Below, piece by piece: positions 1 through 64,000 of a DNA stretch of 64,000 nucleotides. A model generated the notes under the pieces. It was not told the origin of the DNA. It searched no databases and worked only from the letters and a program-made list of their open reading frames with translations. Position 1 is the stretch's first letter; the number at the start of each line of letters is the position of its first letter. Origin of the DNA: Pseudorhodobacter turbinis (GTDB taxonomy: Bacteria; Pseudomonadota; Alphaproteobacteria; Rhodobacterales; Rhodobacteraceae); the NCBI RefSeq assembly GCF_005234135.1, contig NZ_CP039966.1, positions 6,155-70,154 on the forward strand, read 5' to 3'. Position numbers and translations under genes: made by a program.

Positions 1-28
1 CCGGCTTTTGGATGATTTCGCAGATCAT
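1..28 (-). CDS. Start of a probable relaxase gene (cut by window edge)
   Basis: Only the first nine codons are inside the window (reads MICEIIQKP on the minus strand). The ATG overlaps the mobC stop codon in an ATGA arrangement, which indicates translational coupling. In mobilisable plasmids the gene directly after mobC is usually the relaxase (MobA/VirD2 type), which nicks oriT. The identity therefore rests on position and coupling only; too few residues are visible for a family call. Confidence 0.4.
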
Positions 29-408
29 GGCCGCAACGCCTTGCGGATTTCGGCGCCGATCTTTTCAACAGCGGTGCGGGCCTCGTTGATCGCTTTTGTT
101 ACTTCTTGCCCCACATTCGTCAGGCGGCCGACATTGATCGCACGGGAGATCTGGTTGAGATTGGAGCCGATCTTGCCCAAATGGCCCAAGCTGAGCGTGA
201 TGTCCTTTTTCGCGGCCAAATACGGTGTGATCTGGCCGCGAATGAAGGCCGTCAGATAGTCCCGATGATCGGTAAACCCCGCCGCATCGGACCGTTCAAT
301 AAACGCCGCCAGCTCGTCATCGGTCACACGCTTATAAAGCTGATGCCCGGTGCGCCGCTTGCTTGATCTGGCCTTGCCATCCCCTGTTCTTGCCATGTCA
401 CGCCTCAC
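25..408 (-). CDS. mobC: MobC-family plasmid mobilisation protein
   Basis: 127-residue protein resembling the bacterial MobC family, accessory DNA-binding proteins that help assemble the relaxosome at oriT. The diagnostic segment is LGHLGKIGSNLNQISRAIN near residues 74-92, the conserved core of the family; the N-terminal 25 residues are rich in Lys and Arg. It is the fourth gene of a minus-strand operon that begins at 2165, and its stop overlaps the ATG of the next, probably relaxase, gene. Length is normal for the family. An internal Met at residue 5 could be the true start. Confidence is high for the family and moderate for the exact start. Confidence 0.8.
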   Translation of the reverse strand: MRRDMARTGDGKARSSKRRTGHQLYKRVTDDELAAFIERSDAAGFTDHRDYLTAFIRGQITPYLAAKKDITLSLGHLGKIGSNLNQISRAINVGRLTNVGQEVTKAINEARTAVEKIGAEIRKALRP

Positions 409-530
409 TCACTTTTCTCTACCCGTCGGATGCCTTCAAATCTCACCCAACACTTCCCCCTGTTTCGTTCACCCATTTTCCCTCCTACCGCCCAATCCGA
501 TCCCGCCGACGCCAGCTGGCGGAGAAGGGA

Positions 531-1052
531 TCAGTCAACATAACAGGCCGCCAATCCGTCCGACGCGAGCCCCTTAGGCCCGCTGCACATGCCGATATGC
601 AATTCAATGTAGAACCATGCGATCACAGCCCCCAACCCCATGAACACAAGTGCCAGAACGAGCGTCGTGATGCCGAGGATGAGTGTCCTTTTCGTGGACT
701 GCGTATCTGCCGTGGTTTGGTTGTGTTTTACCATCTGGGTCGAAATGCGTTCAGCGGACTTTTCGACGATTTGTGCGACGGCGTAGTCGGATTTGATGCG
801 CGCCTCTTTTTCAACGCCGTGTACCGCCGCCTGGGTCAGCGCCGGAAGGGTTTCGAGGGCTTTGAGCATCTCGCGTCGGCCACGCTCCATGGTCCAGCTG
901 TAATGATCGAAAGTAAGGATAACTGGCCAAAGCTCGTCGCGCTCGGAAAGCCCCAGCGCAGCTTTGATGCCGGTCAGCCGCGCGCGGTCGGCATCAGTTG
1001 GCGCACGACGGTAAATCTGTTCGAACAAAGTCTCGGGTATTGCCTCAGCCAT
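531..1052 (-). CDS. Hypothetical membrane-anchored protein of the mobilisation operon
   Basis: 173 residues with no family I recognise. The first 115 residues are predicted soluble and charged (FEQIYRRAPTDADRARL near the N-terminus). One strong hydrophobic segment follows at about 123-150 (LILGITTLVLALVFMGLGAVIAW), and the tail is short with three Cys or neighbouring polar residues. This looks like a single-span protein with a large cytoplasmic N-terminal domain. It overlaps the upstream ParA-like gene by 8 bp, so the two are probably co-translated. The position between a ParA-like ATPase and MobC suggests a role in mobilisation or in tethering plasmid DNA to the membrane, but this is inference. 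Confidence 0.6.
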   Translation of the reverse strand: MAEAIPETLFEQIYRRAPTDADRARLTGIKAALGLSERDELWPVILTFDHYSWTMERGRREMLKALETLPALTQAAVHGVEKEARIKSDYAVAQIVEKSAERISTQMVKHNQTTADTQSTKRTLILGITTLVLALVFMGLGAVIAWFYIELHIGMCSGPKGLASDGLAACYVD

Positions 1053-1758
1053 TGATCAAGCCCGCCTTTGTTAGCTCTTCACGCCAGATCCGCAGAGCCG
1101 CTTTGGCCCGCATCTTCGTCAGCACTGACGCCTCTGCCACCTCATCGATTTGGCCAATATGTGCCTTTGCATCGACCAGAAGCTCGATCACACGGCGATC
1201 GAGGGCGGGCATATCAATCACCGTCAGACCTTCGCGGCCGGTTCTCTCCAGCCACGCTTCCAAATATTTGAAGGGGTCATCAACCCGGCCATTTCGCACG
1301 ATAATCCAATCCGTGACGCTGGCGGGCAGGCGGGCGATCTCATGGCTCAGTGCGACCATGGAATCGCGTGATTGGTCTATGACAAAAAGAATAACAAGCC
1401 GATCTCCAGTTTGCCGAAACAGGGCCTCGATGTCGGTTTTACCAACCTCCGGGCGGTCTTCAATAAACCCGTCAGTGACTTCGCTGCCCCCGGCGGGCAG
1501 GTCGACCAAGACATCACAAGATCCGCTTAAAAATAATTCCAGAAGCTCATCGATGCCTTCAGGTTTGCGCACATTGATGCGCAAAACCGGATCGGGTTTC
1601 CCATCGAACAGGCGATGGATGCCGGGGTTATTGGGGTCGCCATCGACCAGAGTGACAGGATGCTCGACCTGCTTTAAGGCTGCTGCGGTGTGGTGTGTCG
1701 CATGGGTTTTTCCGACACCACCCTTATCGCCATGAACGAGAATAAGCCGCTTCATCAA
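1045..1758 (-). CDS. ParA/MinD-like P-loop ATPase of the mobilisation operon
   Basis: 237-residue ATPase with the deviant Walker A motif of the ParA/MinD/Soj superfamily at residues 10-17 (KGGVGKTH, signature Lys in KGG). A Walker A'-like VTLVDGDPNNP at about 35-45 and a VLVDLPAGG Walker B-like segment at about 84-92 follow. It lacks the N-terminal HTH of partition-type ParA and has no ParB partner next to it. It lies inside the mob operon, overlapping both neighbours (4 bp upstream, 8 bp downstream). Such small ParA-like proteins are known from conjugation and mobilisation loci as well as partition, so a role in transfer is more likely than true partition, though both are possible. Confidence 0.75.
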   Translation of the reverse strand: MMKRLILVHGDKGGVGKTHATHHTAAALKQVEHPVTLVDGDPNNPGIHRLFDGKPDPVLRINVRKPEGIDELLELFLSGSCDVLVDLPAGGSEVTDGFIEDRPEVGKTDIEALFRQTGDRLVILFVIDQSRDSMVALSHEIARLPASVTDWIIVRNGRVDDPFKYLEAWLERTGREGLTVIDMPALDRRVIELLVDAKAHIGQIDEVAEASVLTKMRAKAALRIWREELTKAGLING

Positions 1759-2165
1759 AATTCCTCCGAGTCTGTCCGAAAGTCGGACGCCGTGCTTGTA
1801 CGGGGTGTAGCGTTGTTCGGTTCAGGGGATGGCACGGCCGCAGTTACAACCGCAGCTACGTCTACAGTCACGGCAGGTGGACGTGGGCCTTTGCGACCGC
1901 TGGTCTTGATCGGGGCCAGCCCGATTTCCTGACGTGCATCCTGCCAGTACCGTTTGAATGATGTCTGCGTGAGCCGCGCCTCTTGGGGTAATTTTGCCCT
2001 GACGATGGCATAGAGATCCACCAACTTTTCGCCCGCGCGCAGGCGTTCATGGATGGTCGGCGCAAGGGCAACCATGACCTCTTTGGTGGTCATGCCCCGG
2101 TCCGTATTACCGGCAGTTTTGAGGTCTTGCTTGATCTCGTTTAAGAGCTTCTTGTCAACGCCCAT
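1755..2165 (-). CDS. Hypothetical plasmid DNA-binding-type protein, first gene of mob operon
   Basis: 136 residues. The first 90 are helical and charged (LLNEIKQDLKTAG, then LRAGEKLVDLYAIVRAKL) and end in a segment with FKRYWQDARQEIG. The C-terminal 45 residues are low-complexity, rich in Pro, Ala, Thr and Val, and probably disordered. The pattern recalls small plasmid-encoded regulators that sit ahead of mobilisation genes, but I cannot assign a family. It starts the minus-strand operon and overlaps the ParA-like gene by 4 bp (ATGA). A role as DNA-binding regulator or oriT accessory protein is inference from position and charge. Confidence 0.6.
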   Translation of the reverse strand: MGVDKKLLNEIKQDLKTAGNTDRGMTTKEVMVALAPTIHERLRAGEKLVDLYAIVRAKLPQEARLTQTSFKRYWQDARQEIGLAPIKTSGRKGPRPPAVTVDVAAVVTAAVPSPEPNNATPRTSTASDFRTDSEEF

Positions 2166-2771
2166 AGCCTGCTGATCCTCGTGTGGTTGTCCTGCTCAAT
2201 TCTCACATAACTTTATAAATTCATTTATCAACTCAATCAGAGGTCACTCTAGATTTCTTAGAGTAGTTCTTCGGATTGATCGTCTAAGGTTCATGGCCAG
2301 ATCACCTATTTTGGGTATAATACGATTTGCTTCACTTTAGCAGGGTATGGGGACTGCAAGCCGTCCCCCCATGACCACAAGTGCTCAATCTACGCTTCCC
2401 CGCGGCGTCCCCCTAACGGGTGACTTCTAGGCGTGGCGCATGAGGACATCTCGGCGCTGCTAAGGCAGCTTCTCGGTGTCCAAAGAGGGGCGGTAGGGAA
2501 AGGGAGTTGTTAGGGGGTGGGGGCTGTGGCGGGTGAATTTATGGGGAGCCTGGAAGGGCTGCTGGCGGGCGTGACGAGGAGGTAAGGTCGTCTGCGTTTC
2601 AGGTTTTTATTACGGGGCACCTTGATGTTTGACTGTTTTCGTGTCCGCATGACGGCGCGTGGAGCCTGAATCGGGAGTAAGACCGCTGGCTGACGGCATG
2701 TTGGTTGCGGAGTGGCGAACGGTGCGTCTTTCAGGCTCGGGTTTTCCTGCTGCGCGATCTGATTTGCCTGA
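2166..2771. other. Non-coding region upstream of mob operon, candidate oriT/promoter
   Basis: About 600 bases without a convincing gene. The part next to the mob operon is AT-rich and holds an inverted repeat with arms ACTCTA and TAGAGT at 2246-2251 and 2259-2264 around a 7-base spacer. In mobilisable plasmids oriT commonly lies just upstream of the first mob gene, so this stretch is the best oriT candidate in the window, but no nic-site consensus could be recognised. Bases 2340-2770 are GC-rich and carry nothing I can name; the right end probably belongs to the IS5 remnant that follows. Confidence 0.35.
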
Positions 2772-3170
2772 TTACTGGGTGCTTCCCCACGCCGGACTCG
2801 GGCTGATGCGGCATAACTGGCAAAGGCGGCGCATGTTGTAGGCGAGGCTTTTCATCCCGATCTTGGCTCTGGCCCGCACCAGGCTGATTGTGCGCACCAA
2901 GGTGCCGCCCATGTCGTTGGCCTGCGCGCCGAAGACATGTTCAACCCGAACCCGCACGGTAGATTTGCCCCGTTTGCCCTTGCGGTGGATGTGGCTTTTC
3001 AGCTTATGGTCGTGCAGCTTGGTCTCCATTTCTTCGGATCTGTAAGCAGCATCTGCCCATACACCGGACCCCGTATTGCCCCGCATCAGTAGGTGGTCCA
3101 CCACCTGACTGTCCTGCTGGGCCGCGTCGGTAACGTGATAGCTGTCAATGGCGGTGGCAAATTGGACCAT
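2772..3170 (-). pseudogene. IS5-family transposase, C-terminal remnant
   Basis: Reads as the C-terminal half of an IS5-family DDE transposase: SQVVDHLLMRGNTGSGVWAD, AYRSEEMETKL and RVEHVFGAQANDMGGTLVRT are typical of the group. Between HRKGKRGK and STVRVRVEHVFG about 15-20 residues usually present are missing, so there is an internal in-frame deletion as well as loss of the whole N-terminal half. No intact terminal repeats could be paired. It is dead debris next to the mobilisation operon. Confidence 0.75.
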
Positions 3171-3357
3171 TAGGGCGGCATCAGTTTACGTCAGATCGGT
3201 CGCCTCATTACAACGATGCGCAACAATGGCAATAACGGTCCAGTCCATTGATGCATGCAGCTGATATGGATCAGAGAGTACCGTCCACACTTCTAAAGGA
3301 AAACTGTCGAATATTGCCTTATATTTCAAATACCAAAGTGAGGATAAAGATCGCACA

Positions 3358-3882
3358 ATGATGAGAGTTTTAATGGAAACGGCTTTTTTGATCCCCTCAA
3401 CAGGTGGAGTATATATCCTTTATGAGAGAGGCAAAATTTATATCGGGTTCAGCCTTGATCTGAAGCGCCGCGTCCTAGAGAGCATCCAGGAAAGAAGGTT
3501 TGAATCGACCGTCAAAATTTTCTGCTGGACGCTACCATATGATTGTAATTTGGAAAAAAAAGATGATTTGGAAATATTCCTAAGGGTATTAGAGCATGAG
3601 ACGATCACAGCGATGCATACGATAATCTACGGAAATGCGCTGGAAAGGCAGTTTGGCTTGCACATCATTAACGATGTCTATGCAAATGACTCCGCACAGT
3701 TATTGCCAGCATCTGCTTGTGATGAAGGAAATCATTATTTTGATCTGCCGATCGAAATAGTGCAAACCTTCCTGAAAGATATAGGCGTACCTGAACCATT
3801 AACAGGACTACCTTACTACCCTCTTCTTTTGCATCCGGATTTCCCAAAAATGTCTAAGCTTTTTGGGCATCCTGACCGATAG
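3358..3882 (+). CDS. GIY-YIG nuclease-fold protein (orphan)
   Basis: 174 residues. The N-terminal part carries a GIY-YIG-like core: GVYILYERGKIYIGFS at about residues 17-32 (GVY for GIY, then YIG 9-10 residues later), followed by DLKRRV and a candidate metal-binding Glu in LEHETIT near residue 83. GIY-YIG domains cut DNA in repair enzymes, homing endonucleases, restriction enzymes and mobile elements. No UvrC, homing-endonuclease or restriction partner domain is evident, and the C-terminal half is unfamiliar. The gene is clearly more AT-rich than its neighbours and stands alone among IS remnants, which suggests acquisition by transfer. Function (defence, mobile element or other) is unknown. 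Confidence 0.6.
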   Translation: MMRVLMETAFLIPSTGGVYILYERGKIYIGFSLDLKRRVLESIQERRFESTVKIFCWTLPYDCNLEKKDDLEIFLRVLEHETITAMHTIIYGNALERQFGLHIINDVYANDSAQLLPASACDEGNHYFDLPIEIVQTFLKDIGVPEPLTGLPYYPLLLHPDFPKMSKLFGHPDR

Positions 3883-4330
3883 GGCCCGATATTCCGCGGC
3901 TTTTTATCGCCCTCTCGCAATCTCTGTGGAGCATGTCGGCACTCCTAAAACGAAGGCTTCTGGGAGGGCGTCAAAGTCCAAAGTTGCCGTTCATGCATCG
4001 CGCGGACAGAGAACATTGGCGAGGTTGCAAAATCCGGAACGCTGGTCAGGCAACACCCGCAACGGGCAACCCGGCGGACCCGTCTGGCTCAACCCCGAAC
4101 GCGAAATCAGGGCCCTGAAATCAGAGACGCCGCATGAAATCGGCGGACAACTCCTTTGACAAACACCGGCCGCGAGGCCCACCGCCTTGTCGTATTTCAC
4201 GCCGTAGGTTGCGGCAAAGAAATCAAAAGCTGCCTCGGCAGGGGGCTGTGACGTGGATTGTCTCAACCGTAATCCGTGCTTTACCGTGGCGCCAGAAAAG
4301 AAGCGCCGCAGTTGGTGGCCTTTTTGACAG
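3883..4330. mobile_element. Scrambled IS remnants (IS256-like fragment, possible IS3 tail)
   Basis: No intact gene. On the minus strand 4181-4240 reads AFDFFAATYGVKYDKAV, which matches the C-terminal part of IS256-family (mutator) transposases. On the plus strand about 4000-4110 reads LQNPERWSGNTRNGQPGG and WLNPERE, which resembles the tail end of some IS3-family transposase frames. Both are short and surrounded by unassignable sequence, so the exact elements and borders are uncertain. Confidence 0.4.
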
Positions 4331-4356
4331 TAAAAGGGCCAGCGTAATGCTGGCCC
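4331..4356 (-). terminator. Rho-independent terminator of the small secreted protein gene
   Basis: Perfect 8-bp stem GGGCCAGC/GCTGGCCC at 4336-4343 and 4349-4356 with a 5-base loop, followed on the minus strand by TTTTA. It lies 47 bp after the stop of the minus-strand gene at 4403-4645 and faces the right way to terminate it. Confidence 0.75.
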
Positions 4357-4402
4357 TCTATTCTTGTGTGTTGGGCAGGGATGTGCTCGTGCCAAACAGG
4401 TA

Positions 4403-4645
4403 TTAGCTAGCCAACGCAGTGTTCAGGCGTTGACGCAATTCGGAATCCAGAAAGTCCTTGCCGCCGGTCAGCAGGCCTTCAATGCGTGCAGCTTGGTCTG
4501 CTGTCAGATTATCGAAAGATGCGCTTGGCAAAATGTGATTTGCCTGTACTGCTGCAGCGTTCGACAGCGTGGTTGTCGAGGTCATTGCGGATACGGAACC
4601 AGCAGTTGCAAGGCTAAGGACAGTTGCGATCAAAATGCGTTTCAT
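4403..4645 (-). CDS. Small secreted protein of unknown function
   Basis: 80 residues with a clear Sec signal peptide: MKRILIATVLSLATAGSVSA, with probable cleavage after the Ala at residue 20. The mature part is about 60 residues and polar, with NLTADQAARIEGLLTGGKDF and a C-terminal SELRQRLNTAL helix. I recognise no family. It has an AAAGGA-type ribosome site and its own terminator (4331-4356), so it looks like an intact, singly transcribed gene although it sits between IS256 fragments. Secretion to the periplasm is well supported; function is open. Confidence 0.65.
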   Translation of the reverse strand: MKRILIATVLSLATAGSVSAMTSTTTLSNAAAVQANHILPSASFDNLTADQAARIEGLLTGGKDFLDSELRQRLNTALAS

Positions 4646-4924
4646 GGTGTTTTCCTTTTCATGTGTATATCTAAACAGCCAGCGTCTTTGGCTTGGTGAT
4701 ATACAGATGCGCCTTGCCGTATCGCTTTACAAATCACATGCCGCTCACGGCACATCACGCACATTTTTTCACACGTGTGGTCATTTCGATGGTCAGGATT
4801 TAAATAGCGCAAATACCTAAATTCACAGTGTAAAATGGAAATCTAAATGCTGTAATTTGTTACAGAACTTCACAGCCTGATTGCTTGCAGGCATCAAAAA
4901 CGCCCGCAAACAGTTTATGTGCAT

Positions 4925-5185
4925 TTATGCAATCTTCACAGGATTTTCACTTAATATTCGGTGTCGCGACTTCAGCACAAACTGCGAGCGCGGCAGACGG
5001 TGGCGCACGAGCCGAGCACGACCAGCATCCGTCTTGTCGGAGGCATAGGCCTCCAGCAGAACTGCAAGTTCGGCTTCAACGGCTTGCTCAATCAGACGCT
5101 GCGCGCCCGATCGGAGCAGCTCCGTCAGTGGATCATGCGAAAATCCCTGTGGATCGGTCAGCTGGGTAATGGTAGTTGTCGTCAT
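4925..5185 (-). pseudogene. IS256-family transposase, N-terminal remnant
   Basis: Reads MTTTTITQLTDP then DPLTELLRSGAQRLIEQAVE and AELAVLLEAYASDKTDAGRA, the standard N-terminus of IS256/mutator-family transposases. After RARLVRH it changes abruptly into unrelated sequence and stops, so the catalytic region is missing. A fragment that could be the C-terminal part of the same family lies at 4181-4240 on the same strand, with a small secreted-protein gene in between. Confidence 0.75.
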
Positions 5186-5279
5186 GTGGCATATCCTTTT
5201 CTCGGTCGAGAATTGCGGCGCGTGAACAACGCCATGATATGCCGCCCCTCAGGGGCCATCACCAACTTTGAGCTATATC

Positions 5280-5390
5280 TCTCCGTAAGGCTGGTTTGAT
5301 CCGTAGATGGTTTGGACGCCACCGCCAAGCGGCAAGCGAGGTCGGCAACAGCAATTCAGTGACGCCACCATTCAGGCCTGCTTGTGTGCA
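5280..5390 (+). mobile_element. IS5-family transposase, short N-terminal fragment
   Basis: The plus strand reads WFDP, a stop, then MVWTPPPSGKRGRQQQFSDA and TIQACL, matching a conserved N-terminal stretch of IS5-family transposases. The sequence then loses similarity. It is a fragment of about 35 codons left between an IS256 remnant and a GAF-domain fragment. Confidence 0.6.
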
Positions 5391-5860
5391 TCAATGGATG
5401 CCCTTTTCGTCCCACCTCTAGAAATCAAATTTGCAACCGGCTTCCGGGTGAGGGATCGGGCAAACAGTCTCTCAGCATGCTGGGCTGCTTGTGTAATAAT
5501 TTCGATATCTCGGGCAGACCAGCGCCGTTGTTTTAGCTCCACCGCACAAAAAACTCCTGTGGTTTTACCCTCATGTGCATGCACAGGTACGCCAAGATAA
5601 GCCACTATTCCTAAATCTTGAAAAGCCAAACTGTCGCGCAACAACGGATGGGTGATAGTATCATCGATAATCAGTGGAAAATCCATTGCGATGGTACGCA
5701 TGAAAAAAGGCCGGACAAAGATGCAAGTCATGCTGTGCCGCATGACATACCCCCTGAAATGCGCCGCGTATAATCCGCTCCTACGCAGTAGCCCGTCAGC
5801 TGACCGACTGTTGCGCGCTTCAGGTGAAACTTGCCGCTCTACGGTCGCGAAACGAGTCAA
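5372..5860 (-). pseudogene. GAF-domain protein, probably truncated
   Basis: Residues about 60-140 match the second half of a GAF domain: FPLIIDDTITHPLLRDS, then DLGIVAYLGVPVHAHEG, TTGVFCAVELKQRRW and SARDIEIITQAAQHAERL. GAF domains bind small ligands in signalling proteins. The first 50 residues fit poorly and the usual N-terminal helices are absent; no output domain is joined. Most likely this is a fragment of a GAF sensor or GAF-containing signalling protein damaged by the neighbouring IS insertions, although an intact small GAF protein cannot be excluded. Confidence 0.5.
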
Positions 5861-6086
5861 AAATCGAGATGCCCCGCTATGTGTAGGCTGGGTTGGCCAT
5901 ATGCAGGGTAAACGGACGTCTGAACAGGCTGTCAGGGCGCCCCTGCTTGTGGGGCCGCAGCTGCGCTTTGCAACAAAGATGGATAACGAGCCTTTACTAA
6001 TCTTTCTGAAAAGTGAAGACGCGCCGCCTCGATGGCGTATAGAATGTCACCTCAAGGGTGGGCGCCTTTACGAATGGAACTTCCTT

Positions 6087-6788
6087 ATGCTGATAAATTC
6101 TTTGGCCTCGTGGCTACTGGGGTCACCAAAGCCTGCTGTACCAGAGCAAACGCCTTCCTCGACATCTCAGGAATCACAATCGAGCCAGAATACGGCCCCG
6201 TCGACACAGGTCGAGACGCCACAGGAAACGGAAGCTACCACATCTTCCCCGTCACCCGTTGTCAGCCAACCCAGTCGGCCGACTTCGGAATCGATTGTTG
6301 TTGCTCTTAGCGAGGAGGTCGCACCTTCTGACGCCCATGATGTGTCGGACAGCCCAGCTGACGAAGGCGCATCGCGTGCCGCCGCAGAGGCCTATGGGGG
6401 CGAGGCTTCCAAGGATATGGCCAAAGATATAGGGCGTGTCGCCTCAGCTTCGGTCATTGCTGCAAGTCAGTCCAGCCGGTCCACCTCGCAATCCGTGACC
6501 ATGGTCGACAATGATGACTCTGGGGTTTCCACTACGCGGATAATGCCGGAAGTCGCACTTGACGAAAACGCTGCTCGTGCTGCCGCTGAAGCATATCGTG
6601 CCGAGGCCCGTCAGACGAGCATTCTAGAGAGTATCGCAGCAACACCTGATGTTATGGATCTTGGCCAGCAAGAGACCAAGGCCACCAACGCGACCGCCGC
6701 AGCTAATCCCTATGGCCAAGTGGCCGTGGCAGAGAGTGGGTCGAGCAATGCCTTTGTCTCTGCGGCCCCGTTAAATAAAGTCGCCTGA
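6087..6788 (+). CDS. Low-complexity Ala/Ser/Thr-rich hypothetical protein
   Basis: 233 residues from the chosen ATG; the frame is open further upstream but codons there are unlike protein. After a short hydrophobic start (MLINSLASWLLGSP) comes a long Ser/Thr/Pro/Gln-rich, probably disordered stretch, then two related motifs: SRAAAEAYGGEASKD at about 99 and ARAAAEAYRAEARQTS at about 170, so there is an internal duplication. The protein is acidic and free of Cys. I recognise no family. It may be a surface or structural linker protein, or a region not translated at all; codon use in the last 500 bases supports coding. Confidence 0.45.
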   Translation: MLINSLASWLLGSPKPAVPEQTPSSTSQESQSSQNTAPSTQVETPQETEATTSSPSPVVSQPSRPTSESIVVALSEEVAPSDAHDVSDSPADEGASRAAAEAYGGEASKDMAKDIGRVASASVIAASQSSRSTSQSVTMVDNDDSGVSTTRIMPEVALDENAARAAAEAYRAEARQTSILESIAATPDVMDLGQQETKATNATAAANPYGQVAVAESGSSNAFVSAAPLNKVA

Positions 6789-7229
6789 TCATCAGTTGCG
6801 GGACGCGGCGCCGGGGACTTACAGATGCAGTCCTCGGCATTTCGATGTTAGGGGCTGGCATGAAAAGTTCTGCAAGGCGACCTCGCGCCTGCGCGCAAAC
6901 CCTAGCTCCAAGCTTCGGTAACGGGATCGTCCCAGTCAAGGCATTTTTCGCATCCAGATTGATCCCGCCGAAGCAGGAGATAGGCATATTTTGTCGTTCG
7001 TGCCTGATCTTCACGCCACCCTTTATTGAAATCCTTTGGGCACATGCTTCGGTCCGTGGTCAGCGCTTAGCTGCCGACATGATGCTGGTTCGATGCAATT
7101 CCGATGTGCCAATCCCATAGGCGTGCTTGACGGATGCCAGCGACGGTCCAGAGCACAACATCATCGGAACCACGTCCATGCGGGACCTCAAGGGCCTGCG
7201 ATCAGGCAGGCAACGGGTTGCGGATCGGG
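6789..7229. other. Non-coding stretch, probably IS110 flank
   Basis: No gene or clear signal in about 440 bases. It lies directly downstream (minus strand) of an IS110-type transposase remnant and may be the non-coding end of that element, which is long in some IS110 relatives. No repeats or terminators of note were seen. Confidence 0.3.
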
Positions 7230-7565
7230 TCGTCGGCCCAGCCTCCATTTAGAATGTCGTGCCGTCGATCCACATGCGATGAAGGATAACTGAGGTCCGG
7301 CGTGCCAGCGCGACCATGGCCCTTTTTCAGCCCCGGCGTTTTGCAACCTGAGCGATCCAGCGTCTCAGCCATGTCGCTCTACCCCGATTCATCATGACGG
7401 TTGCGGCCTGGCACAACGCGCACCTCAGGTTCACGTCACCTGCTTTGGTTATACCGCCTGAGATATAGCGCCAACCTTCAGGTCAAAGTTCCGCAAAAGC
7501 CCGCGCAGTGACATCTCCAGTGCGAGTATGTTTTTCTGGATGGCCTTGCGAGCACTGAGAATGGC
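7230..7565 (-). pseudogene. IS110-family transposase remnant with internal deletion
   Basis: Read on the minus strand, 7565-7465 gives ARKAIQKNILALEMSLRGLL and RNFDLKVGAIS (middle of an IS110 transposase). About 7460-7310 in another frame gives GGITKAGDVNLRCALCQAAT and RGRATWLRRWIAQVA, part of the C-terminal half. The section between, including the conserved GASAYFGL-like region, is missing. The gene is thus reduced by a deletion and frameshift near 7460. Confidence 0.65.
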
Positions 7566-8130
7566 GCGCACACTCGGCTCTGGACTGGCTGGCCGAGCCC
7601 TACATGAAGCGTCCGCCCGGGCGTAGGCCGCTGGAGCCGCGCATGTGGCTCTACGAGCTGCGCTATCAGGCCGAGAGCTGGGACAAGCTGCGCCGGGTGA
7701 TCCTGGTGGTGAAGGAGCGCGCGGACGATCTGCTGCTCGGCCGCTTCTTCCTGGTCACCTCGCGCGACTGGCCCCGACAGACACGCCACGCCACGAGCGT
7801 TCTGGCGCACTACCCGCGAACCCGGCAAGGCCGAAGGCCACATGGGCGCGCTGAAGGACGTACTGGCCCCGGCGCGCTCGTCGACCAACCGGACGAAGTC
7901 ACATTAGAGGGGGCGAAAGCCGAAGTCGGCGGCACCCGCTGTCGACGCCTTTGCCTGCCGCGAGGTCCGGCTGCTAATTGCCTGTCTCGCATATGGGATC
8001 ATGCAGATCACACGCCTCAGAAAACCGCTGAAAAAAAACAGGCCAAAGGGCGCGACCACTACACCAGCCATCGCAAGACCACGCCCAGAGCCCCGGGCAA
8101 AGGCCCAACCGGGCCTCGAAACCGACTAGA
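7566..8130 (+). pseudogene. IS1380-family transposase C-terminal remnant, frameshifted
   Basis: The plus strand starts with DWLAEPYMKRPPGR, then RMWLYELRYQAESWDKLRRV and KERADDLLLGRFFLVTS, typical of IS1380-family transposases. At about 7812 the match moves to another frame (GKAEGHMGALKDVLAPA, then RKPKSAA and DAFACREVRLLIACLAYGIM) and contains an in-frame stop. The N-terminal half is absent. It is inactive. Confidence 0.7.
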
Positions 8131-8469
8131 AACGCCAGCCGAGGAGGGTTCGGTGAATATGCCAGGTTATAGGTTCTGCAATACTCAAATAAAATGGCAC
8201 GTGAAGTGTGGTCACGACATCTGGAATTTCTACAGACGCTAATCAGCCAAGACAGGATTCGCATCAAATAAAGGAGAGTGTTTTACTTATATTACAACAT
8301 TACAACCTAAAGCTGCGTCTTTCGTCTTTAAATTAATTAATTTATCCAGCAATTACATTGTTGAACGCTGAAACAACCAATCAAAATCACTTTTTGCTTT
8401 GAATAGGTAAATTTTGTGTTAAAATTTTCCTCATCAAAGGTTTTTAAAATTATTGTACTGGAGTTCAAC

Positions 8470-9555
8470 ATGATGAAATCAAATCGAATACTGGCTATCA
8501 TGGCCGTTTCGGCCAGTGTCGTCGCACTCCCGGCTTTTTCCGATACTATTGCCCCAGAAACATTCAGTGCCGATCTTGCCCTCAATGAAAGCGTGACAAT
8601 CCAAAAGACAGTTGTTGTTGAGGCGACCGGCCCGAAAGAGGCCGTGATCGACGTACACTTCCTGATCGACACTTCAGGCAGTATGGGCGCGCAGGTCAAT
8701 GCCGCGAAAGCTGCGTCAAGCGATCTATTTACCTCGCTTGAATCCAGCTTTGGCGATGTTTCGGCAGGTGTCGGCGTATTCTCGGAGCTTGCGTCGCTGA
8801 CGGATCCAAGGCCGAATGCCAATGCCATTATTGGTGGCGGGCTTTCTACTGACAATGCGACATTCACTGCCAACGTAAATCAGGTTACCCTCAGCGTTCC
8901 TGATAACGGCGGCGATTTCCCTGAATCGGGTCATACCGCTATCGCTTTGGCCGGGAATAATCTGGCTTGGCGTCCAGGGTCGAACCGCTTCATGTTCGTC
9001 TTTACCGACGCATCTGCGAAAGGCGATCTTGCCGGGGCACAAGCCAGCCTTGCCAATAACGACATTTCCTTGGTGACCCTGTCTTATGGCACCTTGGGAA
9101 CAATCACCGCATCCTATGGTGATGGTCTCTTTGCCGGTGCCACTGTGTTCGCCAGCTCCACAAGCGTTGCTGATATCATCAGCGATGTTACAGCAGGGAT
9201 CACCGCCGGCTTTGCCAACTACGGGGCAGTTACCGTTGGGGATCTGGGTGCAGGCCTGCCGCTGGGGATCGAGGTTTCCACGGTTTGTACCGGCGCTGAT
9301 ATTGGGGCCTGTGTCGGTGCCGAAGCACTTGGCGATTATGATCGCGAAGTCGACAGGACCTTCACCTTCGATGTGACGTTCAAGCGTACTGCCGATGGCG
9401 ATGCTGACTTCTTCACAAACGCACTGGTTGACGGTGGTATCGTTGCCCGTGAGTTTGACAGCTTCCCATCGCCCGTTCCGCTGCCTGCCGGCCTTCCGCT
9501 GCTGATGACAGCTTTCGGGGCTTTGGCTTTTGCGCGTCGCCGCCGCGCAGCCTAA
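8470..9555 (+). CDS. Secreted von Willebrand factor A protein with VPLPA-CTERM tail
   Basis: 361 residues from ATG 8470 (GGAG ribosome site 6 bp upstream). Signal peptide at 1-24 (ILAIMAVSASVVALPAFS). A vWA-type domain runs from about 60 to 260 with a complete-looking MIDAS start DTSGSMG at 67-73 and FVFTDASAKGD further on; vWA domains bind ligands through a metal ion and are common in adhesins. The C-terminus is VPLPAGLPLLMTAFGAL plus FARRRRAA: motif, membrane helix, Arg cluster, the sorting signal cut by XrtD exosortases. Expected path: Sec export, then XrtD processing and surface or matrix release. The upstream region is strongly AT-rich; a hairpin terminator follows. Assignment of tail and vWA fold is firm, adhesive role is inference. 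Confidence 0.85.
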   Translation: MMKSNRILAIMAVSASVVALPAFSDTIAPETFSADLALNESVTIQKTVVVEATGPKEAVIDVHFLIDTSGSMGAQVNAAKAASSDLFTSLESSFGDVSAGVGVFSELASLTDPRPNANAIIGGGLSTDNATFTANVNQVTLSVPDNGGDFPESGHTAIALAGNNLAWRPGSNRFMFVFTDASAKGDLAGAQASLANNDISLVTLSYGTLGTITASYGDGLFAGATVFASSTSVADIISDVTAGITAGFANYGAVTVGDLGAGLPLGIEVSTVCTGADIGACVGAEALGDYDREVDRTFTFDVTFKRTADGDADFFTNALVDGGIVAREFDSFPSPVPLPAGLPLLMTAFGALAFARRRRAA

Positions 9556-9579
9556 CATAGCCTGTTGAAAAATAATTGA

Positions 9580-9613
9580 GTGTGGCGCCTTATGGTGCCA
9601 CACTTTATTTTTT
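9580..9613 (+). terminator. Strong rho-independent terminator after the vWA gene
   Basis: 10-bp stem GTGTGGCGCC/GGTGCCACAC (9580-9589 and 9594-9603, one G-T pair) with a 4-base loop, followed by TTTATTTTTTT. It sits 25 bp after the vWA stop and 25 bp before the next ribosome site, so the TPR gene downstream probably has reduced read-through or its own promoter. Confidence 0.85.
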
Positions 9614-9637
9614 GTACTTTTCAAAGTGAGGCTGGTT

Positions 9638-11134
9638 ATGTCCATCGTTCCCGGTAAACTTCGCACCAAAATGCTTTTGCCGCTCGTCCTCGCTGCGTTC
9701 ACGCAAACGGCCTATGCCGCAACAACCGATTATGAGCTGCTATTGCCACAAGCCCCCAAAGACACCGCCTATCTTTTGCCCATTTCGCAAGCCCTCAGCG
9801 ACGGGAACCTTGCGCAGGCTGAAACTCTTGTGCGCGCCAGGGTAGGCATTGCCCCCGAGGATGCCGTCGCCTGGGAGGTTCTGGGCGTGACGCTGGCGCT
9901 TGGCGGGGACGCAAGCGGTGCAGATGCCGCTTATGCAAAAGCGGTGGAGCTGGAGCCAAAGCGGTTAAGCGCATGGGTCAAGCGCGGCGACCTTGCCGAG
10001 GCGGCCGGCAAGATGCCCGATGCGATGACCTATTGGACCGCAGCGATTGAAATTGCGCCGGCCTATGCCGCTGCACATCAACGCCTTGGCGGGGCCTATG
10101 CCGCGGCCGGCAATCTGCCCCGCGCCATTGAACATCTGGAAGCGGCCGTTGCGATCGAAAAACCCGACGTCTTTGCCGTCAAGACAGAGCTGGCTTTAGT
10201 CTATAACAGGGCAGGGCGCCCGGGTGATACGCTTGCGCTGTTGGCCGATGCCGCCACCAAAAAGGATGCCCGCCTTATGCTGGCGCTTGGCAATGCCCAT
10301 GCCCAACTGGGCGATGCCGAAACCGCGCTTTCCCAGTACCAACGCGGGATCGATGCCGCGCCGGATGATAACGCGCTTCTCAAGGCCAAGGGGGCGCTGC
10401 AGGTCGAAACCGGTGATATGACAAATGCGGTGGCAACCCTGTCCAAACCCGCCGCAGCCATGCCGGTAGACAGCTTTTCCAACCTCCAATACGCCCGTGC
10501 ATTGCTAGCAACCGGCAATTCAACCGATGCCATTGCCGCCGCCGAACGGGCTGCAAGCACGGACAAGACCTCGGACATTGCCAGACAAGCGCTGTTCGTT
10601 GCCGCCCGCGCCCATCTTTTGAACCGCGACTTCCCTAAGGCCATCGAAACGACAGCGCAGCTGGTGGCCCTGTTTCCCGATGATCCGGCGTCCTGGCGTG
10701 AACATGCGGCGATTAGCGGCGCGATCGGGCGATACCCTGCTGCCAAGGATATCTACGACGAGGCGATTGCCCGTTTTGACAATGATGCCGAACTTTTAAG
10801 GGGGCGTAGCATTGTCAATCTGCGGCTGGGGCAGATTGATGCCGCAGCAGAGGATGCCGGCCTGGCCGCAAGTCTGGCACCGGACTGGCTGGAGCCACGA
10901 TTCCTGCTTGGTGAAATAGAGCAAGCCCGCGGACAAAACGACAAGGCCGAAGCCGCCTTTCGGGCCGCCCTTGCAATCAATCCTGCCCACTGGCCAAGCA
11001 TGGTGAACACCGCCGCCCTAAGGCTTGCCGCAGGGGATACTGCCGAGGCGCTGCAACTTGCACAAATGGCCGTAGAGGCATCAGGAGGCGCGCAGGCGGC
11101 GCTCGATGTCCTAGGTAAGGCAAAGGCCCAATAA
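9638..11134 (+). CDS. Exported TPR-repeat protein
   Basis: 498 residues from ATG 9638, with AGTGAGG 7 bp upstream; a GTG 12 bases earlier is less likely. Signal peptide ends near ALAAFTQTAYAA (about residue 29). The rest is built of tetratricopeptide repeats of about 34 residues (for example AWVKRGDLAEAAGKMPDAMT, LGGAYAAAGNLPRAIEHLEA), roughly ten in number, giving a periplasmic protein-protein interaction solenoid. It follows the vWA/VPLPA gene by 82 bp. Secreted TPR proteins accompany exosortase and polysaccharide export loci (PrsT-like), so a scaffold role for the vWA protein or the export machine is plausible inference. Confidence 0.8.
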   Translation: MSIVPGKLRTKMLLPLVLAAFTQTAYAATTDYELLLPQAPKDTAYLLPISQALSDGNLAQAETLVRARVGIAPEDAVAWEVLGVTLALGGDASGADAAYAKAVELEPKRLSAWVKRGDLAEAAGKMPDAMTYWTAAIEIAPAYAAAHQRLGGAYAAAGNLPRAIEHLEAAVAIEKPDVFAVKTELALVYNRAGRPGDTLALLADAATKKDARLMLALGNAHAQLGDAETALSQYQRGIDAAPDDNALLKAKGALQVETGDMTNAVATLSKPAAAMPVDSFSNLQYARALLATGNSTDAIAAAERAASTDKTSDIARQALFVAARAHLLNRDFPKAIETTAQLVALFPDDPASWREHAAISGAIGRYPAAKDIYDEAIARFDNDAELLRGRSIVNLRLGQIDAAAEDAGLAASLAPDWLEPRFLLGEIEQARGQNDKAEAAFRAALAINPAHWPSMVNTAALRLAAGDTAEALQLAQMAVEASGGAQAALDVLGKAKAQ

Positions 11135-11152
11135 CAGCAGCCTCACGCCCAG

Positions 11153-11183
11153 AACGGCCCTGCAGGGCCTCTGGCGGGCCGTT
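11153..11183 (+). terminator. Possible terminator hairpin after TPR gene
   Basis: Arms AACGGCCC (11153-11160) and GGGCCGTT (11176-11183) around a 15-base loop that itself holds GCCCTGCAGGGC overlap. It lies 19 bp after the TPR stop. The T run is only three bases, so it may act weakly or be an intergenic repeat. Confidence 0.35.
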
Positions 11184-11410
11184 TCGGGCTGACTTGCGTC
11201 TTAGCCCCTCTTGATGGGCGAGATCTGGACGCAACCCTAGCGCCCAAAAGTTGGGGCCAGCACCCTCGGGAGGAGGTGAAGATGCCGGCCCTTGGCATTG
11301 GCGCTCCCTGTTGGTGTTCGCCGCCGCTCATGCTGGCTTACCCTGGGAGGAGCGAGGACCAGCACTTTCCTGTGTTCCGGGCGATCTGTCGCCGCCAGAA
11401 CATGTTTTTC

Positions 11411-11680
11411 TTAGTCATCTGCCATCAGGCTCACCGCATATTGAGGGATCTCGGCGCGGGAGATCCCGATCTGCGCAAGCTGGCGATCGTTCATACCCGA
11501 GAGAGTGGAGATCATCCGGGACATCTGAAGAGCTTTCACGAGGGATCCGGCAAGACCATACGCCTTGATCCCGACCCCGGCCAACACGGCAAGAAGCTTT
11601 GATCCTAGCCTGAACGCTGCCGTTAAAGCGGGAGTGATCTGGCGCGGTGCAGACCCGCTGGTGTGGGAACTAACAGCCAT
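11411..11680 (-). CDS. DUF1127-family small protein (second of pair)
   Basis: 89 residues with the DUF1127 motif at the C-terminus: LSGMNDRQLAQIGISRAEIP, followed by a short tail. The N-terminal half is Ala/Leu-rich and amphipathic. ATG 11680 has GGAGG just upstream and overlaps the 3' end of the preceding DUF1127 gene by 11 bp, so the pair is translationally coupled. DUF1127 proteins are small Arg-rich regulators in alphaproteobacteria, some of which affect RNA turnover and phosphate or carbon metabolism. The exact role here is unknown. Confidence 0.75.
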   Translation of the reverse strand: MAVSSHTSGSAPRQITPALTAAFRLGSKLLAVLAGVGIKAYGLAGSLVKALQMSRMISTLSGMNDRQLAQIGISRAEIPQYAVSLMADD

Positions 11681-11894
11681 ATGCCGCCTCCAATGCCATT
11701 CTTTTGATGCTGCAACGCGGAATCCCCAGATCCCCGAGCTCGCGATCCGTCAACACAGAAAGCTCTTGCAACGTCGTGCGGTAGACTTTGCGTTTCACAA
11801 GCGCCTTTCGCATCCGGGCATTTTTCTGATGAAAAAATGTGCGGCCAGCATCCCAAACGATGTCGAACCCGCTGTTTGATCGTGTCGTTGCCAT
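11670..11894 (-). CDS. DUF1127-family small protein (first of pair)
   Basis: 74 residues from ATG 11894, preceded by GAGGTG at a normal distance. The N-terminal half is basic (FHQKNARMRKALVKRKVY); the C-terminal half is the DUF1127 motif LQELSVLTDRELGDLGIPRC. A longer reading from 11939 lacks a good ribosome site. It is divergent from the LysR gene at 12055 with 160 bp between, the usual arrangement for a LysR regulator and its target, so control by that LysR protein is likely but unproven. Confidence 0.75.
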   Translation of the reverse strand: MATTRSNSGFDIVWDAGRTFFHQKNARMRKALVKRKVYRTTLQELSVLTDRELGDLGIPRCSIKRMALEAAYGC

Positions 11895-12054
11895 AATAAG
11901 CACCTCGGTTCTTGCTGCGATGCAGTATCCATGCTGCACTGCAGAAGTAGCCTGATTTGGTAGCGCTCACAATTGCTCCAGATGGCATAGGACCCATGCC
12001 GATTTGGAACAGATCAAGGCGGCATGGGCCAAATCGGAACGAGAAGGTCATAAA

Positions 12055-12990
12055 ATGGATATCTCTGCGCAGATGTTGATGTTTGCGAATGTTGTCGAAC
12101 AGGGCAGTATCTCTGCCGCGGCGCGGACAATGGGGCAGACCCCCTCGGCGGTTAGCAAGCAGATCGGCTTGCTTGAGGATCACGTTCATTACCGCCTTCT
12201 CAATCGGACCAGAATCGGGGTCTCACCCACGCAGGAAGGTCAGGAATTCTACGAAAAATGCCAAGCGATGGCCGAAAAGTTCAAGGAGGCCGAGGCGCTG
12301 ATCCTGAACCTGGATGGGATCCCGCGTGGGAACCTTAAGATCGCGTCCAGTGTGGCATTCGGTAAGGCCCAGTTGATCCCGGCCTTGCCAAAATTCCTTG
12401 AAGAATACCCCGAGGTTCAGGTCTCGCTGGATCTGACGGATCGCGATGTGGACTTGCAAAGTGAGGGTTTTGACGCCGCGATATGTTTTGCCGAACAGTA
12501 CCAGAAGCCCGATATTGTGGTTCGCCGTATCATGCAAAGCCACCGGGTTCTATGTGCTTCCCCCGCCTATTTGGCGCGTTGCGGTACGCCGACAACTTTG
12601 AGTGATCTTGCAAAACATAATTGTCTTAGAATTTCTGGAAACCGTAAGCGGAACACCTGGAATGACGCTGAAACATCTGATGATCTGGATTTTGAGGCGC
12701 ATGGGAATTTTGAAGGCAACAGCACGGACGTCATCTATCGTGCCACACTTGCGGGCATGGGGATTGCGCGGCTTCCAAGGTATATGACGGACCAGAAGTT
12801 CCAGACAGGAGAGTTAATTCATGTCATGCCGGAATACGCCCCTCCGAGTACCGACATTGCCATCATGTTTGCAGACAAACGCAACCTTGCCCCTAAAACG
12901 CGTGTTTTCATTGATTTCCTGGTATGTCAGTTCCGGGAGATGCCAGGAAATGCGACAGCAACCTTTAAACCCCGAGTCTGTGCCTGTTGA
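12055..12990 (+). CDS. LysR-family transcriptional regulator
   Basis: 311 residues from ATG 12055 with GAGAAGG upstream. N-terminal winged HTH of LysR type: FANVVEQGSISAAARTMGQT then PSAVSKQIGLLEDH at about residues 8-41. The remaining part is the PBP-like effector domain, for example GNLKIASSVAFGKAQLIPAL and YRATLAGMGIARLP. Full length for the family, no defects. It is divergent from two DUF1127 genes, which are its most likely targets. The effector cannot be predicted. Confidence 0.9.
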   Translation: MDISAQMLMFANVVEQGSISAAARTMGQTPSAVSKQIGLLEDHVHYRLLNRTRIGVSPTQEGQEFYEKCQAMAEKFKEAEALILNLDGIPRGNLKIASSVAFGKAQLIPALPKFLEEYPEVQVSLDLTDRDVDLQSEGFDAAICFAEQYQKPDIVVRRIMQSHRVLCASPAYLARCGTPTTLSDLAKHNCLRISGNRKRNTWNDAETSDDLDFEAHGNFEGNSTDVIYRATLAGMGIARLPRYMTDQKFQTGELIHVMPEYAPPSTDIAIMFADKRNLAPKTRVFIDFLVCQFREMPGNATATFKPRVCAC

Positions 12991-14078
12991 AGTTCTCTAA
13001 TTGCATTTGTCAAGTTCTTTGATTGATGCCTTAGCACGCGCCGGGTTCATGGTTCTCTCCGCGGTCGATCTCGACGGATCGCCGCATGTTGGCGTCGGAT
13101 GGCCGGATCGGCCTAAGTGGTCCTCGCACTTGCTTCGGTGTGCAGTGCATTCAGAGGGACGGCCTGATCCGCGCCATACGTCCCGGCGGGGACGCGTCCG
13201 CTGGCTTAGTCGCGCAACTTATCCCTACTTATGCTGCCGACTGGGTCCAACGGAATGGCGTGTTGGTTTTCCACATGGCGTGCAGAGCCACGGCAAGTTT
13301 CCGGGCGACCGCAATACGCGCCTTTTTGACGTCAAACCCTTTCTAAAATCGGGCACTTTCGCCAATTTCATGCCCCAGGTCTTTAGGGACGAAGATCGCA
13401 AGTTGCGCCTCAGCAAGGTCGTTGCCGCCTCATAGAGGTGCTTTCGCACCATCTTGTCGCCCTGCTTCGAGATGCGTCCATTTCTACTGGTTTCGCGGGA
13501 CTCGTATCGTCTTGGCGTCAGCCCGAGATATGCGCCCGCACTTTATGACCTTTTGAAGCGTGATGCGTCATCGAATGCTGACACAACTGACAGTGCGGTG
13601 ATGATTCCCACACCAGGCGCGGTCATAAACAGCTTGAGGGTCGGGTTTGCTCTGGCGATCGCGGCAAGCCGTGTGTCCAGAACCTTGATCTGATCGCAGA
13701 CGGACGCTCGTGCTTTCATCAAAGTTTCCACAATAATACGCATTTCTGGCGATGCTTCCAATTCACCACAAATGATCTCATGAGCGCGCCCTGTGAAGCC
13801 ACCCACGCGCTTGCCAAACAGAACTCCAAAAGTCCGCAGAAGCCCACGGAGCTCGTTTTCTATCTTGACCCGAATGCGCACCAACGTTTCACGCGCTGTC
13901 AGCAACGAACGAACCTGATAGCAGTCATGGCTCTTGATCCGCACCTGCTTGAACCAACCGACACGCATGATTTGAGCCAAACCGGCGGCGTCATTTCGAT
14001 CCGTTTTAACTGGCCGCATCTTGAAGGCTGCATTGGCGTGGTAATCGCCCCCTTTTTAACGGGGTGCATCTGTAGAAC

Positions 14079-14912
14079 TTACGCGGCCATTTTCAGTTTC
14101 ATAGCGGGTGTGATGCCGCCGATGCCCATGTTCGGGCGGTCGTTGTTATATGTCCAGAGCCATTGTGTGGCCTGATCCTGAGCCTCCTCGATGCTTTCGA
14201 TGATGTATTGATCCAGCCATTCATGCCGAACCGTCCGGTTGTAGCGCTCGACATAGGCGTTCTGCTGGGGCTGTCCGGGTTGGATGTGCTGGATCGTAAC
14301 ACTATGTTTCTCAGCCCATTTTCTCAGTGTTTCGCTGATATATTCCGGCCCATTGTCGACCCTGATCGTGCCCGGTTTTCCGCGCCATTCGATAATGCGA
14401 TCAAGGCTGCGGATGACCCGTTCGGCAGGGAGCGAGAAATCAACCTCGATCCCCAGCCCTTCGCGGTTGAAGTCGTCCAACACATTCAAAAGCCGAAAAG
14501 CCCTGCCGTCGCCGAGGCGATCCGCCATGAAGTCCATGGACCAGGTCACATTCGGTCTGTTCGGGACCGCCAGAACGTCAGGCTTCTCCCGTTTCAGCCG
14601 CTTGCGCGGCTTGATGCGCAGGTTCAGTTCCAGCTCACAGTAGATCCGGTAGACCCGCTTGTGGTTCCACGGATGCCCCTTCACGTTGCGCAAATGCAGG
14701 AAACACAGGCCAAATCCCCAAGTCTTGCGCGCATCCGTCAGCCCTGTCAGCAGATCGGCGATCACCTCGTTCTCGTCTTTCAGCTTCGGGCTGTAACGAT
14801 AGCAGGTCTCGCTGACCTCGAAGGCCCGGCACGCCAGCGCGATGCTGACGCCCCGTCGCTCTACCGCCGTTTCGGCCATCTCGCGGCGCTGAGATGGCCC
14901 CGTTACTTTTTT
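14079..14912 (-). CDS. IS3-family transposase OrfB (rve integrase core)
   Basis: Read after a -1 frameshift from OrfA near 14910; the frame itself is open further upstream but that part overlaps OrfA out of phase. Contains HTH_21-type [18 protein letters not shown], then the DDE core: [16 protein letters not shown] (first Asp), [12 protein letters not shown] (second Asp), and [17 protein letters not shown] (Glu). The C-terminus [18 protein letters not shown] is standard. No stops or shifts, so the enzyme is probably functional. Confidence 0.88.
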
Positions 14913-15166
14913 CCGAGGGCTTCCTTCAATAAGTCCGCCTGCATGCTCAGATCTGCATACATCCGCTTCAGCCTGCGGTTCTCTTCCTCCATGGCTTTCA
15001 TCTGGCTGACCATGGATGCATCCATGCCACCATACTTCGCACGCCATTTGTAAAACGACGCATTGCTCATGCCATGTTCACGGCAAAGCTCGGCCACCGG
15101 CACACCACCTTCGGCTTGGCGCAGGATCGCAAGGATCTGGGGTTCGCTATATCTGGTCATTTTCAT
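14903..15166 (-). CDS. IS3-family transposase OrfA
   Basis: 87 residues: an HTH_Tnp_1-type DNA-binding domain ([40 protein letters not shown]) followed by a leucine-zipper helix ([19 protein letters not shown]). This is OrfA of an IS407-like element, recognising the terminal repeats. It ends in a run AAAAAAG at 14906-14912, the slippery heptamer by which IS3 elements make the OrfAB fusion through a -1 shift. Confidence 0.9.
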
Positions 15167-15714
15167 TCAAAATCTCCTCGTTCATCTTGCCGAGAAAATT
15201 CTACTTCCGCAGCCCCTTACTTTCGGGGGGGATTACCGCGTGACGGGCGTCGATACACAGAACTGGTAGTTGACGTGCAGCCAACTCATTCCAGAGCCAA
15301 ACAGCAAGCGGACCTGTCTCAAGCCCAACACGCGATAGATTGGGTGCTCTGTCTCTCAGATAACTTGTGATCACGTCCGGGCAGGTCGCGACCGTCGTCT
15401 CCGCAATTATGGTGCCATTATCATCGACAACACAGATGGCAGTCGTCTCCTGTGAGACATCCAGGGCGGCAAAGCATGGCATGACAGTTCTCCTTTTCAT
15501 CTGAGCCTTGGCCAATCGGTTTCCATTTGATCAGTTTGAAGCAAGGGCCCTTGGTCGAAAAGAGGTGCCCTCCGCGATTACGCTAAGTGGTCCGTTTGTG
15601 CTTGAATTTTTTTAAGCGGATTTGGACCTCTGATCTTTTAGACAGGTTATCGGGGAAGGCTGTTTCTTTTGTAACGAGCTGATGTTTCATGGTTTGGAAC
15701 TGTCGTTTTAAAAG

Positions 15715-15723
15715 TTATCCACA
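15715..15723 (+). promoter_or_regulatory. DnaA box
   Basis: TTATCCACA, an exact match to the consensus DnaA box, about 90 bp upstream of the first iteron. Confidence 0.75.
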
Positions 15724-15814
15724 GGCCTAGGTGTTAAATAGGTGTTAGAATCTGTGTTAAGCAAAAAAAACAGGTTGTAAGATTTTGATCTAGAATGCTT
15801 TTTCAACATACCCT

Positions 15815-15973
15815 GTGTGTAAAAGTACGATAGAGCGTGTGTAAAAGTACGAAGAACCGTGGGTAAAAGTACGAAAGGTGTGGGCAATAGTACGAAAGCG
15901 GGTTACTGTGTGTGATAGTACGAATCTAAATGGACTTAGCTGTTTGAGATACGCAGCGTGTGCGATAGTACGA
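15815..15973 (+). repeat. Six RepA iterons, 16 bp each
   Basis: Copies of GTGTGTAAAAGTACGA or close variants start at 15815, 15837, 15859, 15880, 15908 and 15958. The first three have AAAAGTACGA, the last three ATAGTACGA. Starts are 22, 22, 21, 28 and 50 bases apart, so the first four lie on the same face of the helix (two turns). All point towards repA; the last one overlaps a possible upstream GTG start of repA, which argues for the later start at 15985. Confidence 0.9.
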
Positions 15974-15984
15974 AAGGCTTGAAC

Positions 15985-17028
15985 GTGTCAGAAGAAATTA
16001 TAGCAAACCGCTCACCTCTTCTCCCTGATCGGTATCCGCAGGGAGATTTCTTTGTGTGTGATATTTTCGATGCCGTTCCCAAGGCGGATATGGCGTCGAT
16101 GGAACACCCGATCTTTTCGCTGTCGACCAAGCCTGACACGCGCGTGCGGGAGTATGAACATAATGGGATCAAGATTGCGATTAAGCCGTCGGTTGATGGT
16201 TTGGCGACGGTGCATGATCGTGATGTGTTGATCTATTGTATCAGCCAGCTGATGACTGCGCTTAATGACGGTAAAGAGGTCTCCCAGACGGTTCGATTTC
16301 GGGCTTTTGACATGCTAGTTGCGACAAACCGGAATACGGCGGGAACTGGTTACAGCCAGCTCAAAGCGGCTCTTGAACGGCTTGCCGGCACAAGGATCAG
16401 CACCAATATCGTGACAGGTGGCCGCGAGGTTTTCCGGACGTTTGGCCTGATCGAAAGCGCGGAAGTGGTTCGGGAAACCCGTGACGGGCGCATGCAGGAA
16501 GTTGAGATCAAGCTGTCGGATTGGGTGTTTAATGCAATCCGGTCGAAAGAAGTTCTGACCTTGCACCGGGATTATTTCCGGCTGCGAAAACCTCTTGAGC
16601 GGCGCATTTATGAGCTTGCCCGCAAACATTGTGGGGCACAAAAGGAATGGCGGATCGGTCTCGGGTTGCTTCAGAAAAAAAGTGGCTCGAATTCTACCCA
16701 GCGAGAGTTCCGTCGGCTGGTCCTGAATATTGTTCGGGAGGATCATTCCCATGCGCATATTCCGGACTATCGCATCACATATGATGAGATCGACGACATG
16801 ATCATCTTTACCAACCGTCACGGTGTGAAGCTTGTTCTGCCGCAGGCCGTCGCCCCCCAATTGGACCCGGACGTTTATGAAACGGCCCGTATGTTGGCTG
16901 CGGGGTTTGATGTCCATCACCTCGAACGTGAGTGGCGGGCGTGGCTGCCGGAAACACCTCACAATCCGGAAGCTGCCTTTTTGGGGTTTTGCCGCAAATG
17001 GGTACTCAACAGGAAAAATGCTGAATAG
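15985..17028 (+). CDS. repA: Plasmid replication initiator RepA (RPA family)
   Basis: 347 residues from GTG 15985, which has AAAGG about 8 bp upstream; a GTG at 15958 lies within the last iteron and is rejected. The sequence fits the replication initiator protein A family of alphaproteobacterial plasmids: ANRSPLLPDRYPQGDFFVCD and FSLSTKPDTRVREYEHNG near the start, SQTVRFRAFDMLVATNR in the middle, then a winged-helix-type KPLERRIYELARKHCG. It binds the adjacent iterons and starts replication. No parAB pair or toxin-antitoxin is adjacent, so stability functions must lie elsewhere. Similar initiators define the RepA group of roseobacter plasmids, many of which carry biofilm genes. Confidence 0.92.
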   Translation: MSEEIIANRSPLLPDRYPQGDFFVCDIFDAVPKADMASMEHPIFSLSTKPDTRVREYEHNGIKIAIKPSVDGLATVHDRDVLIYCISQLMTALNDGKEVSQTVRFRAFDMLVATNRNTAGTGYSQLKAALERLAGTRISTNIVTGGREVFRTFGLIESAEVVRETRDGRMQEVEIKLSDWVFNAIRSKEVLTLHRDYFRLRKPLERRIYELARKHCGAQKEWRIGLGLLQKKSGSNSTQREFRRLVLNIVREDHSHAHIPDYRITYDEIDDMIIFTNRHGVKLVLPQAVAPQLDPDVYETARMLAAGFDVHHLEREWRAWLPETPHNPEAAFLGFCRKWVLNRKNAE

Positions 17029-17310
17029 CTTTGCGTGATGTTGGGGGCGGCATATATATCAGATATAAATCCGGTTACCTTTTTATATCCGGTATAGTAA
17101 TTGTAAGATGACGGGGCGCTGCCGGTTAATGCGCAAAACTATTAACCACTATTGCGAAAATACATTCGGATTAGGCAGGAAATCGTCAAAACAACTATCA
17201 TTAAGGCTGAAAACCCGCTGGTGAAGACAATAGTGGTTTCACATCCTGCGCGGGTGATTTAGTCCATGCTGCATGTGCATATACGCCAGATAACGAAAAC
17301 AGGATAATCA

Positions 17311-18522
17311 ATGACCTCCCGTTTAGAGCGCCACATTTTGATTGTTGTCGAAAACCTGCCGGTTCCGCTGGACCGACGTGTGTGGTTGGAGGCGACAACA
17401 TTGGTGCAGGCCGGATATGATGTTTCGGTGATCTGTCCCATGGGGCGGGGTTGGGACAAGCCTTACGAGGAAATCGACGGCGTTCACATCTATCGCCACA
17501 GCGAGCCGCCAGAGGCGCATTCGGGCGCGATTGCCTATGCCCGCGAATATGCCCATGCGCTTTGGCACTGGTTCCGGCTGTCCCGCCTTGTCTGGAGCAA
17601 GAAGAAATTCGACGTGATCCAGGGCTGTAACCCGCCGGACCTGATCTTTGTTCTGGCGCTTTGGTATCGTCTGTGGGGCGTGCGCTATATGTTTGACCAC
17701 CATGACGTCTGCCCCGAGCTGTTCGAGGCGAAATTCGGCAACCGCGGTTTGCTCTACCGGATCATGCTGATCTGGGAGCGGATGACATTTGCCACGGCTT
17801 CGGTGTCGATGGCGACCAATAACAGTTTTCGTGAAATCGCGATCCGGCGGGGCAAGATGGCCCCCGAGGATGTGTTTGTCGTGCGCTCTGCCCCGCGGAT
17901 CGAAACCTTTGAGGTTGGCCCCGGTAACCGCGATTACCGCAAGGGTGCAAGTACGGTGATGGGCTATGTTGGTGTGATCGGCCAGCAAGAAGGCATGGAT
18001 TTGCTGGTGGAGGCTGCCGACCATCTGGTCAACCGGCTGGGGCAGGGGGATGTACATTTTGTCATCGCCGGTTTCGGTCCCCAGCTTGAAGAAGTGCAGC
18101 GCGATGTGGTCCAGCATGGGCTGGCCGACTATTTCACCTTTACCGGCCCGCTTTATGGCCCGGATCTTCTGGATGCGCTGAATGCGATTGATATCGGCGT
18201 GTCGCCTGACCCCAAAAACGCGATGAACGACATTTCCACCATGAACAAGGTTATGGAATACATGACCCTGGAAAAACCTGTGGTGCAGTTCGACCTGACG
18301 GAAGGGCGTTTTTCTGCCGGGGAGGCATCGCTTTATGCGAAGGCCAACGATCCGATCGCGTTTGCAGAAAAGATAGCAGAACTGATCGCCGACCCCGAAA
18401 CAGGGAAGCGTATGGGAAAAATGGGCCGCAAACGGGTGCTGGATGATCTGTCATGGGGCCATACCACGAAGAACCTGCTGGCCGCCTACGACCGGATTTT
18501 TTCCAAGATGACCGGCCGCTGA
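17311..18522 (+). CDS. Family 4 glycosyltransferase of the polysaccharide locus
   Basis: 403 residues with a GT-B fold of GT4 type. N-terminal domain: ILIVVENLPVPLDRRVWLEA and YDVSVICPMGRGWDKPYEEI. C-terminal nucleotide-sugar domain: VMGYVGVIGQQEGMDLLVEA and STMNKVMEYMTLEKPVVQFD, where the conserved Glu of the EX7E motif is replaced in part by the EYMTLEKP segment. The enzyme acts in the cytoplasm, adding a sugar to the lipid-linked repeat unit. The 280 bp upstream hold two short direct repeats (TATAAATCCGG-like at 17062 and 17085) and lead from repA into this gene. Acceptor and donor are unknown. Confidence 0.88.
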   Translation: MTSRLERHILIVVENLPVPLDRRVWLEATTLVQAGYDVSVICPMGRGWDKPYEEIDGVHIYRHSEPPEAHSGAIAYAREYAHALWHWFRLSRLVWSKKKFDVIQGCNPPDLIFVLALWYRLWGVRYMFDHHDVCPELFEAKFGNRGLLYRIMLIWERMTFATASVSMATNNSFREIAIRRGKMAPEDVFVVRSAPRIETFEVGPGNRDYRKGASTVMGYVGVIGQQEGMDLLVEAADHLVNRLGQGDVHFVIAGFGPQLEEVQRDVVQHGLADYFTFTGPLYGPDLLDALNAIDIGVSPDPKNAMNDISTMNKVMEYMTLEKPVVQFDLTEGRFSAGEASLYAKANDPIAFAEKIAELIADPETGKRMGKMGRKRVLDDLSWGHTTKNLLAAYDRIFSKMTGR

Positions 18523-18540
18523 TCTTGATGTCAGGTGGTT

Positions 18541-19809
18541 TTAGAAGCGGGTGATGAAGGCCCGGCGCAGCTCCAGGAACACGCTGTTGGATTTGGCGCG
18601 GCCCGAGGTGTCACTGTCTTTGATGCGGTGCTTGTAGCCCGCGTCTAGCGCCCAGTCTTCTGTCAGATCACGGCTATAGGTTGCCCCCAGCGTTGTGTTG
18701 ATTGACGACAGATCGGTTGCTGTCTCTTCGGACTGGGACCAGCTTGCATTGAACTTCAGGGCCGACAGCGGCGACAAATCCCGCCCGTAGCCAAGATTCA
18801 GCGATGTGCGCAGACGCTCGCTATCTTCCTCGTTGTCCGAGGAGACATCGCGCGACAGGCCGAGCGTGAAGGTCGCAGTCGGTGTGCTGTGGCTGTAGTT
18901 CGCGGCGGCCGTCAAATAGCCATCCCCGTCAACGCCACGGGTCGCCCCGATCTGCCCCGAGAATTTGCCATTCGGAAATTCCAAGGAACGGCTGACAGAG
19001 GCTGACAAACGCTCACCGTCATCAACGCTTGTTACGCCCAGATTGATAGAGAGGGGGCCGCGCGGGCGGTCCAGTGTCAGGCTGCTGTTCACGGAAAGCG
19101 TGTCGCTGGTGCCGGAGACGGTATCTTCTTCGAACTCGCTGTAGCTGAGCGACAGGTTCAGCGTGGCGGCCTGTGTCAGATCCATGCGGGTAGAGGCGCC
19201 CACTGTGGTGCGCAGGTTGTCGTTCAGGCTGCTGCCGCCAAGGCTTGTCGGGGTGCCACCGCTATAGGTGTTCTCCAGACGGCGGGCAAAGACGCCAAAG
19301 CCGAGCGAGGTAGTGTCACCCCAGTCAAGCCGTGTTTCCAGCATGGTCCTGCGCCGGGTTGCCCCGTTGGCCCGCAATATCTCCAGCCCGTCATCGGACA
19401 GGATATCGCTGTCCGACAGGTCGGTTTCGCTGAGAGATGCGCTGACTTCCAGACGGGAATTGGCGCTGCTCAGGGCGTAATTCAGCGCCACAGAGGGTTC
19501 GACAAAACCATCATCGACAGTGCTGCTGTCGCCATTATAGGCGCGCAGCTTGCCGCCGAAATCCAGTTTGAAACGCTGGGTCCGCGTTTCAGACAGTATC
19601 CCGAAACTTAGATTGGCCACCGATTCAACCGAGGAATCCGGGTCCGTTGCGGAAAGCGAGCGGTTGTCTTGCGCCTCGGCCCGCAGCTTTATGCCAAAGC
19701 TTAATTGAACGCCGCCCGTCTCATAGGCATTTTGCGACATCGCAGTGGTGGCCAATCCACCCAAAAGGGCGACTGAGAAGGCCGTGGTTTTGATGACAGT
19801 AGAGTCCAT
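18541..19809 (-). CDS. Outer-membrane beta-barrel protein of the polysaccharide locus
   Basis: 422 residues from ATG 19809 (AGGAAA upstream). Signal peptide MDSTVIKTTAFSVALLGGLA ending near TTAMSQNA. The rest is alternating hydrophobic and polar beta-strands (for example RTMLETRLDWGDTTSLGFGV, ATLNLSLSYSEFEEDT) ending in LELRRAFITRF, a terminal Phe as in outer-membrane barrels. Similar 'PEP-CTERM system' barrels accompany exosortase-linked export loci and may form the outer-membrane pore or anchor. It lies 43 bp after the Wza-like gene on the same strand, indicating an operon. Export or secretin-like function is inference. Confidence 0.8.
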   Translation of the reverse strand: MDSTVIKTTAFSVALLGGLATTAMSQNAYETGGVQLSFGIKLRAEAQDNRSLSATDPDSSVESVANLSFGILSETRTQRFKLDFGGKLRAYNGDSSTVDDGFVEPSVALNYALSSANSRLEVSASLSETDLSDSDILSDDGLEILRANGATRRRTMLETRLDWGDTTSLGFGVFARRLENTYSGGTPTSLGGSSLNDNLRTTVGASTRMDLTQAATLNLSLSYSEFEEDTVSGTSDTLSVNSSLTLDRPRGPLSINLGVTSVDDGERLSASVSRSLEFPNGKFSGQIGATRGVDGDGYLTAAANYSHSTPTATFTLGLSRDVSSDNEEDSERLRTSLNLGYGRDLSPLSALKFNASWSQSEETATDLSSINTTLGATYSRDLTEDWALDAGYKHRIKDSDTSGRAKSNSVFLELRRAFITRF

Positions 19810-19852
19810 CGGTATTTTTCCTGTCCACATGCAATGTCTGCCGGGGGGCGGG

Positions 19853-20488
19853 TTATTCAAACAAGCGGCGTTGCGGTACAACGATCACATCCCCGTCCAT
19901 CAATTTGGCGCGACTGCTTTGCTTGCCTGCCTCGATCATGGGGTAGTTCAAAGTATAGACGCTCTCGGCCTGGGTCTTGGGGTTGGTACGGCGCAGCTGG
20001 ATACGCTTGGTTGCCGCGAATTTTGTAAAACCGCCCATGACAGCGAACATCTGCAACACGCTTGTGTTGGGGGTCACGTCCAGTTTACCGGGCTTGTTTA
20101 CCTCACCCATCACATAGACAGAGATGCTAGCCGCAGCGCCACCCGTGCGTGCTTCGGCTAGCCGCTCAAGGCTGACAAACACATTGGGGGTTGCCGCAAA
20201 ACTGCTTGCCAGACGCTGTGTCAGGCTGTTTTGCACGGTTTCAACTGTCTGCCCCGAAGCCCGCAGCGTTCCCGCCGAGGGAACCGAGATGCGCCCGTCG
20301 GGGGCGACCAGAACGGTCCGGTTCAGGCTGGAATCTTCCAGTACTTCGATGCGTAGGGTATCCCCCGCACGGATTTTGTAGCTTTGGGCCGCAGCGGGAC
20401 CGGCGATCAGAAGCGCCGCGATGCCGATGGCAAAGGCAGCCTTCATCATTGCAAAGAGATATGAGACAGCAGAAATAGAGCGGGTCAT
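19853..20488 (-). CDS. Polysaccharide export protein (Wza/GumB-like)
   Basis: 211 residues; AAAGGAT ribosome site. Signal peptide to about AGPAAAQ (residues 1-35), with no lipobox Cys, unlike Wza itself. Poly_export domain: YKIRAGDTLRIEVLEDSSLN, RTVLVAPDGRISVPSAGTL and SLTQRLASSF; one SLBB-like domain: SVYVMGEVNKPGKLDV, MFAVMGGFTKFAA and DGDVIVVPQRRLFE. It forms the periplasmic ring that conducts polysaccharide to the outer membrane, working with the Wzz-like protein at 25329. Its short length with a single SLBB domain matches GumB/ExoF-type proteins; the beta-barrel gene downstream may supply the outer-membrane part. Confidence 0.9.
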   Translation of the reverse strand: MTRSISAVSYLFAMMKAAFAIGIAALLIAGPAAAQSYKIRAGDTLRIEVLEDSSLNRTVLVAPDGRISVPSAGTLRASGQTVETVQNSLTQRLASSFAATPNVFVSLERLAEARTGGAAASISVYVMGEVNKPGKLDVTPNTSVLQMFAVMGGFTKFAATKRIQLRRTNPKTQAESVYTLNYPMIEAGKQSSRAKLMDGDVIVVPQRRLFE

Positions 20489-20660
20489 GGTTTATCCTTT
20501 CGGCATATGTCGAGCCGTGCGCGTTACTATGAGGTTTACGTCCTAAGAGGTCAAAGTTTCAAAGGAAAACCCCCTTCATCGTTAAAAAAACAGAACTTCG
20601 AGGGCGGTCGCGGCGGGTTTGCAACATGTTCCCCTGCCGTTGCGTGCTTTGCCGGTTGTG

Positions 20661-23141
20661 TTAGGGTGTGGGTTTCTGGTCCAGCTCTATCAGCGTTTGG
20701 CGCGCGGTTTCAAACTGGGGTAGGGTGCTGTCTCCGGCGCGATCCAATGCATTGGTCAGAGCTGCGCGGGCATCCTCGGCGCGACCCAGGGTGGCATAGG
20801 TCATGCCCAGATGATATTGCACCAATGGATCCGTCGAAAGGGCTGCGGCGGCAGGTTCGAGGTATTCCAGCGCCTCTTGGGTATTGCCGCGCCGATAGGC
20901 AATCCAACCATATGTATCCTGGAACGCTGCGTTCTGGGTGCCACGCAGACGGCGGACGATCGTTGCCGCCCGCGCAAGGCTCTGCTCATCCGTGTGATGA
21001 GTTGCCAGCAGGCTGGCCAGATTGTTGGCGACCAGCGTGTTGCTGCTGTGCAGGCCATAGAGCTTTTCGTAAATGGCGATGGCCCCGTCGATGTCGCCCC
21101 CATTCTCAAGGCTACCGGCTTTTAGGAACAGAAGATTTGACTGCTCGGGGGCTTTTGCCAAGGCGTCATCCAGAACCGTGGCGGCATCTGCGCTACGGCC
21201 CATGCTTTCCAGCATGTTGATCAATATGCGGACGGGGAAATCATTGTTTGGGAAACGGGCGATCAGATCGCGATATCCACGCTCTGCTTCTTCGACTTCA
21301 CCCATCAGGGCATGTAGATTGGCATCCAGCAGTTGCAGGTCGCTGTTGTCGGGATGAGTGGCCAGCGCTTCATCCAGGGTGGCGCGGGCTGCATCCACCT
21401 TGCCGCTGCGGATCTGGGTCTGGACAATCAGCCCCGTTGCGCGCGCAACCTCGGAACCGGATGCATCATCCCCGCCCTGATCGAGCTGTCCCTGCAAAAG
21501 AGCCATGCTTTCATCCGCACGGTTCTGGCCCAATAGGATACGGGCCTGTAGCTCGGTCGTGGCCTGTTGCGCTTGTGGTGTGTCGATCTGGCTTAGGGTT
21601 TGGGCGACGGTTTGGGCTTGGGGCCAATCGCGCGATTGCAGGTGCAAATCGGCGAGGAAAAGCAGCAGTTCAACATTGTTGGGCGCGTTGCGCTGTGCAT
21701 CTGTCAGTACGCTGACCGCGATGGGCATACGCCCCTGAGAGAGCAGGAAGCGTGCATAACGGATGGCCTCGGGAACGGCAGAATTGGTGACCTCGACGGC
21801 AAGCGCCAGCCGTTCGCCCATCAGCTCGGTGTCGCCGTCGCGTTCATGTGCGAGGGCCATCAGCGTCAGGATTTCAGGGTCCTGCGGGCTTTGGCTAAGG
21901 GCGGTGCGCAAATCGACGATTGCCTCGCCGGAGCGGTCCTGATCGATAACGCGGGCCGCACGCATCTTGAGGGCAGCGACATTGCTGGAATCCTCGCCCA
22001 AGACTTCGGCGATTAGCGTATCTGCCGCAGCCGTATCGCCCTGTTCGATGAACATACGCGCCAGCATGGTTTTCATCTTGAGCGTTTCAGCCCCTGGTTC
22101 GGCGTTGCTTAGGATGCTGCGCATGTCGGCGATGGCGCTTTCGGTGCTGCCATCCTCATAATCCATCAACGCCAGCAAGGAACGGTAAAAATCTTCATTG
22201 GCGGTGCCTGTGTTGGCGTCGATTAGACTGTTCAGCTCTTCACGGGCAGCGGGGCGCCCGCGGGCCATTTGCAAGAACTGCACCACGCCCACATGCTTGT
22301 CTGTGGGGCCGGTGACCTCGCCGCTAAGCTCGCGCATATAGGCCTCTGCGCCGTCCAGATCATTTTGTGCGAGGTACCAATTCAGCAAGGCTTTCTGGAT
22401 GTCGACATTATCGGGGTCCATTTGGATCATTTTTTCAAGCTGCGCGCCGGTTCCGGCGACATCGCCGCTGGAGGCCAGCAATTGGGCCTTCAGCATATTG
22501 AGATCCGGTGCCTCGGGGCTCCGCTCAAGCGCCTCATTGACGGTGGGCAAAGCATCTGCCGGTGTATCGCTGCGGACAAGGTTGTCGATCACAATCCGGA
22601 CCAATGCTGCGTTTTCGGGCTGACCGTCGGCGCGTATCTGTTCAAGCAACTTTGTCGCGTCATTGGCCAGCTTGCTGCGCGCCTCTGCATCATTAGCAAC
22701 GGAGGCATTGCGATAGGACAGCGCGATATCAAGCGCCTTTACGTCCGGGCGTTCCGGGGCCAGCCGCAATGCGGCGTTGCCATGGCGCTCAACCTCTTGC
22801 CAGTCGTTGTTGGTAATGGCCATCTGGGCCAAGGTCACGCGCACATCGACCGTATCGGGATATTGCTCAATCAACCGCAGGTATTGGCTATAGGCTTCTT
22901 GCTGGCGACCAAGCTCGATCAGAATATTTGCATATGTCTGGCGGGCATCTTTATGGAAGCCGTCGTGGTTGAATACATTGCGAAGCTCCAGCAAGGCCCG
23001 CTCTGGGTCGCCTTCCTGATAGAGGGCAAGGCCGGATTGATAAAAGTTCTCGGCTTTATCTTCATCGCTTTGGCATCCGGCAAGCAGAAGGCCGGAGCAG
23101 GACAGGATCAACATCAGGAAAAGACGCAAACGGGTCATCAT
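20661..23141 (-). CDS. Large TPR lipoprotein (PrsT-like)
   Basis: 826 residues from ATG 23141; GTG 23150 is an alternative. Lipoprotein signal MLILSCSGLLLAGC with the lipobox Cys at about residue 22. The mature part is a chain of more than fifteen TPR repeats (ENFYQSGLALYQEGDPERAL, ARQTYANILIELGRQQEAYS, and at the end VQYHLGMTYATLGRAEDARA). This architecture matches PrsT, the TPR lipoprotein found with exosortase/EPS loci. It probably faces the periplasm and scaffolds the export complex. It lies on the same strand as the export and sugar transferase genes (172 bp from the Wza-like gene and 123 bp from the transferase). Confidence 0.85.
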   Translation of the reverse strand: MMTRLRLFLMLILSCSGLLLAGCQSDEDKAENFYQSGLALYQEGDPERALLELRNVFNHDGFHKDARQTYANILIELGRQQEAYSQYLRLIEQYPDTVDVRVTLAQMAITNNDWQEVERHGNAALRLAPERPDVKALDIALSYRNASVANDAEARSKLANDATKLLEQIRADGQPENAALVRIVIDNLVRSDTPADALPTVNEALERSPEAPDLNMLKAQLLASSGDVAGTGAQLEKMIQMDPDNVDIQKALLNWYLAQNDLDGAEAYMRELSGEVTGPTDKHVGVVQFLQMARGRPAAREELNSLIDANTGTANEDFYRSLLALMDYEDGSTESAIADMRSILSNAEPGAETLKMKTMLARMFIEQGDTAAADTLIAEVLGEDSSNVAALKMRAARVIDQDRSGEAIVDLRTALSQSPQDPEILTLMALAHERDGDTELMGERLALAVEVTNSAVPEAIRYARFLLSQGRMPIAVSVLTDAQRNAPNNVELLLFLADLHLQSRDWPQAQTVAQTLSQIDTPQAQQATTELQARILLGQNRADESMALLQGQLDQGGDDASGSEVARATGLIVQTQIRSGKVDAARATLDEALATHPDNSDLQLLDANLHALMGEVEEAERGYRDLIARFPNNDFPVRILINMLESMGRSADAATVLDDALAKAPEQSNLLFLKAGSLENGGDIDGAIAIYEKLYGLHSSNTLVANNLASLLATHHTDEQSLARAATIVRRLRGTQNAAFQDTYGWIAYRRGNTQEALEYLEPAAAALSTDPLVQYHLGMTYATLGRAEDARAALTNALDRAGDSTLPQFETARQTLIELDQKPTP

Positions 23142-23264
23142 GGGGCTCACTTAAAACAGGAAACTAACTCGATCGGGCCTCAGACGGATGCCGATAGGGG
23201 CTATTATAGGGGCAACATTCTATAGAAATCGTGAAAGTTCAAGGTGGCTACTGTGATCCGAGGG

Positions 23265-23945
23265 TCAATATCCCGTTGCTTTCAAAACCACACGGACGGT
23301 TGCCGCCAGAATGCGGGTATCATGCGCCAAGGACAGGTCTTTGTTATAGGCCGTATCAAACGCCGCACGATCCGCAAAGGTTGACTCGTTGCGCTCGGAA
23401 ACTTGCCAGCTGCCGGTAATGCCCGGGCGCAGTTCATAATAGTCGTGACCGGGGTAAATCGCTTGTTGCGATGGCATCATCGGGCGGGGGCCGACAAGGC
23501 TCATATCGCCGCGTAAGACGTTCCAAAGCTGGGGCAATTCATCCATGGACGAACGGCGCAGCAGCTTGCCGAACCGTGTGATACGCGGGTCGGATTTCAG
23601 TTTTTGATCGCGCACCCATTCGGCCCGCGCGTCGGCATTACTGGCCAGATAGGCTTCCAGCTTGCTTTCCGCATTCACAACCATGGAACGCAGTTTCCAC
23701 ATTTTATAGAGCTTGCCCTGCGCGCCGACCCGACTTTGAACATAGAAGGGATTGGCACCGTCACGGGCAATCAAAAGCGCTAGTATGGCAATAATGGGAA
23801 CCACAAAAGGGGCAGTCAATAACACGATGACGATATCGAGGACCCGCTTCCCGCCGTTGCGGTAAGGTTTTTTGGATGCCCGCTCGGGCGTAACACGAAC
23901 AGCGCGCTGCGCTTGTTCGGATGTTTCGCTATAATGAACTGTCAT
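23265..23945 (-). CDS. Priming sugar transferase (undecaprenyl-phosphate sugar-1-P transferase)
   Basis: 226 residues from ATG 23945. One N-terminal membrane segment (VLDIVIVLLTAPFVVPIIAI), then the bacterial sugar transferase domain: YKMWKLRSMVVNAE, ITRFGKLLRRSSMDELPQL, and WNVLRGDMSLVGPRPM. It transfers a sugar-1-phosphate from a nucleotide sugar to undecaprenyl phosphate at the inner membrane, the first step in building the repeat unit. Short form without the N-terminal multi-span domain, like ExoY or EpsL. It is divergent from the ATPase/Wzz/kinase operon, so assembly genes on both sides share a control region. Confidence 0.9.
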   Translation of the reverse strand: MTVHYSETSEQAQRAVRVTPERASKKPYRNGGKRVLDIVIVLLTAPFVVPIIAILALLIARDGANPFYVQSRVGAQGKLYKMWKLRSMVVNAESKLEAYLASNADARAEWVRDQKLKSDPRITRFGKLLRRSSMDELPQLWNVLRGDMSLVGPRPMMPSQQAIYPGHDYYELRPGITGSWQVSERNESTFADRAAFDTAYNKDLSLAHDTRILAATVRVVLKATGY

Positions 23946-24387
23946 ATCCAACCAATTTTTTCAGTATCAAAATTACCTCCCCTGTCAGGCAGGGGCGCAC
24001 AGACACGCGGTGCAACAGGCAGTCGTTTTTTGCCCCTTTGGTCCACGCAAACAGCCACTGGCCTCAAGGGGAGTCCGGCCGTCATGCAAAGCTTTTATCA
24101 AGAACAAAGCCAACATCAAAGTTTTTAATAAAATAGATTAAAATTCGGCGTACTTTCCGACAGTGTTCTCCTATTTTGGAAATTGTTAACAGGAAGGAAA
24201 CCCTGAGCCTGGAAGTTGTCGCCTGTGGGTGTCTTTTTAGACAATACAGGCAAAAAACAGGGGATAACGGTTGCGTTTGGCCATAAAAATCGTCATTTGA
24301 TCGCATAAAGCGGATGATAGTATCCTTGGTCGCGTTACGTAGCATTGTCATAGTGCGATCGCCTGATTTGAAAGTCCCCGAGTTGGC
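23946..24387. promoter_or_regulatory. Divergent control region between export operons
   Basis: 442 bases between the minus-strand sugar transferase operon and the plus-strand ATPase operon; both need promoters here. It holds an inverted repeat CCCCTG/CAGGGG at 23979-23984 and 23990-23995 in the leader of the sugar transferase, and several AT-rich blocks (24110-24180). I could not fix promoter boxes with confidence and see no ORF of note. Confidence 0.45.
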
Positions 24388-25326
24388 ATGAATAGTACCC
24401 TCGACATCTACACTCAGTTTTTCGGATTGTCGGAGCGGCCATTCTCGCTGGTTCCCGATCCTGATTTTCTGTACTGGTCGGGGCCGCACAAACGGGCCTA
24501 TTCGATGCTGGAATACGGTATCGTTACACGCGCTCCCATCACATTGATCACGGGCGAAGTGGGGGCAGGGAAAACGACATTGCTGCACCACTTGCTGAAA
24601 TCAGTGGATGATACGGTTCAGATCGGGATGATTGCAAACCCGCATGGTGGTCGCGGAGAGCTGTTGCGCTGGGTGCTTTTGTCACTGGGGCAAGAGGCCC
24701 GCGCAGATGAAGACTATGTGGACCTCTTTGGTCGGTTCCAAGCTTATCTGATCGCGCAATATGCCGCGAACCGCCGGGTTATCCTGATTTTTGACGAGGC
24801 GCAGACCATGACCCGCGAGTCCCTTGAGGAGCTGCGGATGTTCACCAATATCAACGCCAACAAGGATGAGCTGTTGCAGCTCGTTCTGGTGGGGCAGCCC
24901 GAATTGCGGGATCTGGTGCGCCGTCCCGACTTGCGCCAATTCGCGCAGCGGGTCTCTTCGGCGTTCCATCTGCCCGCGATGGATGTGGCAACCGTGCGCA
25001 AGTACATCTCGCACCGTATGTCCAAAGCCGGCGCGACCCATGAAATCTTCCAGATCAAAGCGCGCGATCTTATCTTTGAGGCATCGCGCGGAGTTCCGCG
25101 CCTTGTAAACCAACTTTGCGATCTTGCCTTGGTTTATGCCTTTACCAAAGGTAATAAAACTGTCACGCGCTTGACCGTTCAACAGGTGTTGGATGATGGC
25201 GTGTTTTTTATCGATACTTTGGATGATCCAGATGCGCAGGGACCGGATTCCTCTTCGGGCACAAGCGATCCTGGAAAATCCTCGACTTTGGTGCTGCAAG
25301 GGCACCAGAAAATAAAGGCAGACTGA
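24388..25326 (+). CDS. ExeA-like AAA ATPase of exosortase/EPS locus
   Basis: 312 residues. AAA_22/ExeA-type ATPase: FFGLSERPFSLVPDPDFLYW at the start, Walker A GEVGAGKT at 56-63, Walker B VILIFDEAQ at 131-139, sensor-like LQLVLVGQPELRDLVRR, then a winged C-terminal part (GVPRLVNQLCDLALVYAF). This is the 'XrtA/PEP-CTERM system-associated ATPase' type, found with Wzz and kinase genes in exosortase-linked EPS loci. It is followed after 2 bp by the Wzz-like gene, so it is co-transcribed. It probably energises or regulates assembly of the export complex; the mechanism is not established. Confidence 0.9.
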   Translation: MNSTLDIYTQFFGLSERPFSLVPDPDFLYWSGPHKRAYSMLEYGIVTRAPITLITGEVGAGKTTLLHHLLKSVDDTVQIGMIANPHGGRGELLRWVLLSLGQEARADEDYVDLFGRFQAYLIAQYAANRRVILIFDEAQTMTRESLEELRMFTNINANKDELLQLVLVGQPELRDLVRRPDLRQFAQRVSSAFHLPAMDVATVRKYISHRMSKAGATHEIFQIKARDLIFEASRGVPRLVNQLCDLALVYAFTKGNKTVTRLTVQQVLDDGVFFIDTLDDPDAQGPDSSSGTSDPGKSSTLVLQGHQKIKAD

Positions 25327-25328
25327 GC

Positions 25329-26882
25329 ATGGACTTCAAATACTATTTTTCGCTCTTTCTGAGACGTGTACACTGGTTTTTGCTGTTTTTGGTAATTGGG
25401 TCGACCATAGGTCTGACTTTGGCCAAGGTGTTGCCGCCTGTCTACCGAGCCCAAGCGCGGTTGCTGGTGGAATCCGAGCAGATCCCTGACAGTTTGGCGG
25501 CCTCTACCGTGCAGACCGAGGCGACCGAGCAGCTTGAAATCATCCAGCAGCGCATTCTGACCCGCGACACGCTGATCGAAATGGCCAACCGCCTGAACAT
25601 ATATGGCGCGACCGAGGGGCGGCCTGCGCAGCGGATGGATGCGACAAAGATGGTCGATGACATGCGCGACCGTATCGAAATTGTGACGACGGGCGGATCA
25701 ACCCCGCGCGGTCCGGCGCGGGCGACCCTTGTTGCGGTCAGCTTTGAAGCCCCTACCGCGGCCATGGCCGCCACGGTCACAAACGAGCTGGTAACCCTGA
25801 TCTTGCGCGAAGACGTTAGCATGCGCACCGGTGTTGCGCGCCAGACACTGTCGTTCTTTGAGCAGGAATTGAGCCGTCTGGATAAGGAGCTGGCCGATCG
25901 CGGAACCGTTATTCTGAATTTCAAAGAAGCAAACCAGCAATCCCTGCCGGACAGTCTGGATTTCCGCCGCTCGCAACAGGCTGCCAATCAAGAGCGCCTG
26001 ACAGATCTGGAGCGCCAGGAAGCCGCGCTGCGGGACGCTCGGGCCCGCGCAGTCCGGCTGTATGAAGCCTTTGGTGGTGAGGGTGGCGTGTTGCCACGCG
26101 ATCAGACCAAAGAGCAGCAGCAGCTTCAGGGACTTCAGGATGAATTGGCCGCACAACTGTCGATCCTTTCCCCTGAAAACCCAAAGATCACCTTGCTGAA
26201 AGCCCGCATCAAAGCTGTAGAAGCAATTGTAGAGGCGCAACAAGCGCGCTCAGGCCTGTCGCAAGAAGGTGTTCCACAATCCGCCTATGAGACGCAACTG
26301 GCCGAGATCGACGGGCAGCTTGAATATATTACGGCCCAGCAGACCCGTGTTCAGGCCACTCTTGATAATCTGCGCCAGAGCATCGAGGCGACCCCCGGAA
26401 ACGCCATCACACTTGACACGCTGGAGCGGGACTACGCCAACGTGCGCAAGCAATATGATCTGGCTGTGGCCAACAAGGCCCGCGCCGAAACCGGTGATAT
26501 CATCGAGTCCTTACGTCAAGGGCAGCGGATTTCCATCGTGGAACAGGCCGTCACCCCGACAGAGCCGCAAAGCCCCAACCGGCCGGTGGTTGCCGCAGGC
26601 GGCATTGCAGGCGGCATGATGTTGGGCCTTGGCCTGGTCTTTTTGCTAACGGTGCTTGAGCGTGGGGTCAGACGCCCGGCGGACATCACCGCCAAGCTCG
26701 GGATTACCCCTTTTGTTACATTGCCCTATTTCCGCACCAAAGAAGAGATCGCGCGCCGCCGTGCAATCATCATTGCCATTCTGGTTGCCGGCTTGGTGGT
26801 CATTCCAATCGGTCTGTGGGCCGTAAACAGTTTTATTATGCCGCTCGATCAGATGATCGCACGGTTGACCGGTCGGGGCTGA
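25329..26882 (+). CDS. Wzz/GumC-like polysaccharide chain-length protein
   Basis: 517 residues. Wzz domain: FLLFLVIGSTIGLTLAKVLP membrane segment near residue 17-37, then PPVYRAQARLLVESEQIPDS. A long periplasmic coiled coil spans about 165-375 (RQTLSFFEQELSRLDKELAD, LERQEAALRDARARAVRLYE). A GNVR-like TLERDYANVRKQYDLAVANK precedes a second membrane segment at about 415-435 and, unusually, a third near 482-502 (AIIIAILVAGLVVIPIGLWA). It lacks a kinase domain, which is encoded separately by the next gene. It sets chain length and bridges to the outer-membrane exporter. Confidence 0.92.
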   Translation: MDFKYYFSLFLRRVHWFLLFLVIGSTIGLTLAKVLPPVYRAQARLLVESEQIPDSLAASTVQTEATEQLEIIQQRILTRDTLIEMANRLNIYGATEGRPAQRMDATKMVDDMRDRIEIVTTGGSTPRGPARATLVAVSFEAPTAAMAATVTNELVTLILREDVSMRTGVARQTLSFFEQELSRLDKELADRGTVILNFKEANQQSLPDSLDFRRSQQAANQERLTDLERQEAALRDARARAVRLYEAFGGEGGVLPRDQTKEQQQLQGLQDELAAQLSILSPENPKITLLKARIKAVEAIVEAQQARSGLSQEGVPQSAYETQLAEIDGQLEYITAQQTRVQATLDNLRQSIEATPGNAITLDTLERDYANVRKQYDLAVANKARAETGDIIESLRQGQRISIVEQAVTPTEPQSPNRPVVAAGGIAGGMMLGLGLVFLLTVLERGVRRPADITAKLGITPFVTLPYFRTKEEIARRRAIIIAILVAGLVVIPIGLWAVNSFIMPLDQMIARLTGRG

Positions 26883-26892
26883 GGAGCGCGTT

Positions 26893-27726
26893 ATGGAAAA
26901 GATTCAATCAGCCCTTGCCAAAGCCCGTGCCGAGCGTGAAACCACGGCACGCGGGGCGACCCCAGCGCCGATGCCCAGCGAAGTTCCGGTCTCCAATTGT
27001 GACGCAGACAGTGTCGACGCCGCCTGGAAGGCCCTCCCGGAGATGTCCATCAGTGCCGATCTGATGACGCGGAACCGGATTGTGGCCTTCGAAGGCGGCC
27101 GCGATGCAATGGTGATCGACATGCTGCGCACCCGCACCCTGCAGCAGATGCGCGACAACGGCTGGCGGAGGTTGGCGATTACCTCGCCCACTGCTGCTTG
27201 CGGTAAAAGTACGATCGCATTGAACCTCGCGCTAAGCCTGCAACGGCAATCCCAGATGCGCACCGTATTGATGGAGCTGGACCTGCGCCGCCCGTCGATG
27301 GCCCGTTTGACCGGCATCAAGGAAAACATCAGCTTTGGCCATGTTCTGGAAGGGACTCGCGATTTCCGTGATAATGCCCTGCGCTATGGCAACAATCTGG
27401 CGATTTCCAGCAATCCGAAGCCATGGCGCGATTCCGCAGAGCTTTTGAGCGGGTCAAACGTACAAGCGGCCCTGACCGCCATCGAGACAGAATTTGCCCC
27501 GGATGTGATGTTGTTCGACATGCCCCCGATGCTTGAGATCGACGACATGATGGCTTTTGCCCGGAATGTGGATTGCGTGTTGCTGGTGGCTGGGGCCGAA
27601 GCCTCGACCATCAAGGAAATCGACATGTGCGAGACCGAGCTGGCAACCCAAACCAATGTAATGGGCGTGATCCTGAACAAGTGTCGCTATATGGGTGCCG
27701 AATACGGATATGGCTATTACGGGTGA
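26893..27726 (+). CDS. CpsD/CapB-type tyrosine kinase (BY-kinase)
   Basis: 277 residues, GAGGAG ribosome site. BY-kinase ATPase: Walker A SPTAACGKST at 98-107, Walker A' VLMELDLRRP at 125-134, Walker B VMLFDMPP at 205-212. The C-terminus is a Tyr cluster with Tyr at 266, 271, 273, 275 and 276 (YMGAEYGYGYYG), the autophosphorylation tail. It partners the Wzz-like protein 10 bp upstream; phosphorylation cycles of the tail control polymer length and export. The split arrangement (separate Wzz and kinase) is like Gram-positive CpsCD and many exosortase-type EPS loci. A probable IS30 insertion ended the operon downstream. Confidence 0.92.
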   Translation: MEKIQSALAKARAERETTARGATPAPMPSEVPVSNCDADSVDAAWKALPEMSISADLMTRNRIVAFEGGRDAMVIDMLRTRTLQQMRDNGWRRLAITSPTAACGKSTIALNLALSLQRQSQMRTVLMELDLRRPSMARLTGIKENISFGHVLEGTRDFRDNALRYGNNLAISSNPKPWRDSAELLSGSNVQAALTAIETEFAPDVMLFDMPPMLEIDDMMAFARNVDCVLLVAGAEASTIKEIDMCETELATQTNVMGVILNKCRYMGAEYGYGYYG

Positions 27727-27813
27727 CCTTGAGCCTACCTTTAAAGTGGCCCGGCAACCTCGATTATTACCATAATCTTTCTTATCCGTTACCTATGTGT
27801 CACCGCGGCACAT

Positions 27814-28280
27814 ACTGAGTTAGATCTGCGTGAACGGCGCACGATTGAAGATATGTTGAATGCAAAGATGTCCGTGCCCGAGATCGCGGCGGAGATTGGC
27901 AGGCATGTTTCGACAGTTTACCGAGACATTAAACGCACCGGCTAAACAAGCTGATGAGCGTAATGGAACCCCTTCCCCAACCGGCCCGCAAATCCATCAC
28001 CTTTGATCGTGGAATTGAGTTCCGGAGTTGGCACAAACTCAAACTTGGGATAGGAACTGAGGCTTGGTTTTGCGATCCACAAGCACCGTGGCTGAAAGGT
28101 TCAGTGGAGAACCTGAACAAACGGGCGCGGCGATACCTGCCACGAGATGCACCCGTGGCCGCACTTTCAAATCGAGATATGAGGTCGATCTTTGACCGAT
28201 TGAACAACACACCCAGAAAGTGTTTGGGATTGCGGACGCCAACCGAGGCATTCAGAGAAAAACTCATGAAACTGAGATAG
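27814..28280 (+). pseudogene. IS30-family transposase remnant with large internal deletion
   Basis: 27814-27943 reads TELDLRERRTIEDMLNAKMS and VPEIAAEIGRHVSTVYRDIK, the N-terminal HTH of IS30 transposases, then a stop. From about 27955 the C-terminal half follows in another frame: ITFDRGIEFRSWHKLKLGI, WLKGSVENLNKRARRYLPRD and LNNTPRKCLGLRTPTEAF. About 150 residues of the middle are gone. It lies between the kinase gene and a broken VPLPA-CTERM gene, and probably removed the start of the latter. Confidence 0.8.
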
Positions 28281-28326
28281 CGGAAACCGTCGCAACGACC
28301 CTTGAGAATCCAAATTCTGACCCGCA

Positions 28327-28874
28327 ATCAGCCGTTTCGGGCTTCCCGGTCTTGTCGGTCAGCCCCTTACGTTTTCATATGGTGTGCAGAACGGCTCGCC
28401 CACATCCGGTGTGGATGACCTACAGATCGGCGGGGTCTCTGTCTTGGTCGATCCGCTGCTCAACGCGGGATCGTTTTTATTCTATCCGCCTATCGCATCC
28501 AGTGACTCTGTCGGGCCGGGTTTTCTGGAGACATTTTACTATGATGCGCCCTTTGCTGATTTTGGCCCACGAACGGCTGAATTTCCGGAATTCGAAATGT
28601 CTTTTGTGATCAACCAGTTGATGCCAACACGTATCGGATATGAGCAATGCAATATGGCTGGTGAATGCGCATTCTCAAACAGTCCGCTTGCAAGCATTGG
28701 CGGTTCAGCCGTGACCGTTTCGCATTCTTATGGGTATTTAGAAGGCCGGATCGAGGGCGGGACGCTCACCTTTTACACCCCCGCCTGCGCCCGTTCCCCT
28801 GCCCGCCGGAGGGTTTCTGTTGATAGGGGCGCTTAGGGGCCTTGGCCGCTGCTCGGCGGCGCAAACAGGTGTAG
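28327..28874 (+). pseudogene. Decayed VPLPA-CTERM protein gene (exosortase substrate)
   Basis: The main frame reads LTFSYGVQNGSPTSGVDDLQ, then GFLETFYYDAPFADFGPRTA and VTVSHSYGYLEGRIEGGTLT, a beta-rich secreted-protein style. At about 28785 the frame is lost; one base later the tail APVPLPAGGFLLIGAL appears, and after one more shift near 28825 GALAAARRRKQV and TAG (28872-28874) follow. Put together this is a textbook VPLPA-CTERM tail: motif, hydrophobic helix, Arg cluster. The signal peptide and N-terminus are missing, the IS30 remnant lying in their place. It is therefore a dead fourth substrate of the XrtD system. Confidence 0.75.
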
Positions 28875-28921
28875 TCATCGGATGACATAGGCACAGGATG
28901 ATCTCCTGTGCCTATGTTCTA

Positions 28922-31900
28922 TCAGATGAAATAGTCGTCTTGCCCTGTTGTCAGCATGGTTTCGAAAGGGTTTGCGATATCCGTTGATGGTTCGATGACG
29001 GGCGATGTCCACGGGTCATCATTCTGTTCGAAGGGCAGGTCGAGCGTGGCCATTTGTACATCCGGCACCAGACTCTGGCTGTCAATCGGCTCATCGCTCA
29101 GAGAGATCGCGAGCTGGGACAAGACCCCGTCGAAATTTGTCCCGTTCCACGGGTTGCCAAATGTCAGATTGTGCTGTCCGACATCGGCCAGCGGCTCGAT
29201 CCCTTCGGCACTGGCCAGTACATTGCCGTTGACCGTGATTTTCAACGACCCGTTGGAGTAAGAGATGTTGATGTCATGGGGTTCCATATCGGACAGATTG
29301 GCGCCCTGTGTCGTAATGGACCGCCTGCCGCCATCTTCACCGCAAAGATAGAGATTCAGTTCTCCTTTTGAGGTGACCGAGGCCGTGAAGCTACTGTGTA
29401 GCCGCATGATCTCTCCGGCATTTTGCTGGCCGCTGGAGGTCAGGGTCATGGAGATGGAAAAGGAATCCTGCTCCAGAATGTCGGTGACATACGCACGGTC
29501 GATGTTGGCCACGCTCCCCTGGTCGCCCAGATAGATACCCTCCGATGTGGTCGTCCCTGTTATACCAGTGATGGCGACATCACCATTCTCGAAGGTCATC
29601 AGGCCGTTTCCGGCGGTATAGGACAAGACCGCAGACAGCTCCGGATTCGTGTCGGCAGAGGGGCTTTCCGGTACGGGTGTCGGATTATAATCCAGCTGTG
29701 GGATGTCGGCGCTGTCAATCGGCTCATCGCTCAGAGAGATCGCGAGCTGGGACAAGACCCCGTCGAAATTTGTCCCGTTCCACGGGTTGCCAAATGTCAG
29801 ATCGTGTTGTCCCACATCGGCCAGTGGTTCGATCCCTTCGGCGCTGGCCAGCACATTGCCGTTGACGGTGATTTTCAACGACCCGTTGGAGTAAGAGATG
29901 TTGATGTCATGGGGTTCCATATCGGACAGATTGGCGCCCTGTGTCGTAATGGACCGCCTGCCGCCATCTTCACCGCAAAGATAGAGATTCAGTTCTCCTT
30001 TTGAGGTGACCGAGGCCGTGAGGCTACTGTGTAGCCGCATGACCTCCCCCTCACTTTGCTGACCGCTGGAGGTCAGGGTCATGGAGATGGAAAAGGAATC
30101 CTGCCGCAAGATATCGGTTACATGAGTGCGGGAGATGCTGGCGACACGGCCCTGACCGCCCAGATAGATACCCTCGGATGTGGTCGTCCCGATTATGTCG
30201 GTGGCGGCGACATCACCATTCTCGAAGGTCATCAGGCCGTTTCCGGCGGTATAGGACAAGACCGCAGACAGCTCCGGATTCGTGTCGGCAGAGGGGCTTT
30301 CCGGTACGGGTGTCGGATTATAATCCAGCTGTGGGATGTCGGCGCTGTCAATCGGCTCATCGCTCAGAGAGATCGCGAGCTGGGACAAGACCCCGTCGAA
30401 ATTTGTCCCGTTCCACGGGTTGCCAAATGTCAGATCGTGTTGTCCCACATCGGCCAGTGGTTCGATCCCTTCGGCGCTGGCCAGCACATTGCCGTTGACC
30501 GCAACTTCCAATGATCCATTGGCATAGGAAACGCTGATGTCATGGGGTTCCATATCGGACAGATTGGCGCCCTGTGTCGTGATGGACCATCTGCCGCCAT
30601 CCTCGCCGCAAAGGTAGAGATTAAGCTCTCCCCCCGCGGTGACCGAGGCCGTGAAGCTACTGTGTAGCCGCATGATCTCTCCGGCACTTTGCTGACCGCT
30701 GGAGGTCAGGGTCATGGAGATGGAAAAGGAATCCTGCCGCAAGATATCGGTTACATGAGTGCGGGAGATGCTGGCGACACGGCCCTGACCGCCCAGATAG
30801 ATACCCTCGGATGTGGTCGTCCCGATTATGTCGGTGGCGGCGACATCACCATTCTCGAAGGTCATCAGGCCGTTTCCGGCGGTATAGGACAACACAGCCG
30901 GATTGGTTGTTGTTTCCTCTTCCGGCATAACCTCGGTTACGGGATCCTCTGGATTTGGGGCCGTGGCTGTATCTCCGGCCTCTTCAGGCTCTGCGAGGTC
31001 CTCCGAGTCCGGATTGTAATCCACCATCCCGACACCGTCGCGGAAGGCTTCATAGCTTTCCAGCACTTCCTCTGGTGTCAGGGCCGCGCGCAGGAAGGTT
31101 GCTTCATCCAACAACCCCGTGAAGTTACTTCCGTAAGGGTTTCCGAGGTGCATGTCATGGCTCAGGGTGGTGTATTGCCCCCCTGTCAGCCCGTCCATGC
31201 GAGCAACCTCGACACCGTCGATATAGAGCACAGCGCTGCCGTCGGATTTGGAGGCGGTATAAGTAAATTGGTGCCAATCGCTATTGTCCAGATCAAGATT
31301 GCCTGCGCTGAGCTGGATCGATTCACTGGCATCCGTCACCCCACGCAGGGTAATGCTCGTGGCGCCCAGATCCACCACGGCCGTCCCCGAGAAATACAAG
31401 ATCCGCCCGCCAGAGGTTTCCTGGCCCGGCTCTTTGCGGAAGGCCAGCGAGATGGTGTATTCAGGATTGTTCAAAAGCTCATCGGTTGCCTCGAATGTCA
31501 CGGTCGAACGCGGGCTGGTCAGGCGTACCGCATTACCGTTCTGACCTTCTTCGAATTCGACATCCCCTTTGATGGTTACATTCTTTTGAAGACCATCGTC
31601 GAAATCGGTTTGATAGCCAACGGGGTTGAGGGCATGGACTGTCTTGGTGAAGCTTTGTTCTGTTCCGTCTTCATATTGGATCGTTGCGGTTGCGACATAG
31701 GTCCCGGAGCTTGCAAAAGTGTGCTGTACGCTTTGGCCACGGGCAATTGTGCCGTCACCGAAATCCCATGTCACTTCGCCCGCTCCTTCTAGAACAAGGT
31801 CAAAGTCATGGGTGGACAGTGCGAGCCCCTCGCCACGATCATAGGTGATGCGGCCTTCGGGTGCTGTGGCGATATTGGCACCATACCCATCTAGCATACT

Positions 31901-33040
31901 TCCCGGAACCACAGAAAGATCTTCAAGGCTCGGGCTGGTTGCAAGTGCATCGACAAATAGATTTCCGGCATAATCGTCAGCAAGAGGATCATGAACCTGC
32001 ACGGTCTTATTGTCGCTAATTGTGATGTTGTCGGCGATCGGGTCCTTCCCTCTCGAACCGGAGACACCGGCATAGATATTATTGCTGATGATCACATCGC
32101 GGGTGCCAGTGGCAAGATAGATCCCCGGGGCGTCTTGGGCATCCCCGCCACTGCCTTGCACCATCGTATTGTTGATTACGGTCAGGCCGACTACATCTTC
32201 CATGCGCAACCCCTGAGCGTTGCTGTTATGCAAAACATTGTTCTCGACCAGAACATTGGTAAAGCCGATATCATTCGTATTGTCGTCAAGATAAATGCCC
32301 AGAACGGGAACACCTTCCCCTTGGGCAAAGAAGTTACCGCTGAATACGAAGTTTTCGCTGGGGCCATCCTGATCTGGGGTAGTCCAGAAGTGAACGAAAT
32401 CACCATGATCGCCTGCACTGCCGAATTTCCATGGTGTCAAATCATGGAAATAGTTACCTTCCATGTGGACGTTATTGACATTCCCGCCGCCTACAGGAAC
32501 TTTTCGAACGTTGTGGACCTCATTATAATTCATGTTGATGCCATCAGTGCCATTGAACCTGACACCGGCAGAGAATTGGGAAATTGTGTTGTTCTCGACC
32601 GTGATGTCTGCGCTATTGTAAAATGACATGCCAACCCCGATCGGATAGCCGTTGATGCCCGCGCTGCCCTGCGTTCCGGCTGGTGCATCGATATCGATCC
32701 CGGCCACGGCATTCCCGCCCGTGATTGTGGAATTGATGATCTTAATATCGGAAGAGTCGTCCGCCCTGATGGCCGCAGACCATTCCACAGTATCGGCATC
32801 CGGCGTAAAATCGACGTTGATCCCGTCAAATGTCAGGTTATCGCAATTCCACAGCGCAATCGAGTTGAAGCGCGGTGGCTCGGCGTTATAGGCGCTGATG
32901 GTGACTTCGGAGGTGAACTTGATGTGTAATAGCGTGACATCTCCGTAATCTCCGGCCTGCAATTCGATGTTGTCCCCATCATTTGCAGATGACAATGCGG
33001 ATTTCAGTTCCGCTGCGTTAGATACAACGTAGGTTGTCAT
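28922..33040 (-). CDS. Giant beta-helix / PKD / LamG protein, probable type I secreted
   Basis: 1372 residues from ATG 33040 (GAGGACC upstream; a longer reading to 33100 is less likely). Order: right-handed parallel beta-helix at about 1-390 (TFDGINVDFTPDADTVEW, ADITVENNTISQFSAGVRFN, VLVENNVLHNSNAQGLRMED); a PKD-like domain (VTWDFGDGTIARGQSVQHTF) at about 425-475; a LamG-like domain (WHQFTYTASKSDGSAVLYID) at about 490-670; an acidic linker; three near-identical 211-residue LamG-like repeats. There is no Sec signal. The acidic end SPVIEPSTDIANPF...DDYFI and the nearby PrsDE pair suggest type I export. A polysaccharide-binding or -modifying matrix protein is inferred; catalytic residues cannot be assigned. 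Confidence 0.82.
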   Translation of the reverse strand: MTTYVVSNAAELKSALSSANDGDNIELQAGDYGDVTLLHIKFTSEVTISAYNAEPPRFNSIALWNCDNLTFDGINVDFTPDADTVEWSAAIRADDSSDIKIINSTITGGNAVAGIDIDAPAGTQGSAGINGYPIGVGMSFYNSADITVENNTISQFSAGVRFNGTDGINMNYNEVHNVRKVPVGGGNVNNVHMEGNYFHDLTPWKFGSAGDHGDFVHFWTTPDQDGPSENFVFSGNFFAQGEGVPVLGIYLDDNTNDIGFTNVLVENNVLHNSNAQGLRMEDVVGLTVINNTMVQGSGGDAQDAPGIYLATGTRDVIISNNIYAGVSGSRGKDPIADNITISDNKTVQVHDPLADDYAGNLFVDALATSPSLEDLSVVPGSMLDGYGANIATAPEGRITYDRGEGLALSTHDFDLVLEGAGEVTWDFGDGTIARGQSVQHTFASSGTYVATATIQYEDGTEQSFTKTVHALNPVGYQTDFDDGLQKNVTIKGDVEFEEGQNGNAVRLTSPRSTVTFEATDELLNNPEYTISLAFRKEPGQETSGGRILYFSGTAVVDLGATSITLRGVTDASESIQLSAGNLDLDNSDWHQFTYTASKSDGSAVLYIDGVEVARMDGLTGGQYTTLSHDMHLGNPYGSNFTGLLDEATFLRAALTPEEVLESYEAFRDGVGMVDYNPDSEDLAEPEEAGDTATAPNPEDPVTEVMPEEETTTNPAVLSYTAGNGLMTFENGDVAATDIIGTTTSEGIYLGGQGRVASISRTHVTDILRQDSFSISMTLTSSGQQSAGEIMRLHSSFTASVTAGGELNLYLCGEDGGRWSITTQGANLSDMEPHDISVSYANGSLEVAVNGNVLASAEGIEPLADVGQHDLTFGNPWNGTNFDGVLSQLAISLSDEPIDSADIPQLDYNPTPVPESPSADTNPELSAVLSYTAGNGLMTFENGDVAATDIIGTTTSEGIYLGGQGRVASISRTHVTDILRQDSFSISMTLTSSGQQSEGEVMRLHSSLTASVTSKGELNLYLCGEDGGRRSITTQGANLSDMEPHDINISYSNGSLKITVNGNVLASAEGIEPLADVGQHDLTFGNPWNGTNFDGVLSQLAISLSDEPIDSADIPQLDYNPTPVPESPSADTNPELSAVLSYTAGNGLMTFENGDVAITGITGTTTSEGIYLGDQGSVANIDRAYVTDILEQDSFSISMTLTSSGQQNAGEIMRLHSSFTASVTSKGELNLYLCGEDGGRRSITTQGANLSDMEPHDINISYSNGSLKITVNGNVLASAEGIEPLADVGQHNLTFGNPWNGTNFDGVLSQLAISLSDEPIDSQSLVPDVQMATLDLPFEQNDDPWTSPVIEPSTDIANPFETMLTTGQDDYFI
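29076..30893 (-). repeat. Three tandem 633-bp repeats in the LamG region
   Basis: The sequence ataggacaa recurs at 29618, 30251 and 30884, and gtcaatcggctcatcgct at 29078, 29711 and 30344, each exactly 633 bases apart. The unit encodes 211 residues starting AVLSYTAGNGLMTFENGDVA. Long blocks of two copies are identical at base level while others differ in patches, so both recent duplication and gene conversion are likely. The last copy lacks the Pro-rich linker PTPVPESPSADTNPELS. Copy number may vary between strains. Confidence 0.92.
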
Positions 33041-33316
33041 GGCTGTTTGGTCCTCGGTATGATAGAGTGTGATGCCTGCCCAGTCACCGGAATGTAGCAA
33101 GAATGTGGAAATGGGGGGGCCAAACCAAGCCAGCTTTGCGGATGACCTCTAAGAATTTTTGGTAATTTTCGTTTAATCAATTGCATAATTGCCTGTTTCG
33201 AGGGTATTTAGTGCCTCAATTTCATAGTCATCAAATCTGTTTCGACATTCCTGTTGGGCAGCACGGAATTACTATATAGTCCCGCCTGAGTTGACATTAG
33301 GAGTGAGTGTCGTCCT
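33041..33316. promoter_or_regulatory. Divergent promoter region
   Basis: 276 bases between the giant minus-strand gene and the plus-strand asparagine-synthetase-like gene. AT-rich around 33150-33200, with no repeats or ORFs of note. Both promoters must lie here, but boxes cannot be placed reliably. Confidence 0.4.
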
Positions 33317-34762
33317 ATGCAGAAAACCGCCCTACCCGACCTGTGGCAATACAGGATTTCGGACAATCCGGCACAGGAGGCTATTGCAATTGGCGACATG
33401 TTCTTGGAGGTTGGCGATGGCTTGCAGGTTACGCATCTGACCGATCTGAATGGCACAGCGGTTGGTGTTTTACTGGGCTTTCCCATAGACTTGAAAGCCC
33501 GGCGCCTGATCAACCGTGACTGGCAAAGCCCCTTTCAGCTTGGCAGCGATCCGGATGCTTTCGTGTCAGAAACCATGCGGATCCTTGGGGGACGGTTCTT
33601 ATGGATTTTCCGGACACAGTCTGTGGCACGTATCTATCCCGATTGCTCGGCGCAGGTGCCATGCGTCTTTGATCCGGCGGCAAAACAGGTCGGCTCCACC
33701 GCTTACGCGCTGCTGGAAACTGACGAATATGATGCCCGCTTTGACGCGGCGCTGTTTGACGAACTCGGCGTTGATGGCGAGGGCTGGTTTCCGGCGGGGC
33801 TGACGGCGCATCATGGGCTTCATCGTCTGTTGCCGAACCACTATCTGGATCTGGACACCTGGGCTGTACAGCGTTTCTGGTCCGGTCCCGAGACCACAGC
33901 AGAAGATCCGGCCCGCGTGGTCGAAGAAATCATTGAAATTGTCCAGGCCCAGATCGAGGCCTTGGTCAATGGGCCCAAGCGGGTCGCTATGGCGCTAACG
34001 GCGGGGACCAACACAAGAACATTGATTGCATGTGCGCGTGATTACATAGCAAAGATTGATTGTATGACTATCATCGGCGGAGATCGCCATGAGATGGATT
34101 CAATAGTAGCATCACGAATTGCCAAAGATATGGGACTAAATCATATCAAGTTAGACCGTACGAATGCGACCGATAAACAAAAAGAGCTTTTTATCAAACG
34201 TGGTGGGCATTGTAATGGGGATTCAAACGCGCTTTATCATCCAAGCGTATGGCCTCTGGCCGAAACACATGTTTTTGTGGGGGGCGCTGGTGGCGAGATT
34301 GCGTATCCATCTACATTGAAAGCAACAGATACTATTGAATCGAAAGTATCAACAGCCCAAATTATCGCCCGACTGGGCTTGCCTCGAAACACTACTGTTG
34401 CTTTGGCGTTAGAGCGAAGGCTTGCAGATATGGGTGATATTGATGTGTTGACTAAGCTAGGTTTGGTATATCTAGAGGACCGTTATGCGGCATGGTACGC
34501 TCCTCAGTTTTGCTGTGATCCCACATTGCTACGTTTGGCCCCCTTGTTGACCACCCGTAGCGTTGAACTGATGATGCAGCTTCCTGCAGAATGGAGACAG
34601 GAAAACCGGCTTGGCCATGAGATTATCGCCCGTTTATGGCCTGAGTTGGCGCAATATCCCTATAACTCACTTGGGAAATGGCGTGATATGGTGCTCAAGC
34701 TACGGCGCGCTATTGCCAACCCCCAGCTGGTTTTGAAGGTGTTACGCAAGATGCGGGGCTAA
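33317..34762 (+). CDS. Asparagine-synthetase-like protein with degenerate ATP site
   Basis: 481 residues. The general plan is that of class B asparagine synthetases: an N-terminal glutaminase-like domain (LGGRFLWIFRTQSVARIYPD, FDELGVDGEGWFPAGLTAHH, GLHRLLPNHYLDLD) and a C-terminal synthetase-like domain. The catalytic Cys2 is absent (Met-Gln start) and the usual SGGxDS PP-loop reads ALTAGTNTRTLIA, so neither glutaminase nor normal ATP pyrophosphatase activity is expected. Such divergent members occur in polysaccharide and peptide loci with unknown reactions. Bases 34020-34550 are far more AT-rich than the first 700 bases, suggesting a mosaic gene. It precedes the Tat beta-helix gene by 29 bp. 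Confidence 0.7.
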   Translation: MQKTALPDLWQYRISDNPAQEAIAIGDMFLEVGDGLQVTHLTDLNGTAVGVLLGFPIDLKARRLINRDWQSPFQLGSDPDAFVSETMRILGGRFLWIFRTQSVARIYPDCSAQVPCVFDPAAKQVGSTAYALLETDEYDARFDAALFDELGVDGEGWFPAGLTAHHGLHRLLPNHYLDLDTWAVQRFWSGPETTAEDPARVVEEIIEIVQAQIEALVNGPKRVAMALTAGTNTRTLIACARDYIAKIDCMTIIGGDRHEMDSIVASRIAKDMGLNHIKLDRTNATDKQKELFIKRGGHCNGDSNALYHPSVWPLAETHVFVGGAGGEIAYPSTLKATDTIESKVSTAQIIARLGLPRNTTVALALERRLADMGDIDVLTKLGLVYLEDRYAAWYAPQFCCDPTLLRLAPLLTTRSVELMMQLPAEWRQENRLGHEIIARLWPELAQYPYNSLGKWRDMVLKLRRAIANPQLVLKVLRKMRG

Positions 34763-34791
34763 AGGGCGCGCGGATTGCAATGGAGGCTTTT

Positions 34792-36825
34792 ATGTTTGCG
34801 CGACGGTCTTTTCTGGCAGGGCTAACGGGGATTTTGACCAGCAGTGCCCTGCGGCCTCTATGGGCACAACCGGTCCCCGCCTCGGTGCTTAATATCCGCT
34901 ACGGCTGGGATGCAAACGTTGCAGGCCCCACACAGGCGACTTTCTATGTCGCGACCGATGGTGACGATACGGCTGACGGCAGCGCGGAACGGCCGGTTCG
35001 TACAATCCAGCGCGGGGTCGATCTGCTGGCGGCCAAAGGCAGTGGCAGCCTTGCAATCCGGGGCGGGCTTTACCGCGAAGAGGTCAGCCTTGACGCCCTG
35101 CGCGGCACATCACAGCACTCCTACCACATCCACAGATATGGTCAGGAAAGGGTCACAATCACCGCCGCGGATCCGCTGACCGGCTGGATGCCCTGCCCTG
35201 CCGAGGAAGCCAAGGCACTTGGGCTGACCGCCCCGGATATCTTTGTCGCCAGATTGCCTGTCAGCCGTATGCGCCACGGCGCGCCCAAGGCGTTGAACCT
35301 GCATGAGGCAGGTCAATGGCGCAGCATCGCCGTCGACCGGGCAGATATGAGCAACCTCGAGGCAATCGGAGACAGGGACACCTATCACGCGGCCACATTC
35401 GAGGTGGATGCTGACGACCGCATCTATGCAATTCGCGATCCGCGCTTGATCGGCATGCCCTCAACATCGATGCACGATGTTGAGGCCTTGGTTTATCACC
35501 GCCCCAATCTCGTCAGCACAGCGCAGATATCGGCGTTTGATCCGCAAAAGGGTGAAATCACACTGACCAAGCCTAGCGGCAAGATGCAGCGCCAGGGTAA
35601 AAAGCCGGTCATGCTCTATGCCTTGCGGGGCGCGCCTTGGGCCTTGAGAAAAGGCAGCTGGATCGCACGCAAAACCGACCCGGAGGAAGTATCGATCTAT
35701 TTCCGGCCGGTTGACCCTGCATCCTTGGAAAAGGATATCGAGGTGTCCTTGCGCCCTCTGTGCATTGATTTCGGCAACGCCGGCCATGTCACCCTGTTCG
35801 GGATAGAAGCGCTGCGGGCCGCGGGCGATAATCGTTCGTCAGGCATTTGTGTCCGCCGTAATGGCCTTAACAGGGACCCGAACGCAGGCAGCGGCTTGCA
35901 GTTGGTGCATTGCAGGATGGGCGAAACCATGTCGATCGGTCCCCGCGGATATGGGGCGTTGTTTCTGCGTGGTACCTCCGATCTGAAATTGCAAAACATC
36001 AGTATCGAAGATGTCAGGGGCGGCTTCGGCCTTTTTCTGGCGGATGGAGAACATGTAGATGCGCGCTTTTTGCATATCGTGAACGCATCGAATTCTCCGG
36101 CCCGTTTCTATACGTTGCGGCGGGCCGTCTTTGCATTTTCCTTGTTGGAAAACAGCGCCCGCGATGCCCATTCCAATAAGTTCAACTTTTATGAAGGTTC
36201 TGATGCGGTGCTGGTCTATGGGGTGCGCTGTCGGAACGTAGAGGGCTATGCCACCTATCAAAAGGCCAGCCGGATCTACTTTGCCTTTTGCGATCTCCCG
36301 AGCGACCCCGGATCATATAGCCGTGCCTTGGTATCGCAAAATCATAGTACGGGGCCCGGAAAGGGCGGCGCGAACGGAAACGGGGCACCCGTTGCGGATT
36401 CGACATTCTATTATTGGAACAACACCTTGATCCATGAGGGCGGGTCGCCGAAACGCTCCAACGCCCTGAATGTCGGGCAGAAATCCGGTGGTGAGACACA
36501 TGCCTTTTTCAACAATATCCTGAATGGTGGCGGGTTCGGGCGGATCTATACAAGTGACGCGAATCCGGCACTGGAGCACCGATCGCACAACCGCTACACC
36601 GGCTTGTCCTTCTGGCAGACCCCTAGATATGGCTGGCGTCTTGGCCTTGCCGAGGAGATGATGCGCGCAGGCCACCGGCCAAGCGGAAACGGACGCGATA
36701 TGCGTGATATCATCCAGTCCGAAATTGCCCCGCTGTTCCCACGCTTTACCCATTGGGATCTGGACATAGACGGACGGAAAGTTGATTGGGCCGCCGCTCC
36801 TATCGGGGCACGGGTGTGGGAATAG
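34792..36825 (+). CDS. Tat-exported beta-helix protein, possible polysaccharide-active enzyme
   Basis: 677 residues from ATG 34792 with GGAGGC upstream. Twin-arginine signal: FARRSFLAGLTGILTSSALR with cleavage near LWAQP. Then a DUF1565-like start TFYVATDGDDTADGSAERPV and RTIQRGVDLLAAKGSGSLAI, followed by right-handed beta-helix repeats to about residue 620 (HVTLFGIEALRAAGDNRSSG, DLKLQNISIEDVRGGFGLFL). The family includes polysaccharide lyases, hydrolases and epimerases. Tat export suggests a folded or cofactor-bound enzyme acting in the periplasm on the EPS. Catalytic residues cannot be named. It is co-directional with the asparagine-synthetase-like gene and convergent, with 1 bp between, with prsE. 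Confidence 0.78.
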   Translation: MFARRSFLAGLTGILTSSALRPLWAQPVPASVLNIRYGWDANVAGPTQATFYVATDGDDTADGSAERPVRTIQRGVDLLAAKGSGSLAIRGGLYREEVSLDALRGTSQHSYHIHRYGQERVTITAADPLTGWMPCPAEEAKALGLTAPDIFVARLPVSRMRHGAPKALNLHEAGQWRSIAVDRADMSNLEAIGDRDTYHAATFEVDADDRIYAIRDPRLIGMPSTSMHDVEALVYHRPNLVSTAQISAFDPQKGEITLTKPSGKMQRQGKKPVMLYALRGAPWALRKGSWIARKTDPEEVSIYFRPVDPASLEKDIEVSLRPLCIDFGNAGHVTLFGIEALRAAGDNRSSGICVRRNGLNRDPNAGSGLQLVHCRMGETMSIGPRGYGALFLRGTSDLKLQNISIEDVRGGFGLFLADGEHVDARFLHIVNASNSPARFYTLRRAVFAFSLLENSARDAHSNKFNFYEGSDAVLVYGVRCRNVEGYATYQKASRIYFAFCDLPSDPGSYSRALVSQNHSTGPGKGGANGNGAPVADSTFYYWNNTLIHEGGSPKRSNALNVGQKSGGETHAFFNNILNGGGFGRIYTSDANPALEHRSHNRYTGLSFWQTPRYGWRLGLAEEMMRAGHRPSGNGRDMRDIIQSEIAPLFPRFTHWDLDIDGRKVDWAAAPIGARVWE

Positions 36826-36826
36826 G

Positions 36827-38140
36827 CTATTCGCGCAAGGCCCGCCGCAGATGGGAGGTGATGGGATGCAGCAGATAGGACAGGACACTGCGATGCCCGG
36901 TTTCAAGATAGGCCTCCACCGGCATGCCGGGCATCACAACAGCCTCTCCCAGCTTTTCCAACTCTTCCGGTTCCACCGCCAAGCCGACGCGGTAAAACCC
37001 CTGCCCCGTACGCGGGTCCTCGATCACATCGGGTGAGACAGAGGTCACATGTGCCGCCAGCTTCGGTATAAGTTGCGGGTCGAGTGAGGAAATTATCAAT
37101 TGAGCGGTTTGCCCGACATAGACCTGATCGATAGATCGCGGATCGACGCGCAGCTCGAAATCCATCCCCTCATCCAAGGGGATAATCTCGGCGATGGTGC
37201 CCCCGGGGGCCACGACGCCGCCACGGGTGGTCACTTGCATCTCATGCACGATGCCTGCGACCGGAGCGGGGATGTCAATGCGCGAGAGTTGCGCCTTATG
37301 GGTGATAACCTCAAGGGTCAGTTCTTCGATCTGGGTGGTGACCTCGCGCAGATCGGTGACGACACTTTCCTTGAAGCTACGTTCGGCCTGGAGGGTTTCC
37401 AGCTCGGCATCGCGGCGGGCATTCGCCAGCCGGGCCAGCTCGGCCTCCAGTCCGGCCAATTGCCCGGCAATCTGTGATTTGCGGTGCTTGAGATCGGATA
37501 TCTGGCTTTGACGGGCCAAGCCCTTTTTGATCAGGCTGGCCATATTATTCAGATCCCCTTCCAGCAGGGCGGCCTGATCGTGCAGCGCCACGATCTGGCC
37601 GCGTACGCCTTCGCTTTGATTGTCAAATTGCTGCAAGACCTCTTCAAGCTGCGCCCGTTGGCCATAGAGCAAGGCCGCGCGGGCGGCGAAAATCTCGCGC
37701 TGGCCCTGTTCGTTCGCGGCCCGATCTTGTGCGGGAAGGACATGGTCGCGGTAGTCGAATGTAATTTGTGTGGCCCCAGCCTGTTCGGCCTTCAGCCGGG
37801 CCTGCAAGGCCATGGCCGCCGCCAGACGCCTTTGGGCAATGCCCAGATTGACCTCCAGCAAGGTCGGGTCCAGCCGCAGCAATGTGTCATTCTCGGCCAC
37901 GATATCGCCGTCGCGGACAAAGATTTCTGCCACCAGCCCGCCATCAAGGGATTGGACCACCTTGGGCTTGCCATGGACCATGGCCTGCCCTGATGCGACA
38001 ACGGCCCCGCTGATGACGCTGAAACCGGCCCAGACCCCGAAAACGCCGATTAGGACAAACAGGCTGATCGCCGCGATCCGCTTGGCCCGGTCCAGATCCA
38101 GATCGGGCAAGGTGGCGGGGGTGGTGTCCAGTGTGCTCAT
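36827..38140 (-). CDS. prsE: Type I secretion membrane-fusion protein (PrsE/HlyD family)
   Basis: 437 residues. One N-terminal membrane segment (RIAAISLFVLIGVFGVWAGF) at about 20-45; lipoyl-like halves around GKPKVVQSLDGGLVAEIFVR and IDIPAPVAGIVHEMQVTTRG; a long periplasmic coiled coil (SQISDLKHRKSQIAGQLAGL, ELARLANARRDAELETLQAE); C-terminal HlyD_3 barrel (IDQVYVGQTAQLIISSLDPQ). It links the ABC transporter to a TolC-type channel. ATG overlaps the prsD stop by 4 bp. No TolC gene lies in the window, as usual for PrsDE pairs. The likely cargo is the nearby LamG/beta-helix protein. Confidence 0.9.
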   Translation of the reverse strand: MSTLDTTPATLPDLDLDRAKRIAAISLFVLIGVFGVWAGFSVISGAVVASGQAMVHGKPKVVQSLDGGLVAEIFVRDGDIVAENDTLLRLDPTLLEVNLGIAQRRLAAAMALQARLKAEQAGATQITFDYRDHVLPAQDRAANEQGQREIFAARAALLYGQRAQLEEVLQQFDNQSEGVRGQIVALHDQAALLEGDLNNMASLIKKGLARQSQISDLKHRKSQIAGQLAGLEAELARLANARRDAELETLQAERSFKESVVTDLREVTTQIEELTLEVITHKAQLSRIDIPAPVAGIVHEMQVTTRGGVVAPGGTIAEIIPLDEGMDFELRVDPRSIDQVYVGQTAQLIISSLDPQLIPKLAAHVTSVSPDVIEDPRTGQGFYRVGLAVEPEELEKLGEAVVMPGMPVEAYLETGHRSVLSYLLHPITSHLRRALRE

Positions 38141-40014
38141 GCGTGATACCTCCGGGGGGTAGAGGGCGTGCTTGGCGCGCGCGGCACGGCCCGCAGTTTG
38201 CGCAGCATATTGCCCGCGGCCGCCTGTTTATGCGGGCTGAGGTTGGTTGCCTGCACGGGGGCCGGTGTGTTGGCCTCCTTGCCCTTGTATTGCCCTTTAT
38301 ATTCGGTGGCCAAAAGCGTTTCGCGGTCATCAAAGGCCTCGACGCGTCCGGCATTCAGGATCATCAGCTTATTGACCGCAACAAGGACACTTGGCCGATG
38401 TGCCATGACGATCACGGTTGATCCGGCGGCGCGCAATGTCCGGATGGTATGGGTCAGGGCGGCATCACCGTTCCGGTCCAGATTGGCATTGGGTTCATCC
38501 AGCACAACCAGACGTGGCATGCCGAAAACAGCCCGCGCCAGCCCCAGTCGTTGCAACTGCCCACCCGAGAGCATCGGCGGGCTCTGCGGATCGCTCAAAC
38601 GCGTGGCATAGCCATCCGGGAGTTTAAGGATCATACTGTGAATGCCCGTCAGCGTCGCGGCCGCGATCACATCGGCATCCTGTGCCTTGGGGTCAAAACG
38701 AGCGATATTGTCGCGGATCGTGCCGGGCAACATCTCTAGCATCTGTGGCAAATAGCCGATCTGGCGGCCAAGTTGTTCGGGGTCCCATTGGTCTAGGGTG
38801 GCCCCGTCAAGGCGCACCTCACCGCTGTCGCTGTGCCCTGCCCCGACCAAAATCCGCGCCAGCGTGGATTTACCGCTGGCCGAATTTCCGATCACACCCA
38901 TGGCGTCGCCGGGCGCCAGGGCAAAGGCGATGTCAGAGAGGATTTTGACCGGATCGGTTCCGGGCTGACTGGGGGCCAGTTTGGTCAAGCCGCTGACCGA
39001 TATCTTGCCGGTGGGATCGGGCAAGGCAATGCGGGCAGGCTCCGGCCGCGCGGCATCAAAGGTGGACAGTAGCCGCTTATGCGCCGCACCGGCCCGCCCG
39101 ATGACCCGCCATTGCCCGATCAGCTGATCCACCGGAGCTAGTGCGCGCCCCGACAGCACAGAGCTGGCAATGATCATGCCGCCCGACATTTCCCCCCGGA
39201 TTACCAAAAGCGCGCCAAGGGTCAGGATGGCCGATTGCAGCAACATCCGGAAGGCGCGGCTGGTGGCGGCAAGCACCTCAGAGGGGTCACTACCCGCCTG
39301 GGCACTGGCCAGCGCCGCGCGGTGCAGCCGTTGCCAATGCGCTGAAATACTGGCCTGCATACCCATCGCCTCAATCGCTTCGGCATTGCGGGCGCTGCGA
39401 TCGATAAAGTTACGTTCGGCACTATCCAGTTCGACGCTTTGGGAAATATTCGGACGCATCACGGCACGGTTGACCAGAGCGATCGCCACCCCGACGCCCG
39501 CCCCTGCGATGGTCAGCAAGCCCAACCAAGGGTGGATCAAGAACAGCACTCCCAGAAAGAGCGGTACAAAAAGAACATCCGCCATGGAGGCCACAACCGG
39601 CCCCGACAAGAACCCGCGCAACGTATCCAGATCATGCATCACCTGTGCATCCGAACCCTTGCCCCCGCCGGGCAGGCCTGCACGTAGCCACATGCGAAAG
39701 GCAGGGCCACTGAGGTGATTATCAAGCTGCAAAGCGATGCGCGACAAAACCCGTGTGCGCAGGAAATCATAAAGCCCGAGAAAGGCGAAAAGCACGATCA
39801 CAATGGCAAAAAGCACAACCAGCGTTGGCACAGACCCACCCGGCAAGACACGATCATAGACCTGCAACATGTAGATCGAGCCGGTCAGCATCAAAACATT
39901 CAGGACCGCACTCAACAGGATCACCCCGCCAAGGGATGTCCGGGCCGCCGCGATCGCACGCCGGTACGGGTTGTCTGCTATGTGTTGGCTGTCGGGGGCG
40001 TTTGCATTGGGCAT
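38137..40014 (-). CDS. prsD: Type I secretion ABC transporter, permease-ATPase (PrsD family)
   Basis: 625 residues from ATG 40014, which has AGGAGA 10 bp upstream. Six-helix permease domain (about 25-300; GGVILLSAVLNVLMLTGSIY, LQVYDRVLPGGSVPTL is the family signature), then the ATPase: Walker A GNSASGKST at about 376-384, signature LSGGQLQR at about 482-489, Walker B LVVLDEPNANLD at about 502-513. No peptidase C39 domain, so it fits exporters of proteins with uncleaved C-terminal signals (PrsD, AprD). An extra basic C-terminal tail of about 60 residues (PHKQAAAGNMLRKLRAVPRA) is unusual. Coupled to prsE. Confidence 0.92.
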   Translation of the reverse strand: MPNANAPDSQHIADNPYRRAIAAARTSLGGVILLSAVLNVLMLTGSIYMLQVYDRVLPGGSVPTLVVLFAIVIVLFAFLGLYDFLRTRVLSRIALQLDNHLSGPAFRMWLRAGLPGGGKGSDAQVMHDLDTLRGFLSGPVVASMADVLFVPLFLGVLFLIHPWLGLLTIAGAGVGVAIALVNRAVMRPNISQSVELDSAERNFIDRSARNAEAIEAMGMQASISAHWQRLHRAALASAQAGSDPSEVLAATSRAFRMLLQSAILTLGALLVIRGEMSGGMIIASSVLSGRALAPVDQLIGQWRVIGRAGAAHKRLLSTFDAARPEPARIALPDPTGKISVSGLTKLAPSQPGTDPVKILSDIAFALAPGDAMGVIGNSASGKSTLARILVGAGHSDSGEVRLDGATLDQWDPEQLGRQIGYLPQMLEMLPGTIRDNIARFDPKAQDADVIAAATLTGIHSMILKLPDGYATRLSDPQSPPMLSGGQLQRLGLARAVFGMPRLVVLDEPNANLDRNGDAALTHTIRTLRAAGSTVIVMAHRPSVLVAVNKLMILNAGRVEAFDDRETLLATEYKGQYKGKEANTPAPVQATNLSPHKQAAAGNMLRKLRAVPRAPSTPSTPRRYHA

Positions 40015-40148
40015 TGGATTTCCGTCTCCTATTCCGGTCACAGGCTAAAAAAGCGCTATGACTGGGAGGGGGCAGAAATCGGGCCGAAGTCGGACAGATG
40101 TTTAAGATTGTACCACAATGATCCGCACATAGATTAAAGGACGGACCC

Positions 40149-41213
40149 CTATTCTGGTTCTTGCGACGGCTTTACCGGCGGGCGAAAGGCAATCTCGGCG
40201 GCATCCTTGGACAGGATGCGACGCACATGGGGCGGAGGAGCGGCATTCAGGCTGCCGAGCACAATGGTCCAGGCCTCGCGCCCGTATCCCTTAAGCGCGA
40301 TCTGGATGGCCTTGGCCGCAGAATAGATCAGCGCAACTGGTAGGCTGGATGTGAAATGCCTGCGCACAAAGCGCAGCCGCGCGCGATGTTTGAAGTAAAG
40401 TGAGAACGGCGATGCGGGTCGCCCTAGTGTCGGTGATCCGATTGCGGTGCCTGCGCGGTGATAGACCAATGCCTGCGGGCAATAGGCCAGGGGCAAATCC
40501 CCGCGGCGCAAGGCCCAATCTACCTCTTCATAGTAAAGGAAATAATCCTCGGGCATGGGGCCTGCGGTTTCATAGAATGTCCGACTGGCGACGACACTTG
40601 CCCCGGTGATGAAATCTATATCAGCGGGGTTGGGATGGGCCGTTTTGGTGGCCTCACATCCTAGGCCGATATTGCCGGTAACCCCGGTGCGCTTGTTTAT
40701 TGTGCCCCCATCAATCTGGATGATGTCGGGGGCATCATAATAAAGCACCCGCCCGCCCATCAACGAAAACGCCCCCTCATGGCGGGCAAAGGCAAGGGCG
40801 GTATCTGCCGGCACGGCGCTGTCAGGGTTGAGTACCCAGAACCGGTCGATGCCTGAATCTAACGCCAGCTCCGCAAGACCGCAATTCACCCCGGCGGCAA
40901 AGCCTGCGTTTATGCCGGTCTCGATCAGGGTAATGCTGTGGCTGTCCCCTGCGGCCTGGTGACCCGCAGGATGTAACGTCACCGGCTTGGAGGATGCGGT
41001 CAGCCCAAAGGGCATGTCAACGGGCGGGCTATAGGGTTGCGTGCCGGACGCCCAGGCACGGATAAGATCCAGGGTATCATCCGTCGAGGCATTATCGACC
41101 ACAGCGATCCGCAATGCGACACCCTGTGATGCCAACAGGCTTTCGAGGCAGTCAAGAATGACATCAGCGGCATTGAAGGTGACGACGACAACGCCAAGTT
41201 TTGGCAGGGGCAT
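40149..41213 (-). CDS. Family 2 glycosyltransferase (rhamnosyltransferase-like)
   Basis: 354 residues from ATG 41213, right after the polymerase gene. GT2 domain: LGVVVVTFNAADVILDCLES, IAVVDNASTDDTLDLI, INAGFAAGVNCGLAE, and FWVLNPDSAVP where the DxD-like position reads NPDS, typical of WbbL/RfbF rhamnosyltransferases. The later YFLYYEEVDWALRRGDLPL is the conserved acceptor-site segment of that subfamily. It adds a sugar, perhaps rhamnose, to the lipid-linked unit in the cytoplasm. No dTDP-rhamnose genes lie in the window, so the donor would come from the chromosome. Confidence 0.88.
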   Translation of the reverse strand: MPLPKLGVVVVTFNAADVILDCLESLLASQGVALRIAVVDNASTDDTLDLIRAWASGTQPYSPPVDMPFGLTASSKPVTLHPAGHQAAGDSHSITLIETGINAGFAAGVNCGLAELALDSGIDRFWVLNPDSAVPADTALAFARHEGAFSLMGGRVLYYDAPDIIQIDGGTINKRTGVTGNIGLGCEATKTAHPNPADIDFITGASVVASRTFYETAGPMPEDYFLYYEEVDWALRRGDLPLAYCPQALVYHRAGTAIGSPTLGRPASPFSLYFKHRARLRFVRRHFTSSLPVALIYSAAKAIQIALKGYGREAWTIVLGSLNAAPPPHVRRILSKDAAEIAFRPPVKPSQEPE

Positions 41214-41232
41214 GAAAACTCTCGTATTGGGA

Positions 41233-42633
41233 TTATGCTTGGGAAGCGGCAGGCCGTTGCGGAAAACGGCTATAGCGAATTCTGCCCACAGGTTCCTTTG
41301 GCGGTTCGGCGCGCGCTGCCTTGTCGTCATCCCCGCCAGGGACGGCTGATATCAGCCAGATACCTGCCCCGAACATGAAAAAGACGAAGGAATAGATATT
41401 TGTCCAGACATGCACGGTACTGAGCGTGAATGTAAGCCCTATAAAGGTAAAGACCCAAGCCCGCCGGATAAGGGTTAGCCGTTCATTCCCCTCGAAATTG
41501 CGGCGCATAATGCGCGCGATACCAATAATATAGCCAAAGGCAAGTAGCAAGAATCCGGGCACCCCGTAGCGCAGGGTTATGACGAGCCAGAAATTATCCA
41601 CGCTCCCGGACGTCATGTAGGCGGGGCGAACCCATGTACTCATTCCGATCCCGAAGATAGGGCTGCCAAGAATTCCCTTCTCGACGCTGCCCAGCACGTT
41701 TGCCAGCCCCCATTCAAATTGGATCGCCCGTATATAAGCGTTATGTGGAGAGAAGGTCGCATAGCTCATGAACACTTGCAGTGGCGAGCGGTTGGAAAGC
41801 AGATCAACCGTGACATAGGCGAGGGCGAAAAGTCCGACAAGAAGCCACCAGCGCTGTTTGTAGGATTTGAATATCAAAGCCCAAACCAGAAGTCCGAATT
41901 GCAAGGCAAAAGCCGTTAGCGCCCCGCTTGAAAGCGCTAGAAATCCTGTTGCTGTGATCAAGAAACTGTACATAAAACGCTTAGAGTCTCTGACTCTTCC
42001 CTTCATAGCAACTAGGCTGAGTGAAAAAACCACCGAACAAAACAGCCCGTAATGGATCGGATGGACGAATGATGCTTGCACCCGATGCAGCCCCATCCGA
42101 GTCGGATAGTCAACGTTGGTTACGTATCCTAGCCCCGGAACTTTGTTCAGGAACTCAATAATAACGGGACGTGAAGTCAGGGTTTCGAACACAGCAAAGG
42201 GGATCGTACATAGCACAATAATGATTAGGGCGCGGCACATGCCGATGAACGTAGCCTGGTCACGGATATAGGCTCGCCCGATCATATAACCGCCCAGAAA
42301 TTCAACCCCAACGGATCCTATCTGCTGAATAAACTGACCGGGAGGATTGGCCAAGAGCGCGATACCGATCCACAAAACGTGCAGGATGAACAGAATATCT
42401 GTAATGATAATTTTGCCATATTTCCCCGACAGCAGATTGATCATCAAGGGGATGATTATGACAATCAAAAGCAGCCGCAAAGTCGACATGTAGATCGGGC
42501 CCAGGTGGAACCCGATCGGAAGGGCAACACCCAGAAGATACAGCAAGGCCGGCATCGGCAGCCGTTCATGGGCCGTCGATATTTGCGCGCGGCCATTCGC
42601 GGGCAATCTGGCGGTATTGTCGTATGTAACCAA
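41233..42633 (-). CDS. O-antigen polymerase/ligase-type membrane protein (Wzy candidate)
   Basis: 466 residues from TTG 42633, which has AGAGGA about 9 bp upstream; ATG 42555 is the alternative. About eleven membrane segments (LLYLLGVALPIGFHLGP, STLRLLLIVIIIPLMINLLS, WWLLVGLFALAYVTVDLL). A periplasmic loop at about 285-335 carries SPHNAYIRAIQFEWGLANVL and FGIGMSTWVR, matching the Wzy_C/O-antigen ligase family, where a conserved His-Asn loop is active. In an EPS locus with Wzx, Wza and Wzz homologues it is most likely the Wzy polymerase. It is downstream of a broken beta-helix gene in the same operon. Confidence 0.82.
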   Translation of the reverse strand: MVTYDNTARLPANGRAQISTAHERLPMPALLYLLGVALPIGFHLGPIYMSTLRLLLIVIIIPLMINLLSGKYGKIIITDILFILHVLWIGIALLANPPGQFIQQIGSVGVEFLGGYMIGRAYIRDQATFIGMCRALIIIVLCTIPFAVFETLTSRPVIIEFLNKVPGLGYVTNVDYPTRMGLHRVQASFVHPIHYGLFCSVVFSLSLVAMKGRVRDSKRFMYSFLITATGFLALSSGALTAFALQFGLLVWALIFKSYKQRWWLLVGLFALAYVTVDLLSNRSPLQVFMSYATFSPHNAYIRAIQFEWGLANVLGSVEKGILGSPIFGIGMSTWVRPAYMTSGSVDNFWLVITLRYGVPGFLLLAFGYIIGIARIMRRNFEGNERLTLIRRAWVFTFIGLTFTLSTVHVWTNIYSFVFFMFGAGIWLISAVPGGDDDKAARAEPPKEPVGRIRYSRFPQRPAASQA

Positions 42634-42779
42634 GGTCTGGTCATCCTCTTAACGGCACAAGGTCCATGGATGCACCTCCTAGAGCACTTGGACCATAAAC
42701 GCGACTTTTTTTGGGGCTATACTGCAAAAAAACCGCCAGGGCACGCCCCCGCCCGTAACGGTCAACCTTTCACACCGGG

Positions 42780-44035
42780 TCAAAAAACCGGTAGCCGCGC
42801 CCCCAGATCCGCCCCATCCAGAGGGCCGCCTTTTTGGGGGCGGAACGCCTCGGGGCGGGTCGGGTCGTTTAGTACCGAATGATCGAAAACTTGACCATAG
42901 AATCCTGACTTGCCGCGTGCGAGATCCTGAACGGGGTAATTCTTCGTGACCCGCCAGTCGGCCTGGCCCACCTCCCCCGTTATCTTATTGGTGATATTGC
43001 GAGTGATCAGGACATTGCGGGATGATTTATTGACCCGGATCTGAGGGGTCCAAAGGGCGGGGTTTTTCTTTTTGCCCTCGGATCGGCCATTGCGCACAAC
43101 GGTATTGCGGCGAATGATCAACCCATCCGTTTCCCCCACGGTTATCCCGTGCAAATGGGCATTGATGATCATGTTATTTTCAATCGTCACATTGCGGTAA
43201 AACATTTCCGTGTCCGAACGGCCCGTGTCGACCTCTTCATTGCGCATGAAGATAGACTGGGAATAGGCCCCTTTGCCCGAATTCAGAAGGTTGTCACGAA
43301 TGACGATATCCCGCGATGGCTTGTCCGTTTTATTGGTCCTGAACTGGATCATATCCGCATGATCTTTGGACTCCAGTGACCGGGAGAAATCATGGATGTG
43401 GTTATTTTCGATCAGCACGTTTTCGACCTGAGGGAAATTCATGCCGTCCATGCGGATAGAGTGAATATTCGTGCCGCGCAGGACCAAGTTCTGGCTCCGG
43501 TCGATAACTATACCGCGAAAAATCCGCGGATTTCATTGTCTTCGAAGGTCAGATCTGATGAAAAGCGTACCGCCATTCCGAAAGCCGTTGGATAGCCGTT
43601 ACTTGCCTCACCCTCTCCGCGCCATAGATCCCCATCAAAGAAGCTGTTGCGGATCGTGACGCCCACGCTCAATAATGCCTGAAACGGTCGATAATATATT
43701 TTGTCGCCCGTCTGATAGCTGTAATCAAAGATAACGCTATCAATTGTTACATTCTGCACATCGTGCAGGATCACTTTCGAAAAGCGCGCGGGATTGGCAG
43801 GATCGATAGACCGCAGCACAAGGGGCATTCCCGCAGGTTTTTTAAGGCCGTGGATCGACAAAACACCGTAATCACCGGACTGAAGAGTGATTTCTGTGGT
43901 ATCAGAGGTATTTGAAAGGGCTTGTTGAAGCTCTGCCCTAGTGGACACATTACGCGTGTCCCCCGCATGTACACCGCCCACGGCGCAGGCAATTGCTATG
44001 ACCAAGCCCAACACCCATGCCTTGCTGTTATGCAT
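42780..44035 (-). pseudogene. Secreted beta-helix protein gene with a single-base frameshift
   Basis: Signal peptide WVLGLVIAIACAVGGVHA, then RAELQQALSNTSDTTEITLQ and SGDYGVLSIHGLKKP, closely parallel to the N-terminus of the giant protein at 33040 (AELKSALSSANDGDNIEL, AGDYGDVTLL). The frame stops at GFFAV (43508). Adding one C near 43517 gives GFFRGIVIDRSQNLVLRGTN and runs on in frame to 42780 with VENVLIENNHIHDFSRSLES and IENNMIINAHLHGITVG. The repaired protein is 418 residues of right-handed beta-helix. It is either a recent pseudogene or a sequencing error. Possible role: EPS lyase or epimerase. Confidence 0.8.
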
Positions 44036-44185
44036 AAACCACTTACCTTACGACCGATGTACCCCTAACCTGAATACAGCAAAAGTCTGGCGACGATTAG
44101 AAGGATGCAGTCATATGATGGTAACCAGTGCTCTGGTGGTTTTACTCAATCACCGATCGACCGTTCGCTGGGTTGTTGCCGCTTA

Positions 44186-44530
44186 GCTGTCCATTGCCTT
44201 TCTCTGCAAGAATTCCATCGGGGTCATGTTCGCCAAAGCTGAATGCGGCCTTCGCCAGTTGTAATCCTCTTGCCATTCGTCAAGCGTTTTACGGGCATTC
44301 CGCAGTGTGCCGAATAGCGTTTCATTCAAACATTCGTCTGTTACCCAGCAGGTGATTTCATCGCCGAGAGGACCGCAGCTTACCGTTAAAGCTTTCGATG
44401 AAACCGTTCTGTTGGGACTTTCCGGGCGCGATATAATGCCAATCGATACCCGTCTTCTGAACCCATTTTAGGATCGCCATGCTGGTGAACTCAGTTCTAT
44501 TGTCTGAAACTACTCAGACCGTGTGGAAAC
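44186..44530 (-). pseudogene. IS3-family transposase OrfB remnant
   Basis: Minus strand reads [40 protein letters not shown] and NGKLRSS (second Asp and Glu region of an IS3-family DDE core). After frameshifts it ends with AKAAFSFGEHDPDGILAEKG-like sequence. Several stops and shifts; N-terminal part lost. Inactive debris between the beta-helix and gtrAB operons. Confidence 0.7.
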
Positions 44531-44561
44531 TCTTCCAAGGCAGTAACGGAGGTGATCTGAG

Positions 44562-44807
44562 CTACTCTCCATTTGTCGGACAGGCTCTGACGTAAGTTAA
44601 GCTACTCTTTTGCACCTGCTGATCTGGGTTGGTTGTTTCAATTCTCTGCCAATAAACCACAGCAGGTGGTTTGCCGCCAAGAGCAGAATGGGGGCGCTTG
44701 TGATCGTAGAACTCGATCCACTTTCGGACAGCCGAACGGTGTGAATGCCCTTCTTCTACGAACCCAACTACCAGCAACCGAAGCGCCATAGGATGTGGTC
44801 TACCCAT
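44562..44807 (-). pseudogene. Chimeric ORF fused from IS630 and IS3-type remnants
   Basis: 81 codons. The first 23 (MGRPHPMALRLLVVGFVEEG HSH) match the start of IS630-family transposases; from RKWIEFYDHKRPHSALGGKP to ETTNPDQQVQ it matches the C-terminus of an IS3-family OrfB. Two unrelated elements have been joined in frame by deletion. No function expected. Confidence 0.6.
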
Positions 44808-44828
44808 CTCGATCCCCCATATCTGTCA

Positions 44829-45038
44829 TTAAGACAGGGAATCAGAAATTATGCCTCGTGGGAATCCTGAATCGGAAAAACCGAAACATGCTCTAGAGAC
44901 GTCTTCCTCCGCGCAGTTTAGATCATCCACGCTATCACCATGAAACTCCAAACCGTCGCGGATGCCTGCAATCTGACCCGTCAGGATGCCGTCATCATCA
45001 TCGTATTCGATGCGGGCAGAGTAACCTTTGTAAGTCAT
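44829..45038 (-). pseudogene. HicB-like antitoxin, C-terminally truncated
   Basis: From ATG 45038: MTYKGYSARIEYDDDDGILT, GQIAGIRDGLEFHGDSVDDL, the N-terminal half of HicB-type antitoxins (RNase H-like fold). After that the sequence becomes unrelated (NCAEEDVSRACFGF) and stops, so the usual EAVDDY segment and DNA-binding C-terminus are missing. No hicA toxin is adjacent. It begins 21 bp after gtrA, which may be chance. A leftover of a toxin-antitoxin pair cut by the IS events at 44186-44810. Confidence 0.6.
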
Positions 45039-45058
45039 GGCGTAACCCCTACCGGATA

Positions 45059-45436
45059 TCATTGGCCGAATTTTAGGACTTCCAATGCGCCATATATGAC
45101 GATTGCTGTAAATCCGATGGTGAGGACCTGCGCCACGGCAGGACCTAGAGGGCCGACAAAAAACATCATCGACACAAGCGTGACGAGCAACCCTAACCCG
45201 TAGGCGGTTAGGTATTTGGCAATATCTTCCATGTGCGTTCCGCTGCTGGAAAAAGTCCAGCGCCTATTCAAAAGATAGCTTCCCATTACGCCTATTGCGT
45301 AACACAGTGCAGAGGCAACGATGGGTGCCATCCTTAGCCAGATCAGAAACAAGAACATCAGATAAAGTGCGCCGTTCATTCCCAGCCCGACTGTCAGATA
45401 CCGGCTGAATCTTTTTGCGACGGGGGGCATGGTCAT
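45059..45436 (-). CDS. gtrA: GtrA-family membrane protein (lipid-linked sugar flippase candidate)
   Basis: 125 residues with four membrane helices (GLGMNGALYLMFLFLIWL, IVASALCYAIGVMGSYLLNR, YGLGLLVTLVSMMFFVG, LTIGFTAIVIYGALEVLKFG). The motif SYLLNRRWTFSSSG after helix 2 is the GtrA hallmark. GtrA proteins are thought to flip undecaprenyl-phosphate sugars made by the partner GtrB. ATG overlaps the stop of the upstream GtrB-like gene by 4 bp. Together they probably supply a side-chain sugar for periplasmic transfer. Confidence 0.88.
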   Translation of the reverse strand: MTMPPVAKRFSRYLTVGLGMNGALYLMFLFLIWLRMAPIVASALCYAIGVMGSYLLNRRWTFSSSGTHMEDIAKYLTAYGLGLLVTLVSMMFFVGPLGPAVAQVLTIGFTAIVIYGALEVLKFGQ

Positions 45437-46458
45437 ACGATCCGCGTCATGTCCTGCCGGTTTTCTGCAACCCCTGTGGAAGTAGCAGCTCCGCTCCCGT
45501 AGAGGGTATGATTTCCACCAAGGGCCTCATACGTGGTTTTATCCAACTGAATGCGCGGGCGTTTTTTCACTTCTGTGAAGATCCGACCCATGTAGAACCC
45601 ATGGACTCCTAGAACGGCGAGGATAACGCCGGCAAGAAACCACACCGACAGGATAAGGCTGGTCCAGCCGGGCACGGTAAAAGCACCGGTCAGCCAAACC
45701 GCAAAGAGCAACACAGAAAGCACCGCGGAAACAGTGCTGATGGTCAGGCCCAGAAGGATGCTCAGCTTCAGCGGGCGGTCGGAGAAGCGGATAATGATGG
45801 CGCCGGCCAACCGGACCAGCTGCTTGATGCTGTAGGAGCTTTCTCCGGCATGGCGGCCGCAGCGATCCAGCAAGAGTGTGCTGCGGGGAAGGCCGGTCAG
45901 CGTGACCATTACGGGCAGGAATACTTCTTGCTCCTGATAGGACAGCAGGACCCTGACCATGCGGCGGCTATAGAGCCCGAAATTTCCGACGTTGTTGTCT
46001 AGCCGGATGCCACCCAGCAGATCGGTTATTTTGTAAAAGGCCCGCGAGGCAAAGCGCCGAAACCGTGAATCTTTCCAGTTTCCGCGATTAACGACGACTG
46101 CGTCGGTCTGTTCAGACATGGCCTGCTCATACAATCTAGGGATAGCGGATGGCTCATCCTGAAGGTCGCAATCGATGACGGCAATCCAGTCGCCTCTGGT
46201 TTCCGCTAGGCCTGCCCATATAGCCAGATGCTGTCCGTGGTTGCGCGCCAGGCGCACCCCCCGGATGCGCGGGTCTGCGGCAGCTAGGCCCTCAATCGTG
46301 CTCCAAGGCTGATCGGGGCCGCAATCGTCTACTAGAACCAGCTCCCATGACAGACCCGCTGCATCAAGTGCCCGTCCCACTTCTGCTGCTAGACTTGTCA
46401 GGCAGTCCCGACAGCCATAGACGGGCGATACAATGCTGATCGTAGGAAATTGACTCAT
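45433..46458 (-). CDS. GtrB-like polyprenyl-phosphate glycosyltransferase (GT2)
   Basis: 341 residues, AAGGAC ribosome site. GT2 domain of DPM1/GtrB type: ISIVSPVYGCRDCLTSLAAE, LVLVDDCGPDQPWSTIEGLA, RGVRLARNHGQHLAIWAGLA and AVIDCDLQDEPSAIPRLYEQ (catalytic DxD region). Two C-terminal membrane helices (about 235-260 and 270-295: SILLGLTISTVSAVLSVLLF, SLILSVWFLAGVILAVLGVH). It loads a sugar from a nucleotide donor onto undecaprenyl phosphate for GtrA to flip. The third Gtr protein (a periplasmic GT-C transferase) may be the membrane protein encoded divergently at 46852. Confidence 0.88.
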   Translation of the reverse strand: MSQFPTISIVSPVYGCRDCLTSLAAEVGRALDAAGLSWELVLVDDCGPDQPWSTIEGLAAADPRIRGVRLARNHGQHLAIWAGLAETRGDWIAVIDCDLQDEPSAIPRLYEQAMSEQTDAVVVNRGNWKDSRFRRFASRAFYKITDLLGGIRLDNNVGNFGLYSRRMVRVLLSYQEQEVFLPVMVTLTGLPRSTLLLDRCGRHAGESSYSIKQLVRLAGAIIIRFSDRPLKLSILLGLTISTVSAVLSVLLFAVWLTGAFTVPGWTSLILSVWFLAGVILAVLGVHGFYMGRIFTEVKKRPRIQLDKTTYEALGGNHTLYGSGAATSTGVAENRQDMTRIV

Positions 46459-46851
46459 TTCAAGTCCTTGGTAAAGATGTGGCTGGTCAAAACCATATGC
46501 ACTAAAGTAGTTCGTAAAAACAGTAAATTCAGGGCGGTCATGCGACTTCAGGCTTTTTCATGGAAAAATCTTAGGTTTAAGTTGCAGATGTTACGATGGT
46601 TAATCGAATTAACCATCTTAGAAGAGAGGGACGTGATGTGATCTTGGCAGAAGATCTGAGCGGCAGCAGTCAGTGGGCGATCGACGCCCTTCTGATTGGT
46701 TGGCGTGAGCACAAACGGCTTGCTGCGCCAGTTCATGCCCAAAGGCATAAACCTCAGCGAGACCAACCAAACCTGACTCAACGAGGCCGTTGAACATGCA
46801 AATTAAATTTGCCCGACCAAAGAGCGAAATAGATTTTAAAAAGGTAAAACA
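46459..46851. promoter_or_regulatory. Divergent control region with a 23-bp palindrome
   Basis: 393 bases between gtrB (minus) and the membrane protein at 46852 (plus). At 46595-46617 lies a perfect palindrome with 10-base arms GATGGTTAAT and ATTAACCATC around CGA, the size and symmetry of an operator for a dimeric regulator. Bases 46640-46800 hold a short open reading stretch without recognisable family and may be IS debris. No regulator gene is adjacent. Confidence 0.5.
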
Positions 46852-48552
46852 GTGCTCAATACCTCCCGTCTTTTTGACAATATGCCGCCCCAGTCGGTTG
46901 TGCAACATCTGTGCGGAGCAATAACGACGCTTCTGTTGATTTCAGGACCCGTCTTGATGCTTTGCGCGTTGATGTTTTTTATCTTCGTGCCGATCGCTTA
47001 TGATACGCTCTTCCTTCAGGACACCATGTTTTTCAGCGACTTGGGCTGGCGAGTTCTGAACGGGGCCAAGCCAACAGAGGATTTTGGTCATTTCTACGGG
47101 GGCGTGATCGCACAGTATATCGCTTGGGCATTCCAGATATTTGGAACTGGGGTCAAGTCGATCGATTATGCGTTCGTGATGATGCTGGCGACGGCCTGTG
47201 CGCTTGCGGCGCTTGTTGCGTGGCGCAGGCTGTCGTTGTTTACGATGGTAGCACTTTGCATGATTTTATTTGCAGCCCTGTTAGCGCGGGTGCCCTTGGA
47301 GGAGCTGACAGCCGTTCAACGTCCGGCGGCTACCCATGCGTTCATCTACAACAGGTTTGCGGCCGGGCTGGCCGCTATCCTGACCTTGTTTGCGCTGATC
47401 CCTGCCCGGGACAGCCGGTCCGAATTGCTAGCCGCATTCATCTGCGGCGCCTTCGCCTATCTAATCGTGCTGATCAAGCCAACCTTCGTGCCTTTTGTGC
47501 CTGCCTTTCTGGCCTCGCTTGCCCTACGCGCACGCTGGCAAAGCTGCTTTATCGCCTCCCTTGGGCTGGTCGCAGGGTTGCTGATCCTCGATCCCGGTGC
47601 AGACCGGGCGCTAGCGGCCTTTGCATATGGGGTGGCTTCGGCGGGCGGCAATACGACTATTCCCAATATGATAATGAAAACAGCGGCAGTGTTTTTCGTG
47701 CAGCCGCTGACGATGCTGAGCATTTTTGCGGTGGGCGCCGTGCTGGTGTTCGATCGTCGGGCGGGGACGGTCCAGTTCCTGCTCGCAGGTCTGGCTCTGA
47801 CCATTGGCTATGCCGGAATGACGACGACCATGGGCTGGCATGGGGATGTTGGTCAGCAAGCCTTGCCTTTCATGGCAGCCTTGTGCCTTGCCGGTTATGA
47901 ATGGGGCCGCCACGGCGCAGATCGGCTGAACGACCAGTTATGTTATCTGCGGATTACGGCGGCATGTGTCGTCATGGCTTTCAGTCTGCCGCAGCTAGTG
48001 CAGACCTGCCTGAGCGGCGCCTTGGCCGTCAGGCGCGCGCCCTTGATACAGATGACCGGCACGCCCCTCGACAGCTATCTGGCTTGGAGTGATGAGTTTG
48101 TAGGCGCGGATCGCAGGCCGTTTAAACAGCTGGAGTCTCTGGACATACAGATACAGGCAGCCAAAGCGCATATTGCGGCGGAGAAATCAGGCAATGCAGG
48201 TTTGCATTATGTCATGCTGATCGACGCAGTCATGCTGCTCCGCAGCGTTCCGGGCATCGTAAATCGCGGAATCGCGGGGGATATGAGTTTTTTTCCCTTC
48301 ATAATGCAGGCGCCGCCGATCAATGGTTTTCCGGCTTGGCTTAGCCTCGCCGCGCCCGAATTGGCAGAAGGCAAACCCCTGCCCGAAGGCATTGATCTGA
48401 TGATGATCCGCAAGGTCGAAAGATCGGCAATGTCGCTGCGCCTTCTGACAAAAATGGAAGGTAGGTTTACCCGCTGTTTGGGGTCTAATTTTTGGGATCT
48501 TTATGTGCGTGATGGCACGGACGCCGCATTTTGCGGTACAATTAATGGATAG
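46852..48552 (+). CDS. Polytopic membrane protein, GT-C glycosyltransferase-like
   Basis: 566 residues from GTG 46852 (AAAAGGT upstream). About ten to twelve membrane helices (LLLISGPVLMLCALMFFIFV, AFVMMLATACALAALVAW, FIASLGLVAGLLILDPGA) with a periplasmic loop after helix 1 holding LQDTMFFSDLGWRVLNGAKP and TEDFGHFYGG; acidic residues there resemble the catalytic loop of GT-C enzymes. The C-terminal 170 residues are soluble. No close family is recognised. It is divergent from gtrAB and its last codons overlap the aminotransferase gene, so it may be the periplasmic transferase that uses the GtrB product. Inference only. Confidence 0.65.
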   Translation: MLNTSRLFDNMPPQSVVQHLCGAITTLLLISGPVLMLCALMFFIFVPIAYDTLFLQDTMFFSDLGWRVLNGAKPTEDFGHFYGGVIAQYIAWAFQIFGTGVKSIDYAFVMMLATACALAALVAWRRLSLFTMVALCMILFAALLARVPLEELTAVQRPAATHAFIYNRFAAGLAAILTLFALIPARDSRSELLAAFICGAFAYLIVLIKPTFVPFVPAFLASLALRARWQSCFIASLGLVAGLLILDPGADRALAAFAYGVASAGGNTTIPNMIMKTAAVFFVQPLTMLSIFAVGAVLVFDRRAGTVQFLLAGLALTIGYAGMTTTMGWHGDVGQQALPFMAALCLAGYEWGRHGADRLNDQLCYLRITAACVVMAFSLPQLVQTCLSGALAVRRAPLIQMTGTPLDSYLAWSDEFVGADRRPFKQLESLDIQIQAAKAHIAAEKSGNAGLHYVMLIDAVMLLRSVPGIVNRGIAGDMSFFPFIMQAPPINGFPAWLSLAAPELAEGKPLPEGIDLMMIRKVERSAMSLRLLTKMEGRFTRCLGSNFWDLYVRDGTDAAFCGTING

Positions 48553-48556
48553 ATAT

Positions 48557-49699
48557 ATGACTCGTGTTCCTTTTAATAAGCCCTCCATTGTCAGCAATGA
48601 GATCGCGTATCTGACCCAAGCCATTGAGCTGGGCCAACTGTCTGGTGACGGGCATTTCACTAAGCTGGCAAACAAGGAGATCTGCCGCCAGACCGGCGCG
48701 CATGCGACCCTGTTGACACATTCTTGCACCGCCGCGCTGGAGATGTGCGCAATCCTGAGCGATCTGGGGCCGGGTGATGAGGTCATCATGCCTTCCTTCA
48801 CCTTTGTATCGACGGCAAATGCGGTGGTGCTGCGCGGGGCGACGCCGGTCTTTGTGGATATCGATCCACTTACGCTTAACATTGATGTATCGGATATGGC
48901 GGCAGCCATCACGGACAGGACACGGGCGGTGTTTGTGGTGCATTATGCAGGATACCCTGCAGATATGGACCCCATTCTTGATATTTGCCGCGCTCATGGC
49001 TTGATCGTGATCGAGGATGCGGCGCAGGCACTTGGGTCCTTTTACAAGGGCCGCCCAGCGGGCAGTCTGGCTGACATGGGAGCGTTCAGTTTTCATGAGA
49101 CCAAGAACATTATCAGCGGCGAAGGTGGCGCGTTGACCCTGACTGGCCCGCGCTATGTGGAGCGCGCCGAGATCATCCGCGAGAAGGGCACCAACCGCTC
49201 GAACTTCCTGCGCGGCCAGACCGACAAATACACTTGGGTCGATCTGGGCTCGTCCTTCCTGCCCGGCGAGTTGACCGCTTCATTCCTCTTTGCGCAGTTG
49301 GAATTGGCCGAAACCATCCGCGCCACCCGTCTGGCCCTATTCGAGCGGTATATGGACGCCTTTGCCCCGCTTGAGGCGGCAGGGCGCCTGCGTCGCCCCA
49401 TTTGCCCCGAGGGCTGCACGGGCAACGGGCATATATTCTATCTGATGCTGAACAATATCGAGGACAGGGACGCGTTTATTCGGCATATGAGGGCGCACGA
49501 GATCACCACGCCTTTCCATTACGTGCCCCTGCACAGCTCGCCCGCCGGCATAAAATTCGGTCGCAGCAACCACGATCTGCCCGTCACCAATGACGTCTCG
49601 GCCCGGCTGGTGCGCCTGCCGCTCTATTATGAACTGGGGCCGCATATCGACCGGGTGATTGAGGTGGCATATAAGTATTTGTCGCAAGATCCCGGATGA
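48557..49699 (+). CDS. DegT/DnrJ aminotransferase, WecE-like (dTDP-4-amino-sugar)
   Basis: 380 residues from ATG 48557; ATG 48545 overlaps the previous gene. PLP-dependent DegT/DnrJ/EryC1 family: RVPFNKPSIVSNEIAYLTQA, FTFVSTANAVVLRGATPVFV, DIDPLTLNID, VIEDAAQALGSFYKGRPAGS, and SFHETKNIISGEGGALTL where Lys (HETKN) is the PLP-binding residue. The HETKN version is typical of WecE/RffA, which make dTDP-4-amino-4,6-dideoxy-D-galactose from the 4-keto sugar. The next gene resembles WecD, supporting this assignment. The dTDP-4-keto-6-deoxyglucose must come from genes outside the window. Confidence 0.85.
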   Translation: MTRVPFNKPSIVSNEIAYLTQAIELGQLSGDGHFTKLANKEICRQTGAHATLLTHSCTAALEMCAILSDLGPGDEVIMPSFTFVSTANAVVLRGATPVFVDIDPLTLNIDVSDMAAAITDRTRAVFVVHYAGYPADMDPILDICRAHGLIVIEDAAQALGSFYKGRPAGSLADMGAFSFHETKNIISGEGGALTLTGPRYVERAEIIREKGTNRSNFLRGQTDKYTWVDLGSSFLPGELTASFLFAQLELAETIRATRLALFERYMDAFAPLEAAGRLRRPICPEGCTGNGHIFYLMLNNIEDRDAFIRHMRAHEITTPFHYVPLHSSPAGIKFGRSNHDLPVTNDVSARLVRLPLYYELGPHIDRVIEVAYKYLSQDPG

Positions 49700-49762
49700 C
49701 TACCCGTTTGTATAGCCAGTTTACACCGCCGATCCGGGGCCAGCATTTTAGGGAGATCCCAC

Positions 49763-50515
49763 ATGACATTGAAAATCAACGCTCTTGAAACCAGAAGGTT
49801 TGGCATGGTCTGCGCCGGGATCGACGGGATGGCATCGCAACTGCCCGATCTGGCGGAGGTAAACAGGCAGGCGCAGATGCAAGGTGTGGCCATGATATCC
49901 GTACGAGTTGATGTATCCGCACTGGACAGGGTTCACACGCTTGAGGCGGACGGGTACCGTCTGATGGATACGCTGGTTTACTACAACGGCAACCTGGCTC
50001 AGGACCGTCCCGCGCTATCATTGCCAACCGGCATTTCCTTTAGGGTTGCCACGCCGCAGGATGCCGAGGCCGTGGGGTCTCTGGCCCGCTTATGCTTTAA
50101 AAACTATATCGGCCATTATCACAGTGATCCTCGACTGGACAGCAAGGCCGCCGACGCAGCCTATGCCGAGTGGGCCGAAAGAAGCGTCAGACAGGTCAGC
50201 GCTCGGGACCCGGTATTTCTGGTTTTGCAGGGCGATGACATCGCCGGCTTTCTGACGACAAGGACACGCGCAGATGATGCACACGAGTTCGTTTTGAACG
50301 GTGTCGCTCCGGAGTATCAAGGCCGCGGGCTGTATGCCGCGCTGCTGAATGCGGCAGCCCGCATGATCGACGCAGAGGCACAGGGCCAAGAGCCACAGGC
50401 CCTGCTCAGCATTTCCACCCAGATTAACAACTATGGCGTGCAGCGGGTATGGGCGCGCATGGGGCTTGTCCACAGTCAGAGTTTTTACACATTTCACAAG
50501 TGGTTCACTCTTTGA
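49763..50515 (+). CDS. GNAT acetyltransferase, WecD-like
   Basis: 250 residues, GGGAGAT ribosome site. The N-terminal part (about 1-85) has the shape of WecD: VDVSALDRVHTLEADGYRLM, DTLVYYNGNL. The C-terminal GNAT domain has VATPQDAEAVGSLARLCF, FVLNGVAPEYQGRGLYAALL (acetyl-CoA loop Q/RxxGxG/A variant) and INNYGVQRVWARMGLVHSQS. FKNYIGHYHSDPRLDS is shared with WecD proteins. WecD acetylates the 4-amino group of dTDP-Fuc4N to give dTDP-Fuc4NAc. It lies 63 bp after the WecE-like gene, so together they probably make an N-acetylated 4-amino-4,6-dideoxyhexose for the EPS. Confidence 0.8.
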   Translation: MTLKINALETRRFGMVCAGIDGMASQLPDLAEVNRQAQMQGVAMISVRVDVSALDRVHTLEADGYRLMDTLVYYNGNLAQDRPALSLPTGISFRVATPQDAEAVGSLARLCFKNYIGHYHSDPRLDSKAADAAYAEWAERSVRQVSARDPVFLVLQGDDIAGFLTTRTRADDAHEFVLNGVAPEYQGRGLYAALLNAAARMIDAEAQGQEPQALLSISTQINNYGVQRVWARMGLVHSQSFYTFHKWFTL

Positions 50516-50634
50516 TGCCGCAAAACCCAATTTTGGGTCGTGTCGCGAAGGTGGTGGAAATATGAAGGTGGCGTAATCTCCGGGTGACTTGAACCCACCC
50601 AACCGACGGCAGAAACCGCCAAGGAGATCACACC

Positions 50635-50724
50635 ATGAAAAACAATACCGACACTTCTGCGCTTTCGCTACTTGCCAATGAAGCGGGCTGTGATCCGATC
50701 GAGGATCGTCTACGCGAGAGCATC
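50635..50724 (+). pseudogene. IS256-family transposase, N-terminus cut by IS3 element
   Basis: ATG after AAGGAGAT, then MKNNTDTSALSLLANEAGCD and PIEDRLRESI, an IS256-type start. It stops exactly where the IS3-type inverted repeat begins (50725). The rest of the gene is not found beyond 51819, so the right flank was lost or rearranged. Confidence 0.6.
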
Positions 50725-51819
50725 TGAAGTGGTCCGGCAAATTCGGACAGCGTGCTAAGGTGTATCCAACACTGATGAATGGATACGAGAATGACGAAGC
50801 GACGGAACTTTTCAGACAAGTTTAAGGCTGCTGTGGCGCTTGAGGCGCTGCATGGCGACAAGACAGTTCAGGAGATCGCAGCCAAACGCCAACTTCACCC
50901 TACGCAGGTAAGCACGTGGAAACGGCAGGCAATTGAAGGCATGGCAGGGGTGTCCTCAGACAAGGTCAAGAAGGCTGAGAATAAGGACTGCGCAATATGA
51001 CCCGCATGATGAGGTCGCCGATCTGGACGGCATGATCGCGGCAATCATCACAGACCTTGCTCCAGATCTGATCGCATGCCGCGGGGTCGGGTTTAACAGC
51101 GCGGCTCAATTGTTGCTGACCGCAGGCGACAATCCTGAACGGCTCAAATCCGAAGCCAGCTTCGCTGCTTTGTGCGGCGTCAGCCCGGTTCCGGCATCAT
51201 CAGGGAAAACGACACGGCACCGATTGAACCGAGGTGGTGACCGCGCAGCAAACAGCGCGCTTCACATCATCGCAATCGGGCGACTACGTCTGGATCCGAA
51301 GACAAAAGAATACGTCGCGCGACGCACAACTCAAAGCCATTCAAAACTGGAAGCTATTCGATGCCTGAAAAGATACATCGCGCGTGAAGTCTTCAACATC
51401 ATCGCGCGACGGCACAAACAGATCAATCAGGCTCAAATCGCGGCTTGACACTTAGAAGGGCGTCCAGGTCAGCCAATACACAGGCGCTGGTTGGGTTACG
51501 ACTTTGACCAAGGCCGACATCAAAACATCAATGGATGGCCGAGGCCGCGATCTGGACAACATCTTCATAGAACGTCTTTGGCGATCACTGAAACAGGAGG
51601 CCATCTATCTGCATGAAATCACCGATGGCTTCCAAGCAAAACGGATCATCGATGACTGGATTGGATTCTACAATTCTGAGCGCCCTCACACCGCCCTTGA
51701 TAAGCGCACGCCAGACACAGCATACTTCGGCCAAACGGAAGCACTAAAGGCGGCATGAAAACCAACCTGATGCATCTTAGCTAAGCCGCGAACCTGTCCT
51801 AAAAAGCAGGACCACTTCA
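50725..51819 (+). mobile_element. IS3-family element, its middle replaced by an IS110 fragment
   Basis: Ends are inverted: TGAAGTGGTCC at 50725 and GGACCACTTCA ending at 51819. OrfA (from 50791, MTKRRNFSDKFKAAVALEAL, QVSTWKRQAIEGMAGV) runs to KKAENKD and breaks off near 50990. From there to about 51448 is the C-terminal half of an IS110-type transposase (IIACRGVGFNSAAQLLLTAG, FAALCGVSPVPASSGKTTRH, LKRYIAREVFNIIARRHKQI). Then 51490-51758 gives the OrfB end (GRGRDLDNIFIERLWRSLKQ, YNSERPHTALDKRTPDTAYF). Both transposases are incomplete, so the composite is inactive. Confidence 0.8.
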
Positions 51820-51905
51820 TCCGCTCACGCCCGAGATTGGTCGCCCCGGCCAAGATCGTGGCCAACATAGCGGCGGGCTCATCGTGATGTTTGGCTCTCT
51901 ACCGA
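51820..51905 (-). pseudogene. Tn3-family transposase fragment
   Basis: Minus strand reads KHHDEPAAMLATILAGATNL GRERM, similar to the conserved LLAAxLADGTNLG stretch of Tn3-family TnpA. It is cut by the IS3 end at 51819 and unreadable on the other side. Short, so the assignment is tentative. Bases 51906-52127 hold no gene I can support. Confidence 0.45.
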
Positions 51906-52127
51906 GACGTGCCTCGAGCGATTCAATCCGGACGCGAAGAGCGCTTGCACTATCCGGGGACTCATAGGGTCGCGAAGGGTCCATTTCTGTGTCGCGTGAA
52001 ACGGTATCACCTTTTTGTATGGGAAAAACACGATTCAGCTCTGGGGGATCGATAATACCCGATTCCTCGCTTTTCAGTCGAAATCTTACCCTTTGCTATA
52101 GCGCGCTGGACTGTAGTCTTCCTGCCC

Positions 52128-53525
52128 TCAGGATCGGCGTCTGGCTATATAGCGGCGCGTTTCTTTCATTGATGCCAAAGTGGCCACAAAAAGAGCACCG
52201 AGCATTGCGACCCTCATCCATACCGGAATATTTTCTAGACGGGATGCCAACATGGCAGCCCCGAGAAAGGCTGTGCTGGTCAGCACCGGCAACACCATCG
52301 GACCCAAGGCTATGCCCGGCTTACGGGCGACCAGAACACAAGATAGCACATAGCCCCCAGCCTCGCCGATAATCGCGATCATAATAACAACAAATACGCC
52401 TGCCCCTTGGGTCACCGCATACCATGCCAACGGCAATACCGCGATACGTATCAGATTGGCTTGCATTGCATTGCCCGTATGCCCGCTTGATAGTGCAATG
52501 GTCGCCGCGCCCGCTCTAGCAACCCGGGCGGCTTGCATGATCGCCAACGGTAGCAATATCGGGATCAACGTAAGGTACTTCGGGCCCAAAAGAACCTGCA
52601 CCAACAAATCTCTGAACAGAAAGACACCAAAAACCAGGAACAACCCCATGACGATGCTGATCTGCATAACAACTATCGACAGGTACTGAAACCGGTCACG
52701 CCCGGCCTCTGTACTGCGGTCCAGTCCGGACAGAGGCGGAAGAAAAAAGTTCTGCGACGATTGGGTCATCACAAGCATTGGCGTCAGCGTTAGGGTGAAC
52801 CCCATGGCAAAGATCGCCAGTGTATCCATACCTAGTTCACGCCCGACAACCACTTTATCGCCTTGAAAGATGCCAAACAGCAAGATGCCATTTACCAGCA
52901 ACGGCCAGCCAAAACGCAGGGATTGCGCCATGACGTGACGGTCCAGAATCAGCCGGTAGGGCCGCTCGGCGACAAGATGCGAAACCACGGCCGTCATTCC
53001 CACCTGAATAAGAATGGCATAGAGCATCACCTTGTAATCGCCATAGATGATGGCCAAAGGCCAGACTGCCAGAACCGACAGCAATGCAGGCACCACCCCC
53101 GTCAGGATCAATGGCCAGAACACCATCGAGCGGTTCATCCGGTGGATATCGAAATGCTTCAGCGCGTTCAGCACCGGCACCAGCGCCATGAGTTGATATG
53201 CCCAGGTCGCTTCGGGCACATTCAGGAAATCCGTCAATGTCCCGGCCAAGAAAAACAGCACCGCGCCCGCGAACACTCCGCGCAGCACCTGAAACCCCTG
53301 AAGCGCTGCTTGGAACCGTGGATCCTCGCCGTTTTTGGCTTGTACGATCTGCTGCTGCAAACCAAGGTTTGACATCATTTCAACCAAGGCCATGGCAATG
53401 GCGAAAGTCGATGCGATGCCATAATCCGCCACCGGGATCAGCCGTGCGATAATCAGGTTGCGCGCCAACAACAACAATGAAGCCGTCGCATTGCCAGATA
53501 GGATCAAAAGGGCAGATTTCAACAT
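52128..53525 (-). CDS. Wzx-type polysaccharide flippase
   Basis: 465 residues from ATG 53525; the frame is open to 53615 but the extra part is not membrane-like. MOP-superfamily polysaccharide transporter with about twelve to fourteen helices: SALLILSGNATASLLLLARN, LIIARLIPVADYGIASTFAI (the typical helix 1 and loop), LRFGWPLLVNGILLFGIFQG, VLPLAWYAVTQGAG. It moves the lipid-linked repeat unit across the inner membrane for Wzy polymerisation. Single gene on its strand, divergent from the nitroreductase-like gene with 179 bp between. Together with Wzy, Wzz and Wza homologues it completes a Wzx/Wzy-dependent pathway. Confidence 0.87.
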   Translation of the reverse strand: MLKSALLILSGNATASLLLLARNLIIARLIPVADYGIASTFAIAMALVEMMSNLGLQQQIVQAKNGEDPRFQAALQGFQVLRGVFAGAVLFFLAGTLTDFLNVPEATWAYQLMALVPVLNALKHFDIHRMNRSMVFWPLILTGVVPALLSVLAVWPLAIIYGDYKVMLYAILIQVGMTAVVSHLVAERPYRLILDRHVMAQSLRFGWPLLVNGILLFGIFQGDKVVVGRELGMDTLAIFAMGFTLTLTPMLVMTQSSQNFFLPPLSGLDRSTEAGRDRFQYLSIVVMQISIVMGLFLVFGVFLFRDLLVQVLLGPKYLTLIPILLPLAIMQAARVARAGAATIALSSGHTGNAMQANLIRIAVLPLAWYAVTQGAGVFVVIMIAIIGEAGGYVLSCVLVARKPGIALGPMVLPVLTSTAFLGAAMLASRLENIPVWMRVAMLGALFVATLASMKETRRYIARRRS

Positions 53526-53704
53526 AACGATACGGATCTGGGATAACCGCCCCCAAGTGGCACAAGGGATACCCCTAACCCCGCAAACACTGATTGTCGA
53601 AGGAAAAAACATCACATTCGCACTTTACCGAACAGCGTTGGACAATCCGGCGGAAATTGCGCTAAAATGGCCCTATTGACCCCACGATCCAGAACGGGAA
53701 GACA

Positions 53705-54793
53705 TTGGCAATACCGAACTCCAACACCACCACAACTTTCCGTCCTGGACGAAAACGCTTTCTTTCAAAGAAAAGCCTTGAGCGTTACCTGCCTCGCCCC
53801 GTATTCACCCTGATCTACAAAGGCGTTTTGGCAAGCCAAACAGTCAAAACGGGGTTCACCCTGGGACACAACTACGTCAACGATCTGACCCGCTTTTTGC
53901 GCTGGTCACATAAAGGGCGTCAGGACAGGCACGCTGCACAAACAGAATATGCCATCCTCAAGCAATACCACGGGATCGAGAAAGGGCTTTCCCTGAAAGA
54001 GCCGCGCCCCGGTTTCGGTCAGGAAAAGATAAAGGATCTCCTGGTCAGGATCGACACCTATGAGAAAGATCCGGCCCATAAGCCCGCCGTGGTAAAAGCG
54101 GCTATCGGCAGCCTGCTGGATTACCGTACCTTCAATCGCACGCATGATGTCTCCCAGCTTTGGCTAGACCGCTGGCTTGAGGCCAGATCTTCGCAACAGA
54201 TCGAACATGCCGAGCGCGACGGTGGTGTCGAACACGTCACCCGCGCTGCAATCTTGGAAAAGACCGCAGGCGTGACTGAAAACTTCTTCATGAGCCGCCA
54301 CTCCATCCGGAATTTCTCGGGCGGAGAAGTGCCTTTTGACGATATCGAGAGGGCAGCAAATATTGCGCGCAAAACGCCATCGGTCTGCAACCGGCAGGGG
54401 CCAAGGTCGCATTGCTTTATGAATGCATCGAAGGCGTTGAAATTGCAGTCAGGCAATGCCGGTTTCGGGCATCAGGCCTCGCGGGCTTTGGTCATCACGT
54501 CGGATATTCAGGCCTATAGTTCGGTTGGTGAGCGGCATCAGGCCTATATCGACGGCGGATTATACGCCATGTCGATCGTCTATGCGCTGCACGCCCTTGG
54601 CTATGGCAGTTGCATGCTGGCCTGGAACCAGACGATGCAGAAAAATGCAAAAGCCAGAACGAAATTAGGCATTCCCGACAACGAGGTGATCATCATGATG
54701 ATTGCTGTGGGTACCCTGCCCGATGAACTCGTTGTGGCCAATGCCTATCGGCGGCCCGTATCCAGCTCGCTCTTTGTCCATCCGGACGAATGA
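53705..54793 (+). CDS. Nitroreductase-fold protein of the EPS locus
   Basis: 362 residues from TTG 53705, with CGGGAAG 5 bp upstream; no ATG fits. The first 185 residues are an unfamiliar helical region (RKRFLSKKSLERYLPRPVFT, YHGIEKGLSLKEPRPGFGQE). From about 190 comes a nitroreductase domain: FMSRHSIRNFSGGEVPFDDI, ARKTPSVCNRQGPRSHCF, YIDGGLYAMSIVYALHALGY and GIPDNEVIIMMIAVGTLPDE, with the Arg-His-Ser-Ile-Arg FMN-binding start. Versions with this N-terminal extension occur next to polysaccharide pyruvyl transferases, as here (112 bp before it). It may reduce a sugar or nucleotide-sugar intermediate; the reaction is unknown. Confidence 0.75.
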   Translation: MAIPNSNTTTTFRPGRKRFLSKKSLERYLPRPVFTLIYKGVLASQTVKTGFTLGHNYVNDLTRFLRWSHKGRQDRHAAQTEYAILKQYHGIEKGLSLKEPRPGFGQEKIKDLLVRIDTYEKDPAHKPAVVKAAIGSLLDYRTFNRTHDVSQLWLDRWLEARSSQQIEHAERDGGVEHVTRAAILEKTAGVTENFFMSRHSIRNFSGGEVPFDDIERAANIARKTPSVCNRQGPRSHCFMNASKALKLQSGNAGFGHQASRALVITSDIQAYSSVGERHQAYIDGGLYAMSIVYALHALGYGSCMLAWNQTMQKNAKARTKLGIPDNEVIIMMIAVGTLPDELVVANAYRRPVSSSLFVHPDE

Positions 54794-54905
54794 TCCGATA
54801 ATATGGCGATACGGCCTATTTTGACCGTATTTCAACCATAATACAAAATTTCCCAATTCCGCTGTATACATACCCACTCCAAGCCACCCAACACGAAAGC
54901 CTCAC

Positions 54906-56081
54906 ATGACACAACGCCCCCTGCGCATCTGCCTGATCCTGCATTCCTCGCGCTCTGACAATCTGGGGGTCGGGGCGCTGACCGCCTCCGAAGTCGAAAT
55001 TTTGCGGGACGTTGGGCGCGACATCGGGCGAGAGCTGGAAATCACCATTCTGGATTGGAAAGACGCCCGCGCACCCTATGTGACCGGGCCGGATATCAAG
55101 GTAATTGATATCGACGGCACCATGATGCGCAGCCCAAAGGGATATTTTGCCACGGCGCGCCGCTCGGATCTGGTGATCGATATTGGGGCGGGCGACAGCT
55201 TTGCCGATATCTATGGGGCGGGTCGCCTCAAGCGGATGTTCTGGCTGAAGTATCTGACCCATCTGTCTGGCACGCCGCTAGTGATGGCCCCGCAAACCGT
55301 TGGCCCCTTTACCAAGGGCTGGTCCAAGACGCTGGCGCAGCTGTCGATGCGGCTGTGCAAAGTGGTTGCCAGCCGTGACAAGATGTCAACCGAGGCGGCC
55401 CGCGCATTGGGGCGTGCCGATGTCATCGAGGCCTCTGACGTGGCGCTGCGCCTGCCTTATGGTCCGCCTGCCCCGCGCACGCAAGGCGGGCCGGTCAAGG
55501 TCGGGATCAACGTCTCTGGGCTACTTATGGGTGGCGGATACAGCGGCAAGAATGAATTCGGCCTGACGATGGATTATCCCGACCTGGTTCGCGACCTCAT
55601 CACCTATTTCCAATCCCATCCCGATGGCTGCGAAGTGCATCTGGTGCCGCATGTGATCGTGCGTGAAGGCCGGATGACCGGCGAAGATGATTATAGTGCC
55701 TGCACCGACTTGGCCGAAGCCTTTCCCGGCACGGTGCTGGCCCCCTCATTCGCGTCACCATCCGAGGCCAAGACCTATATCGCCGGGCTCGACTTCTTTA
55801 TGGGCGCGCGGATGCATGCCTGCATCGCGGCGTTTTCATCGGGCGTGCCGGTGATGCCAATGGCCTATAGCCGCAAGTTCGAAGGGCTGTTCGGCTCGCT
55901 CGGCTATACCCGCACCGTCGATTGCACCACCGAAAGCGCCGAAGCGATCCGGACCAAGATCATCGAGGGCTTCGAGAACCGGGCCGCGATCAAGGATGAA
56001 ACAACACAGGCCTTGGCCAAGGGGCTCCAGAAGCTGGGTGCCTATCAGGCCGCTTTGCAAAAGATCCTGACCAGCGTCTGA
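54906..56081 (+). CDS. Polysaccharide pyruvyl transferase family protein
   Basis: 391 residues of the PS_pyruv_trans family (CsaB/WcaK-like): LILHSSRSDNLGVGALTASE at the start, DLVIDIGAGDSFADIYGAGR, VMAPQTVGPFTKGWSKTLAQ, VASRDKMSTEAARALGRADV, and FFMGARMHACIAAFSSGVPV, the conserved GARMHA motif near the active site. Members transfer pyruvate from PEP onto sugars as ketals, adding negative charge to EPS, as in succinoglycan or xanthan. Probable co-transcription with the nitroreductase-like gene. Acceptor sugar unknown. Confidence 0.85.
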   Translation: MTQRPLRICLILHSSRSDNLGVGALTASEVEILRDVGRDIGRELEITILDWKDARAPYVTGPDIKVIDIDGTMMRSPKGYFATARRSDLVIDIGAGDSFADIYGAGRLKRMFWLKYLTHLSGTPLVMAPQTVGPFTKGWSKTLAQLSMRLCKVVASRDKMSTEAARALGRADVIEASDVALRLPYGPPAPRTQGGPVKVGINVSGLLMGGGYSGKNEFGLTMDYPDLVRDLITYFQSHPDGCEVHLVPHVIVREGRMTGEDDYSACTDLAEAFPGTVLAPSFASPSEAKTYIAGLDFFMGARMHACIAAFSSGVPVMPMAYSRKFEGLFGSLGYTRTVDCTTESAEAIRTKIIEGFENRAAIKDETTQALAKGLQKLGAYQAALQKILTSV

Positions 56082-56091
56082 CCGTAGTATA

Positions 56092-57018
56092 TCAGCTTGC
56101 GTCCGGCCGGTTCCAACGGCCGGACAACCGCCCGGAATCGCCACCGGCCAGAAGCTGCAGCATGCGACGGAAACGGTGAAACCGGATCCGGGTCAGCACG
56201 ATGGCGGCTTTGGCCTTGTTGCGCAGGCCCGAGATACGGTCAGATGCAAGAATGCGCGCGACCTCAAACAGAGGGGATGCGATCATCGCCGCCGTTTTCA
56301 CCGCCCATTTAAGCCGTTTTTTCATGCTTTGGCGCACGCCCGCAAAATCATGGGCAATGTGACGATCCCATTTCTGGACTAACTGCCCGAAATCCTGACG
56401 CGCGGGGTGATAGACCTTCATGCCCGGAATATAGCGGATCACATGCCCGCCCCGCGTTGCGCGCTGACCCCAATCGCGATCCTCGGCCACCGACAGCCCT
56501 GAAAACGGGCCGACCTTATCCAGAACGCTGCGGCGCACCACCAGATTTCCGGTGCCGGTAAAGCCCTCACGGGCGATGTAGCGATCCATGCGGTAGGCAT
56601 AGATGCTTTCATAAGCCTCGATCATCGTCAGATTGTCCGGATCGACATAGGCAATGCGCACATCCCCCCCCAGAATTTCTGCGGTAGGGTCGGCCATTGC
56701 CGTTGCGGCCTCTGCCAACCAATCGGGATCGGCAAGACAGTCGGCATCGATGAAGGCCAGAACCCCGGCGCTGGCATGGGTCACACCAAGGTTGCGCGCA
56801 GGGCCCGGTCCCGGTGTCTCTTCGCGCAACAACGTGATGTTACCGGCCTCGGCGCAAATCTCGTGCGGCATCTCGGAGGAGCCATTGTCCACCACGATAA
56901 TTTCGTGCGGCTGATATGTACCCTGCCGGATCGATGCAAGACAGCGACGCAACAGATCCGGTTGGTTCAGGTGCGGTATGACCACTGAAATAGCTGGCCG
57001 ATCATCTAAAACGGTCAT
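56092..57018 (-). CDS. Family 2 glycosyltransferase
   Basis: 308 residues from ATG 57018 with AGGAGAT upstream; a longer frame to 57255 is non-coding in style. GT2 domain: ISVVIPHLNQPDLLRRCLAS, EIIVVDNGSSEMPHEICAEA, PGPGPARNLGVTHASAGVLA and FIDADCLADPDWLAEAATAM (DAD as metal-binding DxD). Conserved downstream SVAEDRDWGQRATRGGHVIR. C-terminal helix region basic. It adds a sugar to the lipid-linked unit. It faces the pyruvyl transferase gene convergently (10 bp) and is divergent from the acyltransferase gene. Confidence 0.88.
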   Translation of the reverse strand: MTVLDDRPAISVVIPHLNQPDLLRRCLASIRQGTYQPHEIIVVDNGSSEMPHEICAEAGNITLLREETPGPGPARNLGVTHASAGVLAFIDADCLADPDWLAEAATAMADPTAEILGGDVRIAYVDPDNLTMIEAYESIYAYRMDRYIAREGFTGTGNLVVRRSVLDKVGPFSGLSVAEDRDWGQRATRGGHVIRYIPGMKVYHPARQDFGQLVQKWDRHIAHDFAGVRQSMKKRLKWAVKTAAMIASPLFEVARILASDRISGLRNKAKAAIVLTRIRFHRFRRMLQLLAGGDSGRLSGRWNRPDAS

Positions 57019-57220
57019 ATGATCTCCTGAGGTTCGCACCCTCACGGCACGCTGGGACAGTTTTGCACAGAAATATGTCCATAAGGGTAATTGCGGGGCA
57101 AGAACATGCCGTTTTACGAAAAATTTACCTCTCGCCGAAAGGTCACTCTCTCCAGTTGAGTTGCGGCAAAACTTGATATTTAAGCACACAACATCCATCC
57201 GACGCAGGAGAGATTGAGAC

Positions 57221-57763
57221 ATGGCGTTCAAATACACCGGTAAAACGCCGGACACATTCTTCGAGGCTGTCCGGAATTATGGCTTGCTGGCCACATGCAG
57301 GACCCGGCTGCGGGATGTCTTTTTGCTGGTCAGGCGCTTCTACCTTGTGAAGGTCTGGAAAATGGATATTCACCCTTTCACCATTATCTCGCTCAAGGCC
57401 ACGCTGGACCGCACCTATCCGCAAGGCATCCATATCGGTGAGGGCAGCGCCGTGAACTTTGGCGCCGTCATCCTGACCCATGACATGGCCCGCAGCCAAT
57501 ATAAACATACACGCATCGGCAAATACTCGGCGATCGGAGCGCGCAGCATCGTGATGCCCGGCGTCACAGTCGGCGATCATTCCATCGTGGCCGCAGGGGC
57601 CATCGTCACCAGAGATGTGCCCGATAATGTGATCGTTGCAGGCAATCCGGCACGGGTAATCCGCACCGGCATCATGACGACAAACTTTGGCCGTATGACG
57701 GAACGGGGAACCTCCGTTGGCAAAACCTCCCCCCAGACGTCCGATAGCGACGCCCAAGACTGA
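57221..57763 (+). CDS. Hexapeptide-repeat acyltransferase (WcaF/NodL-like)
   Basis: 180 residues. Left-handed beta-helix from about 60 to 145: GIHIGEGSAVNFGAVILTHD, RIGKYSAIGARSIVMPGVTV, GDHSIVAAGAIVTRDVPDNV, IVAGNPARVIRTG, with His in LTHDM as candidate catalytic base. The N-terminal 55 residues contain a helical, basic part. These enzymes O- or N-acetylate sugars; here probably EPS repeat-unit sugars or nucleotide sugars. It is followed after 8 bp by the VanZ-like gene. Confidence 0.85.
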   Translation: MAFKYTGKTPDTFFEAVRNYGLLATCRTRLRDVFLLVRRFYLVKVWKMDIHPFTIISLKATLDRTYPQGIHIGEGSAVNFGAVILTHDMARSQYKHTRIGKYSAIGARSIVMPGVTVGDHSIVAAGAIVTRDVPDNVIVAGNPARVIRTGIMTTNFGRMTERGTSVGKTSPQTSDSDAQD

Positions 57764-57771
57764 CATCAGGC

Positions 57772-58317
57772 ATGCGTTTGTCCGTTTTTGAATTCGCGGG
57801 CCTTGCCCTCGTTTATGGCACCTCGGCGGCTAGTGTTGTGGCGGTTGGGCTTTGGCTGTTTCGCTATCCGCGGCCTTGGTTTGCCCTGCCCTTCTTGTGC
57901 TGCGCACTGTCATTCATCTTTCTGACCCAACACCCCTTCCCCGACCCTGACAACCTGGTCTGTCCGGTGCCCTCCGCCACGCCGCAACTACAGCCCTTGA
58001 GGTTTCTCGATACCTTCTGGCGACTAGTCGCACATGACGCCACACTGCTGGAATATCTGACCAACCGGACATTGGCCGCCACGGCAATGAACTTTCTGGT
58101 CTGTGCCGCCATCGGTTTAACGCTGGTACGGCATGTAAAAACATGGGCAAGGGTCGCGTTATTCGGGGCAGCTTTGACCCTCACGATCGAATTGACGCAA
58201 TTAACCGGTATCTGGGGATACTATGCCTGCGCATACCGGCAATTTAACGTCGATGATCTATTGCTGAATATGCTGGGCGTTCTGGCGGGTGCCGCACTTG
58301 GACGGATAAAGGCATAA
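57772..58317 (+). CDS. VanZ-like membrane protein
   Basis: 181 residues with about four membrane helices (FAGLALVYGTSAASVVAVGL, MNFLVCAAIGLTLVRHV, VALFGAALTLTIELTQL). The VanZ-family core is TIELTQLTGIWGYYACAYRQ followed by FNVDDLLLNMLGVLAGAALG. VanZ-like proteins occur in EPS and exosortase loci with unknown biochemical role (in exosortase systems sometimes fused or adjacent to them). Same operon as the acyltransferase; two palindromes and a VPLPA-CTERM gene follow. Confidence 0.8.
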   Translation: MRLSVFEFAGLALVYGTSAASVVAVGLWLFRYPRPWFALPFLCCALSFIFLTQHPFPDPDNLVCPVPSATPQLQPLRFLDTFWRLVAHDATLLEYLTNRTLAATAMNFLVCAAIGLTLVRHVKTWARVALFGAALTLTIELTQLTGIWGYYACAYRQFNVDDLLLNMLGVLAGAALGRIKA

Positions 58318-58376
58318 CTGCGATTCGCTGCCAAATATTTTCCATTTTAGGAAACAGTCTTTACCGGATCGCCATA

Positions 58377-58391
58377 ATATTGTCACAATAT
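58377..58391. promoter_or_regulatory. 15-bp palindrome, candidate operator
   Basis: ATATTGTCACAATAT: arms ATATTG and CAATAT around TCA, upstream of the VPLPA-CTERM gene at 58576. Symmetry and size fit a dimeric regulator site. No regulator identified. Confidence 0.45.
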
Positions 58392-58414
58392 GCTATCGGC
58401 AGCGGGCCATGCGG

Positions 58415-58446
58415 CACAAAGCACACGATAAGCGTGATGCTTTGTG
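58415..58446 (+). promoter_or_regulatory. Long imperfect hairpin upstream of VPLPA-CTERM gene
   Basis: CACAAAGCA CACG, loop ATAAG, CGTG, one unpaired A, TGCTTTGTG: a 13-bp stem with a single bulge. There is no T run, so it is not a standard terminator for the upstream operon; it may be a leader-RNA structure or a binding site. Confidence 0.45.
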
Positions 58447-58575
58447 GCTTTATGATGGCTGCACAAGTTTTACAGTTGCTATAATTCCACCAAATTGCTA
58501 AAAATTAAACACTGTTCGCACATGTGCGATCTGCGGGCATGTTTAAGTATTTTATTTTTAGTGGGGGTTCGACGT

Positions 58576-59109
58576 ATGTTGACCAAAATTAAGACAACTC
58601 TGGCCGCTGTCGCGCTCTTCGCGATGCCTATGATGGCATCCGCTGCAACCGTTAATCTAGTTGATGGCGGCACGAATACAATCCAATTGGGCGACAACTA
58701 CGAATACCTGACAACGGTGACAACACCAGGCGCCGGTTTCCGTGAGTTCACGCTGACCTCCTCCAGCGAGATTGCACTGGCATCCAGCTTTGTTGCGCTC
58801 GAGTTCACCGGCGTGTTCAATAACCTGAAATATTTCATTGTCACAGCAGCGGGCCAAATTGATGCGACTGCAGAAGTTGCTTCCGGTCCTGTCCGCTCCT
58901 ACTCGCTCGACACCATCTTTGACAGCGTCAACGGCTACACCCAGACGATGAAAGTCACTTGGGACAGCGTTAACGTGAAATTGGGCAGCACCACAGCCCA
59001 GTTCAACATTCAGGCCGTTCCTTCCGAAGTGCCTGTTCCTGCTGCCGGTCTGTTGCTGATTAGCGCCCTTGGTGGTGTTGCGGCACTGCGTCGTCGTCGC
59101 AAAGCCTGA
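58576..59109 (+). CDS. Small VPLPA-CTERM (VPVPA variant) secreted protein
   Basis: 177 residues from ATG 58576 (GTGGGGG upstream). Signal peptide TTLAAVALFAMPMMASAA, cleavage near residue 24. The mature part is beta-rich, single-domain (FREFTLTSSSEIALASSFVA, YTQTMKVTWDSVNVKLGSTT). C-terminal sorting signal VPVPAAGLLLISALGGVAAL plus RRRRKA: a VPVPA version of the motif recognised by XrtD. A strong terminator follows, and the exosortase gene starts 208 bp downstream. Likely the principal substrate encoded beside its enzyme; function unknown. Confidence 0.88.
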   Translation: MLTKIKTTLAAVALFAMPMMASAATVNLVDGGTNTIQLGDNYEYLTTVTTPGAGFREFTLTSSSEIALASSFVALEFTGVFNNLKYFIVTAAGQIDATAEVASGPVRSYSLDTIFDSVNGYTQTMKVTWDSVNVKLGSTTAQFNIQAVPSEVPVPAAGLLLISALGGVAALRRRRKA

Positions 59110-59144
59110 TCACCTGAATTACAGGTATCATTCAAATTCGAAAG

Positions 59145-59170
59145 GGGCTGCTTTTGCAGCCCTTTTTTTT
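59145..59170 (+). terminator. Rho-independent terminator after VPLPA-CTERM gene
   Basis: Perfect 7-bp stem GGGCTGC/GCAGCCC (59145-59151 and 59156-59162), TTTT loop, then eight T. It separates the substrate gene from xrtD, so substrate and enzyme can be expressed at different levels. Confidence 0.92.
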
Positions 59171-59317
59171 AGGTCGGGCCGGATAGGGGCGTTAAACACG
59201 ACTTCGTAAATAGCCTGTTTTTGCGCAGTGGGGAATCGATCTTTGGTTGTATTCTTGCTATGGGATGGATGGCGCATGCAGTATGCGTTGATATGTAGTC
59301 AGTGAGCGAACCCGCAG

Positions 59318-60925
59318 ATGTCAGATACCACTACACCCAGTAAATGGACCGCCTTTGCGGCGCATGGTTTTAACCCGGCAGGCTTGTTCTGGATTGTTGC
59401 CCTGATCGTGACGGCCCTGCCAATTTACTGGCTGGGGCTGAAATCGCTGGGTGCCGCGTGGATGACACCGGAATACAGCCACGGCCCGCTGATCCCTTTG
59501 ATCTCTCTCTATCTGTTCTTGCGCGAGCTACGGCACGCGCAGGGCCATAAGGCCACCACCGCACCAAACCGGATCCCTGGCCTTATCGTGATCGTCTTTG
59601 CGATGGTCTTTGGCATCTTTGGCAATCTGGTACAGATCCCCGATATCGTTACCTATGCATTGATCATCTGGGTTGGCGGCGTGGTGCTGACCGGCTTTGG
59701 CTGGGATCGTGGACGGCGGCACCAATTGCCCGTGCTGCACCTGATCTTCATGCTACCTTTGCCGCAATTCGTCTATTGGAAGCTGACGATCGTATTGCAG
59801 TTGATTTCCTCCGAGCTTGGCGTCTGGTTTATCCAGCTGGCCGGTGTACCGGTGTTCCTTGAAGGCAATGTGATCGATCTGGGCGTCTACAAGCTTCAGG
59901 TGGCCGAGGCTTGTTCGGGGCTGCGCTATCTCTTTCCGATCCTGTCGTTCAGCTATCTGTTTGCGATCCTGTATCGCGGGCCGTTCTGGCACAAAGTGGT
60001 GATCTTCTTGCTGGCCGCCCCGCTGACCGTCTTTATGAACTCCTTCCGCATCGGGGTTATCGGCGTCTTGGTCAACAGCTACGGCATCGAGCAGGCCGAG
60101 GGCTTTTTGCACTTCTTTGAAGGCTGGATCATTTTCGGCAGCTGTATCGCACTTTTGTTTCTGGCGGCGGTTTTGCTGCAGCGGTTGACGCCAAGCCCGA
60201 TGACCCTGCGCGACACGATCGACATGGATTTTGACGGACTGGGCACGCAAGCCGCGCGCATTCTGGCCATTCCCGCCGCAAAGGGTATTATCATCACCGC
60301 CCTTGTCAGTACCGCCATCACCGCCGCTTTCGTCTTCACTCCGCCACCGGAACGGGTGAACCCTGATCGTGATCGCTTTGCGCTGTTTTCGCGCAGCATC
60401 GGTGAGTGGAGCTCTTTCAACATCCCGTTGGAGCCGAATATCGAAAAGGTTCTGGGCGCCACGGATTATATCAATTCCATCTATAGCTTGCCGGGCCAGA
60501 ACGACACTTATATCAGCTTCTTTGCGGCCTATTATGACAAGCAAACCGAAGGGTCGGGCATCCACTCCCCCGAGGTTTGCCTGCCCGTCGGCGGCTGGGA
60601 GGTCTATTCCATCGACCCCACCGAGGTTTCCTTTCCCGATACGGTCTATGACACCTTCAACGTGAACCGCGCCGTGATCGAAAAGGGGCTGTCACGCCAG
60701 CTTGTCTATTACTGGTTTGAACAGCGCGGCAGCCGGATGACCAACGACTATCTGGCCAAACTTGGCGTAGTCTATGATAGCCTGACCATCGGACGCACAG
60801 ACGGAGCTATGGTGCGCTTTGTAACGCCGATCGTGGCCGGAGAGGATGAATCCGAGGCCGATGCGCGGATGCAAGGGTTTATGGCCCAACTGCTGCCGCA
60901 ACTGCCGCGCTACATCCCCGAATAA
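59318..60925 (+). CDS. xrtD: Exosortase XrtD (VPLPA-CTERM specific) with fused EpsI domain
   Basis: 535 residues. Exosortase part (about 20-290, eight or so helices) with the catalytic triad visible: Cys199 in [13 protein letters not shown], Arg244 in [12 protein letters not shown] and His265 in GFLHFFEGW. The C-terminal 200 residues form an EpsI-type domain ([69 protein letters not shown]). The exosortase-EpsI fusion with this motif set matches XrtD, which cuts after the VPLPA motif at the inner membrane, releasing or transferring the protein. Substrates in the window end at 9555, 59109 and beyond 64000, plus a dead one at 28874. The start ATG 59318 has only a weak ribosome site. Confidence 0.92.
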
Positions 60926-60943
60926 CGGCGGGCTACGGCTGGA

Positions 60944-61624
60944 ATGACTGGAAATCCTCCCCCTTTGCCGCGCCGCTTGCCCGTGAAGGGGGCTGCCATC
61001 CTGCCATGGCCCGTTGCCATGTTGCTTGTGATTAACATACTGCCGGAACTGGTCTTGCAGTTGGCGGATCGCGGCATCATCGCCACCCCGTGGCTGCGCA
61101 CCGCAGTCTATGCGCTCGGGGCGTTCCAGCCTGATCTGATGATCAAGCATGGCGCTTTTTTCTTTGGACAATCGCTGACGATGTTTTTTACCTACGGCGT
61201 GCTGCACACAGGCATGACCCATCTGGTGATCAACATGATCGGGCTGGCATGGCTGGGCCGGTGGGTCTTGCAATATCGCAGCTCCGAGACATTTCTGACC
61301 TTTTATCTGCTCGCCACCGTCGGGGCCGCCGAGGCCTTCGCGCTGATCGGTCCCGGCGCGGGGATGATGGTGGGCGCATCAGGGGCCTTGTTCGGCCTGA
61401 TGGGGCTGTATCTGGCCGATAGTGGCCTTCTTACCCCGCGTACCGATGCTTGGCACAGCCTAATGGGGCGCATCATCGGGGCAACGGCCGCGTTGATCCT
61501 TTCGGATATCGCTAGCTCTGCGCTACTGGGAAACCCTGTTGCCTGGCAGGCCCACGCCGGTGGTTTTTTGACCGGTGCCGCCCTTGGGCTGATCTATCCG
61601 CCAAGGCAACCGCGCCGCGCATGA
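60944..61624 (+). CDS. Rhomboid-family intramembrane serine protease
   Basis: 226 residues with about six helices. Rhomboid signatures: HLVINMIGLAWLG (His93 and Asn97, oxyanion side), catalytic Ser146 in VGASGALFGLMGLYL, and catalytic His204 in WQAHAGGFLTGAALG. Only 18 bp after xrtD, so co-transcribed. Rhomboid relatives called rhombosortases process GlyGly-CTERM proteins elsewhere, but no GlyGly-CTERM protein is seen here. It could cleave VPLPA-CTERM proteins or other membrane proteins of the system, or trim the remaining C-terminal helix. Such a role is inference; the fold is clear. Confidence 0.9.
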   Translation: MTGNPPPLPRRLPVKGAAILPWPVAMLLVINILPELVLQLADRGIIATPWLRTAVYALGAFQPDLMIKHGAFFFGQSLTMFFTYGVLHTGMTHLVINMIGLAWLGRWVLQYRSSETFLTFYLLATVGAAEAFALIGPGAGMMVGASGALFGLMGLYLADSGLLTPRTDAWHSLMGRIIGATAALILSDIASSALLGNPVAWQAHAGGFLTGAALGLIYPPRQPRRA

Positions 61625-61773
61625 CCCCTTAACCCCGTCTTCACCCTTTTGCGGAATGCTTTGGTAGAAGGTGAAGTAAACATCACAATTTTACCCCATT
61701 TGCGGGCTGCCCCAAAGCACCCGCAGCTGACAAAGTAGCCGTTCTTGCCGACACCATCTAAAGGGCACCGCTT

Positions 61774-61968
61774 ATGGTTCTGGGATTTCTTGCATGCGGG
61801 GTTGCCTTGGGGGCAGTATCAGCCATCACAGTGTTCACACTGGGGTATGGCATCCTTTTGGGGCTGCTTGCCTATATGCTGGGGGGCACCCTCGGGACAA
61901 TTGTGGCCGTGATGATGGCACTGCGAAAACAACAAAAACACGATAGACTGGTTGTAGCCGAAAGCTGA
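61774..61968 (+). CDS. Small two-helix membrane protein
   Basis: 64 residues: two hydrophobic segments (LGFLACGVALGAVSAITVF, LLAYMLGGTLGTIVAVMMAL) joined by a Gly-rich turn and a basic tail (RKQQKHDRLVVAES). The AAAGGG ribosome site sits close upstream. No known family. It lies between the rhomboid and phosphoesterase genes, 150 bp from the rhomboid stop. Predicted inner-membrane; role unknown. Confidence 0.6.
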   Translation: MVLGFLACGVALGAVSAITVFTLGYGILLGLLAYMLGGTLGTIVAVMMALRKQQKHDRLVVAES

Positions 61969-62021
61969 TCGGCCCTAGGATACCCTGCCTTCGGAGAATC
62001 CGGAGTTTTCGGGGAGACACC

Positions 62022-62813
62022 ATGTTTGGCCTACGCAATCTATTCTCCAACCGGCAGATCAAAACAGGCCCCTATGCCCCCCTGCCCTGCCCTGTCCCGC
62101 CAGTCTGCATTATCGGTGACCTGCATGGACGCCTCGACCTGCTGGAACAGATGCTCGACAAAACCAGCACACGTATGGACGCGGGCCCACATCGTCTAAT
62201 CTTCGTCGGCGACATGATCGACCGCGGTCCGCAAAGCGCCGCCATCCTGCGAATACTGTACGATATGAATTGCGCCGCCCCCGACCGGGTCATCTGCCTG
62301 ATGGGCAACCATGAACGCATGATGCTGGATTTCCTGGATGATCCAGTGCAGCACGGCCCACGTTGGCTGGCCAATGGCGGCAATGAAACATTGGCCAGCT
62401 TTGGTGTCTCACCCTGGGCGCGCAGTACGGCCAATAGCTCTGAAAACCGGCTGAAGGGCCTTGCAGCGGCCCTAGCCACCGCCCTGCCCGAGGAGATCAC
62501 GCATTGGCTGGCGTCACGGCCCCTTTTGTGGTCCGAGGGAGCGCTTGTCGTGACACATGCAGGGGCTGACCCCGCTTGCCCGATTACAAACCAGATGGAT
62601 GAAACATTCCTCTGGGGGCATTCGGCTTTTGCGCGCACGCCGCGCAGTGATGGTCTGTGGGTCGCACATGGACATACGATCCAGCCAACGGCAAAGGCCG
62701 AATCAGGGCGGGTTTCCGTCGACACCGGCGCGTGGCGCACGGGCCGTTTGTCCGCTGCATGGCTTAACGGTGACGGAGTTAACTTTATTGAGGTCACGGA
62801 CAGACCGGCCTGA
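62022..62813 (+). CDS. Metallophosphoesterase (PPP-type serine/threonine phosphatase-like)
   Basis: 263 residues with all PPP motifs: GDLHG at 32-36, GDMIDRG at 63-69, GNHE at 95-98, and later VTHAGADPACP and VAHGHTIQPTAK with the remaining metal-binding His. This places it with bacterial PrpA/PrpB-like phosphatases or Ap4A hydrolase-type enzymes. Ribosome site GGGGAGA. Related genes occur near capsule and EPS loci and could act on phosphoproteins or on the tyrosine-kinase system, but the substrate is unknown. Probably the last gene of the xrtD cluster in this direction. Confidence 0.88.
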   Translation: MFGLRNLFSNRQIKTGPYAPLPCPVPPVCIIGDLHGRLDLLEQMLDKTSTRMDAGPHRLIFVGDMIDRGPQSAAILRILYDMNCAAPDRVICLMGNHERMMLDFLDDPVQHGPRWLANGGNETLASFGVSPWARSTANSSENRLKGLAAALATALPEEITHWLASRPLLWSEGALVVTHAGADPACPITNQMDETFLWGHSAFARTPRSDGLWVAHGHTIQPTAKAESGRVSVDTGAWRTGRLSAAWLNGDGVNFIEVTDRPA

Positions 62814-63005
62814 AGCCTCGAAAGACAGTCCCCTGCTAGTGGAAAATCCCCCCTCCCCATAAGGGATAGTTTCCGCCAACAAAACAATCTAGCGTTGTGT
62901 TTCTAAAATTTTCTGCTTAGTCTCGTGGTTAACTGATGGCTTACCGGTGTGGTTGTTTAGAGGCTGTCCCAGGTCCAGACCACCGCTGAGCGGAGATTTA
63001 GAATT

Positions 63006-63197
63006 ATGCTTCTTGTAGGTTTTTTTATGACATTTTATATAGTTATCGCCTTAATTGCTGCAACAATGACATATTGTGAGCAACGCCGAACACAAGGCCA
63101 CAGCACGCTTTATACCCTGCTTGGATTTATCGCCTGCGCCTTTTGGCCCCTGACCTTGGCAAGTCTTGCTGTCTCCGCAAAACTGCACGAAACTTGA
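63006..63197 (+). CDS. Small membrane protein
   Basis: 63 residues: one long hydrophobic segment (LLVGFFMTFYIVIALIAATM), the polar loop TYCEQRRTQGHSTLY, and a second segment (LLGFIACAFWPLTLASLAV). Start ATG 63006 follows a weak ribosome site. Recalls small inner-membrane proteins of unknown function. It lies between the phosphoesterase and a VPLPA-CTERM gene. Moderate confidence that it is real. Confidence 0.5.
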   Translation: MLLVGFFMTFYIVIALIAATMTYCEQRRTQGHSTLYTLLGFIACAFWPLTLASLAVSAKLHET

Positions 63198-63368
63198 GGT
63201 TTCAACCCCTCAGATGACAGCCGAGGGGCCGCTCAAAAAGATTGCCTCATTTAATTAAACCAATTAAGATCTAATTGTATGTTTCGTCCGTTTGGAAAAC
63301 CGTTGGCACCGTTGCCGTCGGTTATGAAGCAAGCAACTGGTCTTTTGTTTAATTAGTGAGGATACATT

Positions 63369-64000
63369 ATGAAACTTTCCACATCCCTTAAATCATTTGC
63401 TGGCGCAATCGCCCTGACGGCCGTCGCGAGCATTGCAAGCGCGGCGACAACAACCTACGCAGATTTTACTGCAGTAGGTAACGTCACCTACACAGATAAC
63501 TCCCTTCTCTTTGGCTTTCCGACTGGCATTGCCGGAGGCGAAGTCGGTGGCACCGTATCGGCCAACCTTTATGGGGACACTGCAACAGCCCGCGATTACA
63601 CCCTCGAATATTCATTCGATGCAATGTCGGGAAGTTCCACGGATAACCTGTCAGGCGCCTTCTCATTGCCCTTCGCCTTCTCGATTGACAGCGTTATTGC
63701 CAGCCTGCCAACCATGCCATCAACCGGCGGCGGCATATTGCCCCTGCCCGCGCTTGGCGCAATTCTTAACTATAGCGGATTGGCAGTCACATCGAGCACC
63801 GTCGATAGCACCTTCACCTTCCAATTTGTTGGCGACGCGTGGGAAGACCTGCTCGTCAGCTTGGGATCTCCTGCCTTTCCTGATGATTTCACCGGCACCT
63901 ATGTCGCCAACCTCAAGCTAGTAGCAGAAGATGTGGCCCCTGTTCCACTTCCCGCCGCAGCACCATTGCTGTTCTTCGGCGTTGGTGGTCTGGTCGCATT
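63369..64000 (+). CDS. VPLPA-CTERM secreted protein (cut by window edge)
   Basis: At least 210 residues in the window from ATG 63369, with GTGAGGA 7 bp upstream. Signal peptide MKLSTSLKSFAGAIALTAVA to SIASAATT. The mature part is beta-rich and hydrophobic (FDAMSGSSTDNLSGAFSLPF, STFTFQFVGDAWEDLLVSLG). Near the end comes VPLPAAAPLLFFGVGGLVA, so the sorting motif and helix are present; the Arg cluster should follow beyond 64000. The third intact XrtD substrate. The 170 bases upstream are AT-rich and promoter-like, without identified boxes. Function unknown. Confidence 0.87.
   Translation, partial: MKLSTSLKSFAGAIALTAVASIASAATTTYADFTAVGNVTYTDNSLLFGFPTGIAGGEVGGTVSANLYGDTATARDYTLEYSFDAMSGSSTDNLSGAFSLPFAFSIDSVIASLPTMPSTGGGILPLPALGAILNYSGLAVTSSTVDSTFTFQFVGDAWEDLLVSLGSPAFPDDFTGTYVANLKLVAEDVAPVPLPAAAPLLFFGVGGLVA

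Follow-up and report, generated by a model that had tools for sequence, protein, structure and literature searches.

The only recognisable exosortase of the marine bacterium Pseudorhodobacter turbinis, an XrtD, is encoded on a plasmid (C3), while most of its candidate substrates are encoded on other replicons. We consider it quite probable that C3 is a RepA plasmid for building the cell surface or matrix, that its exosortase acts in trans on proteins from all replicons, and that the enzyme comes and goes more readily than the chromosomal substrates. The trans-acting role is supported by the single exosortase on C3 and the presence of VPLPA tails on C1, C2 and C3, as well as by the co-occurrence of XrtD and tails across the family, orthologous tail proteins in a congener lacking XrtD (G346), an XrtD-bearing congener of another exosortase-less genome (G121) and changes of replicon location in the XrtD tree. 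If one plasmid enzyme processes the proteins of every replicon, the host's surface and matrix traits would be tied to whether the plasmid is carried. The window, i.e., the whole stretch of DNA analysed here (64,000 nt), corresponds to C3:6155-70154, the 4.25-Mb genome consisting of four contigs; coordinates without prefix refer to the window.

C3 (70,154 bp) is a closed circle, because an open reading frame reads in frame through the junction of the joined contig ends. It encodes ParA-like ATPases and two RPA-type RepA proteins, one of them truncated, and the sole dnaA match in the genome lies on C1. The initial annotation had taken the window for plasmid DNA, which the closed circle, RepA and a relaxase corroborate; with a closed circle carrying RepA, a chromosomal window is ruled out. 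Circularity, replication initiator and relaxase, the features of a mobilisable RepA-type plasmid, are thus all present on C3. The genes and elements concerned are:

15958..17028, plus strand: full-length RPA-type replication initiator RepA (PF10134, 301.9 bits)
C3:2460-3197: truncated second RepA (model positions 85-227 of 228)
C3:4329-6182, just outside the window: MobA/VirD2-type relaxase (PF03432, 116.3 bits)
25..408, minus strand: MobC-like mobilisation protein (PF05713, 26.6 bits)
14040..15237 (= C3:20194-21391), minus strand: insertion sequence (IS) of 1,198 bp with integrase core domain, found by self-comparison of C3

The same self-comparison revealed a second IS copy at C3:3168-4365, which is 100% identical over 1,198 bp, lies in direct orientation and abuts the truncated RepA. 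Because of these identical direct copies and the truncated second RepA, the layout suggests that C3 arose by fusion of two replicons via the IS. Relaxase, MobC and one candidate substrate with its TPR neighbour are enclosed by the two copies, and recombination between them could remove the relaxase and that substrate with xrtD retained. The proposal that enzyme, substrates and export machinery would move jointly between strains therefore stands only in part: relaxase and MobC make mobilisation of C3 plausible, but both lie between the direct IS copies together with one substrate. As no type IV secretion family was detected among the 49 C3 proteins covered by Pfam scans, C3 looks mobilisable rather than self-transmissible, and its transfer would require a helper. 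Its RepA shares 86.5-89.0% identity with the RepA of three plasmids of 20.5-33.8 kb, and just two near-full-length relatives of the relaxase (54-56% identity) were found in PLSDB. A megablast search of 40-64 kb against PLSDB returned only short IS-like and gene fragments and no close relative of C3.

The exosortase, its candidate substrates on C3 and their direct neighbours are:

59318..60925, plus strand: xrtD, VPLPA-CTERM-specific exosortase of 535 aa (TIGR04152, 687.6 bits, cut-off 400)
60944..61624, plus strand: rhomboid intramembrane protease (PF01694, 76.6 bits)
8470..9555, plus strand: substrate 1, with von Willebrand A (VWA) domain (PF25106, PF00092; TIGR03370, 30.8 bits, scanned from 8467)
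9626..11134, plus strand: TPR protein following the VWA substrate (TPR families; PEP_TPR_lipo 116 bits against a cut-off of 312 bits)
58576..59109, plus strand: substrate 2, a VPVPA variant of 177 aa with signal peptide-like N terminus (TIGR03370, 30.3 bits, scanned from 58558; start picked by eye from the sequence)
63369..64000, continuing into C3:1-28, plus strand: substrate 3 (TIGR03370, 24.0 bits)
28793..28846 (C3:34947), plus strand: VPLPA tail, degenerate, within an open frame of 47 codons (24.2 bits, below cut-off)

The alignment of XrtD to TIGR04152 covers profile positions 2-486 of 486. An Exosortase_EpsH domain (PF09721, aa 31-285) is followed by a fused C-terminal EpsI domain (PF11984, DUF3485, aa 328-532; TIGR02914, 115.1 bits, aa 355-532). 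The residues C199, R244 and H265, which we take to be the Cys/Arg/His triad of exosortases, are conserved without exception in the window and 85 further loci (86 of 86 XrtD sequences), so that triad and fused EpsI domain were correctly recognised in the initial annotation. No XrtD other than that on C3, and no further PF09721 exosortase, was found in the genome. Another, chromosomal exosortase that could act on the tails was looked for with PF09721 and none was found, hence no chromosomal competitor is seen.

VPLPA tails are a variant of the PEP-CTERM kind of sorting tails. Against the curated cut-off of the VPLPA-CTERM model TIGR03370 (25.35 bits), the initial count of three intact substrates holds for the tails ending at 9555 and 59109, the latter directly upstream of xrtD. 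The third protein is complete when joined over the contig junction (219 aa) and its tail matches all 25 model positions, but it scores 1.35 bits below the cut-off. The tail at 28793..28846, whose frame contains no complete gene, is probably what is left of a fourth substrate gene. Scanning the whole genome at E-values up to 10 yielded 13 tail matches, of which nine were above the cut-off (five on C1, two on C2, two on C3); none of 14 control genomes had a match over the cut-off, and seven of them had matches below it in the same E-value range. Over the cut-off, the tails of this genome thus exceed what chance would give. With C2:193863 and the third protein of C3, both below the cut-off, the number of credible substrates rises to 11; C3:34947 and C2:579919 (17.8 bits, 67-codon frame) were left out. 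Eight of the 11 belong to the large contigs C1 and C2, among them a glycerophosphodiesterase-like protein on C1; C2 is counted as an off-plasmid contig and is called chromosomal only loosely, the dnaA match being on C1. One replicon does hold the enzyme together with three substrates and genes for EPS export, as had been noted; the idea of a whole sorting system on the plasmid does not hold, because most substrates lie elsewhere.

From what is known of the family, substrates would reach the periplasm via their signal peptide and then be retained at the inner membrane through the helix of the VPLPA tail. Cys199, with Arg244 and His265, would then cut at the VPLPA motif, and the protein would be handed over to the surface or matrix. 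XrtD is thus the predicted cutter of the VPLPA tails, based on family knowledge and co-occurrence, and would serve in trans the three plasmid substrates and the eight on C1 and C2. Genomes without XrtD would keep their tagged proteins unprocessed or processed differently, if the enzyme, tied to accessory replicons, is gained and lost more readily than the substrates encoded in the chromosome. Losing this one replicon would reveal the fate of unprocessed exosortase substrates with the chromosome unedited.

The EPS synthesis and export set shares C3 with the exosortase. It consists of two parts, listed here with the homologues detected in the 85 xrtD loci:

17311..18522, plus strand: family 4 glycosyltransferase (PF13692; 79% identity on Loktanella salsilacus plas1)
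18541..19881, minus strand: conserved EPS-block protein without Pfam match (homologue in 39/85 loci)
19853..20488, minus strand: Wza-type polysaccharide export protein (PF02563; 42/85)
20661..23150, minus strand: TPR protein (TPR families; 47/85)
23265..23951, minus strand: initiating sugar transferase (PF02397, 196.4 bits)
24388-25326, plus strand: AAA ATPase (PF13401; 44/85)
25329-26882, plus strand: Wzz-type chain-length protein (PF02706; 42/85)
26893-27726, plus strand: CpsD/ParA-like kinase (PF10609; 39/85)
52128-53615, minus strand: oligosaccharide flippase (PF13440)
54906-56081, plus strand: pyruvyl transferase (PF04230)
56092-57255, minus strand: glycosyltransferase (PF00535)

A stretch of 26,540 bp, in which the replication and mobilisation genes lie, separates xrtD from the export half of the set.

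Among nine genomes of the genus (seven of them well complete), XrtD was present in the window genome only. Tails were found there and in G346, and the other seven genomes had neither. G346 contains six tail matches, five of them over the cut-off. Five of the six proteins are apparent orthologues of C1 and C2 proteins (83-94% identity, by best BLAST match rather than synteny), and none matched the plasmid substrates beyond the tail. Across the five orthologue pairs, 145 of 151 tail residues were conserved vs 1041 of 1179 in the protein bodies (p 0.002); the tail was the better conserved part in four pairs and no better in one.

To place these results in the family, we surveyed 345 Rhodobacteraceae genomes, one per genus, with the tail count of each genome taken as a lower bound, as scoring covered no more than 23 candidates per genome. 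XrtD over the cut-off was present in 85 genomes, 80 of them with tails and five without; 34 genomes had tails only and 226 neither. This co-occurrence is strong (Fisher p 3e-44, with relatedness ignored). Of the 34 tails-only genomes, six carry another exosortase and one (G225) a partial XrtD at the edge of a contig, for which it was removed from the exosortase-less set (28 genomes with it, 27 without). No recognisable exosortase was thus found by PF09721 in 27 of 114 VPLPA-positive genomes, 22 of which have at least three tails. The same search recovered all 85 XrtD genomes and hence misses few exosortases. The rule that every genome with such a C-terminal sorting tail has an exosortase therefore appears to fail in Rhodobacteraceae.

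These exosortase-less genomes can in part be explained by plasmids missing from assemblies. That they are artefacts altogether, because the plasmid with the enzyme disappeared during culture, is missing from the assembly or escaped binning, and that the pairing is in truth obligate, is a serious possibility to which we give somewhat less than an even chance. XrtD often sits on small contigs; G225 had initially been counted as exosortase-less; 17 of the 27 genomes do not combine at least four tails with an assembly of 40 contigs or fewer, and several of them are split into hundreds; and plasmid loss was offered for such cases in a passage of the 2006 PEP-CTERM paper (PMC1569441). However, the other ten genomes consist of at most 40 contigs, are 99-100% complete and hold from 4 to at least 21 tails, one of them being a single contig with at least five, and the recovery of every XrtD genome by PF09721 likewise argues against an artefact.

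The best tail E-value had a median of 1.3e-10 in the 27 exosortase-less genomes vs 1.4e-9 in the 80 XrtD genomes (p 0.03). Judged by these matches, the tails are not decayed without the enzyme and, if anything, lie nearer to the consensus. This would fit recent loss or a replicon absent from the assembly, but equally another enzyme. It is nevertheless unlikely, in our view, that an enzyme outside PF09721 and TIGR04178 processes the tail in these genomes, with XrtD as one of two partners. The textbook quality of the tails speaks for it, as does the silence of TIGR04178, which had no match above its cut-off in any of the 28 exosortase-less genomes searched (G225 included). In the closed genome G237, however, metabolic or IS genes and no candidate enzyme lie near two tandem substrates, and XrtD presence differs between congeners in two genera, as loss or gain would produce: besides the genus of the window genome, this concerns exosortase-less G121 with at least 18 tails, whose single available congener has XrtD. 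The pair of window genome and G346, together with the ten well-assembled genomes, offers a way to ask if the exosortase is obligate or another enzyme exists. More tentatively, and with the odds against it, one may generalise that the rule fails because roughly one in four VPLPA-positive genomes retains consensus tails, at least 21 in the richest case, without a recognisable exosortase, either since a second enzyme reads the tail or since the sorting enzyme is a shared accessory gene that plasmids carry in and out over persistent chromosomal substrates.

An exosortase gained and lost with accessory replicons, as we prefer to read the data, raises the question of where xrtD resides in other genomes. 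A tblastn search of PLSDB with XrtD returned 41 records. In 24 of them identity was 44.6-70.5%, and 22 of these are annotated as xrtD; the remaining 17 are distant exosortases with at most 33% identity. In the family survey, xrtD shared a contig with an RPA-type RepA in 26 of the 80 XrtD genomes searched (out of 85), and it lay on contigs over 1 Mb in only nine of 85. These two classes cover 26 and nine genomes, and the other 50 of the 85 fall in neither. Plasmid-borne XrtD is common, and by these figures the initial view that exosortase systems are mostly described from chromosomes does not hold for XrtD. On a tree of XrtD (quick method), the RepA-contig and large-contig classes need seven changes, at least five of them forced by the starred branches. 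With shuffled labels the mean was 8.1 changes, and 102 of 500 shuffles were as low as the observed seven. The location of xrtD thus appears to have switched repeatedly; the labels are not clustered, so the tree gives no direction or timing of moves. Near xrtD (85 loci, 1.57 Mb), the VPLPA pattern matched 35 times, with hits in 24 of the loci and at least three doubtful matches (L075, L098, L131); this looks enriched compared with the median of seven per genome, but the figures come from different methods and no conclusion rests on them.

Several irregular cases were seen in these searches. Among the 24 PLSDB records, NZ_CP061940.1 (24 kb, from sea water, filed as Bacillus velezensis) carries an unannotated XrtD in three pieces (62% identity, 75% covered) and may be mislabelled or contaminated. 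One genome already possessing an XrtD encodes a second, very divergent one (G243:C6:10200-11669, L132, 458 bits), which forms a very long branch in the tree. In Tateyamaria omphalii pDOK1-4-6 (L260, 8564-10176), the annotation gives xrtD and its EpsI domain as separate, adjoining genes rather than as one fused gene.

Seven XrtD plasmids were inspected; on five of them one or more VPLPA-CTERM genes are annotated within the stretch read. Mobility typing classed six as non-mobilizable and one as MOBQ. The nearest PLSDB XrtD (70.5%) is that of Loktanella salsilacus plas1, which shares with C3 the set of flippase, pyruvyl transferase, glycosyltransferase, xrtD, glycosyltransferase, Wza, TPR protein, ATPase, Wzz and kinase, in matching order for the three genes upstream of xrtD. 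On plas1 this set is contiguous, whereas on C3 xrtD and the export half lie 26.5 kb apart. Like C3, Roseobacter denitrificans pTB2 and R. litoralis pRLO149_63 are RepA plasmids (63-69 kb); they carry xrtD and polysaccharide genes along with two VPLPA-CTERM genes each. In contrast to C3, their XrtD is only 45% identical, both are typed non-mobilizable, and their EPS export block is unsplit, while the replication region splits it on C3. Further parallels to pTB2 are a rhomboid, RepA, and a VWA gene upstream of TPR genes; these VWA and TPR genes, however, show no sequence similarity to 8470-11134 at E 1e-5. Jannaschia sp. CCS1 p1 (86 kb) resembles C3 in being mobilizable (MOBQ) and in carrying RepA, xrtD and one VPLPA-CTERM gene, but its XrtD is 44.6% identical and it has other EPS genes.

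In the genome paper on R. litoralis (PMC3141670), pRLO149_63 and pTB2 are presented as related plasmids concerned with the cell envelope, and the words "exosortase" and "PEP-CTERM" are absent from the main text. A search of the open-access literature, which lacks most subscription papers, turned up no work on XrtD plasmids, nor did the phrase "exosortase XrtD" occur in the part searched. A plasmid exosortase with a chromosomal substrate has, however, been known since 2006: according to passages of that report, a Desulfovibrio vulgaris plasmid carries the exosortase and four of five substrates, so that one is chromosomal, and plasmid loss would leave orphan tails (PMC1569441). We made the comparison with the plasmid of a related strain. 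That system differs from C3 by its exosortase class, PEP-CTERM tails, a separate EpsI gene and the location of most substrates on the plasmid. The point of interest here is therefore the split between enzyme and substrates, together with the many relatives that have tails without enzyme, and not the mobility of a whole system.

The rhomboid gene starts 18 bp past xrtD on the same strand. It was considered as a rhombosortase and rejected, as TIGR03902 reached just 45.9 bits vs a cut-off of 84; it is a recurrent xrtD neighbour that the rhombosortase model misses. A part of this rhomboid in substrate processing, or in recycling the helix of the cut-off tail, seems very doubtful. Homologues occur in 30 of 85 xrtD loci (in 20 of them, and in the window, directly downstream on the same strand), and R. 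denitrificans pTB2 and Haematobacter pOT1-6 have a rhomboid within the same EPS region; yet the other 55 loci lack a homologue inside about 20 kb around xrtD, and the low rhombosortase score tells against the idea as well.

Additionally, C3 encodes secretion genes apart from the EPS set:

36827..40041, minus strand: type I secretion HlyD-like adaptor and ABC ATPase (PF13437, PF00005, PF00664)

Near them, at 28922-33100 (minus strand), lies the gene for a secreted-looking protein of 1392 aa with LamG, PKD and beta-helix domains, which contains internal near-repeats of about 1.2 kb with 94% identity (C3:35232-37046).
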